In this document: positions 1 through 43,857 of the stretch, piece by piece
How positions within the stretch are numbered: position 1 is the first letter of the stretch
Layout: each line of letters opens with the position of its first letter
Assembly (NCBI GenBank): GCA_002067745.1
Contig: MVRU01000018.1
Location: forward strand, 1-43,857
Reading direction: 5' to 3'
Length of the DNA stretch: 43,857 nucleotides
Source of the DNA: Syntrophus sp. PtaU1.Bin005
GTDB lineage: Bacteria; Desulfobacterota; Syntrophia; Syntrophales; Syntrophaceae
Made by a program: the position numbers and the translations under genes
Notes under the pieces: generated by a model
The model's input: the letters and a program-made list of their open reading frames with translations, nothing else
Databases searched by the model: none
Told to the model about the DNA's origin: nothing

Positions 1-188
1 GCAACGTATTCGGCATATCCAGGTGACCCCTTAAAAATGTAGGCAAACGCCAAAAATTCGACAACGACTTATAACGATAATTTTACTTAAGAATTTCAAT
101 TTTGTTTACCTACCGCTGTTGAAGGCGGGTAAAAGGTAGGGAGCCGGGAGACGACCGGAGTTTTACCGGCCAAACGTCACTGTTCATC
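1..188. other. Noncoding left edge with nested inverted repeats
   Basis: I see no convincing gene here. The stretch 101-180 holds nested inverted repeats (CCTACC / GGTAGG and GGTAAAA / TTTTACC), so it could fold as RNA or be debris of a mobile element. It adjoins the istB remnant at 189-411 and may be part of the same decayed insertion. No function is assigned. Confidence 0.3.
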
Positions 189-411
189 ATTTCTTTGAGA
201 CTTTCTCACAAACGATAGCTATCCCAGTTACAGCCGATGATATGGGCTTTGTGGGGGTAACCGATCCAGAAGGGCAGCAGTCATGGTCGGATCGCCGAAA
301 ATCTGAGTGCAGTCGGCAAACCGAGATTCGTGGTGATGATCACAGATCCCTTGTCATTCCGTTCCGCCAAAACCTGGAAAAGCAATTCCTCCCCTTCCTT
401 GGAAAAGGGTG
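189..411 (-). pseudogene. Decayed IS21-family istB remnant
   Basis: Read on the minus strand, this segment aligns by eye with the C-terminal third of the intact istB at 5444-6208. It shares the stretches corresponding to CTTTTCCAAGGAAGGGG, GCTTTTCCAGGTTTTGGCGG and TTTTCGGCGATCCGACCATG, and ends with the AAAGTCTCAAAGAAA found at the istB 3' end. It lacks the N-terminal half and the Walker A region. It also has at least one single-base deletion (near the residues matching FADWTQ) and an early stop near the end. It is a truncated, frameshifted relic of a related but not identical IS21 element lying outside the island. Confidence 0.8.
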
Positions 412-732
412 TCAAAGATCAGAAAAACAAGCTTTGAAAGGAGGTGAAATGGCCTGATTTAAAAGGGGGTCCAAAGACCCTTTTTCAGCCCTTTTTGCTG
501 GCTTCATTACGGCGAAAATCGGTGGCCCGATTAAGGCGATCATTGACACCGATCACGGAATGGCTCGATTGCAGCAATCAGAGAGGAGCTCGAACAGACC
601 ATAAACAAGGGGTGATATTCAAGAAGATCAAATGAGTAGGGCATATTAGTTGCAATTTCACCATTGCACATCGAGAAATCTTGGTTTCATCTTGTCATAA
701 AGCACCGTCATTATGAGGAGTCCTGGATAATC
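412..732. other. Intergenic stretch with IS debris and a hairpin terminator
   Basis: This 320-bp stretch holds a terminator-like hairpin at 461-485 and, around 500-600, sequence of repetitive-element character (CGGCGAAAATCGGTGGCCCG) that resembles noncoding ends of IS21-type elements. The short open frames here have no recognisable product. A GAGGAG ribosome-binding-like site at 715-720 belongs to the glycosyltransferase gene that follows. Confidence 0.35.
461..485 (+). terminator. Hairpin with flanking A and T runs
   Basis: GGGTC, a CAAA loop and GACCC form a hairpin, preceded by an A-run and followed by TTTTT. The arrangement could terminate transcription in either direction, between the istB relic and the following gene. 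Confidence 0.5.
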
Positions 733-2100
733 ATGAGGGTCGCTTTGTTTTTCCCCCTTAATTGGTGTACAACCCTTTGCAGCTCAAGCGAATGGGAAAA
801 CATTGTTTCTCCGCTTACGGAAGGCCTTGTGAAGCATGGCATCGATGTGGTTCCCTTTGCCGCTGATGGTCTAAACGCATGGAGAATGTCCTGGAAAAGA
901 GACTCCGCTGTACTGGGCGGGAAATCCTCGACTCCGACGAAGCTGAGCGAACGGCTCCCCGTGTCTGAGGTATTTGAGCAGGGGGATCCATTCGATATCC
1001 TTCACATCTATCTCGATTGTGTGCCTCTCGCGTGCCTGAGGACGAACGGCACGCCTGTTGTGGTGACTATGCCTAGGTTTTTTTCTCCGGACAGCCTTTC
1101 CGACTATAAACACTTCAACACGCAAGCCCATTATGTAGCGGTCAGCGAGGCAGGCAAAAGCTGCGAGCTCGATTATGTCGCAACGATTCATCCTGGTGTT
1201 GATTTGCAGCGATTTCATTTCCAAGCGGGCCAGGGGAAATACCTGCTGTTCATGGAAAGCCTTACCGAGGCAAAAGGTGCGGCGCCGTGCATTGATGTGG
1301 CCAGAGAAACTGGATTGCCGCTCCTTCTTGTCGGCGATGATGAGGACAGGGAATACTTTGACCGCTGCATACGGCCGAATATCGACGGGGACAGCATTCT
1401 TCATCTCAAGCGTGCGGAACCGGGGATGCGGAAAAAACTTCTCGGAGGCGCGTATGCACTGATTCAGCCATTCTGCAATACAGACCCATTCAAATTTACC
1501 GCTATGGATGCCCTGGCCTGCGGAACGCCGGTGATAGCATTGAACCGGGAAGGTGTGTCGGAAATTGTTGAAGATGGTGTTTCAGGCATTCTTGTTGAAA
1601 ATCCTGAGGAGATAGCCGATGCGGTTCCAAAAGCTGGCCAGCTTGACCGTTCACAATGCCGTAGACGGATTGAAGCGCGGTTCAGTACAGACCGCATGGT
1701 GCAGGATTACAGGGAATTATATGAAAAGCTTGTCAGGCAGAAGGAAGGAGAAAAGTGCAGGCCCTGGGGTTTTTATGAAATTCTTTCTGAAGCTCCGAAC
1801 CACAAAGTCAAGCGAATAACCGTCTATCCGGGGCAGCGATTGAGCTATCAGAGACATCAACGACGCACTGAGCACTGGTATGTGATCAACGGCAGGGCTG
1901 TGGTGAACAGAGGTGGACGGAATATAGATTTAATGGCCGGTCAAGCCATTGAGATACCTGTACGGACATGGCACCGCATCGGCAATCCGGACCCGGAAGA
2001 GTTGTGCTTTATCGAAGTCCAAACCGGCGATTATTTCGGGGAAGATGATATTGAACGATTGGAGGATGACTATGGTCGTCTGCAGAGTGAGAGGGGGTAA
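733..2100 (+). CDS. Glycosyltransferase family 4 fused to a phosphomannose-isomerase-type cupin
   Basis: About 455 residues if started at ATG 733, which follows a GAGGAG site; the frame is open from 664, but the first 23 residues there look non-conserved. Residues 1 to about 330 resemble a GT-B fold, family 4 glycosyltransferase. The donor-site region reads DPFKFTAMDALACGTPVI, followed by GVSEIVEDGVSGILV. The usual EX7E acidic pair is partly replaced by aspartates. Residues from about 340 form a cupin like the C-terminal domain of type II mannose-6-phosphate isomerases: RPWGFYEIL, then PGQRLSYQRHQRRTEHWYV, then a late TWHRIGN histidine, giving likely metal ligands. The role is probably in polysaccharide or LPS assembly, with a coupled sugar isomerase or sugar-binding step; the substrate is unknown. 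It is a chromosomal gene just upstream of the tRNA. Confidence 0.8.
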   Translation: MRVALFFPLNWCTTLCSSSEWENIVSPLTEGLVKHGIDVVPFAADGLNAWRMSWKRDSAVLGGKSSTPTKLSERLPVSEVFEQGDPFDILHIYLDCVPLACLRTNGTPVVVTMPRFFSPDSLSDYKHFNTQAHYVAVSEAGKSCELDYVATIHPGVDLQRFHFQAGQGKYLLFMESLTEAKGAAPCIDVARETGLPLLLVGDDEDREYFDRCIRPNIDGDSILHLKRAEPGMRKKLLGGAYALIQPFCNTDPFKFTAMDALACGTPVIALNREGVSEIVEDGVSGILVENPEEIADAVPKAGQLDRSQCRRRIEARFSTDRMVQDYRELYEKLVRQKEGEKCRPWGFYEILSEAPNHKVKRITVYPGQRLSYQRHQRRTEHWYVINGRAVVNRGGRNIDLMAGQAIEIPVRTWHRIGNPDPEELCFIEVQTGDYFGEDDIERLEDDYGRLQSERG

Positions 2101-2152
2101 ACTCAAGGCTTACGAGCATGCCTGCCAGGGGGATTGATTCACTCAAAGTGTA

Positions 2153-2181
2153 TTGACACCCAATCAAAAGAGTGTTAAACC
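2153..2181 (+). promoter_or_regulatory. Likely promoter of tRNA-Arg
   Basis: A perfect -35 TTGACA (2153-2158) lies 17 bp before a weak -10 TAAACC (2176-2181), about 27 bp upstream of the mature tRNA 5' end. Position and spacing fit a sigma-70 promoter; the -10 is poor. Confidence 0.45.
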
Positions 2182-2207
2182 GCTAAACTCTTCAGGTTAT
2201 CATTCAA

Positions 2208-2284
2208 GCCCCTGTAGCTCAGCAGGATAGAGCAACGGATTCCTAATCCGTGTGCCCCGCGTTCGAATCGCGGCAGGGGCACCA
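2208..2284 (+). tRNA. tRNA-Arg (anticodon CCU)
   Basis: A cloverleaf can be drawn by hand. The acceptor stem is GCCCCTG / CAGGGGC (2208-2214 with 2274-2280), followed by discriminator A and an encoded CCA (2282-2284). The D arm is GCTC...GAGC. The anticodon stem ACGGA / TCCGT encloses loop TTCCTAA, with anticodon CCT at 2242-2244. The T arm contains GTTCGAATC. The gene stays intact on the left side of the island because the island brings a copy of the 3' half. It is a classic integration target for tyrosine integrases. Confidence 0.95.
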
Positions 2285-2287
2285 ATA
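2240..2287 (+). repeat. attL: left 48-bp copy of the tRNA-Arg 3' end
   Basis: The 48 bases from the anticodon loop through CCAATA are identical to 38258-38305. The adjacent integrase and the repeat of a tRNA 3' end mark this as the left boundary of an integrated element of about 36 kb. Confidence 0.93.
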
Positions 2288-2292
2288 AAATA

Positions 2293-2327
2293 AAGGACTT
2301 AGCCAAAGACGGTTAGGTCCTTTTTTT
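2293..2327 (+). terminator. Terminator supplied by the island to the tRNA, overlapping the integrase 3' end
   Basis: A 12-bp stem with two wobble pairs (AAGGACTTAGCC with GGTTAGGTCCTT) is followed by seven T residues on the plus strand. It lies just after the tRNA CCA, so it would end tRNA transcription. The same bases encode the last residues (KKDLTVFG) of the convergent integrase. Confidence 0.75.
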
Positions 2328-3432
2328 CATTTGTGACCAAATTGTGACCGATGCTCTCAAAAATGGTATTTTCCAATCGACAAACCGCAGCTTGATTTTC
2401 CGTTTTCATCAAATGCGCATAGATATTTAAGGTCGTTGTTGGATTCGCATGCCCGAGCTGTGCGGAGATGTATTTGATGTTTTCCCCTTGGCTCAAAAGA
2501 AGGCTTGCATATGTGTGCCGGAGATCATGAAACCGAATCGAAGGTAAACCAGCCCTTTTCAGAGAAGGCTTAAAATATCTCGTAATTAATTTCCCCGCCT
2601 CAATAGGATTCCCCGTGACCGTTTGAAAAACAAGCTCGTCTTCATGGCCACCACTTGCCAGCTTCCATTTTTTGAGTTCCAAGACCATCATTGGAGCAAG
2701 GTCAATCGAGCGTATTGACCCTTTTGTTTTTGGGGTAAAAAACCGTTCATGATTAAACGTCCGTCGGATATGGATCTGTTTTTTTTCAAAATCAACATCA
2801 GACCACTCAAGCCCCAGGATTTCACCCTGACGTGCTCCTGTCATGATTGCCGTTAAGAATAACATTCGATATTTCTGGTCTGGAGCAGCTACCAATAATG
2901 ATCGAATTTGCTCAGGATTGAGAACAGCAATATTCCCCTTCACAATATCATCCATCTTCTTCCGTGGCCTTTCCGCGTCTCTTACAGGATTACTGTCGAT
3001 CAGCTTGTGCCGAACAGCATAGGCCATGATCTGATTGAAGGTAACGATGATTTTTCGTAGCATGCCAATACACATACCTTCATTCTGCCGTTTGGTGATC
3101 CATTTCTCAACGATAGATGTGGAGATCATATCTATCCTGATCCTATCCAAGTCACTGAAGTGATGCTTCAGATGTCCCTTGTACATTTCCCAGGTTGTGA
3201 TTCTGACGTTCGGCCTTTTATGTTCCAACCAGCCGTTGGCCACTTCCGAAAAGACCGGGATTTTCTTTTCGTGGGCGAATGTCCGCCGCTCAATCTTTTC
3301 CTCTACCTCGCGTAAAATTTCCCTTGCCCGGCCCTTTGTGGTGCCTGCAGGCAAAGTCTTCCGGTACCGCTTGCCGTGTTGGTCGTAGGCGTCAATAACC
3401 CATCGATCCCGTCGTTTTGCTATGCATGCCAT
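2299..3432 (-). CDS. int: Tyrosine integrase of the genomic island
   Basis: A site-specific recombinase expected to integrate and excise the island at the tRNA-Arg site. I choose ATG 3432 (377 residues) because GGGAGG sits just upstream and a good promoter ends near 3500; the frame is open to 3513. An AP2-like arm-binding region (1-60) is followed by a SAM-like core-binding domain (about 60-160) and the catalytic domain (170-345). The catalytic tetrad is readable: R201 in TGARQGE, H302-xx-R305 in FHDLRHTYAS, H328 in LGHANP, and nucleophile Y338 in NIYAH. The gene reads towards attL and its stop is only 12 bp from the repeat. It is divergent from a small ribbon-helix-helix gene. The C-terminal tail GHNLVTNEKK is encoded by a TTGTGACCAA tandem repeat that recurs at the other island end. 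Confidence 0.95.
   Translation of the reverse strand: MACIAKRRDRWVIDAYDQHGKRYRKTLPAGTTKGRAREILREVEEKIERRTFAHEKKIPVFSEVANGWLEHKRPNVRITTWEMYKGHLKHHFSDLDRIRIDMISTSIVEKWITKRQNEGMCIGMLRKIIVTFNQIMAYAVRHKLIDSNPVRDAERPRKKMDDIVKGNIAVLNPEQIRSLLVAAPDQKYRMLFLTAIMTGARQGEILGLEWSDVDFEKKQIHIRRTFNHERFFTPKTKGSIRSIDLAPMMVLELKKWKLASGGHEDELVFQTVTGNPIEAGKLITRYFKPSLKRAGLPSIRFHDLRHTYASLLLSQGENIKYISAQLGHANPTTTLNIYAHLMKTENQAAVCRLENTIFESIGHNLVTNEKKDLTVFG
2331..2351 (+). repeat. Tandem TTGTGACCAA pair near attL (possible integrase arm site)
   Basis: TTGTGACCAA (2331-2340) and TTGTGACCGA (2342-2351) are in tandem with an 11-bp period. The same 19 bases occur at 38120-38138 near attR, in the same orientation. Two ten-base units one helical turn apart near both ends fit arm-type integrase binding sites; this is inferred. 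Confidence 0.45.
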
Positions 3433-3500
3433 AATTTCCTCCCAGGGGCTTTGAAATAATTCTTTTGCACCGCTCTCTGCCTTAGATTGATATATTGTTA

Positions 3501-3529
3501 TCAATACTGCCATACAGTCGTATTGTCAA
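3501..3529 (-). promoter_or_regulatory. Integrase promoter
   Basis: On the minus strand, TTGACA (3529-3524) is separated by exactly 17 bp from TATTGA (3506-3501). Transcription would start near 3494, giving a leader of about 60 bases before ATG 3432. That supports the shorter integrase start over 3513. Confidence 0.6.
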
Positions 3530-3542
3530 TAAACTTATTGAC
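3525..3542. promoter_or_regulatory. Palindromic operator in the int/RHH divergent region
   Basis: GTCAATAAACTTATTGAC is a perfect 8-2-8 inverted repeat overlapping the -35 of int and the expected promoter of the divergent small gene. Two direct copies of ACTGCCATA (3506-3514 and 3541-3549) lie 35 bp apart beside it. The neighbouring ribbon-helix-helix protein is the natural candidate ligand (inference). Confidence 0.55.
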
Positions 3543-3556
3543 TGCCATATAACCAC

Positions 3557-3739
3557 ATGGTACGTGAAATCATGAAAAGAAACCGAACCCCTTACAACAC
3601 CACACTAGACAATAATCTCGTGAAGAAATTGAAATTTCTTTCTGTAGAAATTAATAAGCGCCAGAATGATCTTCTGGAAGAAGCTATCGAGGACCTTCTG
3701 AAGAAATACGAATCCAAAATCGAACCCAAAAAATCGTAA
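3557..3739 (+). CDS. Small ribbon-helix-helix DNA-binding protein
   Basis: Sixty residues; an internal ATG at 3572 is an alternative start and neither has a clear ribosome-binding site. YNTTLDNNLVKKLKFLSVE forms a short beta strand plus first helix, and KRQNDLLEEAIEDLLKKY the second helix, matching the CopG/Arc type ribbon-helix-helix fold. Such proteins bind DNA as dimers at short inverted or direct repeats. It is transcribed divergently from the integrase across a perfect palindrome, so the likely role is control of integrase expression and of itself. No partner toxin follows; the next sequence is a hairpin and then an IS21 element. Confidence 0.7.
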   Translation: MVREIMKRNRTPYNTTLDNNLVKKLKFLSVEINKRQNDLLEEAIEDLLKKYESKIEPKKS

Positions 3740-3777
3740 TTCCCTTCAGCCATCATTTTTCCCTTTTTCTGACTCCC

Positions 3778-3807
3778 GTCAAGGCATAGACCTTTCTAGG
3801 CCTTGAC
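3778..3807. terminator. Hairpin after the RHH gene
   Basis: GTCAAGGC (3778-3785) pairs with GCCTTGAC (3800-3807), with an inner TAGA / TCTA extension. There is no T-run on either side, so intrinsic termination is uncertain; it may only be a structured 3' end. Confidence 0.35.
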
Positions 3808-3812
3808 TAGGA

Positions 3813-3818
3813 AACATG
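3813..3818 (+). repeat. Left target-site duplication of the IS21 element
   Basis: AACATG here is repeated at 6312-6317, directly outside the two inverted ends of the IS21 element. IS21 elements are known to create duplications of 4-8 bp. Confidence 0.65.
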
Positions 3819-3944
3819 TGGTTGTGCTAACCTAAAATTGATCAGGGAAGAGGCTTTGTGCTAACCCAAAATTGACCACCCCGAGCACCAGAGACCTGCT
3901 ATAGGATTTGGCATTCCAGATCTTTCAAGCAGGAGGAAGCGGAG

Positions 3945-5447
3945 TTGCTCAGGATGGATCAGTATGAGTTGGTACGGACGAGTCACCGGGTGTATGGCAA
4001 GAATATAAGCGAGATCGCACGCTTGACAGGTCATTCCCGGAACACGATCAAGAAGGCGATCCGGGGAGAGTTATGGGGCTATAGGGAAAGGGAGCATCAG
4101 CCATTTCCGGCTCTTGAACCCTTCCTGGAGATGATTGAGACGTGGCTGAAGGAGGACAAGGATCAGCCGAAGAAGCAGCGCCACACGGCACGCCGGATAT
4201 ATCACCGGTTGGTGGCGGAACATGGATATCAGGGAGGCGAGTCAACGGTCCGTCGGTATGTGCGGATTGCTCGGGCCAACCTTGGTCTGGATTCCAGTCA
4301 GGCCTTCATTCCCTGTGAAGCGGATGCGGGGCGTGAAGCAGAGGCAGACTGGGGGCAGGCAACGGCTGTGATCGCCGGAGAGTCGGTGCAGTTGAAGTTT
4401 TTCTGCATGCGCTCCAAGTATTCGGGAAAAGCCTTCGTCCGGTTTTATTTATGTGAGCGGCAGCAGGCGTTTTTTGATGCCCATATTCAAGCGTTTGCGT
4501 TTTTTGGCGGGGTTTTCCCCGTCCTGATCTATGACAATCTGAAAACAGCGGTACGGAAGGTCATCCAGGGCCGGAATCGCATCGAGCAGACCAGTTTCGG
4601 GAAGTTCCGTGCATATTACAGTTTTGAATCCCGTTTTTGCACTCCGGGCAGCGGTCATGAAAAAGGAGGCGTTGAAGGGCTGGTCGGCTTTGCCCGTCGT
4701 AATTTCATGGTTCCCGTTCCGGTGGCTGCAAGTCTGGAAGAGCTCAATGAAACGGTTCTCCGGCAATGTCTCGCTTATGGCCATCACAAAATTGATGGCT
4801 GCGTGCAGACCGTTGACGAACGTTACGAAGAGGAAAAGGGACTCCTCCTCTCCCTCCCCGAAGCGGTCTTCTCCAATGTGCAGCCCTACGACGGCAGAAT
4901 CGACAAATATGCCACGGCCATCATAGACAAGAACCGGTATTCCGTGCCCAGCCGCTATATGGGATTCCAGGTAAGAATCCTGCTCTCCGTGGATCGGGTG
5001 GAGATATTTCACGGAACGCGGAAACTTGCCACGCACGAGCGGCTATACGGGAACAACAAATGGCGCCTCAATCCGGATCATTACCTGGAACTTATTCAGC
5101 AGCGTCCCATGGCCTTCAACAACGCCCGGCCTATTCGGCAATGGCGTAACAGCTGGCCGGATTCCCTGGAGCTGCTGTTAAGCCGTTTCTGTCTTTCCCA
5201 GGGCGAAACACAGGGCATCAAGGATTTTATTTCCGTTCTGATGCTCTACCGGGATTATCCCGCCGAAGAGATCCAAGCCGCCGTTGAGCTTGCTCTGGAG
5301 AAGAACATCAGTTCCAGTTCCGGGGTCCGTCACATCCTGATCTTCACAAAAGATGACGGGACTGTTTCCTTTTCCCCGTTATCGGATCGCTCACGTATTT
5401 CGCCGCCTGATGTTTCCGTTTACGGGCAGTTGGGAGGTTTGTCATGA
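3945..5447 (+). CDS. istA: IS21 transposase IstA
   Basis: The DDE transposase of the IS21 element, about 500 residues and full length for the family. The N-terminus has a helix-turn-helix (ISEIARLTGHSRNTIKKAI, about 17-36). The integrase-core catalytic residues are in EADWGQA, IYDNLKTAV and HEKGGVEG. I take the TTG at 3945 as start because AGGAGG lies 7 bp upstream; the ATG at 3954 is possible but has poorer spacing. It is followed by istB with a 4-bp ATGA overlap, indicating coupled translation. The frame is intact, so the element may still be active. Confidence 0.93.
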   Translation: MLRMDQYELVRTSHRVYGKNISEIARLTGHSRNTIKKAIRGELWGYREREHQPFPALEPFLEMIETWLKEDKDQPKKQRHTARRIYHRLVAEHGYQGGESTVRRYVRIARANLGLDSSQAFIPCEADAGREAEADWGQATAVIAGESVQLKFFCMRSKYSGKAFVRFYLCERQQAFFDAHIQAFAFFGGVFPVLIYDNLKTAVRKVIQGRNRIEQTSFGKFRAYYSFESRFCTPGSGHEKGGVEGLVGFARRNFMVPVPVAASLEELNETVLRQCLAYGHHKIDGCVQTVDERYEEEKGLLLSLPEAVFSNVQPYDGRIDKYATAIIDKNRYSVPSRYMGFQVRILLSVDRVEIFHGTRKLATHERLYGNNKWRLNPDHYLELIQQRPMAFNNARPIRQWRNSWPDSLELLLSRFCLSQGETQGIKDFISVLMLYRDYPAEEIQAAVELALEKNISSSSGVRHILIFTKDDGTVSFSPLSDRSRISPPDVSVYGQLGGLS

Positions 5448-6208
5448 CAGAGGCGACCTTTATGGTTTTGCGGGCAAATCTCAAATCCCTCCTGCTTTCC
5501 TCCATGGCCGGGGAACTGGAAAGGCACTTGCGGCAGGCTCGGGAATCGGGGATTGGCTACGATGAATTTTTGCTGGAGCTGACCACCCTGGAGCTCCAAT
5601 CCCGCGCGGAGAACCGACTCAATCGAAGGGTTCGCGAGGCAAAATTTCCGTTGCTCAAAACGATGGAGACCTTCGATTTGAGTGCGGCCCCGGAACTGGA
5701 CATTCGATTGCTTCGGGAATTTCTGGGCTGCGGATACATCCGGGAGCGGAAAAATGTCATCTTTCTGGGCCACAGCGGGACAGGCAAGACTCACCTGGCC
5801 ACGGCTTTGGGAACCGAGGCCTGCCGGAACAACTACCGCACCCGTTTCACCTCCTGTTACGGTCTGGTCAATGAACTCATTGAATCCAGAGAGGAAAGGT
5901 CACTGCAGCGCCTGATTCAAAAATATGCCCGCTATGACCTGTTGATTCTGGATGAACTGGGCTACATACCCTTTTCCAAGGAAGGGGCGGAATTGCTTTT
6001 CCAGGTTTTGGCGGAACGGCATGAAAAGGGATCTGTAATTATCACCACCAATCTCGGCTTTGCTGACTGGACCCAGATTTTCGGCGATCCGACCATGACT
6101 GCCGCCCTTCTGGATCGGCTAACCCACAGAGCTCACATCATTAACTGCAGTTGGGAAAGTTATCGACTGAAACAAAGTCTCAAAGAAAGAAGGCAGCAGC
6201 ATCAGTGA
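5444..6208 (+). CDS. istB: IS21 helper ATPase IstB
   Basis: A DnaA/DnaC-like AAA+ ATPase (254 residues) that assists IstA in target capture and transposition. The Walker A motif is GHSGTGKTH (about 109-117) and Walker B is LLILDELGYIPF; a sensor-like IITTNL follows. The ATG overlaps the istA stop (ATGA). It is full length and intact, and serves as the reference for recognising the decayed copy at 189-411. Confidence 0.93.
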   Translation: MTEATFMVLRANLKSLLLSSMAGELERHLRQARESGIGYDEFLLELTTLELQSRAENRLNRRVREAKFPLLKTMETFDLSAAPELDIRLLREFLGCGYIRERKNVIFLGHSGTGKTHLATALGTEACRNNYRTRFTSCYGLVNELIESREERSLQRLIQKYARYDLLILDELGYIPFSKEGAELLFQVLAERHEKGSVIITTNLGFADWTQIFGDPTMTAALLDRLTHRAHIINCSWESYRLKQSLKERRQQHQ

Positions 6209-6311
6209 AAATACGGGGGATGGCTTCCCATGTCATCCCAAATTATAAACATGGTTTGGGGTGGTCAAAATTAGGTTGTCACAGGTGGTCAATTTTCGGT
6301 TGTCATTACCA

Positions 6312-6559
6312 AACATGGGAATTTGACTCTTATTTACTGACTGACGAACCTTTTTCATACGTTCTTCACTTGCCCCCTTGATCCTTTCTCGCCGGATTCT
6401 TTCCAAACTAGTACGGGTAACAAGCACAAAATTCATCAGGACAGTCCGTAACGCAGTCAGATGATCTCTGCATACAGTCCAGACAGAATTCCCGAAATAC
6501 AATGACTGATGGTCTCTTTCCCAACCTGTTAAGGAAAGAATGGACAAGGGTATTGACAT
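6312..6559 (-). pseudogene. Possible small ORF cut by the IS21 insertion
   Basis: A minus-strand frame begins at ATG 6559 and runs into the IS21 right end. Rejoining the two flanks across the AACATG duplication would give a 93-codon frame that ends at 3779 after the residues PMFPSQGLERSMP. The product (Arg-rich middle, RIRRERIKGASEERMKK) is not recognised and the composition is not clearly that of a protein. The gap up to 6765 has no other gene; it holds a 15-base direct repeat (6703-6717 and 6765-6779). Confidence 0.2.
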
Positions 6560-6765
6560 CCTAATCCCTCTGACACTTCCTTTCTTGTTCTATGCTAAAC
6601 TGTTTCATTCCAGGCATTGAGTGCAATAGGCTCTGACCGCTTCCATCGGCGTTAAATTATTGGTAATGATTTTTCTTCTCCAGAGTGAGGTTTTGTAAGG
6701 TTGTCATGGGGTTCGTTGATTGCCTTGTCAGAGACCTTTTCAAAAGTTAGTATTTTCCAGTCCGG

Positions 6766-7041
6766 TCATGGGGTTCGTTCTCCTGAAAAGATTTTCCGCT
6801 TCTTCCAGTTTAATGAAGATCTCCTTTTCCCTTCCGGCGTTGTCGGTCCCGTACTCAACCCGCCGTGGAGATGACACCTGCCATTGCTATATAGACCCTT
6901 TTGCTTACAGGGGGTTCCCTTCCTGGTTTTTGCTCCGCAAGTGAGTCCGCGCAAAACATCCGGGAACGGCAACCGTTTACCTTGGTCATATGCCTTACAA
7001 TAGCGCTTCCACATTGTTCGTAGCTGATCGGAAGAATTCAA
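6766..7041 (-). CDS. HGGxSTGP-motif protein
   Basis: A 91-residue basic protein. It carries two cysteine pairs around a small probable zinc site (LTCGAKTRKGTPCKQKG, then GRCHLHGG) followed directly by HGGLSTGPTTPEGK, the signature of the phage- and island-associated HGGxSTGP family of unknown function. It is the last gene of the minus-strand replication operon, 23 bp after dnaB. The stop codon lies within a 15-base sequence that is repeated 62 bp further on. Confidence 0.7.
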   Translation of the reverse strand: MNSSDQLRTMWKRYCKAYDQGKRLPFPDVLRGLTCGAKTRKGTPCKQKGLYSNGRCHLHGGLSTGPTTPEGKRRSSLNWKKRKIFSGERTP

Positions 7042-7064
7042 AATTTACCCCCCTCGCTAACTTG

Positions 7065-8474
7065 TTAAAAAGGACTTCCCGCCTTACTGTTTTGGTCATG
7101 TCGATAAATTTTTCTTTCCCGCTGGTCCATATTCTCGAATCGGGTATATTTGTCGTGGTACCTCAACTTCACTGCACCTGTTGGCCCATTTCGATGCTTT
7201 CCGATGATGATCTCAGCCAGTCCCTTTTCCGGGTTGTCATCAGACTTGTTGTACATTTCATCACGGTAAATGAAGGCAATGACATCAGCATCCTGTTCGA
7301 TGGCCCCGGATTCGCGCAGGTCCCCTAACCCCGGACGCTTATCATTTATCCTTTGTTCCACATTTCTGTTTAACTGGGAGAGGGCCATTACCGGAACATT
7401 TAGTTCCCGCGCAATCATCTTCATACTTCGACTTATTTCCGCCACCTGCTGTTCCCGGGAATCATAATTTCCCGGGAGTTTCATCAACTGAAGATAGTCG
7501 ACAACGATTAAATCAAGCCCCGGGTCATTCTTGAGTTTTCGGCATTTTGCCAATATCTCAGTGGGAGTAATACTGGCTTTATCGTCAATGTACAGTTTGG
7601 TCCTCCCTATCTTTTCCGCTGCATTGGCCAATTTAGGCCATTGGTGCTCTTGAATTAATCCCCGACTCAAAAGACGTGAATCAATCTCTGTCATCCCAGA
7701 TAAAATACGGATCATTAATGACTTACTGGGCATTTCGAGAGAGAAGATCACCACTCTGTAACCACTGAGGGAGGCACGGTATGCGATATCAACGGCAAAG
7801 GCCGTCTTGCCCATTCCTGGTCTTGCCGCGATCACCCACATATCGCCGTCAATCAATCCGCCTGTAAGCTCATCAAGGTTGTGAAATCCAGTGGGCAATC
7901 CGATAATCATGCCGTCATCTTTCTCATACCTGGATTCGATAAGTTTGTGCGCATGGAGAGCGACATCTTTTGCAACCTGGAGAGTCTTATGCTCATTGGA
8001 AAAAGACAGGGAAAGGATTGTCTTTTGTGCCACTGCAAGAATATCCTGGGTGGGAAGGGCTGGATTGTATGCTGTTTCTATTAATCTTGAGGCTTCAGAA
8101 ATAATCCTGCGTTCAATAGACTTACCCTTAATAATCTTGGCGTAATGAGAAAGATTAGCCGATGAAATGGCGGAATCGAGAAGCTCGCTAATATATAGGT
8201 GTCCGCCGACCTTGGCCAAATCCCCACGACTTTCCAAGACACTGCAAATTGTGATGGAGTCTGCGATGGTTCCCTTGTCAGTCAGGTCAGCTATGACCTT
8301 GAATATCTTTTGATGGACCGTATGGTAGAAATCTTCGCCATCCCGAGATACAACTTCCAGGACATCAGCTAGAGAACTATTATCCAACATCAATCCGCCG
8401 ATCACAGCCTTTTCAGCCATTGGGTCATGAGGCATGACCTTTTGCAAAAAGGGATCACGTTCTGTATTTTTCAT
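7065..8474 (-). CDS. dnaB: Replicative DNA helicase DnaB (island-encoded)
   Basis: A hexameric replicative helicase, about 469 residues. I choose ATG 8474, which overlaps the upstream stop by ATGA and has AGGTAAGG before it; the frame is open to 8504. The N-terminal DnaB domain (about 15-120) starts PHDPMAEKAVIGGLM. The RecA-like ATPase core has Walker A ARPGMGKT (217-224), Walker B DLIVVDYLQLM (321-331) and the late GDLRESGAIEQDADVI motif. Its location next to a replication-initiator-like protein and an excisionase-like factor implies it replicates the excised island rather than being the chromosomal dnaB (inference). It is full length with no visible defect. Confidence 0.93.
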   Translation of the reverse strand: MKNTERDPFLQKVMPHDPMAEKAVIGGLMLDNSSLADVLEVVSRDGEDFYHTVHQKIFKVIADLTDKGTIADSITICSVLESRGDLAKVGGHLYISELLDSAISSANLSHYAKIIKGKSIERRIISEASRLIETAYNPALPTQDILAVAQKTILSLSFSNEHKTLQVAKDVALHAHKLIESRYEKDDGMIIGLPTGFHNLDELTGGLIDGDMWVIAARPGMGKTAFAVDIAYRASLSGYRVVIFSLEMPSKSLMIRILSGMTEIDSRLLSRGLIQEHQWPKLANAAEKIGRTKLYIDDKASITPTEILAKCRKLKNDPGLDLIVVDYLQLMKLPGNYDSREQQVAEISRSMKMIARELNVPVMALSQLNRNVEQRINDKRPGLGDLRESGAIEQDADVIAFIYRDEMYNKSDDNPEKGLAEIIIGKHRNGPTGAVKLRYHDKYTRFENMDQRERKIYRHDQNSKAGSPF

Positions 8475-9355
8475 AGCCTTACCTGCCTCTCTGTCGATTC
8501 CCATTTTCGAAGATAACTCTTAGATTCGCAATGGACACAACCATCTGGTGTAAGATCGCAGTCGAGAACCATCTTTCCGCATCGTGGGCATTTTTCATTT
8601 TCGAGGACTAGAATTTTTGGAATAATTGGCTTATTTAAGCTGTTCTTCGTCCCACTTAGGTTGTTTCTGATGATTCCCAGGAGATACTTTTCATCCTTCC
8701 CCTGATCGGCATATCTTTTTTCAAGATAGACTCTGATTCCGGCTACTACCGATTCCCACGGATATTGGTTCCATGATTTTAAAATAGACAACTTTACGCT
8801 GTCGGCAATTCGCCTTGTCTTTCTGGTTAATGATATAGCCTCTAACGCTTGATCAATTATTTCGTGATCCGAATATCTTTTTCGCATAGCCGATATTTCA
8901 GAAGAGATGTCTGCGGGATGGCTTTTATTCCCTTCATTGTAATTCCCTTTATTGTTTTTAGTTTGCCCTTCTCTATGCCTTCCATTGTGCCCTTCATAGT
9001 TCAAGAAATTTTGATAATAATCATAATTCTGTATAGTTATGATGGTTCCGCTTGTGCCCTTCATGGTGACCACCATAGAGGAAATCATAATATAATTCAT
9101 AAATCCCCGAATTTCTTTAATTGTTGGCTTTATGATCCTGAATCCGGCTTTGTACGCCATGGCATTTCTCATCTTCTCCAGGCTTGTTAAAAGCTGTCCT
9201 CTTTTCAGACTTCTGTGGTCGGTATGGCTTGCCTGCAAAATCATCCAAACCCATAGCTTGAAGTACAATGGAGGCTTTTCCATGATCCCGCTTTTCGATA
9301 ATTGTCGTGCCAGAATAATATATCCACCACTGATCTGTTCCTGTTTGCCGCCCAT
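8471..9355 (-). CDS. Phage/ICE-type replication initiator-like protein
   Basis: A 294-residue protein, probably the factor that loads DnaB on the island origin. The N-terminal half (YFKLWVWMILQASH, SLKRGQLLTSL, then VVTMKGTSGTIITIQNYDYYQ) matches a winged-helix pattern common in mobile-element replication proteins. An Asn-rich low-complexity linker follows (GHNGRHREGQTKNNKGNYN). A second helical region is at about 165-225, and a C-terminal CPRCGK...CVHC zinc ribbon at about 255-280. The start at 9355 lies 3 bp after the upstream stop. The end overlaps dnaB. DnaD or O-type classification cannot be settled by eye. Confidence 0.7.
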   Translation of the reverse strand: MGGKQEQISGGYIILARQLSKSGIMEKPPLYFKLWVWMILQASHTDHRSLKRGQLLTSLEKMRNAMAYKAGFRIIKPTIKEIRGFMNYIMISSMVVTMKGTSGTIITIQNYDYYQNFLNYEGHNGRHREGQTKNNKGNYNEGNKSHPADISSEISAMRKRYSDHEIIDQALEAISLTRKTRRIADSVKLSILKSWNQYPWESVVAGIRVYLEKRYADQGKDEKYLLGIIRNNLSGTKNSLNKPIIPKILVLENEKCPRCGKMVLDCDLTPDGCVHCESKSYLRKWESTERQVRL

Positions 9356-9358
9356 GCC

Positions 9359-9550
9359 TTATCGTTTGAAAAGTCTCCTTATCCAAGAGAGATGAATGGG
9401 TTTCAATATCCTATGCAGTGCCCTTTCAAGGGTCACCTGATCGGTGTCTGTCGCGGCATTAAGACTCACGACCTTCAGATATCCTGTTTTGGAAAACTCA
9501 AGGTATACGATGAGTTTTGAAGACGGTTCTTTTCGAAGAGCTTTTGCCAT
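9359..9550 (-). CDS. Small basic protein of unknown function
   Basis: A 63-residue protein beginning MAKALRKEPSSKLIVYLEFS and ending WIRRLFKR. I do not recognise it. Its ATG overlaps the stop of the upstream AlpA-like gene (TAATG), and its own stop is 3 bp before the replication protein. Tight coupling on both sides supports it as a real gene. Confidence 0.55.
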   Translation of the reverse strand: MAKALRKEPSSKLIVYLEFSKTGYLKVVSLNAATDTDQVTLERALHRILKPIHLSWIRRLFKR

Positions 9551-9798
9551 TATTCACACCTTTGATTTTGTTTATTTAAATGAGCCCGGACCGATGGAAG
9601 ATGATACCGGAGGTATTTTCCAATCTTAATGCATGGTATAGCATCCGGTCCCTTCCTCCGCGCCGGGGAGTAAAGAAATGATTTTGGTACTTTCAGTTTT
9701 TCGGCGAGACCTTCAATCGTCAATAATTCATCGGAATCATCCACTGGCCTAAGTATTTCTGTCTTGGCATTAATAAGAAAATCTAACTTGTCATTCAT
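9550..9798 (-). CDS. AlpA/excisionase-like helix-turn-helix protein
   Basis: An 82-residue protein. Residues about 25-70 (LLTIEGLAEKLKVPKSFLYS, then IPCIKIGKYLRYHLPSVRAHL) match the MerR-like winged-helix fold of the DNA-binding excisionase family. It is probably a recombination directionality factor for the island integrase or an operon regulator. GGAGG lies 11 bp upstream of the ATG. It is the first gene of the minus-strand operon, after a terminator at 9831-9882. Confidence 0.75.
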   Translation of the reverse strand: MNDKLDFLINAKTEILRPVDDSDELLTIEGLAEKLKVPKSFLYSPARRKGPDAIPCIKIGKYLRYHLPSVRAHLNKQNQRCE

Positions 9799-9830
9799 CG
9801 TGTACCTTTCCTCCTAGAAATTTTATCCAT

Positions 9831-9882
9831 GAAAATAAAAAACCCGGAAGAAGATCGATAGACAGCGATCAACTTCACGGGT
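9831..9882 (-). terminator. Intrinsic terminator after the unknown 9958-10806 gene
   Basis: On the minus strand, ACCCG-GAAG-GATCG pairs with CGATC-TTC-CGGGT around an 8-base loop, followed by a run of T residues interrupted only once (TTTTTTATTTT). It separates the gene upstream from the AlpA-led replication operon. Confidence 0.75.
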
Positions 9883-9936
9883 GTAATAAAAACACTAATA
9901 ATTTATATAAACAACAGGTTATGCGTCGCTATGGCA

Positions 9937-9976
9937 GTCAAACCGACGCCTTAACCGTCAAACCGATGCCTTACCT
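9937..9976. repeat. 20-bp tandem duplication at a gene 3' end
   Basis: Two adjacent 20-bp units beginning GTCAAACCGA (9937-9956 and 9957-9976) match at 17 of 20 positions. The second covers the last codons and stop (KASV, TGA) of the gene at 9958-10806, so the 3' end of that gene has been duplicated. Confidence 0.6.
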
Positions 9977-10806
9977 GTAGCTTTTAAATTTTTTCGGGCC
10001 TTCTTTAGGATTCTTTCATCGGACAATGGTGCATCGTGGGGGTCAATCTTTCTAGTTTCACTACGACACTCGTCCATAAATTTTTCCCGTAATATTTTAT
10101 CTTTCCTAAAAAACTGTAAATCTTCGATGCCGTATTTCTCAAGGATGTTTTTGATAGCATCACTTTTTTGTTCAGATAATCCTTTCATCGTGTCTGCGCC
10201 AGGTTTTGCCTGGTCTTGCTTCGTTTCAATCTTAATAGTATTTTCAATTTGTTTTAAACTCTCCAGAATCAACTTGATGCCAGCATAATTAATAAAATCA
10301 TTAACTGTAGGGAAAAAGAATTTTATTTCAGATAACGTATAGTCTTGATAATACAGATAACTGTCAAAGTGCGCTCTCATTTCAAACGGATTTTGTGGTG
10401 GTAAATATTGACTATCCAGAAATAACTTAATAATTCCATTATGGAATTTCATATCATTTATGGGGTTGCAGAGGTATAAGGTAGGCAAGGTATTTAATAT
10501 AGTTGTATAATCAACCATTTGAGATGGGAAAAAATTTTCAACCATTTGCCTCTCGTAATTCGAGAAGCGTTTTAAAAATTTCTCGTTCTCTCGATCAAAA
10601 GTTATTGTATTCAAATATGCAAGAAATCTTATATATGTATTTAATACAAAGAGATATTTCCTGGTCCATAATTCACCATTAACAGGAACTTTTACAGCCT
10701 TCCCAACCAACCGCTTTTCTTCGGATTTCAAAAATACAATTTGGTTTTGGAAGTTCAAGCTTGGGAATGATTTCTTTCCCAAAATTGCCATGAGTCCTTT
10801 TTCCAT
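9958..10806 (-). CDS. Uncharacterised AT-rich island protein
   Basis: About 282 residues from ATG 10806, which has GAGG 5 bp upstream; the frame is open to 10845. I recognise no family. Residues 1-190 are rich in aromatic and hydrophobic residues (YLFVLNTYIRFLAYLNTITF, FKFFFPTVNDFINYAGIKL-like stretches) without a clear transmembrane pattern. The C-terminal 90 are charged and helical (EQKSDAIKNILEKYG, then SDERILKKARKNLKATGKASV). The gene is markedly AT-rich compared with the BREX genes next to it and ends in its own terminator, suggesting an independent cargo gene. It is divergent from the cysteine-cluster gene at 10925. A role in defence or island biology is possible but unsupported by sequence. 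Confidence 0.6.
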   Translation of the reverse strand: MEKGLMAILGKKSFPSLNFQNQIVFLKSEEKRLVGKAVKVPVNGELWTRKYLFVLNTYIRFLAYLNTITFDRENEKFLKRFSNYERQMVENFFPSQMVDYTTILNTLPTLYLCNPINDMKFHNGIIKLFLDSQYLPPQNPFEMRAHFDSYLYYQDYTLSEIKFFFPTVNDFINYAGIKLILESLKQIENTIKIETKQDQAKPGADTMKGLSEQKSDAIKNILEKYGIEDLQFFRKDKILREKFMDECRSETRKIDPHDAPLSDERILKKARKNLKATGKASV

Positions 10807-10924
10807 ACCAGCCTCAAAATAAGTTATAAGTACATAAAGCAACATAAATGATCATGCAATATATATGCTTTGAAATTTCTTGACGTTATATATTATCCAC
10901 TGATTTGTCATATGGGGATCTCAC

Positions 10925-11260
10925 ATGCCGCCAGGAGGATTTACATGTAAGCAATGCGAGAATTGCTGTCTTAACCTCAGCGATGCGTATCAAGGCTCCG
11001 TGGACGATTCGGACATAGATATGTGGAAAAAGAATCAGCGGTACGACATCCTTGAATGGGTCGACCCTATTGATCTTGGTGACGGAAATTATGTGTATGA
11101 TATTTGGATAAATCCAAGAACTGGTGACGATGTTTCCCGGTGTCCGTGGTTAAGCAAATTACCCGGAAAAGAAAAATATGTCTGCCGCATTCACAATGTG
11201 TCGGGAGTACCCAAAATCAAAGCCACATGCTCAGAAGACGGGCTGCAAAGGGTTTCATGA
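10925..11260 (+). CDS. YkgJ-like cysteine-cluster protein
   Basis: A 111-residue protein. The N-terminal CKQCENCC, then CPWL, CRIH and a final ATC give the CxxCxxCC...C...C...C spacing of YkgJ family proteins, which bind zinc or an iron-sulfur cluster. The function of the family is unknown. It lies 216 bp upstream of brxA and divergent from the unknown gene ending at 9958. It may be co-expressed with BREX, but an intervening gap and the lack of a clear promoter leave this open. Confidence 0.65.
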   Translation: MPPGGFTCKQCENCCLNLSDAYQGSVDDSDIDMWKKNQRYDILEWVDPIDLGDGNYVYDIWINPRTGDDVSRCPWLSKLPGKEKYVCRIHNVSGVPKIKATCSEDGLQRVS

Positions 11261-11476
11261 TAGAAGCAATTCAAAATTAGCCAAGACAACATCAATAACC
11301 GCCGATATCGATAAATCAGTAAAATCTCATACGCATTGATAAACATTAAGCAATGTGATATGCCGCTTTTGTCAACTTACTCCCCTTGAAATCCAGTAAA
11401 GGGACCAACCAGTGACTGACGCCGCCGCACGCGCTCTCATTTGCGCTCTTTATCTGGTTAACATTATGCGTGCAGA

Positions 11477-12103
11477 ATGTATTCGGATAAAACATCATCA
11501 ACATACATCATGTCTTTTACCGCCGGGGGGATCTATATCCGCGAATCGGTAGAGATAGCTTCCCTCTATTTGGAAATTCTCGACTGGGATCTTGTTAGAC
11601 GGAAGGCCGTTGAACACAACCTGATTCAGGCACGGACAATCAGTAGTTCAGCCCGGATCTGCAGGGAGATATGTTTTCGCCTCGGGCGGCTCAGCATTGA
11701 CGAACTGATGATTCTTACCGAGGGAACCATCCAAGAGCAGCGCCAAATCCTCTGGCTTGCGATCTGCAGACATTATCGGTTCATCTATGAATTTGCTGTG
11801 GAAGTGGTCCGGGAAAAATATCTCAGCCTGAACTTTGATCTATACAAGGAAGACTATGATGCCTTTTTCAACGCAAAGGCAGAATGTCATGAGGAACTGG
11901 AACGACTGACAGAAAAGACCCGGCTCAAGCTGCGTCAGGTTGTCTTTAGAATGCTGCGAGAGGCAGACCTGCTGACAAAAGGCAACAGGATCAATCCGGC
12001 GATGCTTATCCCTCGTGTGGCCCAAACGTTACGGAAGGCCTCGCCGGCTGACCTGTCCGTATTCCCGGCATCCGATGCGGAGATCAAGGAGATGCTGAAA
12101 TGA
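11477..12103 (+). CDS. brxA: BREX protein BrxA
   Basis: A 208-residue DUF1819 family protein and the first gene of the BREX operon. The conserved start YIMSFTAGGIYIRESVEIASLYLE is characteristic. The rest is helical, with RRKAVEHNLIQARTISS and the basic REICFRLGRLS segments, consistent with the small DNA-binding BrxA fold. The start is uncertain: 11477 has no good ribosome-binding site, and ATG 11510 (MSFTAGG) is an alternative. It overlaps brxB by 4 bp (ATGA). BrxA is needed in some BREX systems for methylation and defence. Confidence 0.9.
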   Translation: MYSDKTSSTYIMSFTAGGIYIRESVEIASLYLEILDWDLVRRKAVEHNLIQARTISSSARICREICFRLGRLSIDELMILTEGTIQEQRQILWLAICRHYRFIYEFAVEVVREKYLSLNFDLYKEDYDAFFNAKAECHEELERLTEKTRLKLRQVVFRMLREADLLTKGNRINPAMLIPRVAQTLRKASPADLSVFPASDAEIKEMLK

Positions 12104-12711
12104 CACCAGATATGGAAAGAAGGCCTCTTTCGGAACGATTTCAGCACCTCTTGGCGCTGATCTCCAGCAATCGGTTCCTGAAGCGGCAGGGACTGGGCAA
12201 CGAAATTCCCTTCTTTATCTGCCCTTTCGACCCGAAGGAAGCCGTTGAAATGGCACGGACACAGAGGCAATTGATCAACCGGTTGAACCAGGCCGGCGTC
12301 CGAATCCTGGAAATCAATCTCTATGACATGGCCGTGGATCTCCTCAAGGAGCGTGGCATCTTGGAGCAGATACTCCAGGTGGAGCCCACGGTTTCCAAGG
12401 ACGAGCTGAAGGAACTGCTCCAGGGGGTACTGGACTCGGAAGCTCATCTGATACCCGAAATATCCAAGCGGATGAACTGTTCCGAGTTCGATGTCCTGTT
12501 CATAACCGGCGTCGGCGAGGTCTTCCCATATATCCGCTCCCATAATGTACTGAACAATCTCCAGCGCACCGCAAAGGAAAAGCCAACCGTCATGTTTTTC
12601 CCCGGTGCGTACACTCATTCTCTTGAAAACGGAGCATCACTCGATCTGTTCGGGCGGCTCCATGACGATAAATACTACAGGGCTTTCAATATCTTTCATT
12701 GCGAATACTGA
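12100..12711 (+). CDS. brxB: BREX protein BrxB
   Basis: A 203-residue DUF1788 family protein, full length. Family-like segments are RFQHLLALISSNRFLKRQGLGNEIPFFICPFDP near the N-terminus and FDVLFITGVGEVFPYIRSHNVLNNLQ, then VMFFPGAYT near the C-terminus. Its biochemical role is unclear; it is an obligatory part of type 1 BREX. The start overlaps brxA (ATGA), and brxC begins 13 bp after its stop. Confidence 0.92.
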   Translation: MTPDMERRPLSERFQHLLALISSNRFLKRQGLGNEIPFFICPFDPKEAVEMARTQRQLINRLNQAGVRILEINLYDMAVDLLKERGILEQILQVEPTVSKDELKELLQGVLDSEAHLIPEISKRMNCSEFDVLFITGVGEVFPYIRSHNVLNNLQRTAKEKPTVMFFPGAYTHSLENGASLDLFGRLHDDKYYRAFNIFHCEY

Positions 12712-12724
12712 AAAGGGGCAGCTG

Positions 12725-15700
12725 ATGGAACTTAGCACCATCTTCACGAAACCGGTTAATCGAACAATTGAAGGGGTCATCAAGGCCGACGATGAAGCAA
12801 GTCTTCGCCTTGAGGTCGAGGAATATGTCCTGACCAATGAAGTCTCCAAGCGTCTGGAGGCGTTTCTCGACGCCTATAACAATTATGCAGGGGCAAACGG
12901 TGTCTGGATTTCCGGATTCTTTGGTTCAGGGAAGTCACACCTGCTGAAAATTTTGGCCCTCCTGCTGGAAAACCGTCCTATTGACGGCATTCCTGTCCTC
13001 GACATGTTCCTTTCCAAGCCGGGTCTTCAGGATAACGAGATCCTGCGTGGCGACCTGAAACGGGCTGTTGCCATTCCTTCCAGGAGCATCCTCTTCAATA
13101 TCGATCAGAAGGCCGACGTCATCAGCAAGACCCAGACAGACGCCCTCCTTGCCGTTTTTGTCAAGGTCTTTGACGAAATGTGCGGCTACTATGGAAAGCA
13201 AGGGCACATAGCCCAGTTCGAACGTGATCTCGACAGTCGGGGAATCTATGAGAACTACAAACAGGTCTATAAAGACGTTTCCGGAAAGGACTGGACAGTG
13301 GGCAGAGAACAGGCTCTGCTGGAATCCGCCAACATTGCGGAGGCCTATGCAAGGGTAACGGGAGATGACAAATCATCCGCCATAGGGATTCTCGATAAAT
13401 ACAGGAGCCAGTACAAGGTCTCCATCGAGGACTTCGCCGACAAGGTCCATCAGTATATAGAATCGAAAGGCCCCACCTTCCGCCTCAATTTCTTTGTCGA
13501 TGAGGTAGGCCAGTATATCGCCGCCAACATCAAGCTGATGACCAACCTTCAGACGATTGCTGAAAGCCTGGCTACTAAGAGCCGTGGCCGGGCATGGATC
13601 ATCGTTACTGCCCAGGAGGACATGAAGGACGTTGTCGGAGAAATGACCAGCCGGCAAAGCAATGACTTCTCAAAGATACAGGCGCGGTTTGCCAACCGGA
13701 TGAAGCTGACCAGCGCGGATGTCGCCGAAGTGATCCAGAAGCGCCTGCTCATGAAAAACGAGACCGGCGTCCAGATGTTGTCGGGAATCTATCACGATCA
13801 GTGCAATAACTTTAAGACCCTCTTTGATTTTGCTGATGGGTCTCAAACATACCGGAATTTCCAGGATCGGGATCACTTCATTCACAGCTATCCCTTTATT
13901 CCTTATCAGTTCACCTTATTCCAGGCAGCCATCCAGAGCCTGTCAGAGCACAATGCCTTTGAAGGCAAGCACAGCTCTGTGGGAGAGCGTTCCATGCTCG
14001 GTGTCTTCCAACAGGTTGCCGTCCATATCGCCGCGCATGATATCGGCCGGCTCGCCACCTTTGATCTCATGTTCGAAGGCCTCCGGTCATCGCTCAAAGC
14101 CCAGATTCAGAGAGCTGTCCTGACGGCAGAAAAAAACCTGGACAATCCCTTTGCCGTCCGGCTCCTGAAGGCCCTGTTCCTCGTCAAGTATGTGCGGGAG
14201 TTCAAAGCCACGATAAGAAACCTGTGCGTCCTGATGCGGGGGGGATTCGACCAGAATCTTCCTGAATTGCGCCGGGATGTCGAAGAAGCCTTGAATCTTC
14301 TGGAGCAACAGACCTATATCAAGCGCAATGGTGAGCAGTATGAATATTTGACCGATGAGGAAAAAGACATCGAGCAGGAGATCAAGAACACCGAAGTGGA
14401 ATCTTCAGATGTCGCTGCAGAACTTGAGAAGATCGTTTTCGACCATATCATCAAGAATCGTAAGATACGCTATGATGAAAATGGCCAGGATTACCCGTTT
14501 TCCAGAAAGCTCGATGATCGTTTGCATGGGCGGGAGTATGAGCTGGCCATCCATGTCATCAGCCCATTCCATGAAAACGCCGAAAACGAGTCCATCCTGC
14601 GGATGCAGAGCATGGGCCGGGACGAGCTACTGGTCCTGATGCCTGCTGATGAACGCCTCGTTCGCGATATCCTCATGTATAAGCGGACTGAGAAATACAT
14701 CCGCCAGAACATCTCAATCACGCAGCAGGAGGCGATCAAACGCATCCTGACCGATAAGGGCTTCCAGAATCGGGAACGGTATGCCGAACTTCAGCAGCGC
14801 GTTCAAAACCTGATGGGCAAGGCCAGGCTGTTCGTGGCAGGTTCCGAAATCGAAATTGGTTCCGGGGATGCGCAGACCCGGGTGATTCGCGGATTTCATG
14901 AACTCGTCTCCCGTGCGTATCCGAATCTTCGCATGCTGCGCGGCATTACCTACACCGAGAATGACATCGCCAAATGCCTCAAGCATGCGCAGCAGGGACT
15001 TTTTGGCAACGATGCCACTTCCCTCGCCGAGTCCGAGCAGGAGCTTTTAGCGTTCATCCAGAGCAATAACCGAAGTGGCGTGCGTACCACGCTGAAAAAC
15101 CTGCTGGAGAAATTCGAACGCAAACCTTACGGCTGGGGCTACTGGGCCGTGCTTTGCACGCTGGCCGATCTGTGTGCGCGCGGCAAGGTCGAGGTTCGCA
15201 CCGACGGCAACCTGCTTGAGGAAGACGAGTTGGAACGGTCGCTACGCAACACCCATGGCCACGGCAATGTGGTGCTGGAGCCCCAGGTCGAATTCACCGC
15301 GTCTCAGGTCCGAGCCCTCAAGGAGTTTTATGAGGATTTCTTCGACACCCCGCCACAAGCCAGTGAGGCCAAGGCACTCGGCAAGGAAGCCGGCGCCGCG
15401 CTCCAGGAGCTCATGCAACAACTCGCTCCGCTGGCGGCCCAGGCATCCCAATATCCCTTCTTGAATGCACTGACACCGGTGCTTGAGAAACTCAAGGAGC
15501 TGACCGGCAAGCCCTATACCTGGTACCTGATCGAACTCACTCGTCAGGAAGACGCGCTGCTCGACATGAGGGAAGGCGTCATCGACCCCATCCGCAAATT
15601 CATGAGCGGACCACAGAAAAGCATCTTTGATAACGCCCGCAAGTTTGTCCAAACCCAGGAGCCCAACTTCGCCTACATCAGTGATGACGTGGGAAGCGGA

Positions 15701-16327
15701 AAATGGAAAGTGAGAGAAGAAAGTCATGACGGAATGACTCCGGAATCCTTGCTCACGGCTCTGGCCGATCCGCAATGTTTCAAGGGAAACCGTATGCAGC
15801 AGGTGAAGTCACAGGTAGAAATGCTGCAGGAAAAAGTCACCGCCCGGATCGAGGCCGAGATTGCCAAAGCCAAAGAAACGGTTGCCGCCCTTAAAGACCG
15901 CCTCCGCGGCATGGCTGAATTCGGCGCATTGAATGGGGAACAGCAGGAGCAGGTTACCCGTCCGTTCAACGAGTTTAGCACCACGATTGAACTTCAGAAG
16001 CTGATTGCCGTGATCCGCGACACCCTGCGCCGGTTTGAGGAAAACGAATACCAGCGTCAACTCTCGAAGATGACAGCCTGGGCGCAACCGGCGCCAACAC
16101 CGAAGCCCGCGCCTGAACCCGACGAAGCCACCGCAGCGGATGGAGGTGTGAAACCCACCGCACCGGCCAAGCCCGAACCACGCATCGAGTATGTATCCGG
16201 CCGCTCAGTAAAGATCGCATTCGAGAAAGCCTGGCTGGCCGATGAAGCCGATGTGGACCATTACCTGGAAGCCATGCGAACGGCATTACTCGATGAAATC
16301 CGCAAAGGAAAGCGTATTCAAATTTAG
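12725..16327 (+). CDS. brxC: BREX ATPase BrxC
   Basis: A 1200-residue P-loop ATPase, the usual size for BrxC/PglY. I choose ATG 12725 (MELSTIFTKPVNRTIEGVIK), which follows AGGGGCAG and matches family N-termini; the frame is open from 12605 but that part lies inside brxB. Walker A is GFFGSGKS (64-71) and the LNFFVDEVGQYI segment is the likely Walker B. The C-terminal third is helical, with a Pro/Ala-rich linker (QPAPTPKPAPEPDEATAA) before a terminal conserved segment. It is thought to power the BREX complex and bind DNA with PglX and PglZ. From about 14900 the gene is visibly more GC-rich than its first half, so it may be mosaic. Confidence 0.95.
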   Translation: MELSTIFTKPVNRTIEGVIKADDEASLRLEVEEYVLTNEVSKRLEAFLDAYNNYAGANGVWISGFFGSGKSHLLKILALLLENRPIDGIPVLDMFLSKPGLQDNEILRGDLKRAVAIPSRSILFNIDQKADVISKTQTDALLAVFVKVFDEMCGYYGKQGHIAQFERDLDSRGIYENYKQVYKDVSGKDWTVGREQALLESANIAEAYARVTGDDKSSAIGILDKYRSQYKVSIEDFADKVHQYIESKGPTFRLNFFVDEVGQYIAANIKLMTNLQTIAESLATKSRGRAWIIVTAQEDMKDVVGEMTSRQSNDFSKIQARFANRMKLTSADVAEVIQKRLLMKNETGVQMLSGIYHDQCNNFKTLFDFADGSQTYRNFQDRDHFIHSYPFIPYQFTLFQAAIQSLSEHNAFEGKHSSVGERSMLGVFQQVAVHIAAHDIGRLATFDLMFEGLRSSLKAQIQRAVLTAEKNLDNPFAVRLLKALFLVKYVREFKATIRNLCVLMRGGFDQNLPELRRDVEEALNLLEQQTYIKRNGEQYEYLTDEEKDIEQEIKNTEVESSDVAAELEKIVFDHIIKNRKIRYDENGQDYPFSRKLDDRLHGREYELAIHVISPFHENAENESILRMQSMGRDELLVLMPADERLVRDILMYKRTEKYIRQNISITQQEAIKRILTDKGFQNRERYAELQQRVQNLMGKARLFVAGSEIEIGSGDAQTRVIRGFHELVSRAYPNLRMLRGITYTENDIAKCLKHAQQGLFGNDATSLAESEQELLAFIQSNNRSGVRTTLKNLLEKFERKPYGWGYWAVLCTLADLCARGKVEVRTDGNLLEEDELERSLRNTHGHGNVVLEPQVEFTASQVRALKEFYEDFFDTPPQASEAKALGKEAGAALQELMQQLAPLAAQASQYPFLNALTPVLEKLKELTGKPYTWYLIELTRQEDALLDMREGVIDPIRKFMSGPQKSIFDNARKFVQTQEPNFAYISDDVGSGKWKVREESHDGMTPESLLTALADPQCFKGNRMQQVKSQVEMLQEKVTARIEAEIAKAKETVAALKDRLRGMAEFGALNGEQQEQVTRPFNEFSTTIELQKLIAVIRDTLRRFEENEYQRQLSKMTAWAQPAPTPKPAPEPDEATAADGGVKPTAPAKPEPRIEYVSGRSVKIAFEKAWLADEADVDHYLEAMRTALLDEIRKGKRIQI

Positions 16328-16336
16328 CAACTCCCC

Positions 16337-18007
16337 ATGAATGAGACGAAACGACAGATACTTGAACTTATCCACCAAGGTGAAAACCTGACGACTGAGT
16401 TCAAGAGTGATCTCAAATGCCTGCCGGACCGCGAGCTGGTTGCTGCCGTGGTGGCGTTGGCCAACACGGAGGGCGGCGTCCTGCTTCTCGGTGTGGAAGA
16501 CAACGGCGGCATCACAGGTCTCCATGCGAATCATATTCCCTTGGCCGGCTTACCTGCGTTGATTGCCAACAAAACCAATCCCTCCGTTGCTGTGAGGGTT
16601 GAACCTATCGAGTTGGAGGGGCGCCTGATTGCGAAAATGACGGTCCCGAAGTCCAGGCAACTGGTATCTACTTCAGATGGTCTCCTGCAACGACGCCGCC
16701 TGAAACTGGATGGTAAACCTGAAGCGGTGCCTTTCTATCCCCATGAGTTCATTCAGCGCCAGTCCAGTATGGGGCTCACCGACCCATCGGCGCTGCCGCT
16801 GGAGGATGTTTCGGTTGAAGAGCTTGATCCGCTGCAGCGCCTGCGCCTGCGCAACGCCATCAAAAAATATGGTGGCGAGCAGAATCTGCTGGTGCTGGCC
16901 GATGACGAACTGGATGGCGCCTTGGCGCTGGTTGTCGACCATCAGGGGCTTCGCCGCCCCACCGTAGCCGGCTTGCTGCTGCTGGGAACCGAACCCCTGT
17001 TGCGGCAGCACCTGCCCGCCTATGAGGTAGCCTTTCAGGTGCTGCGGCGTACCGATGTCAGAGTCAACGAGTTCTATCGCAAGCCGCTGCTGGAAACCTT
17101 CGAAGAGGTCGAATTACAGTTCAAACCTTGGGTGGTGGAAGAGGAACTGCAAGTCGGGCTGTTTCGCGTCCCCATTCCCAATTACGACCGCCGTGCCTTC
17201 CGTGAGGCCTTCGTCAACGCCCTTGTGCACCGAGACTTCAGCACCCTCGGCGCCGTGCATGTCAAAATTGATGATGATGGCCTAAGCATAAGCAATCCCG
17301 GCGGATTCATCGAAGGGGTCAATCTCGACAATCTGCTGGTTGCACCTCCGCGTTCGCGTAACCCTCTACTGGCAGACATTATCAAACGGATTGGTCTGGC
17401 CGAACGAACCGGACGGGGCATCGACCGCATCTACGAGGGCATGTTGCGCTATGGGCGACCGCTGCCAGACTATGGTCTATCCAGCCCTTACACGGTCAAT
17501 GTTTTCATGGCGAATGTTGCCGCCGATCTGGACTTTCTCAAGATGGTGATCGAGCAGGAGGACAAGCTCGGCAATATGCCGATTGACTCTCTCATCATCC
17601 TTTCACGCCTGCGCGAGGCGCGAAGGCTCACCACTTCAGCCCTGGCGCCATCCGTACAGAAAGCCGAATCCATCGTACGGGCAACCCTGGAGAAACTAGT
17701 TGAAAGCGGCTTCCTGGAGCCCCACGGCACCGGCAGAGGCCGGACGTATACCCTCAGCGCAGCCTTATATCGTGAGTCAGGAAAGAAGTCGGAGTATATC
17801 CGGCAGGCTGGATTTGCACCCATTCAGCAGGAACAGATGGTGCTCAACTACATCGACAAGCATGGTGGGATCAAACGAGAGGAAACCATGGACCTTTGCC
17901 GGCTTGGCAAGGATCAGTCCTACCGACTGCTCAAGAGGCTCGTGAAATCCGGGCATATTCGGTTTGAAGGCAAAGGAAAAGGGGGACGGTATGTACGTGT
18001 ATCCTGA
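16337..18007 (+). CDS. AlbA_2 / HATPase / winged-helix protein inside BREX
   Basis: A 556-residue protein starting 9 bp after brxC. The N-terminal Schlafen AlbA_2 domain (about 15-135: TTEFKSDL, ALANTEGGVLLLGVEDNGGI) is followed by a GHKL-like ATPase segment (about 285-370: REAFVNALVHRDF, DDGLSISNPGG, GLAERTGRGIDRI). Two winged-helix regions are at about 415-470 and 505-556. This architecture is usually annotated as an ATP-binding transcriptional regulator and recurs in BREX loci. It could control the operon; a dense cluster of CCGCGC motifs lies directly downstream, before pglX. A direct role in defence is an alternative. Confidence 0.8.
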   Translation: MNETKRQILELIHQGENLTTEFKSDLKCLPDRELVAAVVALANTEGGVLLLGVEDNGGITGLHANHIPLAGLPALIANKTNPSVAVRVEPIELEGRLIAKMTVPKSRQLVSTSDGLLQRRRLKLDGKPEAVPFYPHEFIQRQSSMGLTDPSALPLEDVSVEELDPLQRLRLRNAIKKYGGEQNLLVLADDELDGALALVVDHQGLRRPTVAGLLLLGTEPLLRQHLPAYEVAFQVLRRTDVRVNEFYRKPLLETFEEVELQFKPWVVEEELQVGLFRVPIPNYDRRAFREAFVNALVHRDFSTLGAVHVKIDDDGLSISNPGGFIEGVNLDNLLVAPPRSRNPLLADIIKRIGLAERTGRGIDRIYEGMLRYGRPLPDYGLSSPYTVNVFMANVAADLDFLKMVIEQEDKLGNMPIDSLIILSRLREARRLTTSALAPSVQKAESIVRATLEKLVESGFLEPHGTGRGRTYTLSAALYRESGKKSEYIRQAGFAPIQQEQMVLNYIDKHGGIKREETMDLCRLGKDQSYRLLKRLVKSGHIRFEGKGKGGRYVRVS

Positions 18008-18018
18008 TCTTTTGTCCA

Positions 18019-18092
18019 CGATACACGCGGAAATACGCGCGCCGCGCGAATCCCGCGCGAATAATAGACGTGCCGCGCATATATACACGCGC
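18019..18092. promoter_or_regulatory. CCGCGC motif cluster upstream of pglX
   Basis: In the 192-bp gap before pglX, CCGCGCGAAT occurs twice in tandem with an 11-bp period (18042-18051 and 18053-18062). A third CCGCGC is at 18073-18078 and further ACGCG units lie on both sides. One-turn spacing suggests a protein-binding site. The regulator is unknown; the winged-helix protein just upstream is a candidate. Confidence 0.4.
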
Positions 18093-18199
18093 CATCCTGC
18101 TTTATGCTATATTTTTAATGACTTATGCACACGCACCCAACAGCGCCGACTTTCCGTGTTTACCCGAATGCTTCCGACGTTTAGAGGAAAATTCAGTTA

Positions 18200-21100
18200 A
18201 TGGAAACAGCCAAACTCAAAAAATTCGCTCAGTTCGCCCGGCGCAGCCTGCTGGACCAGGTCTCCGCCAAGCTAAAACTGGTGCTGGCAGAAAATAGCGC
18301 CGCCCGGCGGGAAAGCACCGAAGCGATCAATAAACTCGAAGAGGCGATCAAGAGCGACAGCAAGGAACAGGTCATCGAGCGGGTGGCCTATATCTGGTTC
18401 AACCGCTTCTGCGCTCTGCGCTTCATGGACGTGAACCGCTACACCCGCATTGGCGTGGTGTCGCCTGCCGAAGGGCAGTTCCAACCAGAAATTTTGGCCG
18501 AAGCCAAGATGGGACACATCGACGAAGAGATGGTGTACGACACGGTCCGGCAGCAGATCTTCGCTCTGCTAGACGGCAAAGCCCCAAGCCGCGACCCGCA
18601 GGGTGAGGCCTACCGCCTGCTGGTGGTGGCCGCCTGCAACTTCTGGAACAAGGCCATGCCATTCCTTTTTCAGCGCATCGATGATTACACTGAACTGCTG
18701 ATGCCCGACGACCTGCTTTCGGGCAACTCCATCCTGGCCTATACCCGCGAGGCGATGACGCCGGATGCCTGCGAGGATGTCGAGGTGATTGGCTGGCTCT
18801 ACCAGTTCTACATCTCCGAGAAGAAGGACGAGGTGTTCGACGGCCTGAAAAAGAACAAGAAAATCACGCCCGAGAATATCCCCGCCGCCACTCAGCTCTT
18901 CACCCCGCACTGGATCGTCCGCTACCTGGTGGAAAACTCCCTCGGCCGCCTCTGGCTGCTGAACCGTCCCAGTTCGAAGCTGATCGAACAGATGGACTAT
19001 TACATCAAGCCCGAAGAGGCCGAGGCGGATTTCCTGCACATCGCTAAGCCGGAAGAGATCAAGATCTGCGATCCGGCCTGCGGTTCCGGCCACATGCTCA
19101 CCTATGCCTTTGACCTCCTTTACGCCATTTACGAAGAGGAAGGCTACGAGCCCGCCGAGATCCCGGAGAAGATCCTCACCCACAACCTCTACGGCATCGA
19201 GATCGACGAACGCGCCGGGGAACTGGCCGCCTTCGCTCTTACCATGAAGGCCCGCGCCAAACAGCGCCGGTTCTTCAGCAAAGGTATCAAGCCGAGCATC
19301 TGCGTACTGGAGAATGTGCGTTTCGAAGAGGGCGAGCTGAAGAACTACATGGATTTTGTCGGGTGCGACCTATTCACCGCGCCACTGGAAACCACCCTGC
19401 GCCAGTTTGAAGAGGCCGATAACTTCGGCTCCCTGATCCGCCCCGATATCACCGACGTGGGCGGCATGCTCAAGATCTTGGAGTTAAAGAACGTCTCCGG
19501 AAATCTGTTTCTGAGCCACACCCACGAGAAGGTGCTGCAAGCCCTGCGGCAGGCCGATTACCTGAGCCCGAAATACCATGTGGTGATTGCAAACCCGCCG
19601 TATATGGGGGGCGGTGGAATGAACAGACGATTAAAGATTTTCGCACAAGATTATTACAAAGCAAGTAAATCTGATCTATTCGCGATGTTTATCGAGCGCA
19701 ACATCGACCTCGCCAAAAAACAAGGGGAGGTTGCAATGATAACTATGCAAAGCTGGATGTTTCTATCATCTCTAGAAACTCTCCGGAAACAAATTCTTCG
19801 AGAACACACGATTCTCTCTATGACTCATCTCGGATCGCGGGCATTTGACAGTATTGGCGGTGATGTTGTCTCAACCACAGCATTCGTTTTAGAAAAGGGT
19901 AGCCGCTCAAATCAGAGAGGCGTTTATTTAAGATTGTTAGATGGTAATTCAGAATCTGAGAAGAAAGCAGCAATTCTTCAGGCAATCAAAAATCCTGGCT
20001 GCGGCTGGTTTTATCGCACGGATTCCACAGACTTTCTTAAATTACCAGGAAATCCTGTTGCGTACTGGCTGAGCAAGAATGTTTTAAGGATATACGATAC
20101 CAAGGAATTACTTGTTTCAGATATTGCAAAATCTGAAGGTAAAAACGTAACCACCCACAATGCTAGATTTATTCGATTTTTTTGGGAAGTTAGTCATCAA
20201 AGCATAGGAGCTTTTGACAAAAAATGGTTGCCTTGTGCAATGGGGGGGGATTTTAGGAAGTGGTTTGGAAACATCATCCATACCATTGATTGGTCCGAAC
20301 AAGCGCGTAGTTTCTACAGGAAAACCCCAGCGGGAAGGATAATTCGACAAGAGTTTTGGAATTTGCCCGGTGTTACTTGGGGGAAAATTGGATCGGCAGT
20401 AGCAAGTTTTCGTTTCTTATCGAATGATGAGATGTATCAAGAGACCGCTGTCCTACAAAAAAACGAGCATGATGCTCGATTCTTACTTGGCTTATTAAAT
20501 TCGAAGATATCATCTCACTTTTTGCATTTCTTGAGCCCCACGATAAATTTTCAGCTTGAAGATATTGGAGCGATACCGCTTTTGAAAATTCAACAGCTCA
20601 AAGATTTAGCAAGAAAAGGTGTGATAGAGATACTGTCTTACGGAAAAGCGGATTGGGATGGGTATGAGCATTCAAGAGACTTCACCAGCCTCCCACTCCT
20701 ACATCCCGACTACCGCCAGCCGACCCTGAAGGCAACTTATCAAAAGCTCCACGCCCACTGGAGGGAGATGACGCTGGAGATGCAGCGGCTTGAGGAGGAA
20801 AATAACCGCATCTTCATCGACGCCTATGGCCTGCAGGATGAGCTGAAGCCCGATGTGCCGCTCAACGAAATCACCCTGATCTGCAACCCGCACTACCGCT
20901 ATGGCAACGACAAGAGCGAGGAAGCGCTGGAGGCGCTGCTGCTGGCTGACACCATGCGCGAGCTGGTCTCCTACGCCGTGGGCTGCATGTTTGGCCGTTA
21001 TGCGCTGGACAAGCCGGGGGTGATCCTGGCCAACCAGGGCGAGACTATCGAGGACTACCTGAAGCGGATTCCTGAGCCCAGCTTCCCGGCCGATGAGGAC

Positions 21101-21697
21101 AACGTCATTCCCATGCTCGAAGGTGACTGGTTCACCGACGACATTGCCGAGCGCTTCCGCAAGTTCCTGCACGTGGCCTTCGGCGAGGAGCACTACGAAG
21201 AAAACCTCCAGTTCGTCGAGCAGGCGCTGAACATCAAGGGCAAGCGCAACTACGGCATCCGCGACTATTTCCTCGGCGAGTTCTACACCGACCATGTAAA
21301 GCGCTACAAGAAGCGCCCCATCTACTGGCTGTTCTCCAGCCCCAAGGGCAGCTTCAACGCGCTGATCTACATGCACCGCTACCGCCCGGATACGGTCAGC
21401 GTGGTGCTCAACGACTACCTGCGCGAGTTCCGCACCAAGCTCACCTCCCACAAGAACCATCTGGAAGCGGTCAGCATCAGCGCCAGTTCCTCCCAGGGCG
21501 AGAAGACCAAGGCCCTGAAGGAGATCGAGAAGATCAACAAGATGATCGCCGAGATGGAGGAGTACGAACGCGAAGTGCTTTATCCGCTGGCCACCGAGCA
21601 GGTGGAAATCGACCTCGACGACGGCGTGAAGGTCAACTACCCTAAACTCGGCGCGGCCTTGAAGAAGATCGTCGGCCTGGAGAGCGCCGAAGATTAG
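18200..21697 (+). CDS. pglX: BREX adenine-specific DNA methyltransferase PglX
   Basis: A 1165-residue N6-adenine methyltransferase that marks host DNA at an asymmetric BREX site. SAM-binding motif I is DPACGSGHML (291-300) and catalytic motif IV is NPPY (465-468). GAGGAAA precedes the ATG. The segment from about 19620 to 20690, which begins just after NPPY and covers the expected target-recognition region, is clearly AT-rich. For example, 20101-20160 has 21 G+C of 60, while 20881-20940 has 38 of 60. This indicates exchange of the specificity region. The frame stays open throughout and no homopolymer tract suggesting phase variation is obvious, apart from a short G7 near 20245. Confidence 0.95.
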   Translation: METAKLKKFAQFARRSLLDQVSAKLKLVLAENSAARRESTEAINKLEEAIKSDSKEQVIERVAYIWFNRFCALRFMDVNRYTRIGVVSPAEGQFQPEILAEAKMGHIDEEMVYDTVRQQIFALLDGKAPSRDPQGEAYRLLVVAACNFWNKAMPFLFQRIDDYTELLMPDDLLSGNSILAYTREAMTPDACEDVEVIGWLYQFYISEKKDEVFDGLKKNKKITPENIPAATQLFTPHWIVRYLVENSLGRLWLLNRPSSKLIEQMDYYIKPEEAEADFLHIAKPEEIKICDPACGSGHMLTYAFDLLYAIYEEEGYEPAEIPEKILTHNLYGIEIDERAGELAAFALTMKARAKQRRFFSKGIKPSICVLENVRFEEGELKNYMDFVGCDLFTAPLETTLRQFEEADNFGSLIRPDITDVGGMLKILELKNVSGNLFLSHTHEKVLQALRQADYLSPKYHVVIANPPYMGGGGMNRRLKIFAQDYYKASKSDLFAMFIERNIDLAKKQGEVAMITMQSWMFLSSLETLRKQILREHTILSMTHLGSRAFDSIGGDVVSTTAFVLEKGSRSNQRGVYLRLLDGNSESEKKAAILQAIKNPGCGWFYRTDSTDFLKLPGNPVAYWLSKNVLRIYDTKELLVSDIAKSEGKNVTTHNARFIRFFWEVSHQSIGAFDKKWLPCAMGGDFRKWFGNIIHTIDWSEQARSFYRKTPAGRIIRQEFWNLPGVTWGKIGSAVASFRFLSNDEMYQETAVLQKNEHDARFLLGLLNSKISSHFLHFLSPTINFQLEDIGAIPLLKIQQLKDLARKGVIEILSYGKADWDGYEHSRDFTSLPLLHPDYRQPTLKATYQKLHAHWREMTLEMQRLEEENNRIFIDAYGLQDELKPDVPLNEITLICNPHYRYGNDKSEEALEALLLADTMRELVSYAVGCMFGRYALDKPGVILANQGETIEDYLKRIPEPSFPADEDNVIPMLEGDWFTDDIAERFRKFLHVAFGEEHYEENLQFVEQALNIKGKRNYGIRDYFLGEFYTDHVKRYKKRPIYWLFSSPKGSFNALIYMHRYRPDTVSVVLNDYLREFRTKLTSHKNHLEAVSISASSSQGEKTKALKEIEKINKMIAEMEEYEREVLYPLATEQVEIDLDDGVKVNYPKLGAALKKIVGLESAED

Positions 21698-21714
21698 CGA
21701 AATATTCGGCTTTG

Positions 21715-21729
21715 AGAGATAATATCTCT
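21715..21729. promoter_or_regulatory. Operator copy 1 (15-bp palindrome)
   Basis: AGAGATAATATCTCT, arms of 7 bp around one base, abuts the -35 box. An identical copy lies 62 bp downstream at 21777-21791. Confidence 0.65.
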
Positions 21730-21756
21730 TGATTAACCATATTTAATTGGTACAAT
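21729..21756 (+). promoter_or_regulatory. Internal promoter for the ATPase-rloB-pglZ-brxL segment
   Basis: A -35 TTGATT (21729-21734) and a -10 TACAAT (21751-21756), 16 bp apart, lie in the 104-bp gap after pglX. They are bracketed by two identical palindromes. Transcription would start near 21763. Confidence 0.6.
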
Positions 21757-21776
21757 TGTATCATGAATCCATTTTA

Positions 21777-21791
21777 AGAGATAATATCTCT
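21777..21791. promoter_or_regulatory. Operator copy 2 (15-bp palindrome)
   Basis: An exact second copy of AGAGATAATATCTCT. It ends just before the GGAGG ribosome-binding site of the next gene. The 62-bp distance from copy 1 is close to six helical turns, suiting cooperative or looping repression. Confidence 0.65.
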
Positions 21792-21801
21792 GGAGGACGT
21801 C

Positions 21802-23148
21802 ATGATTATATCATTTTCCGTTGAAAACTGGCGGTCATTCCGGGATCAGGCTACCCTGACCATGGTTGCCGGGAGAGAGAAGCAGCATAGCGAACGCCTG
21901 CCCGAAATTCCCGGATATGGGATGAAACTTCTACCCATCGCCGCGATCTATGGTGGCAACGCCTCGGGTAAAAGCAACCTTTTTGCGGCTTTAAACTTTG
22001 CCCGTCACCTCATCATTGCTGGAACACAGCCCGAGAGCCTGATCCCAGTGGAGCCATTCCGTCTGGACCCGTCCTATATGCAGAAACCCTCACAGTTTCA
22101 ATTTGAACTCCTCATCCAGGAGAAGTGCTATGAATTCAGCTTTGCTGTGACACGCAAGCGTGTCGTGGAGGAGAAGCTCGTTCAAATCCTGAAGACGACG
22201 GAAAAGGTGCAGTATCACCGCCAGGGTGATCAAATCGAATTTTCACCGGCGCTAAAAGATGACCCGTTCCTGAATTTTGCCTTTAAGGGTACCCGAGAGA
22301 ATCAGCTCTTTCTGACCAATGCCGTGAATCAGAAAGTGGAAACCTTCAAGCCGATTTATAACTGGTTCAAGAACAAGCTGGAGTTGATCGCCCCCGATTC
22401 GCGTTTTGAACCCTTTGAGCGGTTTCTTCAGCAGGATGATCCCCTGTATGGCACCATGCACTCCATGCTGACCCTGCTGGATACGGGCATTGAGCATCTT
22501 GGCGGCGAAGAGATCCCCTTCGAAAACCTCCCGATTCCGGACAGCTTGAAGGAAAGAGTTCAGGCAGAATTGCCGGAAGGCACGACCGTTCGATTGTCAG
22601 CAGAACCTTTTAATGAACGTTATCTGATAACCCGGCAGGATGGGGAGTTGAAGGCCAAGAAACTGGTCTGCTTCCACCGGGACCTTAAGGGAAAGGAAAT
22701 CAAATTCGACATCCAGCTTGAATCAGACGGCACCCAGCGGACCATTGATCTCCTGCCTGCCTTTCTGGAAATGGTCAAGCCGGGAAATGATAAGGTCTAC
22801 GTCATCGATGAGCTGGATCGCAGTCTTCATACCCTGTTAACTCAGAGACTCCTGGAAGGTTTTCTGTCCGCCTGCGACAAGAACTTCCGCTCTCAGCTCC
22901 TTTTCACGACGCATGATGTCCTCCTGATGGATCAGAAACTGCTGCGGCGGGAAGAGATGTGGGTGACGGAACGGGATCAGGAGGGGAACTCGACGCTCTT
23001 TTCCTTCAGTGAGTATAAGGACGTTCGCAACGACAAGGACGTACGGAAAAGCTACCTCCAGGGACGCCTGGGAGGGGTGCCCCGGATCTTGATGGGATCT
23101 TTTTGCCAAACAGCTCCTAAAAATTCCGCCAAGGAAAGTGTGTCATGA
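21802..23148 (+). CDS. AAA15/RloA-like ATPase paired with RloB
   Basis: A 448-residue ABC/SMC-like ATPase of the AAA15 family. The N-terminal MIISFSVENWRSFRDQATL is typical. Walker A is GGNASGKSN (51-59) and the late Walker B VIDELDRSLH begins near 334, followed by LFTTHDVLLMD with the family histidine. It ends with the RKSYLQGRLGGVPRI-type segment. It overlaps the RloB gene by ATGA. Such ATPases pair with TOPRIM-like nucleases in defence modules (RloAB, AbiL-like, and by architecture OLD and PARIS). It is preceded by its own promoter and palindromes inside the BREX operon, which suggests separate control. Confidence 0.85.
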   Translation: MIISFSVENWRSFRDQATLTMVAGREKQHSERLPEIPGYGMKLLPIAAIYGGNASGKSNLFAALNFARHLIIAGTQPESLIPVEPFRLDPSYMQKPSQFQFELLIQEKCYEFSFAVTRKRVVEEKLVQILKTTEKVQYHRQGDQIEFSPALKDDPFLNFAFKGTRENQLFLTNAVNQKVETFKPIYNWFKNKLELIAPDSRFEPFERFLQQDDPLYGTMHSMLTLLDTGIEHLGGEEIPFENLPIPDSLKERVQAELPEGTTVRLSAEPFNERYLITRQDGELKAKKLVCFHRDLKGKEIKFDIQLESDGTQRTIDLLPAFLEMVKPGNDKVYVIDELDRSLHTLLTQRLLEGFLSACDKNFRSQLLFTTHDVLLMDQKLLRREEMWVTERDQEGNSTLFSFSEYKDVRNDKDVRKSYLQGRLGGVPRILMGSFCQTAPKNSAKESVS

Positions 23149-23741
23149 AGGGGCGGCGGAATTTTCGGAGACTCCCGGCCACACGCCCTTACCGAAGGCT
23201 TTTCGTCATCGCGACGGAAGGAGATAAAACGGAGCCTCAATATTTCGCTCTGTTTTCCAGCCGGACCACGACGGTCACCGTGAATTGTCTGAGAAGTCGG
23301 GGGAATAGTGCTCCGCCCGAAGTGCTTAAACGAATGAAGAAGTATATCGAGGACAAGGGATTGAAACGCACTGACGAGGCCTGGCTGGTCGTTGACAAGG
23401 ATCAGTGGCAGGATGATCAGTTGATCCAATTGCAGAACTGGTCAACGACGCAGATAAATTACGGGCTTGCCGTCAGTAATCCCCAATTCGAGCTGTGGCT
23501 GCTGATGCATTTTGAAGACGCTACGGGCGCTGCCACCTCACGGGAATGTTCGGAAAGATTGATTCGACATTTGCCAAACTACGATAAAGGCCATCTCGAT
23601 ACCGGGAAACTGAAACCCGGAATTGCCGCGGCCATCGACCGGGCGAAACAGAAGGATCAGTCGCCCTGCACCGATTGGCCAAGATCTCCGGGAACAACGG
23701 TCTATCGCCTTGTCGAAAAACTGATGAACAGCCAGGGGTGA
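23145..23741 (+). CDS. rloB: RloB-like TOPRIM-type effector
   Basis: A 198-residue RloB family protein. VIATEGDKTEPQYF (about 21-34) supplies the first acidic motif, LVVDKDQW (about 80-87) the DxD-like motif, and SNPQFELWLLMHFE the family signature. A basic N-terminus (MKGRRNFRRLPATRPYRRLF) could contact nucleic acid. RloB proteins resemble TOPRIM nucleases and are presumed effectors of the partner ATPase. Translation is coupled to the ATPase by an ATGA overlap, and pglZ starts 6 bp after its stop, so the pair is embedded in the BREX transcription unit. Confidence 0.85.
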   Translation: MKGRRNFRRLPATRPYRRLFVIATEGDKTEPQYFALFSSRTTTVTVNCLRSRGNSAPPEVLKRMKKYIEDKGLKRTDEAWLVVDKDQWQDDQLIQLQNWSTTQINYGLAVSNPQFELWLLMHFEDATGAATSRECSERLIRHLPNYDKGHLDTGKLKPGIAAAIDRAKQKDQSPCTDWPRSPGTTVYRLVEKLMNSQG

Positions 23742-23747
23742 ACGGGC

Positions 23748-26246
23748 ATGGATAAAATTGGGCAAGCCCTTACCAAACTCTTTGATCGCCATCGCATCGT
23801 CTTCTGGTACGACACGAAGAGGGAATTACACCAGGATTATGATTCCCTGGAGCTGCCGGATGTCCAGAAAATTGAACTTTGCAACAACGAATTTGCCGTC
23901 AAATACCGCGTTCTCCGTGAGCATCCCAACCAGAATTTTCTGCTCTACCATGAAGGACCTCAACCCGCCGATCTGGATAACTGGCTGCTTGATGTGCAAC
24001 TGGCCCACGGCGAGTTCCGCGCCGATCAGGTGGCCATCTGGCTGTCCGAACTGGAACTCGTGCTGGAGTTTACGGATGTGATACAAGCCCATGCGGAATT
24101 CTTCCAGGCGGTCAAGCGTAAGGACGCCCTCAAGAAGCTGCTGAAAGCGGACGACACCGCGAGACAGATTCGCCTGAAGATGCTGGCGGTATGCACCGGC
24201 AGCGAGCCGCGCATGGATGCGGTGGTGGAAAACCTACTGCAAGAGCTGGCCGACGGCCGCGACGAGAAGATCAAGCTGGTCGGCCGATGCAGCCTGGACG
24301 GCTTCCTCTGGGAACAGATGACCCGCTGCTATGGCTACAAGTCCGACGAGCAGCCTGGCATCCGGGATTTTGCCATCGAACTGTTCAAGTCATGCTACGC
24401 CATGGGTACCGACGGCCAGGTGAAACTGACCGGCGACGCCCTGGTGTTTCTCAAACGCTGGAAGGACAGCCGTCAGTTCGAAGGCGGCTTCGAGACCCTC
24501 TCGGGAGAATGCGCCGAGGTCCTCGGGATTGAGCAGGATCTGGCCAAGAGGGATTTCCGGGAGTTGATCGAACTGGATTACTTCCGCCTGATCGACCAGA
24601 AGATCATCAGCGACCTAGTGCGGGCCGTCGAATCGTGCACGGTCGGGAGCGGTGATGTGTCGCTCTGGGTTCGCCAGCGGCGGCAGGGCCACTGGTATTG
24701 CGAATACCGGCATCTGTACGAGGCGGTCGATTACGCCGCCCAGTTTACCCACGCCCTGGGCGAGACCACGCTCGCCATGGACAGCCTGGCCGATGGCGTG
24801 CAGCGCTACAGCCGATTCTGGTATCAGCTCGATCAGCTTTACCGAAAGTTCACCTACCACGTGCGCATGTCTGGGCAGGCTTCGCTGATGGGCAGCCTGA
24901 CCGAGCAGATTGAAAACCTCTATTCCAACAACTTCTTGCTGAAGATGGGCGACAGCTTCCAGACCTTCGTGGATTCGGCATCGAAGTGGGAAGCCCTCCC
25001 CGTGCGCAAGCAGAAGGAGTTTTTCGAGCACTGGGTACGGCCGTTCCTAAGCAAGGACAACAAGGTCTGCGTAATCATCTCCGACGCCATGCGCTATGAG
25101 ATCGGCAATGAGTTGCTAAGCCTCATCCGACAGGAGGACCGTTACAGCGCCGAACTGGAACCGGCGCTTTCGGTGCTGCCCAGTTACACCCAACTCGGCA
25201 TGGCGGCGCTCCTGCCCAACAAGGAGCTAACGATTGCCGAGGGCGACACCGGCACCGTGCTGGTGGATGGGCAAAGTTCACAGGGGACGGCTAGCCGCAT
25301 CAAGCTCCTAGAAAAGGCATCAGCTGCGCGTGCGACGGCCTGCAAGGCCGATGCGCTGATGGCCATGAAGGGCGACGACTGCCGGGCGTTGGTGCGCGAC
25401 CACGACGTGATCTACGTCTACCACAACCGGATCGACGCCACCGGCGACAAGAGGGAATCCGAGGAGCGGGTTTTTGAGGCGGTGGAAGAGACTTTGCAGG
25501 AGCTGATTCGCCTGATCAAGAAGCTAAACAACGCAAATTTATACAACTTCCTGGTCACCTCGGACCATGGATTCATCTACCAGAACCGCGCCATCGACGA
25601 GAGCGACTTTTCCGGAGTCGATGCCGAGGGAGATCAGATTCTGTTCCGGGACCGCCGCTTCGTGTTCGGCAAGGGGCTTGTCGAAGCATCCAGCCTGCAC
25701 AAGTTCACTCCCGAACAGCTTGGCCTTGCCGGCGAGGTGGAGGTTCAGATTCCCAAGTCGATCAACCGCCTGCGCCTGAAGGGCTCCGGCAGCCGTTATG
25801 TGCATGGCGGCGCATCGCTGCAGGAGGTGGTGATCCCGGTGCTCAAGATCAACAAGAAGCGCCAGAGCGATGTGACAGCCGTCGGGGTGGACATCCTGCG
25901 CGGAGCCAGTTCGGTGATCACCTCCGGGCAACTGGCGGTGACGCTGTACCAGTCCGGACCGGTGACGGACAAGATCCAGCCGCGTGTGCTGCGGGCCGGC
26001 ATCTACACCGAAGCTGGCGTCCGGATCTCCGACAGCCATGACCTGACCTTTGACCTGAGTTCGGACAATCCCCGGGAGCGGGAGGTTCAGGTGCGCTTCG
26101 TGCTGACCCGCAAGGCCGACAAGGCCAACGGCCAAGAGGTCATTCTCAGCCTGGAGGAAAAGCACGCCGGGACATCACATTATAAGGAATACAAGTCGCT
26201 CCGGTATTTGATGCGGCGTTCATTTACCAGCGATTTTGACTTTTAA
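23748..26246 (+). CDS. pglZ: BREX phosphatase-like protein PglZ
   Basis: An 832-residue type A PglZ of the alkaline-phosphatase superfamily. Metal-site motifs are readable: VIISDAMRYEIG (D446) and LVTSDHGFIY (D606, H607), with YVYHNRIDATGD between them. The N-terminus MDKIGQALTKLFDRHRIVFWYD is characteristic of the family. It is a core BREX component found in complexes with PglX and BrxC. The start is 6 bp downstream of rloB and brxL follows after 14 bp. The first 250 bp are less GC-rich than the rest, as in rloB. That may mark an insertion or recombination boundary near 24000. Confidence 0.94.
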   Translation: MDKIGQALTKLFDRHRIVFWYDTKRELHQDYDSLELPDVQKIELCNNEFAVKYRVLREHPNQNFLLYHEGPQPADLDNWLLDVQLAHGEFRADQVAIWLSELELVLEFTDVIQAHAEFFQAVKRKDALKKLLKADDTARQIRLKMLAVCTGSEPRMDAVVENLLQELADGRDEKIKLVGRCSLDGFLWEQMTRCYGYKSDEQPGIRDFAIELFKSCYAMGTDGQVKLTGDALVFLKRWKDSRQFEGGFETLSGECAEVLGIEQDLAKRDFRELIELDYFRLIDQKIISDLVRAVESCTVGSGDVSLWVRQRRQGHWYCEYRHLYEAVDYAAQFTHALGETTLAMDSLADGVQRYSRFWYQLDQLYRKFTYHVRMSGQASLMGSLTEQIENLYSNNFLLKMGDSFQTFVDSASKWEALPVRKQKEFFEHWVRPFLSKDNKVCVIISDAMRYEIGNELLSLIRQEDRYSAELEPALSVLPSYTQLGMAALLPNKELTIAEGDTGTVLVDGQSSQGTASRIKLLEKASAARATACKADALMAMKGDDCRALVRDHDVIYVYHNRIDATGDKRESEERVFEAVEETLQELIRLIKKLNNANLYNFLVTSDHGFIYQNRAIDESDFSGVDAEGDQILFRDRRFVFGKGLVEASSLHKFTPEQLGLAGEVEVQIPKSINRLRLKGSGSRYVHGGASLQEVVIPVLKINKKRQSDVTAVGVDILRGASSVITSGQLAVTLYQSGPVTDKIQPRVLRAGIYTEAGVRISDSHDLTFDLSSDNPREREVQVRFVLTRKADKANGQEVILSLEEKHAGTSHYKEYKSLRYLMRRSFTSDFDF

Positions 26247-26260
26247 AGGACAGGTGACCG

Positions 26261-28318
26261 ATGAACGAACTTGACCAGAAAATCAACACACACTTTCCGG
26301 GACTCGTTGTCCGCAAGGATCTCGTCAAGACGGTCAAGGGCAACGCCATCGTTCCCTCCTACGTGCTGGAATACCTGCTGGGACAGTATTGCGCCACATC
26401 GGATGACGCTAGTATCCAGTCGGGAATCAAGACGGTCCAGGATATCCTTCAGAAGCATTATGTCCACCGGAACGAAGCGGGACTGGTGCGGTCGATTACA
26501 AGGGAAAAGGGACGACATAAGGTTATCGACAAGGTCAGCGTTTCCTTGAACGATAAAAGCGATACCTATGAAGCGCAATTCGCCAACCTCGGGATTAACA
26601 AAGTGCTCGTAGATACGGACACGGTGAAGAAGCACCCTCGCTTTTTGGTCAGCGGCGTGTGGTGTATCTCTGATCTGGAATATGAGTTCTCCGATAGTAA
26701 GGGCGCAAGTCCGTGGATTCTCAATTCCGTCAAACCGATCCAAATTTCCCATTTCGACTTCGAGGGCTACCTGTCTGCGCGCAAGCAGTTTACAACCGAT
26801 GAATGGATCGATCTCCTCATGCAGAGCATCGGTTTCAATCCGGAAATGTTCGGCAAAAGGAGCAAGCTCCTCCAACTGGTTCGCCTGATCCCTTTCTGCG
26901 AAAGGAACTACAACCTGATCGAACTGGGTCCCAAAGGCACTGGCAAATCACATATCTATTCGGAATTTTCCCCCCATGGAATCCTTATATCCGGTGGTGA
27001 GGTTTCCGTTCCCAAGCTGTTCGTGAATAATACCACTGGAAAGATCGGTCTAGTCGGCTACTGGGATACTGTGGCCTTTGATGAGTTTGCAGGGAAAAAC
27101 AAGAGGGTGGATGGGAAACTGGTCGATATTATGAAAAACTACATGGCCAACAAGTCCTTCTCGCGAGGCATTGAAACGCTCGGTGCCGAGGCCTCGATGG
27201 TGTTTGTCGGCAACACTCAGCATAACCTTCCCTTTATGCTCAAGCACACGGATCTTTTCGACGACCTTCCGGAAAAATACCACGATTCGGCATTCCTCGA
27301 CAGGCTCCACTTTTATATCCCCGGCTGGGAGATCGATATTATTCGCGGAGAGATGTTTTCTTCAGGATATGGATTCGTCGTCGATTATTTAGCGGAGATC
27401 CTCAGGACATTCAGGAGTTATGACTACTCGCAGAATTTAAAGGAACACTTCGATCTGCTAAAGGATATTTCGACACGTGACCGCGATGGGATCAACAAAA
27501 CTTTCTCGGGCATGATGAAGATTCTTTATCCATCGGGTGAAGCCTCCAAGGCTGAAATGGAAGAGATCCTGCGATTCGCTATTGAGGGTCGGAAGCGGGT
27601 CAAGGATCAACTTCTGAGAATCGATCCTACATTTGAAGATGTCCTGTTTGGCTATACCGAAGCTGCAGGCAATCAGATTCTTGTCAAGACGCTTGAAGAG
27701 GAACAATACCCTCAGTATTACCAATCAAAGAGCAAGTCCGATTCGAAATCCGGAGAAGATAACGCCGATGATTTCAGAGAAGCAGATAGCGCGGCCTCGA
27801 CAGGCATAATTTCAGAAGAGATATTTGCAGAAAAACACCTGACATTTAAGGAAAATCAACGAGGAGTATCCTTTGATTTGCTCCTTGGTCCCTATTTAAA
27901 GAACGCAAAGAAAATCGTAGTTACAGACCCCTATATCCGCCTATTTTTCCAGGCCAGGAATCTGATGGAGTTCCTGGAAACGATTGCAAAGATGAAGCAG
28001 GATGAAGAAGAGGTTACCGTTCATCTGATTACGGTAGAAGATGATTTCAAAGGGCTGCAGCAACTGGATTATTTTCAAAAGATGCAGGAAACCTGTGAAC
28101 CTGTCGGCATACATTTTACCTGGGAGTATAACGAAGCAGCGACTATTCATGCACGGCATATCTTGACCGATCACGGCTGGAAAATCCTGCTTGATCGCGG
28201 TCTCGACATCTTCCAGCACTATGACATGAACGACGCCTTTGCCATTGCCAATCGCCTGCAAAAATACAGGCCATGCAAAGCGTTCGAGGTGACGTTCCTG
28301 AAGACAGAAGTTAATTGA
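26261..28318 (+). CDS. brxL: BREX Lon-like AAA+ protein BrxL with atypical C-terminus
   Basis: A 685-residue protein closing the BREX operon; AGGACAGGTG precedes the ATG. The N-terminal domain (1-190) begins MNELDQKINTHFPGLVVRKDLVK. The AAA+ domain has Walker A GPKGTGKS (223-230), a Walker B-like VAFDEFAG and FVGNTQHN as sensor. From about residue 527 (FDLLLGPYLKNAKKIVVTDPYI ... TIHARHIL ... WKILLDRGLDIFQ) the sequence resembles the phospholipase-D-like MIT C-terminal domain. I find no Lon Ser-Lys dyad. An acidic, Ser-rich linker (about 490-525) separates the parts. BrxL is required for phage restriction but not methylation in studied systems. Confidence 0.9.
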   Translation: MNELDQKINTHFPGLVVRKDLVKTVKGNAIVPSYVLEYLLGQYCATSDDASIQSGIKTVQDILQKHYVHRNEAGLVRSITREKGRHKVIDKVSVSLNDKSDTYEAQFANLGINKVLVDTDTVKKHPRFLVSGVWCISDLEYEFSDSKGASPWILNSVKPIQISHFDFEGYLSARKQFTTDEWIDLLMQSIGFNPEMFGKRSKLLQLVRLIPFCERNYNLIELGPKGTGKSHIYSEFSPHGILISGGEVSVPKLFVNNTTGKIGLVGYWDTVAFDEFAGKNKRVDGKLVDIMKNYMANKSFSRGIETLGAEASMVFVGNTQHNLPFMLKHTDLFDDLPEKYHDSAFLDRLHFYIPGWEIDIIRGEMFSSGYGFVVDYLAEILRTFRSYDYSQNLKEHFDLLKDISTRDRDGINKTFSGMMKILYPSGEASKAEMEEILRFAIEGRKRVKDQLLRIDPTFEDVLFGYTEAAGNQILVKTLEEEQYPQYYQSKSKSDSKSGEDNADDFREADSAASTGIISEEIFAEKHLTFKENQRGVSFDLLLGPYLKNAKKIVVTDPYIRLFFQARNLMEFLETIAKMKQDEEEVTVHLITVEDDFKGLQQLDYFQKMQETCEPVGIHFTWEYNEAATIHARHILTDHGWKILLDRGLDIFQHYDMNDAFAIANRLQKYRPCKAFEVTFLKTEVN

Positions 28319-28444
28319 AAAAGACGAGCAAGAAGAATATGCATTATTCCTTATGCCTCCAGGCCTGGCACCGACGATCACAACACCTGCTGAGAATGTT
28401 CAAATTTAGCCAATTTCACAATCAGCATTGAGTCGAGAAATATC

Positions 28445-31400
28445 ATGATTCCTGAATTACTTGAGCCGAAATTGAACCTGTTGAGTGAAGAATATATCCT
28501 CATTCAGGCTTGGAAAAAGACGGTATCATATATCCGGTCTCACAATTGGTATGCAGATACCATGGAACTCGACCGTGCCGCTGTAAACCTCCATGAATTC
28601 CTAAAAGATTTGGCAGATAGCCTTGCATCCCCTACGGATTGGGGTAATACCGCACTTCGGATTGTTCCTGCACCGAAAAGCCAGCGGTGGCACGTTGATC
28701 CAAAAACAGGATGGGTACCCACAAAAGAAACACGACCGGAAAAGAAAATTAGACCGTTAGCTCATGTTGCTCTTGAAGATCAGGTTGCAGCCACAGCCGT
28801 GATGCTTTGCTTGGCGGACCGCGTCGAGACACTCCAGGGAGACCCACGAACCTCCATCGAAAATAAGGATAACCGAAAACAAGTACTTTCTTATGGAAAC
28901 AGACTATTTTGTGACAGCCACGCCAACGAATTAAGGCACCGTTGGGGATCTACGAAACTCTATCGTGGCTATTTTCAGGACTATCGAACATTTCTCGCCC
29001 GCCCAGAAAAGGTAGCCGAAGAGTTTGATGAAAATATCGTAATAGTCCATTCTGACTTAAGCCAATTTTACGATAGAGTCCGACCTGAGTTGTTATTCGA
29101 TAAGATCGAAGCATTAAAACAGCCAAAAGATGATACCCAATTTTACATTAAAGCTCGTCACATTCTCCATTGGGAATGGGACAAGAGGGATAAACGCGAA
29201 GTCACCGAGTATGCAAAGCAGTCAGGGATCGATGATTTTTCGGAAGTCGCACTACCTCAAGGGCTTGTAGCTTCAGGATTCTTCGCGAATATTGTGCTTC
29301 ATGATTTTGATCGAGCTCTTCAAGCTTCCATCGAAAGTGAAGAACATTTCATTCCGTCAGCGATATTGCTTGATGCGTGCCGTTATGTTGATGACATTCG
29401 GCTTGTGCTGAAAGTTGAAAGAAGACAGAAACTCAGTGAAATAGAAAACCAAGTATTTTCTCAACTCAAAATACTACTTGACCAAAACGCTAATGGTTTG
29501 ATCCCATCTCATGGCAAAACTATAGCAACATATTTTCGAGGCGACGAGCGCCCGCTGGTTCGTCAAAGCCGGAAGATGGAGCGGATTCAGCAGGCCATGT
29601 CTGGGGGCTTTGATGCGCTTGCTGGCGAAGAAATTATTGAGTCCATACAGGGACTGGCCCGTTCACAGAATCGTTACTCAAAAGAGAGAACAGGAGATAA
29701 AGGATGGGCGTTTGCCCCAATTGCTGATGTCCGTGATGAAACAGTTGCTCGATTTGCAGCGGCTCGGTTCCGTTCAACATTTCGGTCCCTGAGACCTTTA
29801 CTAGATGCTCGGCACGAAAGCACAAAGCAAGATGAGGATGAAGGAGAAATTGATTTCCTTTTGCGAGATGAGCGTAAAACACAAGCTGAACTGGACGATG
29901 ACGCCAGGGCCTTTGCCCTAGGGCTTATTGAAAAGTGGGTGGAAGATCCTTCGAATGTTCGCTTGTTGCGAATAGGAGTTGATCTCTGGCCTGCAAAAGA
30001 CGTTATTCAGCAAATTCTAGAAATATTAAAGCCATACACCACAAAAGGTGGCAAGAGGAAAGCCCCGAGACGGATAGCATGGTATTGTCTTGCTGAGCTT
30101 TTTCGGGCTGGTGCAACAGAGACTGGTTTCGTCGCAGATAATGAATCGTTGCCTGATGCCATTAATATTGAAGAATATCGTCAAGTTCTTCTTGATGAGG
30201 CAAAGCGTCTTGCGGAACAGAATCAGCAGGCTTTGCCTTGGTATTTGAAACAGCAAATTCTACTCTTTCTGGCAGCAAATAATCCTCAAGAAGCCCCTGT
30301 TCTGCGTAGCGGCAGCAACCCCGAGACAAGGCACTACCGTGACCTGATTCGATATTTAAGGGGAGAAATAAGCGATCTTCAAGATAGAGATTACGCTATT
30401 CTCGCCATACTGGCACGTCGCTCATTTCCTGCTTCAAATGAACCGGTCCAGTTGGCGATTAAGAATATCTCGCCAAATCGTTATAAGCATATAGCAGAAC
30501 GTGATCCATCATTTGCGATAGAACTCAATTCGGTCGATCCATCAATATCACAAACCCTTCCGGCAAGGATTCGTCACGACTTATGCCTCACACAACAATG
30601 TCCTCTTGAGGAGATGGAATCCCTTGCCAAACTTGTACTTGGTTGCGAAACAGAAAACCGCGGACAGCTGAGCAATGAACTGACCATGCTGCAATTCTCG
30701 GAAAAGTTTATCAATAAATTGCAGTCGACGGTGCCAATGGAAATTATTTCTCCATCCGATGTTCTGGTAAGCTTTAGTAAGGCTGGAAAATGCGGCATCA
30801 TGATCAACTCCGTTGAACTCCAGCAAAACAAGCTATCTGTAAGCAGTTTTCTTTATAGACCACCTACTTGGTGTGAATCTAAAGACCGATGGCGGTTCCA
30901 GCTTGGCTATCTGTTACGCTTTATCCTTACTACAAAGCAGGATTTCACAAGAGCTGTGAGGCCAACCCACTGGAAAGAGGGAAAAGCCTCCTACAGGGTT
31001 CCAGAAAGTCATTGGTATCAAAGAATCTATGGACACCATAACGGGCACTCGGTATTCGGAGCCGATTGGTTGCCTATCACAGATTGGATGGAACAATTTC
31101 TATATGCGCTGTTAAGATGGCCTGGCTCCCGTGCTTCTAACATGTTCCAGAGTATCGAAAACGGGATTTCGGAGACGTCGTTACTTGTAAATAAAAGAAT
31201 CAGGGATCTTCAAAAGATAAAGGGACAACTTTCAGATGTTTTGATGCTGCCATTATCATCTGGATGGCCAGAAAAACCTTCAAAAGATCGATCACTTCGT
31301 GTTTGTGTTGTACAATCTGTGATTCCAACCCCCAAAGACATTAAAGATGCTACTGATCTTTCGTTACTTGAACCATCGCTCCGAAAACGACATCGCAATC

Positions 31401-32260
31401 ATTTATCTGCTGCTCTTGAAGCGGTTAAACGAATGCTTGATTTGAGGGAGACACACAAGAAAGGCGACGGCAGACTGGACTTTTTGATTTTCCCAGAATT
31501 GTCAATTCACCCTGATGATGTCGATACGCATCTTGTTCCTTTTGCCCGTGCATTCAAGACAATAATTTTTGCAGGGTTAACCTATGAAGACTTGTTCCCT
31601 GGTCAACCACTCATCAATTCTGCTCTTTGGCTGATTCCTGTTTGGTCTGAACGTCGAGGGTTGCAAGTTATTCGTCGCAGACAAGGGAAAGAATATCTTG
31701 CACCCGATGAAAAACGTATGAATTATCCAGATCTTAAAGTGCGTGGATTTCGACCTTGCCAGTGGCTTGTCGGATATAAGTGGGACAAAGATGACAAAAA
31801 AGATCCACTTTGGTTAACAGGTTCAATTTGTTTTGACGCCACCGACATTCGCCTTGCTGCTGATCTTCGTAGCCTATCAGACGTTTACGCAGTAGCTGCA
31901 ATGAATAAGGACGTAAGTACTTTTGATCAGATGGCTTTGGCTCTTCAATACCATATGTTCCAGATGGTAATCATTGCCAATAATGGATGTTTTGGCGGCA
32001 GTAATGCATACGCGCCCTATCGAGAACCTTACCGGAGAAAAGTCTTCCATTTACATGGCCAGCCGCAAGCATCTATGGCATTTTTAGAGATTGAAAATAT
32101 CGATGAATTTCTTCGCAGAGATAAGCATGCATTAGAACCATCTATCAATACATCCTGCATGGCCGACCCAACAAAAACATGTCTGTCAGTTCCTCAAAGA
32201 GTATGGAAATGTCCTCCTGCTGGGATATGTCTAGGCGATACCTGTCTACATAAATTATGA
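28445..32260 (+). CDS. Reverse transcriptase-nitrilase fusion (DRT1/UG1-type defence RT)
   Basis: A 1271-residue two-enzyme fusion. The reverse transcriptase part (about 60-400) shows motif A SDLSQFYD (203-210), motif B PQGLVASGF (271-279), catalytic motif C YVDD (314-317) and the SHGKT segment. A long helical middle links to a C-terminal nitrilase fold: catalytic Glu in FPELS (E1018) and nucleophile Cys in GSICFD (C1129), followed by NNGCFGGSNA. This order defines defence-associated RT type 1 (unknown group 1). Such proteins protect against phage by a mechanism not fully known. The gene stands alone, 126 bp after brxL, without a clear ribosome-binding site beyond GAG, and is less GC-rich than pglX and pglZ. 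Confidence 0.92.
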   Translation: MIPELLEPKLNLLSEEYILIQAWKKTVSYIRSHNWYADTMELDRAAVNLHEFLKDLADSLASPTDWGNTALRIVPAPKSQRWHVDPKTGWVPTKETRPEKKIRPLAHVALEDQVAATAVMLCLADRVETLQGDPRTSIENKDNRKQVLSYGNRLFCDSHANELRHRWGSTKLYRGYFQDYRTFLARPEKVAEEFDENIVIVHSDLSQFYDRVRPELLFDKIEALKQPKDDTQFYIKARHILHWEWDKRDKREVTEYAKQSGIDDFSEVALPQGLVASGFFANIVLHDFDRALQASIESEEHFIPSAILLDACRYVDDIRLVLKVERRQKLSEIENQVFSQLKILLDQNANGLIPSHGKTIATYFRGDERPLVRQSRKMERIQQAMSGGFDALAGEEIIESIQGLARSQNRYSKERTGDKGWAFAPIADVRDETVARFAAARFRSTFRSLRPLLDARHESTKQDEDEGEIDFLLRDERKTQAELDDDARAFALGLIEKWVEDPSNVRLLRIGVDLWPAKDVIQQILEILKPYTTKGGKRKAPRRIAWYCLAELFRAGATETGFVADNESLPDAINIEEYRQVLLDEAKRLAEQNQQALPWYLKQQILLFLAANNPQEAPVLRSGSNPETRHYRDLIRYLRGEISDLQDRDYAILAILARRSFPASNEPVQLAIKNISPNRYKHIAERDPSFAIELNSVDPSISQTLPARIRHDLCLTQQCPLEEMESLAKLVLGCETENRGQLSNELTMLQFSEKFINKLQSTVPMEIISPSDVLVSFSKAGKCGIMINSVELQQNKLSVSSFLYRPPTWCESKDRWRFQLGYLLRFILTTKQDFTRAVRPTHWKEGKASYRVPESHWYQRIYGHHNGHSVFGADWLPITDWMEQFLYALLRWPGSRASNMFQSIENGISETSLLVNKRIRDLQKIKGQLSDVLMLPLSSGWPEKPSKDRSLRVCVVQSVIPTPKDIKDATDLSLLEPSLRKRHRNHLSAALEAVKRMLDLRETHKKGDGRLDFLIFPELSIHPDDVDTHLVPFARAFKTIIFAGLTYEDLFPGQPLINSALWLIPVWSERRGLQVIRRRQGKEYLAPDEKRMNYPDLKVRGFRPCQWLVGYKWDKDDKKDPLWLTGSICFDATDIRLAADLRSLSDVYAVAAMNKDVSTFDQMALALQYHMFQMVIIANNGCFGGSNAYAPYREPYRRKVFHLHGQPQASMAFLEIENIDEFLRRDKHALEPSINTSCMADPTKTCLSVPQRVWKCPPAGICLGDTCLHKL

Positions 32261-32300
32261 TGGAGATGCATCTTAATGTAATTGTGAGAGGCCGCTAGTC

Positions 32301-32349
32301 ATGACCAAATCTCGAAAGAATATTCCTTACAGCAACAAAAGAAGAGAGC
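32301..32349 (+). pseudogene. Possible N-terminal gene fragment cut by the IS3 element
   Basis: ATG 32301 opens MTKSRKNIPYSNKRRE, then runs into the IS3 left end. The frame does not resume clearly after the right end at 33613. It could be the start of a disrupted small gene; the family is unknown. Confidence 0.25.
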
Positions 32350-32420
32350 TGGTCGGGAGAAACTGTACAGGTGCGTAAGTGAGAAAGCTGCTCTATAATG
32401 CCCCGAAGGAGGAGCAACAT

Positions 32421-32723
32421 ATGAGCAAAAGACCGAGAAGGAATCATGCACCGGCGTTCAAGGCAAAAGTGGCTTTAGACGCCCTGAAAGGAGACCAGAC
32501 GATCGTTGAACTTGCCCAGCGATATCAGGTTCATCCGAATCAGATCACAGAGTGGAAGAAGCAGCTCCTTGAACATGCAGAGGATATTTTCAGCAAAGAC
32601 AGAAAGACGGATCAAGGCCCGAACATCAAGGATCTTCACGCAAAAATCGGCCAGCTATCGATGGAGAACGATTTTTTATCCGGCGCGCTCGTTCGAATAG
32701 GAGACACGAGCGCAAAACGATGA
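32421..32723 (+). CDS. IS3-family OrfA (helix-turn-helix)
   Basis: About 100 residues from ATG 32421, which follows GGAGGAGC; the frame is open from 32379. FKAKVALDALKGDQTIVELAQRYQVHPNQITEWKK is the HTH_Tnp_1 domain that binds the terminal repeats. A leucine-zipper-like segment (IKDLHAKIGQLSMENDFL) follows. It overlaps orfB by ATGA. In this family an OrfAB fusion may also be made by ribosomal frameshifting. Confidence 0.9.
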   Translation: MSKRPRRNHAPAFKAKVALDALKGDQTIVELAQRYQVHPNQITEWKKQLLEHAEDIFSKDRKTDQGPNIKDLHAKIGQLSMENDFLSGALVRIGDTSAKR

Positions 32724-33550
32724 TCGACAGGGAAGATCCTCTTCCAATAACACGGCAATGCAGTCTTCTGGATCTGAGCAGATCCGGATTTTACTATACT
32801 CCAAGGCCGGTAAGTGCAAAAGACCTGGAGCTGATGCGTCAAATTGACGAGATTCATCTGGCCTTTCCTTTTTATGGGAGTCGTAAAATTCGCGACGAAC
32901 TTTGGGCAAGAAAGCATAACGTGGGTCGTGACAGGGTTCGCCGGCTGATGCGTCGGATGGGCATCGAGGCTCTGTATGTCAAGCCTAGACTCTCCCAGCC
33001 TCATCCGGAGCATGTAAAATATCCCTATCTGCTGCGAGGGCTTGAGATCAACCGGGCCAACCAGGTGTGGACAGCCGATATCACATATATTCCCATGGCA
33101 AAGGGATTCTGTTATCTTGTGGCAATTATGGACTGGGCCAGCCGGATGGTTCTTTCCTGGCGCCTTTCCAATACCCTGGACAGTGCTTTCTGTGTGGACG
33201 CTTTGGAAGAAGCCATCGCCAAATACGGCTGTCCTGAAATCTTCAATACGGACCAGGGACGCCAGTTTACTGCCGAAACATTTACAGATGCCCTTAAATC
33301 CAGGGGTATTGCGATCAGCATGGACGGTAAAGGCCGCTGGATGGACAACGTCTTCATCGAAAGGTTATGGAGAAGCGTCAAGTACGAGGATATTTATCTA
33401 AAGGCTTACAATTCGATGGCAGAGACCAAGCGGGGACTGGCCGCCTATTTTACGTTCTATAATGAAAAGAGATGGCACCAGAACTTTGACAGGAAAACTC
33501 CAGCTATGGTTTACTTTGATTCTCTACCGCAGAAACAGGCTGCGGCATGA
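32720..33550 (+). CDS. IS3-family transposase OrfB
   Basis: A 276-residue DDE transposase. The HTH_21-like region (DEIHLAFPFYGSRKIRDEL) precedes the rve core with acidic residues in WTADITYIPM, FNTDQGRQFT and FIERLWRSVKYE. It ends with YNEKRWHQNFDRKTPAMVYF, typical for the family. The frame is intact, so the element may be functional. Confidence 0.93.
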   Translation: MIDREDPLPITRQCSLLDLSRSGFYYTPRPVSAKDLELMRQIDEIHLAFPFYGSRKIRDELWARKHNVGRDRVRRLMRRMGIEALYVKPRLSQPHPEHVKYPYLLRGLEINRANQVWTADITYIPMAKGFCYLVAIMDWASRMVLSWRLSNTLDSAFCVDALEEAIAKYGCPEIFNTDQGRQFTAETFTDALKSRGIAISMDGKGRWMDNVFIERLWRSVKYEDIYLKAYNSMAETKRGLAAYFTFYNEKRWHQNFDRKTPAMVYFDSLPQKQAAA

Positions 33551-33661
33551 AACTCAACCAGGAGCAGTTTCACACTTATGAATCCCTGTTACCTGTTCAG
33601 TTTATCCCGACCATCTCTAAGTTATCAGGTAATAAATACAATTTAAGGTAGTGGAGCTAAA

Positions 33662-35449
33662 ATGGCGCGTTATTCAGACTTTGACACAGGATCGATATAC
33701 AAAATTTCGGAAGTTTGGAAACAAAACTGCCTCATAAACGATGAATCTGCCCTATGGCCTGGCTCAAAAGTCTGGTCACTGGATACTCTTAATCGATTTA
33801 AAAAATGCTTTATAGACAACCCCGATGAATCAGAAGATTCATTCGAAGAAAAATTTAAACGTCAGTTGGCAACAGGAGATCAGGAAACAACAAAATTGGC
33901 CTGTGATATTCTGCTTGTCTATTTTCTTTTTACATCAGGTGTTGGCCAAGCAAGGAAAGAAGGCCTGATAAAGGAAGTGGCTAGTTGGAAGGGTCTTGCT
34001 GTGGACTTTGAGAAACTTCCCAAAGGATGTTTAGCTAAAGGTATTGGAAACCCCGGTCTCGCTTATAATACGCGGCGTCCATTTGAAATCGGGTTCATTG
34101 CAGAATTTGCCATCAAGTTAAAAAATAACCCACCAGAGACCCGCAAAATAATCCTATCTAACCAGATACAATTCAGAGAATTACTTGATGATGTAATGGG
34201 TGAAAGTCGCTATCAGTCAAGAGATATTATCCTTCATCTTCTGTTTCCTGATCAGTATGAACGAATCGCAAGCAGAAATCATAAAGAACTAATCAGTGAA
34301 ACCTTCTACGAAATCCTGAAAGATCCGCCAGAAGATATTGACGATAGGTTATATGCCATTAGAATCAAATTGGAATCGCTTTTACCTAACAAGCACTTGG
34401 ATTTTTATTGGCCACCGCTTTTTGAATGTTGGTATGAATATGATGAAACAGAGGCATTAAGTCCAATCCAAGCGCTTGGGATAAAGCGGCAGATTGTGTT
34501 TTTTGGCCCCCCAGGTACAGGCAAAACACATGAGGCCAAAGATCTTTCCAAGCGGTTCATTCGACAGAGTATTCTACGCAAATGGGGACCTAATAAATAT
34601 TTTAATAATAATCAGAACGTTGAGGCCTTAGCCGATAGCCGCATTGTGAGGATACAATTTCATCCAGGTTATGGCTATGAGGATCTTATACGAGGGCTGC
34701 AAATTGGTGATGGTGGAAAAACCGAATATCGCAATGGAATCTTACTGAATATAATCAATTCACTCAACAAAGAACCAACAGATTACAGCGACCTTCCATT
34801 TGTTGTAATCTTAGACGAAATGAATAGAGCTGATCTAAGCAAGGTGCTTGGAGAATGCTTTTCTCTTTTGGAGGACAGGGGAACATCTATCCAGCTAGCG
34901 GGGCAAGACAAAGTTCCTCAGGAAATAAAATTACCTCAGAATCTTTATTTTATTGGTACGATGAACCTGATTGACCAATCACTAGAGCAGATCGATTTTG
35001 CATTGAGAAGAAGATTCCTTTGGTTCTTTCGAGGGTTTTCTCCTGATGATTTCATTAAGGTTTCTGAGTATAGATGGATCAATCTTTTCAAGGAGAAAAC
35101 CATATCTAAACCATGGGAAAAATTCAAAGATGAATTTGATATGCTTTCCGTACGAGCCGAGAAATTGAATGCTTTGATTGCAAAAGAAAATTATCTCGGG
35201 CCTCAATACCAGATAGGCCATACATACTTTTGCGATGTTGTATATTTTTCACAACGCAGTTTATCAGCAAAAAGTGGGCAGTCAAGATTGTTATTCAATG
35301 CTAAAGGACATGCAAGAGAACCAATTTCAGCCCTCTGGAAATATGCTCTATCTCCACTCATAGAGCAATATTTATCCGGAGCGGAACAAACAGACCGACA
35401 AAATTTCATGAATCGCGCACGGAATGTGCTGATTAATGGGACTGATTAG
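33662..35449 (+). CDS. mcrB: McrB-like AAA+ motor of a modification-dependent restriction system
   Basis: A 595-residue protein; TGGAG precedes ATG 33662. The C-terminal half is the McrB AAA+ domain: Walker A GPPGTGKT (282-289), Walker B VVILDEMN (381-388) and the McrB-type signature GTMNLIDQSLEQIDFALRRRF (432-452). In McrB itself this motor uses GTP. The N-terminal 250 residues, including LLFPDQYERIASRNHKELI, should recognise the target DNA and are not the classical E. coli McrB N-domain, so the modification read is unknown. It overlaps mcrC by one base (TAGTG). The gene is AT-rich, in contrast to the downstream desulfurase. Confidence 0.88.
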   Translation: MARYSDFDTGSIYKISEVWKQNCLINDESALWPGSKVWSLDTLNRFKKCFIDNPDESEDSFEEKFKRQLATGDQETTKLACDILLVYFLFTSGVGQARKEGLIKEVASWKGLAVDFEKLPKGCLAKGIGNPGLAYNTRRPFEIGFIAEFAIKLKNNPPETRKIILSNQIQFRELLDDVMGESRYQSRDIILHLLFPDQYERIASRNHKELISETFYEILKDPPEDIDDRLYAIRIKLESLLPNKHLDFYWPPLFECWYEYDETEALSPIQALGIKRQIVFFGPPGTGKTHEAKDLSKRFIRQSILRKWGPNKYFNNNQNVEALADSRIVRIQFHPGYGYEDLIRGLQIGDGGKTEYRNGILLNIINSLNKEPTDYSDLPFVVILDEMNRADLSKVLGECFSLLEDRGTSIQLAGQDKVPQEIKLPQNLYFIGTMNLIDQSLEQIDFALRRRFLWFFRGFSPDDFIKVSEYRWINLFKEKTISKPWEKFKDEFDMLSVRAEKLNALIAKENYLGPQYQIGHTYFCDVVYFSQRSLSAKSGQSRLLFNAKGHAREPISALWKYALSPLIEQYLSGAEQTDRQNFMNRARNVLINGTD

Positions 35450-36825
35450 TGAGTTCTTCAGACTACAAAGAAGTCATAACCGGTTTTGACTTAACCCCAT
35501 TTTCTAACTTGACTGCCGATCAGGAAATCTGGCTTCGTAACCTTGTAAGGCATGTTGATATCGAATCGCTATCTTTACGTTTGGGTGGTTCCCAAAATGC
35601 CTATGTGGAACCTATAGCCTTTTTTGATGAAAAAAGTTCACGTTGGTGGGCCGGCAGGTTTGTTGGCGAATTGACTTATCAAAACAGAACGCTTCGATTA
35701 TTACCACGCTTTGGTTTGTCAACTTTAATTCGCTGGCTAAGCCGAATTTGGGGATTTAAAATTTCATCTTCCAAGGGTACATACCAGCATGACCACATAT
35801 GGCTTTGGGAAATTATCGCGCGCTTGTGGACAATTCGTCTCTTAATAGCAGCAAAACATGGGTTACCTTACACCCGTATTGAAGAAACTCATATTGGCTT
35901 AACGGCAAGAGGACGACTCAAAATAAGAGAAACTGCTTTAACATCTAAAACAGCACAGAGAGCACTCGTAAGTTCAAGTAGAAATAGAAAGCTGAATCCC
36001 CTCATTAGTGGAACCGTTATTTCTGCATTTTATTGTTTACGTCGACAATTACTACATATAGGTAATGAAAGTCTTTGGTTGACCAACAGAGGGAAATATC
36101 TTGTTGATGAATTGCGTGCAACTGTATCCAAACAGGATGTGCTACACGCTCAATCTGGCAACAAAGTAATCCGTTACACACCAATAACAGAAGGTTATCG
36201 TGCTGTTGTCGAACTATCCAGATCCATAATAAGGCAACAACCAATTTCATCTTCTACCCAAGGTGGGAAGGAAGTGTTTGGTATTCTTTTAGATATGGCT
36301 GAAATTTGGGAATTGTACGTCTATAATCTTTTGAAATTGGGCTTGCAGGACTTTATGGTTATGCATACAGGGCGCATTGAGGAAAATATGGCATGGCTAT
36401 TACGAAGCTCTCGTAGTTTGGAAAAAACACAGAAACTTAGACCAGACATATTAATTTACAACAGAACTCAGAATAGGTGCCTTTATGTAGTTGATGCTAA
36501 ATATAAAAGAACCTCTAAATCTTCAGATAATCCTACAGGAATCCAAAGAGAAGACTTGTATCAAATGGCTGCCTATCTATCAGCTTTTGGTGATAACAAG
36601 ACAATGCTTGAAGGATCTCTTGTTTATCCCACTGATGATGAATCAAGCATTTGTTCGTATTTTGAGCCTAACAACCCTTGGGATCTGAACAAAACAAACC
36701 GGAGATTAAATTTTTTCTCTGTTGATGCAAAGGACTTACATGAGGGCGGATTGAATGGAAGCGAGATTAAATTCCTGGAGGTAGTTCAGGCATCTATAAA
36801 TCGTGAAGGAAGGGAGACTTCATGA
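35449..36825 (+). CDS. mcrC: McrC-like endonuclease subunit
   Basis: A 458-residue protein starting at GTG 35449, which overlaps the mcrB stop. The C-terminal nuclease carries a PD-(D/E)xK site: RPDIL (D333) then VVDAKYK (D349, K351). The upstream region (FVGELTYQNRTLRLLPRFG, then THIGLTARGRLKIRETAL) matches the McrC DUF2357-type fold that docks to McrB. With McrB it would cleave DNA bearing a modification. Composition is AT-rich (36301-36360 has 21 G+C of 60). The stop overlaps the next gene's ATG. Confidence 0.88.
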   Translation: MSSSDYKEVITGFDLTPFSNLTADQEIWLRNLVRHVDIESLSLRLGGSQNAYVEPIAFFDEKSSRWWAGRFVGELTYQNRTLRLLPRFGLSTLIRWLSRIWGFKISSSKGTYQHDHIWLWEIIARLWTIRLLIAAKHGLPYTRIEETHIGLTARGRLKIRETALTSKTAQRALVSSSRNRKLNPLISGTVISAFYCLRRQLLHIGNESLWLTNRGKYLVDELRATVSKQDVLHAQSGNKVIRYTPITEGYRAVVELSRSIIRQQPISSSTQGGKEVFGILLDMAEIWELYVYNLLKLGLQDFMVMHTGRIEENMAWLLRSSRSLEKTQKLRPDILIYNRTQNRCLYVVDAKYKRTSKSSDNPTGIQREDLYQMAAYLSAFGDNKTMLEGSLVYPTDDESSICSYFEPNNPWDLNKTNRRLNFFSVDAKDLHEGGLNGSEIKFLEVVQASINREGRETS

Positions 36826-37964
36826 TTAAACCTATCTACCTCGATTACAATGGCACTACGCCACATGACCCCGAAGTGCTCGACGCCATGAGGCCTTTTC
36901 TGGAGCTTGAGTTCGGCAATCCATCAAGTTCCCATTGGTACGGCATCAAGCCGAAACAGGCGGTGGAGGCGGCCCGGCGGCAGGTGGCTGGACTGCTGGG
37001 ATGTCTTCCCGAGGAAATTATCTTCACTTCCGGCGGTACAGAATCGAACAACCACGCGATAAAAGGCATAGCCCGGGCGTTGAGGAAAAAGGGCCGCCAC
37101 ATTGTCACGAGCGCTTTCGAGCATCCGGCTGTATTGGAGGTATGCCGCTATCTGGAAGGTGAAGGGTTTGAAACCACGCTAGTGGAAGTGGATACCAAAG
37201 GCATAATCGATCCCGAGAAGGTACAGCGGGCGCTGCGTTCTGACACCATCTTGGTGACCATCATGCATGCAAATAATGAAGTTGGCACGGTGCAGCCCAT
37301 TGCTGCTATTGCTGAACTTGCAGACGAGCGAGGAATTGTCCTGCACACCGACGCTGCCCAGTCGCTGGGCAAGATTCCGGTCAATGTAAAAGTTCTTGGC
37401 GTGGATATGCTCTCCGTTGCTGGCCACAAGCTTTACGCGCCCAAGGGGATCGGGGTTCTCTATGTTCGCAAGGGCCTTGCGCCGGAGAAATTTTGCCACG
37501 GCGCCGGCCAGGAAAATGGCTGGCGGGCCGGTACAGAAAACGTGGTGGGGATCGTTGGTCTCGGCAAGGCCTGTGAAATAGCCGCCAGGGATCTCGATGT
37601 CAACATGGATTGCATGAAAAAAATGCGCGACCAGCTGTACGAGGGCCTTGTAGCCGGGACCAACGATGTAAGACTAAATGGCCACCCCGATCTCCGGCTC
37701 CCCAACACACTAAACCTATCATTTAAAGGATTGGAGGCCAATCGGCTGCTGGAGGAGATCGGACTTGAAGTGGCCGCCTCGCCCGGCGCCGCCTGTCACT
37801 CCGGCGATGTCGCCATTTCTCATGTGCTGCAGGCCATGCATGTACCGGTCGAATGGGCCAAAGGAACCTTACGATTTTCTACAGGCCGTATGACCACTGC
37901 CGGGGAAATCGATCAGGCCATTGACGTAGTAGTTGCAGCAGTGGACAGACTGCGGGGCACCTGA
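36822..37964 (+). CDS. Cysteine desulfurase (NifS/IscS/DndA family) coupled to mcrC
   Basis: A 380-residue PLP enzyme that moves sulfur from cysteine to its own cysteine persulfide. TSGGTESNNHAI (69-80) contacts PLP, H202-K203 in VAGHKLY holds the PLP lysine, RAGTEN is at 235-240, and the sulfur-carrying Cys is C325 in SPGAACHSG. The length is normal. GGAAGGGAG precedes the ATG, which overlaps the mcrC stop (ATGA). No Isc, Suf or Dnd partner is nearby. It is much more GC-rich than mcrBC (37441-37500 has 35 G+C of 60), so it joined them from a different source. It could supply sulfur to DNA phosphorothioation, tRNA thiolation or an unknown step; dndA and iscS cannot be told apart here. Confidence 0.9.
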   Translation: MIKPIYLDYNGTTPHDPEVLDAMRPFLELEFGNPSSSHWYGIKPKQAVEAARRQVAGLLGCLPEEIIFTSGGTESNNHAIKGIARALRKKGRHIVTSAFEHPAVLEVCRYLEGEGFETTLVEVDTKGIIDPEKVQRALRSDTILVTIMHANNEVGTVQPIAAIAELADERGIVLHTDAAQSLGKIPVNVKVLGVDMLSVAGHKLYAPKGIGVLYVRKGLAPEKFCHGAGQENGWRAGTENVVGIVGLGKACEIAARDLDVNMDCMKKMRDQLYEGLVAGTNDVRLNGHPDLRLPNTLNLSFKGLEANRLLEEIGLEVAASPGAACHSGDVAISHVLQAMHVPVEWAKGTLRFSTGRMTTAGEIDQAIDVVVAAVDRLRGT

Positions 37965-38257
37965 TGTGCCAATACAGGAAAAGACCGGCAAGATTTTCAA
38001 TTAATCATTGCTGCCTTTCCCTACAACCATTCCATGGGGTAAATAATCGGACGCCCGCTTCACAAATCCTGTTTTCTACCTGGTGGCTTGCCCGTCAATC
38101 CTGGTTTCTCTATAAATACTTGTGACCAAATTGTGACCAACCCCTTAAAAAAAAGCACTTAAAATGGTCAAACAACACAAAATGACTTTCGATGAATTCC
38201 TTTTTATTTCTTTATCTTGACTTTTAGCTCTTTGCGTTCATATTAATAATTGTCACT
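37965..38257. other. Right inner end of the island, noncoding
   Basis: This 293-bp AT-rich stretch between the desulfurase and attR has no supported gene. It contains the TTGTGACCAA tandem pair at 38120-38140 and A/T-rich sequence that could hold integrase or IHF sites. Confidence 0.5.
38120..38140 (+). repeat. Tandem TTGTGACCAA pair near attR
   Basis: TTGTGACCAA occurs at 38120-38129 and 38131-38140. The first 19 bases are identical to 2331-2349 near attL and lie in the same orientation. Candidate integrase arm-type sites; alternatively a scrap of a second integrase 3' end, since the minus strand reads VGHNLVTS here after an in-frame stop. Confidence 0.45.
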
Positions 38258-38305
38258 TTCCTAATCCGTGTGCCCCGCGTTCGAATCGCGGCAGGGGCAC
38301 CAATA
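38258..38305 (+). repeat. attR: right 48-bp copy of the tRNA-Arg 3' end
   Basis: A perfect 48-bp match to 2240-2287, but preceded by unrelated sequence, so this is a tRNA fragment rather than a gene. It marks the right boundary of the island. Confidence 0.93.
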
Positions 38306-38307
38306 TC

Positions 38308-38341
38308 AATGGGTTATGAACTATTTCATAGCCCATTTTTT
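38308..38341 (+). terminator. Native tRNA-Arg terminator, displaced by the island
   Basis: AATGGGTTATGAA pairs with TTCATAGCCCATT around CTAT-type loop bases, followed by TTTTTT. It directly follows the attR fragment, so in an island-free chromosome it would lie just after the tRNA gene. Confidence 0.8.
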
Positions 38342-38591
38342 ATGAATAGTGACTGCCGTTGACCGCAGTGTGGATATCAAAATCCTGGAAACAGCCCCGG
38401 GCCTCGTAACAGACAGGAAAGAAGTGTCTGGACATGAGATTGTGCCGATGATCGGGCGGCTCGCTTTTCACAACCGGGAAGGGCTCACTGTTAAAAGAGC
38501 AGGAACAGCATGGGAAGAAGATGTTGGAAAGGAACTGGACAGTCCGATACGAATCAGGCAAAGTCAATGATCCAAAGGTCCAAGGAGTGGA

Positions 38592-39914
38592 ATGATGAGG
38601 TATCTCGTCATGATATTATTGTCCTTGCTGCTGGTGATGACGGCCTCTCCCTGCTTTCCCCGTGAATCTGGAGGGGGCGCACAGGTCATCGTCTCCGTAA
38701 CCGATTCCTGGAACGATTCCCGGGCTACCCTGTTTCTCTTCGATCGAACGGGAGAAGGCTGGTGCCGAAAGGGGGAAGGCATCGCCGCAGTTGTGGGTCG
38801 TCAGGGACTTGCCTGGGATTCGAACTCTGGTGGAATCTTGCCCGGTGAGCCGATCAAGGCTGAGGGGGATCTCAGGGCTCCGGCCGGGATCTTTCCCATT
38901 CCGCTGGCCATGGGCCTGTCTGCTCAGCCGCCGGGAGGCGCCTTGTTCCCCTATCGTCAGATCGTTGAAGGAATCCATTGTGTGGATGACCCGTCATCCC
39001 GTTACTACAACCGGATCATCGGGATACATGAACTATCCGACGACAGGGGCAGGGATTGGAAAAGTTCGGAGCGAATGTGGGAGTTTGCGGATATGTACAG
39101 GATCCTGCTGGTTGTGGGTTACAATACCTCTGATCCCAAGGCCGGCAAGGGGAGCTGCATTTTTATCCATATCAGGCACTCTTCGGGCGAACCGACCTGC
39201 GGTTGCACGGCTCTTTCTGAAGGCGACCTGATAAGAATCATGAAGTGGATCCAATCCGACAGAAATCCCGTTCTGGTCCAACTTCCCCGGAATGTTTACG
39301 CCAGGGTCTGGAACAGCTGGCAGCTGCCTTCTCCAAGCCTTATGGAGCCCCGCTCGACCAGCAAAACCTTTCCCTTGGTGGATATCAAAACCATGGTGCC
39401 GGATGCTGCGGTTGATATGCGATATGCCGGGAGCAATAACTTCACCGGACGGAAGATTTATGACTGCGGGCGTTGTTTCCTCAGGGCTGAAACTGCGGCC
39501 AAGGTTGCCCGGGTCCAGCGGGAGTTGAAAAAAAAGGGATTATCTCTGAAACTGTGGGACTGTTACCGGCCACTGGCGGCCCAGCGGTTATTCTGGTCCC
39601 TCGTGCCGGACCCCAGATTCGTGGCAGACCCGAAGGCCGGATCCCGCCATAACCGAGGAAATGCGGTAGACGTGACTCTCGTGGATTCGGCGGGCAGGGA
39701 ACTGGAGATGCCCACCGCCTTTGACGATTTTTCGGTCCGGGCCGGACATGGGGAAAAGAATCTTCCACCGCAGGTCATAGAAAATCGGACGCTTCTTGCC
39801 GAGACCATGGAACAGGCCGGATTCAAAAGACTTTATAGTGAATGGTGGCACTATGATGACGGCGATGGTGCAGGGGAAATGATCGATGCTTCTCTTAACG
39901 AACGTTGCCGTTGA
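38592..39914 (+). CDS. Exported L,D-transpeptidase-like / VanX-like D-Ala-D-Ala dipeptidase fusion
   Basis: A 440-residue cell-envelope protein with an N-terminal signal peptide (MILLSLLLVMTASPCFP). Residues about 30-230 form a YkuD-type L,D-transpeptidase-like domain with APAGIFPI, IFIHIRH (H193) and PTCGCTAL (C205 as likely nucleophile). Residues about 262-425 form an M15D (VanX/DdpX) peptidase: SRHNRGNAVD (351-360, zinc ligands H353 and D360) and EWWHYDD (E417, H420). The combination would trim or remodel peptidoglycan peptides, or recycle D-Ala-D-Ala, in the periplasm. There are no van regulators nearby, so resistance is not implied. The upstream 250 bp has an open frame of doubtful meaning. 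Confidence 0.85.
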   Translation: MMRYLVMILLSLLLVMTASPCFPRESGGGAQVIVSVTDSWNDSRATLFLFDRTGEGWCRKGEGIAAVVGRQGLAWDSNSGGILPGEPIKAEGDLRAPAGIFPIPLAMGLSAQPPGGALFPYRQIVEGIHCVDDPSSRYYNRIIGIHELSDDRGRDWKSSERMWEFADMYRILLVVGYNTSDPKAGKGSCIFIHIRHSSGEPTCGCTALSEGDLIRIMKWIQSDRNPVLVQLPRNVYARVWNSWQLPSPSLMEPRSTSKTFPLVDIKTMVPDAAVDMRYAGSNNFTGRKIYDCGRCFLRAETAAKVARVQRELKKKGLSLKLWDCYRPLAAQRLFWSLVPDPRFVADPKAGSRHNRGNAVDVTLVDSAGRELEMPTAFDDFSVRAGHGEKNLPPQVIENRTLLAETMEQAGFKRLYSEWWHYDDGDGAGEMIDASLNERCR

Positions 39915-40775
39915 CTGGATCCCTGTGCGGTTGAAGACCGGTCGGGGCATCTCCGGACCTGGTCGGCAGGGGCAGATCCCCCTTTCATTTTGGCTGGCGG
40001 TCTGCCCTCATCGGAGAGCCGTTTCCGTAAAAGACTGACCGGAGGGCTCCATGATCCGCTGGAGTGCGTCGTCGAAGCTTCAAACAACAGGGCTCTTGCC
40101 CTGACCGCATGATTTCATTCGACATCTAAGGACTCATCATCCCCGGTTGAGGCAGAATATTTAGATCCCTCCCCCAGGCAACGTTCCGTTATTCAACATT
40201 ATTCAACAATTACGCAGACCATAAACTATAAGATTTTATGGAAGTCAAAGTTACCGTTTAATCTTAGATAAAATAAGGCTTTTCCGGTATTGATTTTTGA
40301 GGTCCCAGTTCGTACTATTCAGCATCGGATCTTTGAAAATATAGCAATGAGATAGTTTATCGCGTTGGGAAACTGAACCGGTTTTATGGCAACGATCTCC
40401 GCTGCATCCTGCTAAGCGGGAATCTTGCCGACGCTTCTGAAATGGTTGTTTTCCGCATGAAAGGTGGGGTGATGGAGAAAGAGACATCGCAGTGTCCGTG
40501 AGGATATCCGTGATTTCGATGTGCCGATTCATCCGTTCATGCTGCTTATTGTGACATTTCTTTGGTGCCGTTAACCTGCCCTTCGTCATCTGTTCATGAT
40601 TGGTGTGTCGAGCACTTAAGGGGGTGTCCGTCGGAATGGTATCGCATTCGGCGGGTAGATCCCGCGAAATCATTAAAAACAAGAGAGGGGGGAGAAATTG
40701 ATATTTGAAGAAGTAAAGACTGCGGGCAACAGTAAGTTAATGTTATAACAACTCCATAACAAAGGAGATGAGAAG
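39915..40775. other. Long intergenic region
   Basis: No supported gene in 860 bp. A hairpin (GGGCAGA / TCTGCCC, about 39968-40006) may end the preceding transcript. ATTCAAC repeats occur near 40192-40208, and CCATAA / TTATGG forms a small hairpin near 40220-40243. The one long open frame (minus, 40251-40682) has no protein-like features. The last 90 bp must hold the promoter of the CTERM gene, but no clear box is visible. Confidence 0.4.
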
Positions 40776-41369
40776 ATGAAAAAGATTGCTTATGTTTTTA
40801 TGTTCCTGCTGGTGATGAGCTTTGCGGCAGGAGCCCAGGCTTACACGGTTACCACGTATACCAACTATGTCAGCTTCCTGAATGCGATTGACCCCTCGGC
40901 TCTCGTCGTGGAGAATTTTGATGATGGAACGTTTGAAGCCGGATTCAGCCTGACCGAGACAGGCGGCGCTGGAGTCGTTCATTACGGAGTCTACGAGAAT
41001 ATCGTTGATAAGGATGTGCCCCGCTTCCAGGTTTACAATTATGCTCCCGGCATGTCAGCCTTCGGCGGCTGGTTCGATCTGAAGAATCCCGGTGGTGCAG
41101 GAACCGGTATCAACATGTACATCAATGATGACAACACCTTAGTGACTGCAATTCCCAACACGAATGAAGGCCAGTTTGTCGGCTTTGTCACGGATACAAG
41201 GTTCTACGGTGTCAGACTGGAAGATGCAGGTGGATCAGGAATTCAGGAAACATATTTTGCTGTCGACGTGGCCATGGTTCCGAATCCGGTCCCCGTTCCC
41301 CCGGCCATATTTCTGCTGGGCAGCGGCCTTCTGGGACTTGGGTTTGTTAGAAGAAGGAATAACAAGTAG
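40776..41369 (+). CDS. Exported PEP-CTERM-type protein
   Basis: A 197-residue secreted protein with a strong AAAGGAGATG site before the ATG. The signal peptide is MKKIAYVFMFLLVMSFAAGAQA. The mature part is a beta-rich domain with FDDGTFEAGFSL and several Gly/Asn-rich turns. The C-terminus is a sorting tail: VPVPPAIFLLGSGLLGLGF then RRRNNK. That is the variant PEP-CTERM signal common in Deltaproteobacteria and expected to be processed by an exosortase and displayed or released with exopolysaccharide. No exosortase is in the window. A very strong terminator follows, so it is monocistronic. Confidence 0.85.
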   Translation: MKKIAYVFMFLLVMSFAAGAQAYTVTTYTNYVSFLNAIDPSALVVENFDDGTFEAGFSLTETGGAGVVHYGVYENIVDKDVPRFQVYNYAPGMSAFGGWFDLKNPGGAGTGINMYINDDNTLVTAIPNTNEGQFVGFVTDTRFYGVRLEDAGGSGIQETYFAVDVAMVPNPVPVPPAIFLLGSGLLGLGFVRRRNNK

Positions 41370-41452
41370 TTCCAGGCAATTAGAGGAAAAGGTTGCCCGC
41401 AGTCTTCTCTTATTGCAGCAAGAGGATAGACAGTCTGTGAGGGCTGTATAGG

Positions 41453-41499
41453 AAACTAAACCACCACCGGTTTTCGCGCCGGTGGTGGTTTAGTTTTTT
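41453..41499 (+). terminator. Strong intrinsic terminator
   Basis: An 18-bp perfect stem (AAACTAAACCACCACCGG and its complement) with loop TTTTCGCG, followed by T residues, between the CTERM gene and yjbQ. Flanking A and T runs may allow function in both directions. Confidence 0.92.
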
Positions 41500-41513
41500 C
41501 GTGGAGGTGAAAA

Positions 41514-41933
41514 ATGAAATCATTTCGAAAAGAGTTGTGGATTGAAATTCCCAGCAGGGTGGGCTTTTTAAATATTACGGAACAGATTGTCCAATGTCTG
41601 AATGAAAGCAGGATTCAGGAAGGTTTCGTCCTTGTCAACGCCAAGCACATAACGGCTTCCGTCTTCATCAACGGTGATGAAAAGGGTCTGCTTCAGGATT
41701 TCGCCCTGTGGCTGGAAAGGCTGGCGCCTCACGAACCCATTACACAGTATCATCACAACGAGACGGGGGGAACAAACGGTGACGCTCATCTGAAAAGGCA
41801 AATCATGGGCCGGGAGGTCATGGTCGCCGTTACGAACGGAATCCTGGATCTTGGTCCGTATGAACAGATCTTTTACGGAGAGTTCGATGGCCTCAGGGAG
41901 AAGAGAGTGCTGGTAAAGATTATCGGAGAATGA
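41514..41933 (+). CDS. yjbQ: YjbQ family protein (UPF0047)
   Basis: A 139-residue full-length member of the UPF0047 family, which has been linked to a weak thiamine-phosphate synthase activity in E. coli. Conserved segments are [15 protein letters not shown], the metal-site [20 protein letters not shown] and [31 protein letters not shown] lies 6 bp before the ATG. It follows the strong terminator and stands alone, convergent with the nrdJ gene. Confidence 0.88.
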
Positions 41934-42089
41934 TCCGAGGAAAAATTGCTCGCGTTCCTTATTATTGGCAATCGATCCGGTCGGCGGCGACCCCGTTTGT
42001 TTGATGTTCACCCCCTCAATCCGCTGCCTTTCACGATGACGGGACGGTTCTCTGGCGGAATGCGGGCTGCCTTCCCGCCATCAAACGGT

Positions 42090-43857
42090 CTATGCGCATT
42101 CGCTGTAGCCGCAGATGTGGCATACCACGCAGCCGCCCTCATGCTCGACGATACCGCCGCACTCCGGGCACGCGCCTTTCAGAAAGGCTCGCTTCTCCTG
42201 CACTTTGCCGCCGTTGGCCGCCAAGTGGGATTGAATCGCCTTGGCCACGGCATCCGCACAGGACAGGATCTTGTTTTCGCCAAAGCCTGACGGAGAATGG
42301 CAGGAAATTCCCTGGAGCTGTCGAATGACTTGGCGCGCCTGAACCCCGCTGCGCCAGGCCAGTGATACCATGCGTCCGATGGCCTCGCTCTGGGAGGCGG
42401 CGCAGCCGCCCGCCTTGCCCATGGTGGTAAACAGCTCGAAAAGACCGGTGCTGTCCTCGTTGATGGTGATGTAAAGCGGGCCGCAGCCGGTCTGCATCTG
42501 ATAGGTCCAGCCCTTGAGAACCTTTGGACGCTCACGCTTGATGGTTGTTTTTTCCCGATCCAGAGACTCTGGAAGGACCTGCTCTTCCTTCTTCCCCTTG
42601 CTTAAGACCTGCTGATCCCGCGAACCGTCGCGATAGATGGTCACCCCTTTGCAATCCAGCTTATAGGCAAGTTCATAGACCTGTGCGACATCCTGGATGG
42701 ATGCATCATTGGCAAAATTAACGGTCTTGCTCACGGCATTGTCGGTGAATTTCTGGAAGGCGGACTGCATGCGGATGTGTACTTCCGGGGATATGTCGTG
42801 GGCCGTGACGAAGACATTGCGGAGATCTTCCGGCACCTCGTCGATGTCGTGAAGCGTTCCCTGCTCCGCGATCTGCTGCATCAATGCGGGCGTATAAAAT
42901 CCGCGCTGCTTGGCTATGGCTTCGAAGTAGGGGTGAACTTCCACGAGGATGTCGTTGTCCATGACCTGCCGGACATAAGAGACGGCAAAGAGAGGCTCCA
43001 CGCCCGAAGAGGCATTTGCGATGATCGAGATGGTTCCTGTCGGCGCTATGGTGGTGACCGTGGCGTTGCGGACAGGAGACTCACCCTTCCGGTCATAGAT
43101 GGACCCCTTGAAGTTCGGGAACGCGCCGCGCGTTTTGGCCAGGGCGAGTGAGGCCGCGTGCCCTTCCTGGTTTATAAATCCCATGACCTTCCCGGCCAGT
43201 TCGATGGCCTCTTCGGAATTGTAGGGAATGCCCAGAAGAATCAGCATATCCGCCCAGCCCATGACCCCAAGCCCGATTTTGCGGTTGGCAAGGGTCATCT
43301 CGGCGATCTGTGGGAGGGGGTACCTGTTGACTTCCACCACGTTGTCCAGAAAATGGACGGACAGATGGACCACCTTCTTGAGGCGATCCCAGTTGACGGT
43401 TCCGTCCTTGACCATCCGGGAGAGATTGATCGAGCCGAGGTTGCAGGATTCATAAGGAAGAAGGGGCTGCTCCCCGCAGGGGTTGGTGGATTCGATCTTT
43501 CCAACATGCGGAGTAGGGTTGTCGCGGTTGATGCGGTCGAGAAACACGATGCCGGGCTCCCCGTTTTCCCAGGCCTGTGCCACAATGCGGTTGAATACCT
43601 TGCGAGCGTTCAGGGTGCCTGAAACTTGCCCGTCGCGGGGATTGATCAGTTCATAATTTTCATCCTTTTCCACCGCCTTCATGAATGCTTCAGTGAGACC
43701 AACGGAGATATTGAAGTTATTGAGCTGCTTTTTGTCGGCCTTGCACATGATAAAATTCATGATGTCCGGATGGTCGACATGAAGGATTCCCATGTTTGCA
43801 CCGCGGCGGGTGCCGCCCTGCTTTATGGTTTCCGTGGCCACGTCAAAGACGCGCATA
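42090..43857 (-). CDS. nrdJ: Adenosylcobalamin-dependent (class II) ribonucleotide reductase, partial
   Basis: The C-terminal 588 or more residues of a class II ribonucleotide reductase; the N-terminus lies beyond the right edge, so the first Met in view is internal. It reduces ribonucleotides to deoxyribonucleotides without oxygen, using coenzyme B12. The segment TRRGANMGILHVDHPDI, the active-site NPCGEQPLLPYESCNLGSINL with the thiyl-radical Cys in NPCGE, and APTGTISIIANASSGVEP are all present. The C-terminal tail CPECGG ... CHICGYSEC is a zinc-ribbon or redox cysteine cluster that recharges the active site. It is chromosomal housekeeping consistent with an anaerobe. Confidence 0.95.
   Translation of the reverse strand, partial: MRVFDVATETIKQGGTRRGANMGILHVDHPDIMNFIMCKADKKQLNNFNISVGLTEAFMKAVEKDENYELINPRDGQVSGTLNARKVFNRIVAQAWENGEPGIVFLDRINRDNPTPHVGKIESTNPCGEQPLLPYESCNLGSINLSRMVKDGTVNWDRLKKVVHLSVHFLDNVVEVNRYPLPQIAEMTLANRKIGLGVMGWADMLILLGIPYNSEEAIELAGKVMGFINQEGHAASLALAKTRGAFPNFKGSIYDRKGESPVRNATVTTIAPTGTISIIANASSGVEPLFAVSYVRQVMDNDILVEVHPYFEAIAKQRGFYTPALMQQIAEQGTLHDIDEVPEDLRNVFVTAHDISPEVHIRMQSAFQKFTDNAVSKTVNFANDASIQDVAQVYELAYKLDCKGVTIYRDGSRDQQVLSKGKKEEQVLPESLDREKTTIKRERPKVLKGWTYQMQTGCGPLYITINEDSTGLFELFTTMGKAGGCAASQSEAIGRMVSLAWRSGVQARQVIRQLQGISCHSPSGFGENKILSCADAVAKAIQSHLAANGGKVQEKRAFLKGACPECGGIVEHEGGCVVCHICGYSECA

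What the first reader, a model, noticed from the sequence alone, without database searches (positions are those of the whole stretch)
21715..21791. Internal BREX promoter bracketed by two identical 15-bp palindromes 62 bp apart
AGAGATAATATCTCT occurs exactly twice, once abutting the -35 and once just before the Shine-Dalgarno of the ATPase gene. The spacing is near six helical turns. This is a strong repressor-loop layout for a gene pair likely toxic when active, and no obvious dedicated repressor gene sits beside it.
Basis: partly seen in the sequence, partly recalled or inferred. Interest (0 to 1): 0.65.

Follow-up and report, generated by a model that had tools for sequence, protein, structure and literature searches.

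The report
Conserved twin operators controlling rloAB defence genes
A two-gene phage-defence cassette that has inserted into a BREX system carries its own promoter framed by two identical DNA switches, and the same pair of switches at the same spacing occurs with these two genes in unrelated bacteria, so the cassette most likely turns itself down with its own proteins.

Summary
AGAGATAATATCTCT (7-1-7 palindrome) lies at 21715-21729 and 21777-21791, centres 62 bp apart, and nowhere else in the 2.9 Mb genome. It frames a sigma-70-like promoter of rloA/abiLi (OLD-type ATPase), which overlaps rloB/abiLii.

The pair is not a BREX feature. 33 of 39 rloA loci (most 56-65% identical RloA; Chlamydiota, Desulfobacterota, Pseudomonadota, Spirochaetota, others) carry two GNGA-N5-TCNC operators centred 61-63 bp apart, and none of the others is in BREX. 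Op1 is 84% identical between non-redundant loci; the sequence between the operators is 35% identical. No third gene is shared. More distant rloAB carry another palindrome (TTGCA-N7-TGCAA). Operator class follows the RloA and RloB trees and not the host: five genomes of the window's own order carry the second class.

Best explanation: a horizontally moving rloAB cassette brings its own operators and is repressed by RloA and/or RloB, bound to both sites across the promoter. Operator identity and linkage to the cassette are well supported. Which protein binds, and whether the DNA loops, is inferred: neither protein has a recognisable DNA-binding domain. I found no published account of such operators for RloAB/AbiL in the library searched.

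The parts
21715..21729 (.). Operator 1 (op1), AGAGATAATATCTCT, centre 21722; extended symmetric region about 21712-21732
   Evidence: op1 in the 33 of 39 loci with the pair, consensus TWAWGAGAWWWTTTCTCTTTA
21729..21756 (+). Predicted sigma-70 promoter TTGATT-16-TACAAT, its -35 overlapping op1 by one base
   Evidence: consensus match only; a sigma-70-like promoter lies between the operators in the 20 non-redundant loci
21777..21791 (.). Operator 2 (op2), identical 15-mer, centre 21784, 62 bp from op1; in the predicted 5' UTR
   Evidence: op2 at 61-63 bp from op1 in 33 of 39 loci
21792..21796 (+). Shine-Dalgarno GGAGG of rloA, directly after op2
   Evidence: sequence
21802..23148 (+). rloA / abiLi: OLD-type ABC/AAA_21 ATPase, 448 aa; candidate repressor or co-repressor
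   Evidence: Pfam AAA_21 2.8e-35; PADLOC AbiLi 1.1e-81
23145..23741 (+). rloB / abiLii: RloB family, TOPRIM-type per literature, predicted toxic effector, 198 aa; start overlaps the rloA stop
   Evidence: Pfam RloB 8.3e-38; PADLOC AbiLii 3.1e-26
18200..21697 (+). pglX, upstream neighbour; the cassette sits between it and pglZ
   Evidence: PADLOC PglX, E=0
23748..26246 (+). pglZ, starts 6 bp after rloB, so probably also fed by the rloA promoter
   Evidence: PADLOC PglZ, E=0; spacing

Best explanation
The two palindromes are the operator pair of a horizontally moving two-gene defence cassette, rloA-rloB (AbiL type), which carries its own promoter into whatever locus it enters, here between pglX and pglZ of a type 1 BREX operon. 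A protein encoded by the cassette (RloA, RloB, or most likely the RloA-RloB assembly) binds both operators, about six helical turns apart on one face of the DNA and flanking the core promoter, and blocks transcription. That keeps a toxic effector low and in ratio with its ATPase partner; loss or engagement of the complex would relieve repression. Shown here: the operators, their genome-wide uniqueness, their conservation and fixed spacing, their restriction to rloAB, and the co-divergence of operator class with RloA and RloB. Inferred: the identity of the binder, repression rather than activation, and bridging or looping.
For: Unique pair in the genome and in 155 genomes of the class. 33 of 39 rloA loci carry two GNGA-N5-TCNC sites with centres 61 (3), 62 (11) or 63 (19) bp apart; 20 are non-redundant. 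Seed scores as high as the best site of every locus (20 or more) never occurred in shuffled upstream sequence and in 0.1% of windows elsewhere. Op1 core identity is 0.84 between loci against 0.35 for the sequence between; operator spacing SD is 0.7 bp while the predicted -35 and -10 offsets vary by 2.9 and 3.5 bp. Loci lie in unrelated neighbourhoods; after RloA and RloB the commonest non-shadow gene families are in 11-12 of 40 loci, all from one related element. None is in BREX. A second operator class, trained on five loci, was found in independent distant rloAB promoters: 9 loci at shuffle p of 0.008 or less and one at 0.03. Class clusters on both trees: 3 changes (RloA) and 2 (RloB) for the GAGA class against about 14 in shuffles; same-order genomes carry the other class.
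Against: No recognisable DNA-binding domain in RloA or RloB, and the structure models were too poor to reveal one. Six of the 39 close loci show only one good operator, so two sites are not always needed. Some distant relatives show neither operator class, and one GAGA-type row (L059) sits in the GCA clade. No expression or binding data exist. Fixed spacing could partly reflect packing of promoter and Shine-Dalgarno between the sites. Some -35 and -10 calls are probably wrong, so the spacing contrast is overstated for a few loci.
Confidence: 0.7

Rival explanations
1. A host-encoded or globally acting regulator (BrxR-like WYL protein, LexA-like or other) binds the two operators.
For: BREX loci can be controlled by BrxR binding two 11-bp inverted repeats with a 5-bp spacer (PMC9122601), a similar geometry. 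Neither RloA nor RloB has a known DNA-binding domain.
Against: The operators recur with rloAB across many phyla and outside BREX; genomes of the same order carry the other operator class with the other RloAB clade; no other operator pair exists in the genome to form a regulon; none of the neighbouring proteins scanned gave a WYL or other regulator hit.
Confidence: 0.12
2. The operators are bound by a cassette protein that activates the promoter or senses infection: op1 upstream of the -35 is in activator position, and op2 is an accessory or roadblock site.
For: Op1 lies just upstream of the -35 in nearly all loci, with the -35 mostly 13-15 bp from its centre, and is better conserved than op2.
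Against: Op2 lies downstream of the predicted start site next to the Shine-Dalgarno, a repressor position; in the window the -35 overlaps op1; several relatives have the site inside the promoter spacer (L053, L035).
Confidence: 0.1
3. RNA-level control: op2 forms a hairpin beside the Shine-Dalgarno and gates translation.
For: The 15-mer can fold (-3.7 kcal/mol, z -3.0).
Against: Op1, the better conserved copy, is outside the transcript. The whole leader is no more stable than shuffles (z -0.9). Op2 in many loci is GCGA-N5-TCAC, whose -5/+5 C-A cannot pair in RNA.
Confidence: 0.04
4. The repeats are recombination sites flanking an invertible or deletable promoter.
For: Two identical near-palindromes flank the promoter.
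Against: In most relatives op1 and op2 differ in sequence, and the promoter and operator order are the same in all loci read; no third gene, hence no recombinase, is shared by all loci.
Confidence: 0.03

Closest known systems
AbiE type IV toxin-antitoxin (AbiEi autorepressor)
   Same: Bicistronic abortive-infection pair; the first gene's product binds two inverted repeats in its own promoter cooperatively, bends DNA and represses the operon (PMC7319586).
   Different: AbiE repeats are 23 bp and separated by 3 bp; here two self-palindromic 15-bp sites lie 62 bp centre to centre around the promoter; RloA is an OLD-type ATPase without a recognised DNA-binding domain and is not AbiEi.
BrxR/WYL repressor of BREX and defence islands
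   Same: Defence-locus control through an inverted repeat with a 5-bp spacer (PMC9122601).
   Different: BrxR is a separate gene; its repeat arms are 11 bp; the present sites travel with rloAB outside BREX and no BrxR gene was seen in the annotated neighbourhood.
AbiL (AbiLi/AbiLii) and RloAB
   Same: The genes themselves: AbiLi and AbiLii profiles hit RloA and RloB; RloB homologues are described as TOPRIM-related (PMC10440598).
   Different: No promoter operator pair for this family was found in the papers searched.
PARIS (AriA/AriB)
   Same: OLD-type ABC ATPase plus separate TOPRIM nuclease, of a kind often recruited to BREX loci (PMC12839542); AriA is a hexamer (PMC12409363).
   Different: RloB matches Pfam RloB and AbiLii rather than AriB; no operator of this kind is reported in the PARIS text I searched.

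Membership tests
AbiL / RloAB defence cassette | AbiLi-type ATPase followed directly by RloB-family protein | tested here: met
   AbiLi 1.1e-81, AbiLii 3.1e-26, Pfam AAA_21 and RloB; overlapping genes
AbiL / RloAB defence cassette | Phage-protective or toxic activity | not testable with these tools
   Only literature: F. nucleatum AbiLii toxic in E. coli (PMC3985639)
Self-repressed toxin-antitoxin-like operon | Operator overlapping or flanking the operon promoter | tested here: met
Self-repressed toxin-antitoxin-like operon | Operator specificity linked to the operon's own proteins | tested here: met
   Operator class clusters on RloA and RloB trees, not with host order
Self-repressed toxin-antitoxin-like operon | An operon protein binds the operator | not testable with these tools
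   No DNA-binding domain detected; needs binding assays
BrxR-controlled BREX promoter | WYL/BrxR gene at the locus | tested here: inconclusive
   None of the proteins scanned between 7065 and 39914 hit a WYL family; the rest of the genome was not searched for one
BrxR-controlled BREX promoter | Operators belong to BREX loci | tested here: not met
   No other rloA locus with these operators has BREX core genes
DNA-looping operator pair | Two sites held at an integral number of helical turns | tested here: met
   61-63 bp in all 33 two-operator loci = 5.8-6.0 turns
DNA-looping operator pair | Phase-dependent repression when the spacing is changed by half turns | not testable with these tools
   Needs reporter constructs

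The most novel reading that the evidence does not exclude
The RloA-RloB assembly, an OLD-type ATPase plus TOPRIM-type effector with no classical DNA-binding domain, is itself a sequence-specific repressor that bridges two operators across its own promoter, so that phage sensing, effector release and induction of the operon are one coupled event; its DNA specificity has diverged into at least two classes as the family spread.
Probability: 0.3. Interest if true: 0.8.

Novelty: new variant of a known kind. Interest (0 to 1): 0.62.

Why it matters
Regulation of OLD-type ATPase plus nuclease defence pairs (AbiL/RloAB and, by extension, PARIS-like pairs) is barely described in the literature I could search. 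A portable operator pair that comes with the cassette would explain how a toxic module can land in a BREX operon, a plasmid, a phage-like element or a chlamydial chromosome and still be kept in check. It also gives a ready test: two operator classes that should each respond only to their own RloAB. In this window the cassette may also place pglZ and brxL under the RloAB operator.

Tried and rejected
AlphaFold of RloA (mean pLDDT 58.8) and RloB (75), and a Foldseek search with RloB (no match at E 0.001 or better), gave nothing on DNA binding. Sequence searches of solved structures gave no relative of RloA or RloB. A scan of viral contigs for the pair pattern gave mostly coding and repeat chance matches; four of the stretches read were rloA loci, and these carry the AT-rich operator form. 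A strict symmetric-core test on ten new distant loci was only weakly positive (3 of 10 at a score with 7% background; two of the three are near-copies); the trained matrix was clearer, but the class was noticed before the test was designed, and one GAGA-type locus (L010) also scored p 0.009 with it. RNA hairpin and invertible promoter were considered and rejected. I searched for the empty site through PglZ relatives in the class, but only two distant ones exist.

Full report
Observation. The 15-mer AGAGATAATATCTCT stands at 21715-21729 and 21777-21791 and nowhere else in the 2.9 Mb genome. Within two mismatches the genome has two further places, one of them inside a window ORF, and no other pair of GAGA-N5-TCTC sites 40-60 bp apart. 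In 20,000 Markov resamples of the 104-bp intergenic region no exact repeated 15-mer appeared, and two or more 7-1-7 palindromes appeared in 0.015%. Between the two lies one sigma-70-like site, TTGATT-16-TACAAT, whose -35 shares one base with the first palindrome. The second palindrome ends directly before GGAGG, ten bases before the rloA ATG.

Setting. The locus is a type 1 BREX operon: brxA (11477), brxB (12100), brxC (ORF from 12605), an AlbA_2/HATPase_c_4 protein (16337), pglX (18200-21697), then rloA (21802-23148) and rloB (23145-23741), then pglZ (23748) and brxL (26261). RloA and RloB match AbiLi and AbiLii. rloA and rloB overlap by 4 bases; pglZ starts 6 bases after rloB, so transcription from the rloA promoter probably continues into pglZ and brxL (inference).

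The operators belong to rloAB, not to BREX. A scan of one genome for each of 84,980 species returned 28 loci with RloA 56-65% identical to this one, from Chlamydiota, Desulfobacterota, Pseudomonadota, Spirochaetota and others by record title; some titles are MAG labels and may be wrong. Viral contigs and plasmids added more. Reading the upstream regions showed the same arrangement nearly everywhere: an inverted repeat just upstream of a sigma-70-type promoter and a second just before the Shine-Dalgarno. Scored systematically, 33 of 39 loci have two sites with centres 61 (3), 62 (11) or 63 (19) bp apart, 20 of them non-redundant. Op1 reads TWAWGAGA-WWWTT-TCTCTTTA, with GAG and CTC invariant in the 20 loci; op2 is GNGA-N5-TCNC, more degenerate. 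Scores of 20 or more were never reached in shuffled upstream sequence and in 0.1% of windows elsewhere in the same loci. The other six have one good site. No other rloA locus contains BREX core genes, and neighbours differ from locus to locus. After RloA, RloB and shadow frames, the commonest shared genes are in 11-12 of 40 loci, all from one related element. In 155 genomes of the same class the AT-rich pair occurs only here.

Selection on sites and spacing. Among the 20 non-redundant loci the op1 core is 84% identical on average while the sequence between the operators is 35% identical, close to chance for AT-rich DNA; operator spacing has an SD of 0.7 bp while the predicted -35 and -10 positions have SDs of 2.9 and 3.5 bp, partly from doubtful promoter calls. 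In the window itself the promoter sits 7-8 bp nearer op1 than in most loci, but the operator spacing is unchanged. 61-63 bp is 5.8-6.0 helical turns, so both sites should face the same side of the DNA.

What binds. The conserved unit is promoter region + rloA + rloB, so the regulator is most simply one of these two proteins or their complex. An independent argument comes from distant relatives. RloA homologues about 33% identical from the window's own order carry a different palindrome, TTGCA-N7-TGCAA, in or near the promoter. A matrix trained on five of these found the same element in distant plasmid, phage and viral-contig rloAB promoters: L054, L055, L061, L184-L187, L189 and L192 at shuffle p of 0.008 or less, L188 at 0.03. 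L052 (Agrobacterium) and L053 (Fusobacterium) instead carry GNGA-N5-TCNC forms. On trees of RloA and RloB the GAGA class needs 3 and 2 changes against about 14 in shuffled labels. Labels were assigned by me after seeing the sequences, so the tree result is descriptive; L059 is a clear exception. A host regulator would not make two operator classes within one bacterial order follow the clade of a mobile cassette.

Limits. Neither protein has a recognisable DNA-binding domain in Pfam, even at lax thresholds over the family, and the structure predictions were too weak to help. Repression rather than activation is inferred from site positions and from the toxicity of a homologous effector, F. nucleatum AbiLii (PMC3985639). 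DNA looping or bridging is inferred from spacing alone. L023 appears to lack rloB yet keeps op2, and L190, an RloA homologue without RloB, lacks both operator classes; neither decides between RloA and RloB.

Rivals. A BrxR-type regulator has similar site geometry (PMC9122601) but would not travel with rloAB outside BREX. An RNA hairpin is unlikely: op1 is not transcribed from this promoter, the leader is no more stable than shuffles, and a frequent op2 form has a C-A mismatch. An invertible promoter is unlikely because the two sites differ in most loci and orientation never changes in the loci read.

Comparison with known systems. It works like self-repressed Abi and toxin-antitoxin operons, with AbiE the nearest described example (PMC7319586), but is not AbiE: other proteins, other site geometry. 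The cassette is AbiL/RloAB by gene content. I found no description of operators for this family in the papers searched; most subscription papers are not in that library and I did not read the original AbiL paper (cited), so novelty is provisional.

Noticed in passing
28445-32260 (+): 1271-aa reverse transcriptase directly after brxL, matching the Drt1a DRT profile over its whole length (PADLOC E=0): a second defence system next to the BREX operon.
   Followed up: partly
33662-37964 (+): AAA_5 and McrC-like genes overlap by one base and the next gene, a cysteine desulfurase matching SspA/DndA (about 3e-149), overlaps the McrC-like gene by 4 bases; may be a McrBC-like system tied to DNA sulfur modification, or a coincidental iscS-type gene.
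   Followed up: no
32379-33550 (+): IS3-type transposase pair between the reverse transcriptase and the McrBC-like genes.
   Followed up: no
16337-18007 (+): AlbA_2 / HATPase_c_4 protein between brxC and pglX, followed by a 192-bp gap with many CGCGC tracts upstream of pglX.
   Followed up: no
26261-28318 (+): BrxL carries a C-terminal phospholipase-D-like domain (MIT_C, 8.5e-41), apparently the kind of BrxL-HKD fusion described in PMC12839542.
   Followed up: no
L032, L034-L037, L054, L055, L061, L184-L189, L192, upstream of rloA: Second operator class TTGCA-N7-TGCAA in distant rloAB promoters, sometimes filling the -35/-10 spacer.
   Followed up: yes
L195, about 764-783: Lactococcus prophage AbiL-like pair has another palindrome, AAAACG-N6-CGTTTT, in the leader just before its Shine-Dalgarno: possibly a third operator class.
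   Followed up: no
L190:1501-3323: Treponema plasmid RloA homologue is followed by an annotated nucleotide pyrophosphohydrolase instead of RloB and lacks both operator classes.
   Followed up: no
L023:1563-2909: Armatimonadetes MAG has rloA with op2 but no visible rloB downstream.
   Followed up: partly

Follow-up and report, generated by a model that had tools for sequence, protein, structure and literature searches.

The closest described enzyme to the one reported here is DRT1, a defence-associated reverse transcriptase (RT). In a paper from 2026 (PDB 9YFD), this relative was found to make untemplated, protein-primed, A-rich DNA on one serine; its DNA adducts build a dormant filament, and its C terminus serves as a lid on the nitrilase (PMC13275509). 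Defence is abolished by mutation of either the RT active site or the nitrilase cysteine, and it is lost or much weakened in each of the variants D324N/D325N, C1116A, S402A, K1219A and A1223F (PMC13275509). A gene for a second protein, drt1b, adjoins about 18% of drt1 genes (PMC13275509). Among other defence RTs, DRT2, DRT9 and DRT10 use noncoding RNAs.

We analysed the DNA of Syntrophus sp. PtaU1.Bin005 (GCA_002067745.1, contig MVRU01000018.1, positions 1 to 43,857, forward strand), and this whole stretch of 43,857 nucleotides is called the window. A first-pass annotation of it had reported an RT and a nitrilase fused in one protein of the DRT1/UG1 type next to a BREX operon.

An RT-nitrilase gene beside BREX on one mobile element

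The features of the locus are collected in Table 1. The drt1 gene is a single open frame with no internal stops, and a search of its own genome with the DRT1 protein found this one copy. The PADLOC Drt1a profile (PDLC03745) matched it at full length (E = 0, 1298.6 bits, residues 6-1260 on profile positions 6-1175 of 1176), and the PADLOC nitrilase profile PDLC03804 gave 208 bits. Pfam RVT_1 scored 36.9 bits (cut-off 29.6), Pfam gave no nitrilase match at E ≤ 0.001, and no NCBIfam model scored above its cut-off. The only PDB chain matching at E ≤ 0.001 was 9yfd, "Defense-associated reverse transcriptase 1", with E = 1.2e-120. The fusion and its type were thus borne out by the intact frame, the Drt1a profile and the sole PDB relative; the YVDD motif, the nitrilase glutamate and the cysteine could likewise be read where they had been reported. 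The existence of the fused frame and its position next to BREX, 126 bp past brxL, are confirmed far beyond chance.

The BREX genes brxA, brxC, pglX and pglZ were assigned by PADLOC families, and brxB and brxL (26261-28318, with a C-terminal PLD-like domain) by Pfam. The set brxA, brxB, brxC, pglX, pglZ and brxL is complete in one cluster, which we take to be type 1. BREX and drt1 reside together on one mobile element: drt1 is cargo of a tRNA-Arg element of ~36 kb bounded by 48-bp direct repeats, and the site is empty in two of three congeners. A broken C terminus of drt1 was suspected at first because the alignment with 9YFD ended at residue 1225 and an IS3-family element lies just downstream. 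This was ruled out, since the lid of 9YFD has its aligned counterpart in WKCPPAG and the IS3 element begins 84 bp after the stop codon, leaving drt1 unbroken. No further full copy of the IS3 element was found in the genome.

Table 1. Positions of the features in the window, with the evidence for each
Feature	Position	Strand	Evidence or remark
Left 48-bp repeat over the 3' part of tRNA-Arg (tRNA 2208-2284)	2240..2287	+	repeat and tRNA search
Tyrosine integrase of the element	2299..3513	-	–
BREX operon brxA-brxB-brxC-(Schlafen AlbA_2/HATPase)-pglX-(AAA_21 and RloB-like pair)-pglZ-brxL	11477..28318	+	PADLOC, Pfam
brxL-drt1 intergenic gap, 126 nt	28319..28444	+	no structured RNA supported
drt1 (RT, helical middle, nitrilase), 1271 aa	28445..32260	+	ORF, PADLOC, 9yfd match
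RT catalytic core, residues 195-341 (Pfam RVT_1)	29027..29467	+	YVDD 314-317 (Asp pair D316/D317), motif A D204
S386, in the alignment column of S402, the priming serine of 9YFD	29600..29602	+	invariant 12/12
Nitrilase domain, about residues 945-1225	31277..32119	+	E1018, K1082, E1089, C1129
Unconserved linker, residue 1226 to lid, long in this DRT1	32120..32203	+	residue count in alignment
C-terminal lid WKCPPAG (K1255, A1259 = K1219, A1223 of 9YFD)	32204..32224	+	alignment
Tail ICLGDTCLHKL, 11 residues past the lid	32225..32257	+	sequence
IS3-family element	32345..33618	+	28-nt inverted repeats (89%), AAG target duplication
McrB-like, McrC-like and cysteine-desulfurase-like genes	33662..37964	+	family profile matches
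Right 48-bp repeat, 100% identical	38258..38305	+	repeat search

Sites shared with the solved DRT1 and the proposed mechanism

The protein has the same one-gene RT-helical-nitrilase layout as the solved DRT1 (clade of E. coli H8, locus L056), and it belongs to a far branch, with 26-29% identity between the branches and 29% to L056. An alignment of 12 DRT1 proteins, including an E. coli protein with the length and numbering of 9YFD, showed D204, D316, D317, S386, E1018, K1082, E1089, C1129, K1255, P1258 and A1259 to be invariant in all 12. The catalytic aspartates align with D324/D325 of 9YFD and the nitrilase cysteine with C1116, as do the priming serine and the lid lysine and alanine with theirs. 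In an earlier alignment of six rows the serine of one protein (P0005) had stood two columns off the priming-serine column. The nitrilase motifs are FPELS (1016-1020) and GSICFDATD around C1129; E1018, K1082 and E1089 are putative members of the nitrilase tetrad, assigned from position. The anatomy of the relative and the conservation of the checked sites essential in it are thus present here.

Other features of the solved enzyme are not kept. Between the column of R1225 and the lid lysine lie 30 residues in this protein and 12-25 in four near relatives, in contrast to exactly 8 in seven of seven proteins from the solved branch. The knot contacts I1212 and Y1215 of 9YFD align with D1226 and A1229, and R1210 aligns with R1224. 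An extra tail carries cysteine, and five of the 18 cysteines in the protein fall within its last 43 residues. Sites kept in both branches (the S386-type serine, the nitrilase cysteine and the KxxPAG lid) point to what the mechanism needs, and those not kept (the knot contacts, the linker length and Drt1b) to what it may do without.

Predicted models, weak by their confidence scores, agree with the two domain assignments. The model of the RT part (pLDDT 64.7) had RT structures as its top structural matches, and all 43 matches of the nitrilase part (pLDDT 58.9) at E ≤ 0.001 were, in our judgement of their names, nitrilase superfamily members. The priming region and the lid scored below 50. 9YFD was absent from the best 50 Foldseek matches listed for either model (library to 2026-04-08; paper from June 2026).

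Judged by its sequence, the protein is a member of the already known DRT1 type. The full-length PADLOC match, the relationship to 9YFD, the invariant sites, the lack of a noncoding RNA signal and the RT and nitrilase folds together lead us to a probability of about 0.76 that this class 3 UG/Abi protein is a single-gene abortive-infection system, carried as mobile-island cargo and acting by the published mechanism. The low identity between the two branches, the knot contacts that are not kept, the long linker and the weak models count against this reading. DNA synthesis, filament formation and abortive infection were demonstrated in the relative, and by analogy would probably occur here as well; the present branch would work in the same way despite its longer lid linker and missing Drt1b. 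The RT would need neither template nor noncoding RNA, would prime on its own S386 and would add a short DNA tail. DNA-tailed DRT1 may then assemble into nitrilase-cored tetramers that stack, with the WKCPPAG lid covering the C1129/E1018/K1082/E1089 active site and keeping the nitrilase dormant. Phage replication, which in the relative means a Dda-type 5'-3' helicase and further factors, would free the lid; the nitrilase would then hydrolyse some amide- or amine-bearing metabolite essential to the cell, which would no longer support the phage. From its position alone, DRT1 may be a fallback once phage DNA has survived BREX. The second, independent layer that the first-pass annotation saw in this adjacency is likewise only a possibility; what the sequence shows is that both lie on one mobile element.

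The first-pass annotation had held that neither what the RT copies nor what the nitrilase hydrolyses is established for this type. The former part no longer applies, since the RT product is known in the relative (PMC13275509), and the latter stands. The separate RT and cysteine mutations that the annotation had suggested as a check have been made in that relative, and each abolished defence (PMC13275509). A second, distant enzyme offers an approach to the nitrilase substrate.

RNA template, loss of function or restriction guard

A noncoding RNA had been proposed for the gap between brxL and drt1, and the RT could copy such an adjacent RNA in the manner of DRT2 and DRT9, with the nitrilase acting downstream of the product. 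Apart from those precedents, this explanation has the 126-nt gap in its favour, and it is very improbable. The gap folds no better than its shuffles (z = +1.02; 172 of 200 as good), and across the window tRNA was the only Rfam family above the gathering score, the gap giving one sub-threshold match that we do not find credible. In two relatives (L057 and L059) the DRT1 frame overlaps the preceding hsdS by 4 bp, so no upstream gap exists there, and class 3 relatives synthesise DNA even with RNase A present (PMC13275509). Support for an upstream RNA is therefore absent, and a weak or distant one has a small chance. It is also improbable, though slightly less so, that the gene is degenerate cargo in which the divergent linker and extra tail have disabled the lid and defence has been lost. 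The unconserved linker, the 11 residues past the lid and the clustered cysteines are what such decay might leave, mobile elements have inserted close to drt1, and in Sphingopyxis an insertion has split the gene of a relative; against this, the open frame of 1271 codons keeps every one of the invariant residues of the lid and the active sites, and linkers also vary among relatives of the same branch.

A further rival explanation concerns how DRT1 might be triggered. A tblastn search for drt1b beside drt1 gave no match at E ≤ 1, with one chance-level match (E 0.64) at 43108-43257, and the Drt1b profile found nothing in the whole genome; it found nothing in 14 control genomes either, so this is no proof of absence. 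Restriction or BREX genes (BREX, type I or type III) adjoin five of the seven DRT1 loci that lack Drt1b, and none were found beside the six that carry it. An adjacent BREX or restriction enzyme could hold a Drt1b-less DRT1 inactive until a phage anti-restriction protein triggers it. The gene for the anticodon nuclease PrrC sits between hsdS and hsdR, which is also the place of DRT1 in L057 and L059. PrrC is likewise an abortive effector: the type I enzyme to which it is linked keeps it silent, and an anti-restriction factor of the phage activates it (PMC2610378). Ocr both blocks BREX and triggers PARIS (PMC12839542). PrrC is a different enzyme from DRT1, and that a restriction enzyme might control DRT1 too would be an analogy drawn from it.

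The counts weaken this explanation. The operons of L057 and L059 are related, so these two loci are not independent, and Fisher's p rises from 0.021 to 0.061 once they are merged. On the tree, the restriction/BREX label requires three changes, a number as low in 105 of 500 shuffles, so its clustering is not beyond chance. By PADLOC, one of 10 control RT loci had such a neighbour, with one neighbour scored at each and a second one in L100 (kinase profiles such as mad6) uncounted, and the comparison with all 13 DRT1 loci (five) gave p = 0.18. A leave-self-out tblastn gave three of 13 DRT1 loci and two of 28 controls. The partner differs in type from locus to locus, which leaves no one protein contact conserved, and the solved relative defends alone (PMC13275509). 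The tie of Drt1b-less DRT1 to restriction/BREX genes is therefore suggestive only, and a guard of this kind is unlikely. If upheld in larger sampling, the link would suggest how DRT1 is triggered.

A division of DRT1 into two kinds is just as unlikely. The solved kind would usually have the membrane protein Drt1b and a C-terminal knot held by an exact 8-residue linker; the kind seen here would have neither, and would have a long free lid linker, a five-cysteine cluster as a possible redox or metal latch and a tendency to lie in or beside restriction/BREX operons. Its lid would be released when the neighbour fails under phage anti-restriction, not by a Dda-type helicase alone.

Relatives and distribution

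Phage carriage was sought in 50,697 phage records, with 0 matches to P0001 or P0005. Viral contigs gave 0 matches with a single protein and three with the 6-row alignment, one of which recurred with a 5-row alignment; a motif scan added none, its seven stretches comprising two that were already known and five that had no DRT1 match. Full-length DRT1 was present in two of 155 genomes of the order (its own and G052), and 11 of these 155 gave some match at E ≤ 0.001, in most cases to other RTs. The search of the class covered 155 genomes, as did that of the order. A draw of 395 genomes from the phylum contained two with full-length DRT1 (its own and G507) and 27 with any match, and a repeat draw of 395 contained G507 only. 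The class of G507 gave one of 42 genomes, and a contig scan with six strict peptide patterns found one locus.

Of seven plasmid records, two were set aside: another one from Sphingopyxis, which equalled the first in length and coordinates, and one from Pseudomonas syringae whose short match covered 5% of the query. The 78 E. coli genomes with a DRT1 gene at ≥99% identity are represented by L056, which is adjoined by Drt1b, unlike drt1 here. Locus L005 was omitted from the alignment and tree because its gene is split, and was kept in the neighbour counts.

The nearest relatives lack Drt1b and belong to the same branch. In a Deltaproteobacteria MAG (L003, 51% identity) the neighbour is a type III restriction-modification system instead of BREX. 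On a Sphingobium plasmid (L004, 50%) DRT1 adjoins Drt8 and PD-(D/E)XK genes with no immediate restriction gene, unlike the BREX-side gene here. Split systems of the UG5 and UG6 kind (L084 and L083) pair an RT with a nitrilase of the same families; there the nitrilase is a separate gene, whereas here the two are fused.

The RT-nitrilase gene and its BREX neighbour

The RT-nitrilase gene was found to be a single uninterrupted ORF of 1271 residues, as seen in the table below. The first-pass annotation had described a reverse transcriptase (RT) with YVDD fused to a nitrilase with readable Glu and Cys, had typed the protein as DRT1 and had placed the gene directly after BREX, and all of this was confirmed. 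YVDD lies at 314-317, the Glu at 1018 and the Cys is C1129, as originally numbered. The PADLOC Drt1a profile matches residues 6-1260 with 1298.6 bits, and in Pfam only the RT was detected. The end of brxL is 126 bp from drt1. Searching the organism's own genome with the protein gave one copy. We conclude that the window protein belongs to DRT1 as a new and distant member.

Features of the window discussed in this part
Feature	Coordinates	Strand	Remark
tRNA-Arg	2208-2284
48-bp direct repeat, left copy	2240-2287
Tyrosine integrase	2299-3513		3' of tRNA-Arg
IS21-type IstA/IstB genes	3945-6208
DnaB-like helicase	7065-8504	-
Schlafen AlbA_2 + HATPase_c_4 gene	16337-18007		between brxC and pglX
AAA_21 ATPase + RloB-like pair	21802-23741		PADLOC AbiLi/AbiLii; inserted between pglX and pglZ
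drt1, RT-nitrilase	28445-32260	+
Cysteine-desulfurase-like gene	36822-37964		4-bp overlap with McrC-like gene
48-bp direct repeat, right copy	38258-38305

PADLOC and Pfam matches identified brxA, brxB, brxC, pglX, pglZ and brxL 5' of drt1, a set that we take to be BREX type 1. This operon holds both the Schlafen-like gene and the AAA_21/RloB-like pair. Backup effectors documented in BREX loci, in the part of PMC12839542 drawn on here, are Schlafen, OLD-ATPase-linked and other nucleases; "reverse transcriptase" and "nitrilase" are absent from its main text by word count. No link between DRT1 and BREX, or of RTs embedded in hsd operons, was found in the titles and abstract openings of the papers that the searches listed. 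The Schlafen-like gene resembles one at 4800-6131 of another DRT1 locus, L057 (29% identity over 198 aa), which is part of a type I restriction operon that contains DRT1.

A search for a noncoding RNA in the 126-nt gap between brxL and drt1 (28319-28444) had also been suggested, and no such RNA was supported. The gap folds slightly worse than its shuffles (z +1.02), its lone Rfam match is a snoRNA at 16.2 bits, below the gathering score of 35, and in the two DRT1 relatives whose frame overlaps hsdS there is no gap on the 5' side. No excess of promoters or terminators was seen in 26000-33700.

Catalytic residues, lid and C-terminal tail

The structure of a relative, PDB 9YFD, has been reported (PMC13275509; Nat Struct Mol Biol, June 2026). 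As described there, the DRT1 makes an A-rich, untemplated DNA product with S402 as primer, and untemplated synthesis by class 3 DRTs persists with RNase A. DNA adducts convert the monomers to tetramers and filaments, and the last 19 residues are swapped between protomers, forming a lid on the nitrilase pocket. RT-dead, C1116A and S402A variants no longer defend, K1219A and A1223F have an effect comparable to C-terminal deletions, and mutation of dda is a T4 escape route. The nitrilase substrate is given there as not known. Therefore, the earlier remark that neither what the RT copies nor what the nitrilase hydrolyses is established for this type holds for the nitrilase alone, since the RT product is now published.

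Residues were mapped in an alignment of 12 DRT1 proteins onto the H8 protein of E. coli, which matches 9YFD in length and numbering; the 9YFD residue letters themselves were seen in two alignments, both ending before the C terminus. Window residues D316/D317, S386, C1129, K1255 and A1259 correspond to D324/D325, S402, C1116, K1219 and A1223; none of these positions varies across the 12 proteins. E1018, K1082 and E1089 are likewise invariant and, judging by their position, would complete a catalytic tetrad with C1129. Weak structure models from five-row alignments were also compared by Foldseek. The best matches of the RT part (pLDDT 64.7) were RTs of a group II intron, DRT2, AbiA, DRT9 and retrons. 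All 43 matches of the C-terminal part (pLDDT 58.9) with E<=0.001 could be read by name as members of the nitrilase superfamily; amidases, beta-ureidopropionase and the lipoprotein N-acyltransferase Lnt are among them. The window protein most likely works by the mechanism published for DRT1.

The 12 proteins form two branches, both supported at 100/100, in a tree with an arbitrary root and a program warning that long branches meet. Five rows (window, L003, L004, G052 and G507) make up the window's branch and seven the solved branch, which holds the E. coli H8 protein; identity between the branches is 26-29%. From the R1225 column up to the lid lysine, all seven solved-branch proteins have exactly 8 residues; the corresponding counts in the window's branch are 30 (window), 25, 12, 14 and 17. 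Of the knot contacts of the solved DRT1, R1210 is matched by R1224, but Y1215 is replaced by A1229 and I1212 by D1226. The window protein extends 11 residues past the lid; the other 11 proteins extend 0-6. Five of its 18 Cys lie within the C-terminal 43 residues (p = 3.5e-4 in a post hoc binomial test), and the corresponding parts of the other four members of its branch have 0, 1, 0 and 0. This cluster could be a latch, or it could be drift.

The partner gene Drt1b follows DRT1 in six of the seven solved-branch loci (L006, L007, L008, L051, L052 and L056) and was not found at the seventh, L053. PADLOC names it in all four loci scanned (L006, L007, L008 and L056). Drt1b was found in none of the six window-branch loci, among which L005 is counted.

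Restriction and BREX genes beside DRT1

A restriction or BREX gene lies next door in 5/7 of the Drt1b-less loci. These neighbours are BREX in the window, type III restriction at 153 bp in a Deltaproteobacteria MAG (L003), type I restriction at 44 bp in L053, and hsdS and hsdR on either side of DRT1 in L057 and L059, with a 4-bp hsdS overlap. In L004, a Sphingobium plasmid, Drt8 and a nuclease adjoin DRT1 and a restriction fusion gene is several genes off; in L005, a Sphingopyxis plasmid, the neighbour is Gabija and DRT1 is split by insertions. No adjacent restriction or BREX gene was found at any of the six Drt1b loci, by record annotation for L006, L007, L008 and L056 and by PADLOC for L051 (only 4 genes) and L052 (3 genes).

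The difference between 5/7 and 0/6 gives a Fisher p of 0.021, and of 0.061 once the related pair L057/L059 counts as one. On the tree the restriction/BREX label requires 3 changes, and 105 of 500 shuffles were as low. Controls were 10 of 28 fetched RT loci, with one neighbour scanned per locus and the L100 neighbour (kinase profiles including mad6 and PglW) left uncounted; one had a restriction gene. Compared to these, p was 0.035 for the Drt1b-less loci and 0.18 for all 13 DRT1 loci. Leave-self-out tblastn was positive for 3/13 DRT1 loci vs 2/28 controls, one of the two being a UG5-kind RT and nitrilase system adjoining a type III methyltransferase. We regard the adjacency as a lead, not a result.

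Several other arrangements were seen in these loci. At L084:5857-11744, a UG5-type RT lies 43 bp from a type III methyltransferase, with the nitrilase as a separate gene, so that here too a nitrilase-linked RT adjoins restriction genes. At L083:4702-9955, a UG6-type RT lies between DnaG-like and nitrilase genes, so that RT and nitrilase are again split. In L004:18780-21150, DRT1 is convergent to a pair of Drt8 and PD-(D/E)XK genes, so that two RT-based defence systems adjoin each other. In L005:9992-21222, mobile genes separate the DRT1 parts by ~7.5 kb, with an IS256-family gene adjacent to the break.

The integrative element

The 48-bp perfect direct repeats of the tRNA-Arg 3' part bound an element of ~36 kb. 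The outer flank of the right repeat starts within a few bases of the tRNA in congener G001 and ~150 bp after it in G002, so that the site is empty in 2/3 congeners; in G003, no tRNA with the right-flank neighbour was found. Given the repeats, the integrase and the tRNA/flank junctions in G001 and G002, BREX, DRT1 and the McrBC-like pair are therefore cargo of this integrative element. An IS3 element (28-nt inverted repeats, AAG duplication) is inserted 3' of the drt1 stop, and the IS21-type genes lie within the island near the DnaB-like helicase gene. The best NCBIfam matches of the cysteine-desulfurase-like gene are NifS, IscS and DndA, every one below cut-off, and a link to DNA or tRNA thiolation is possible.
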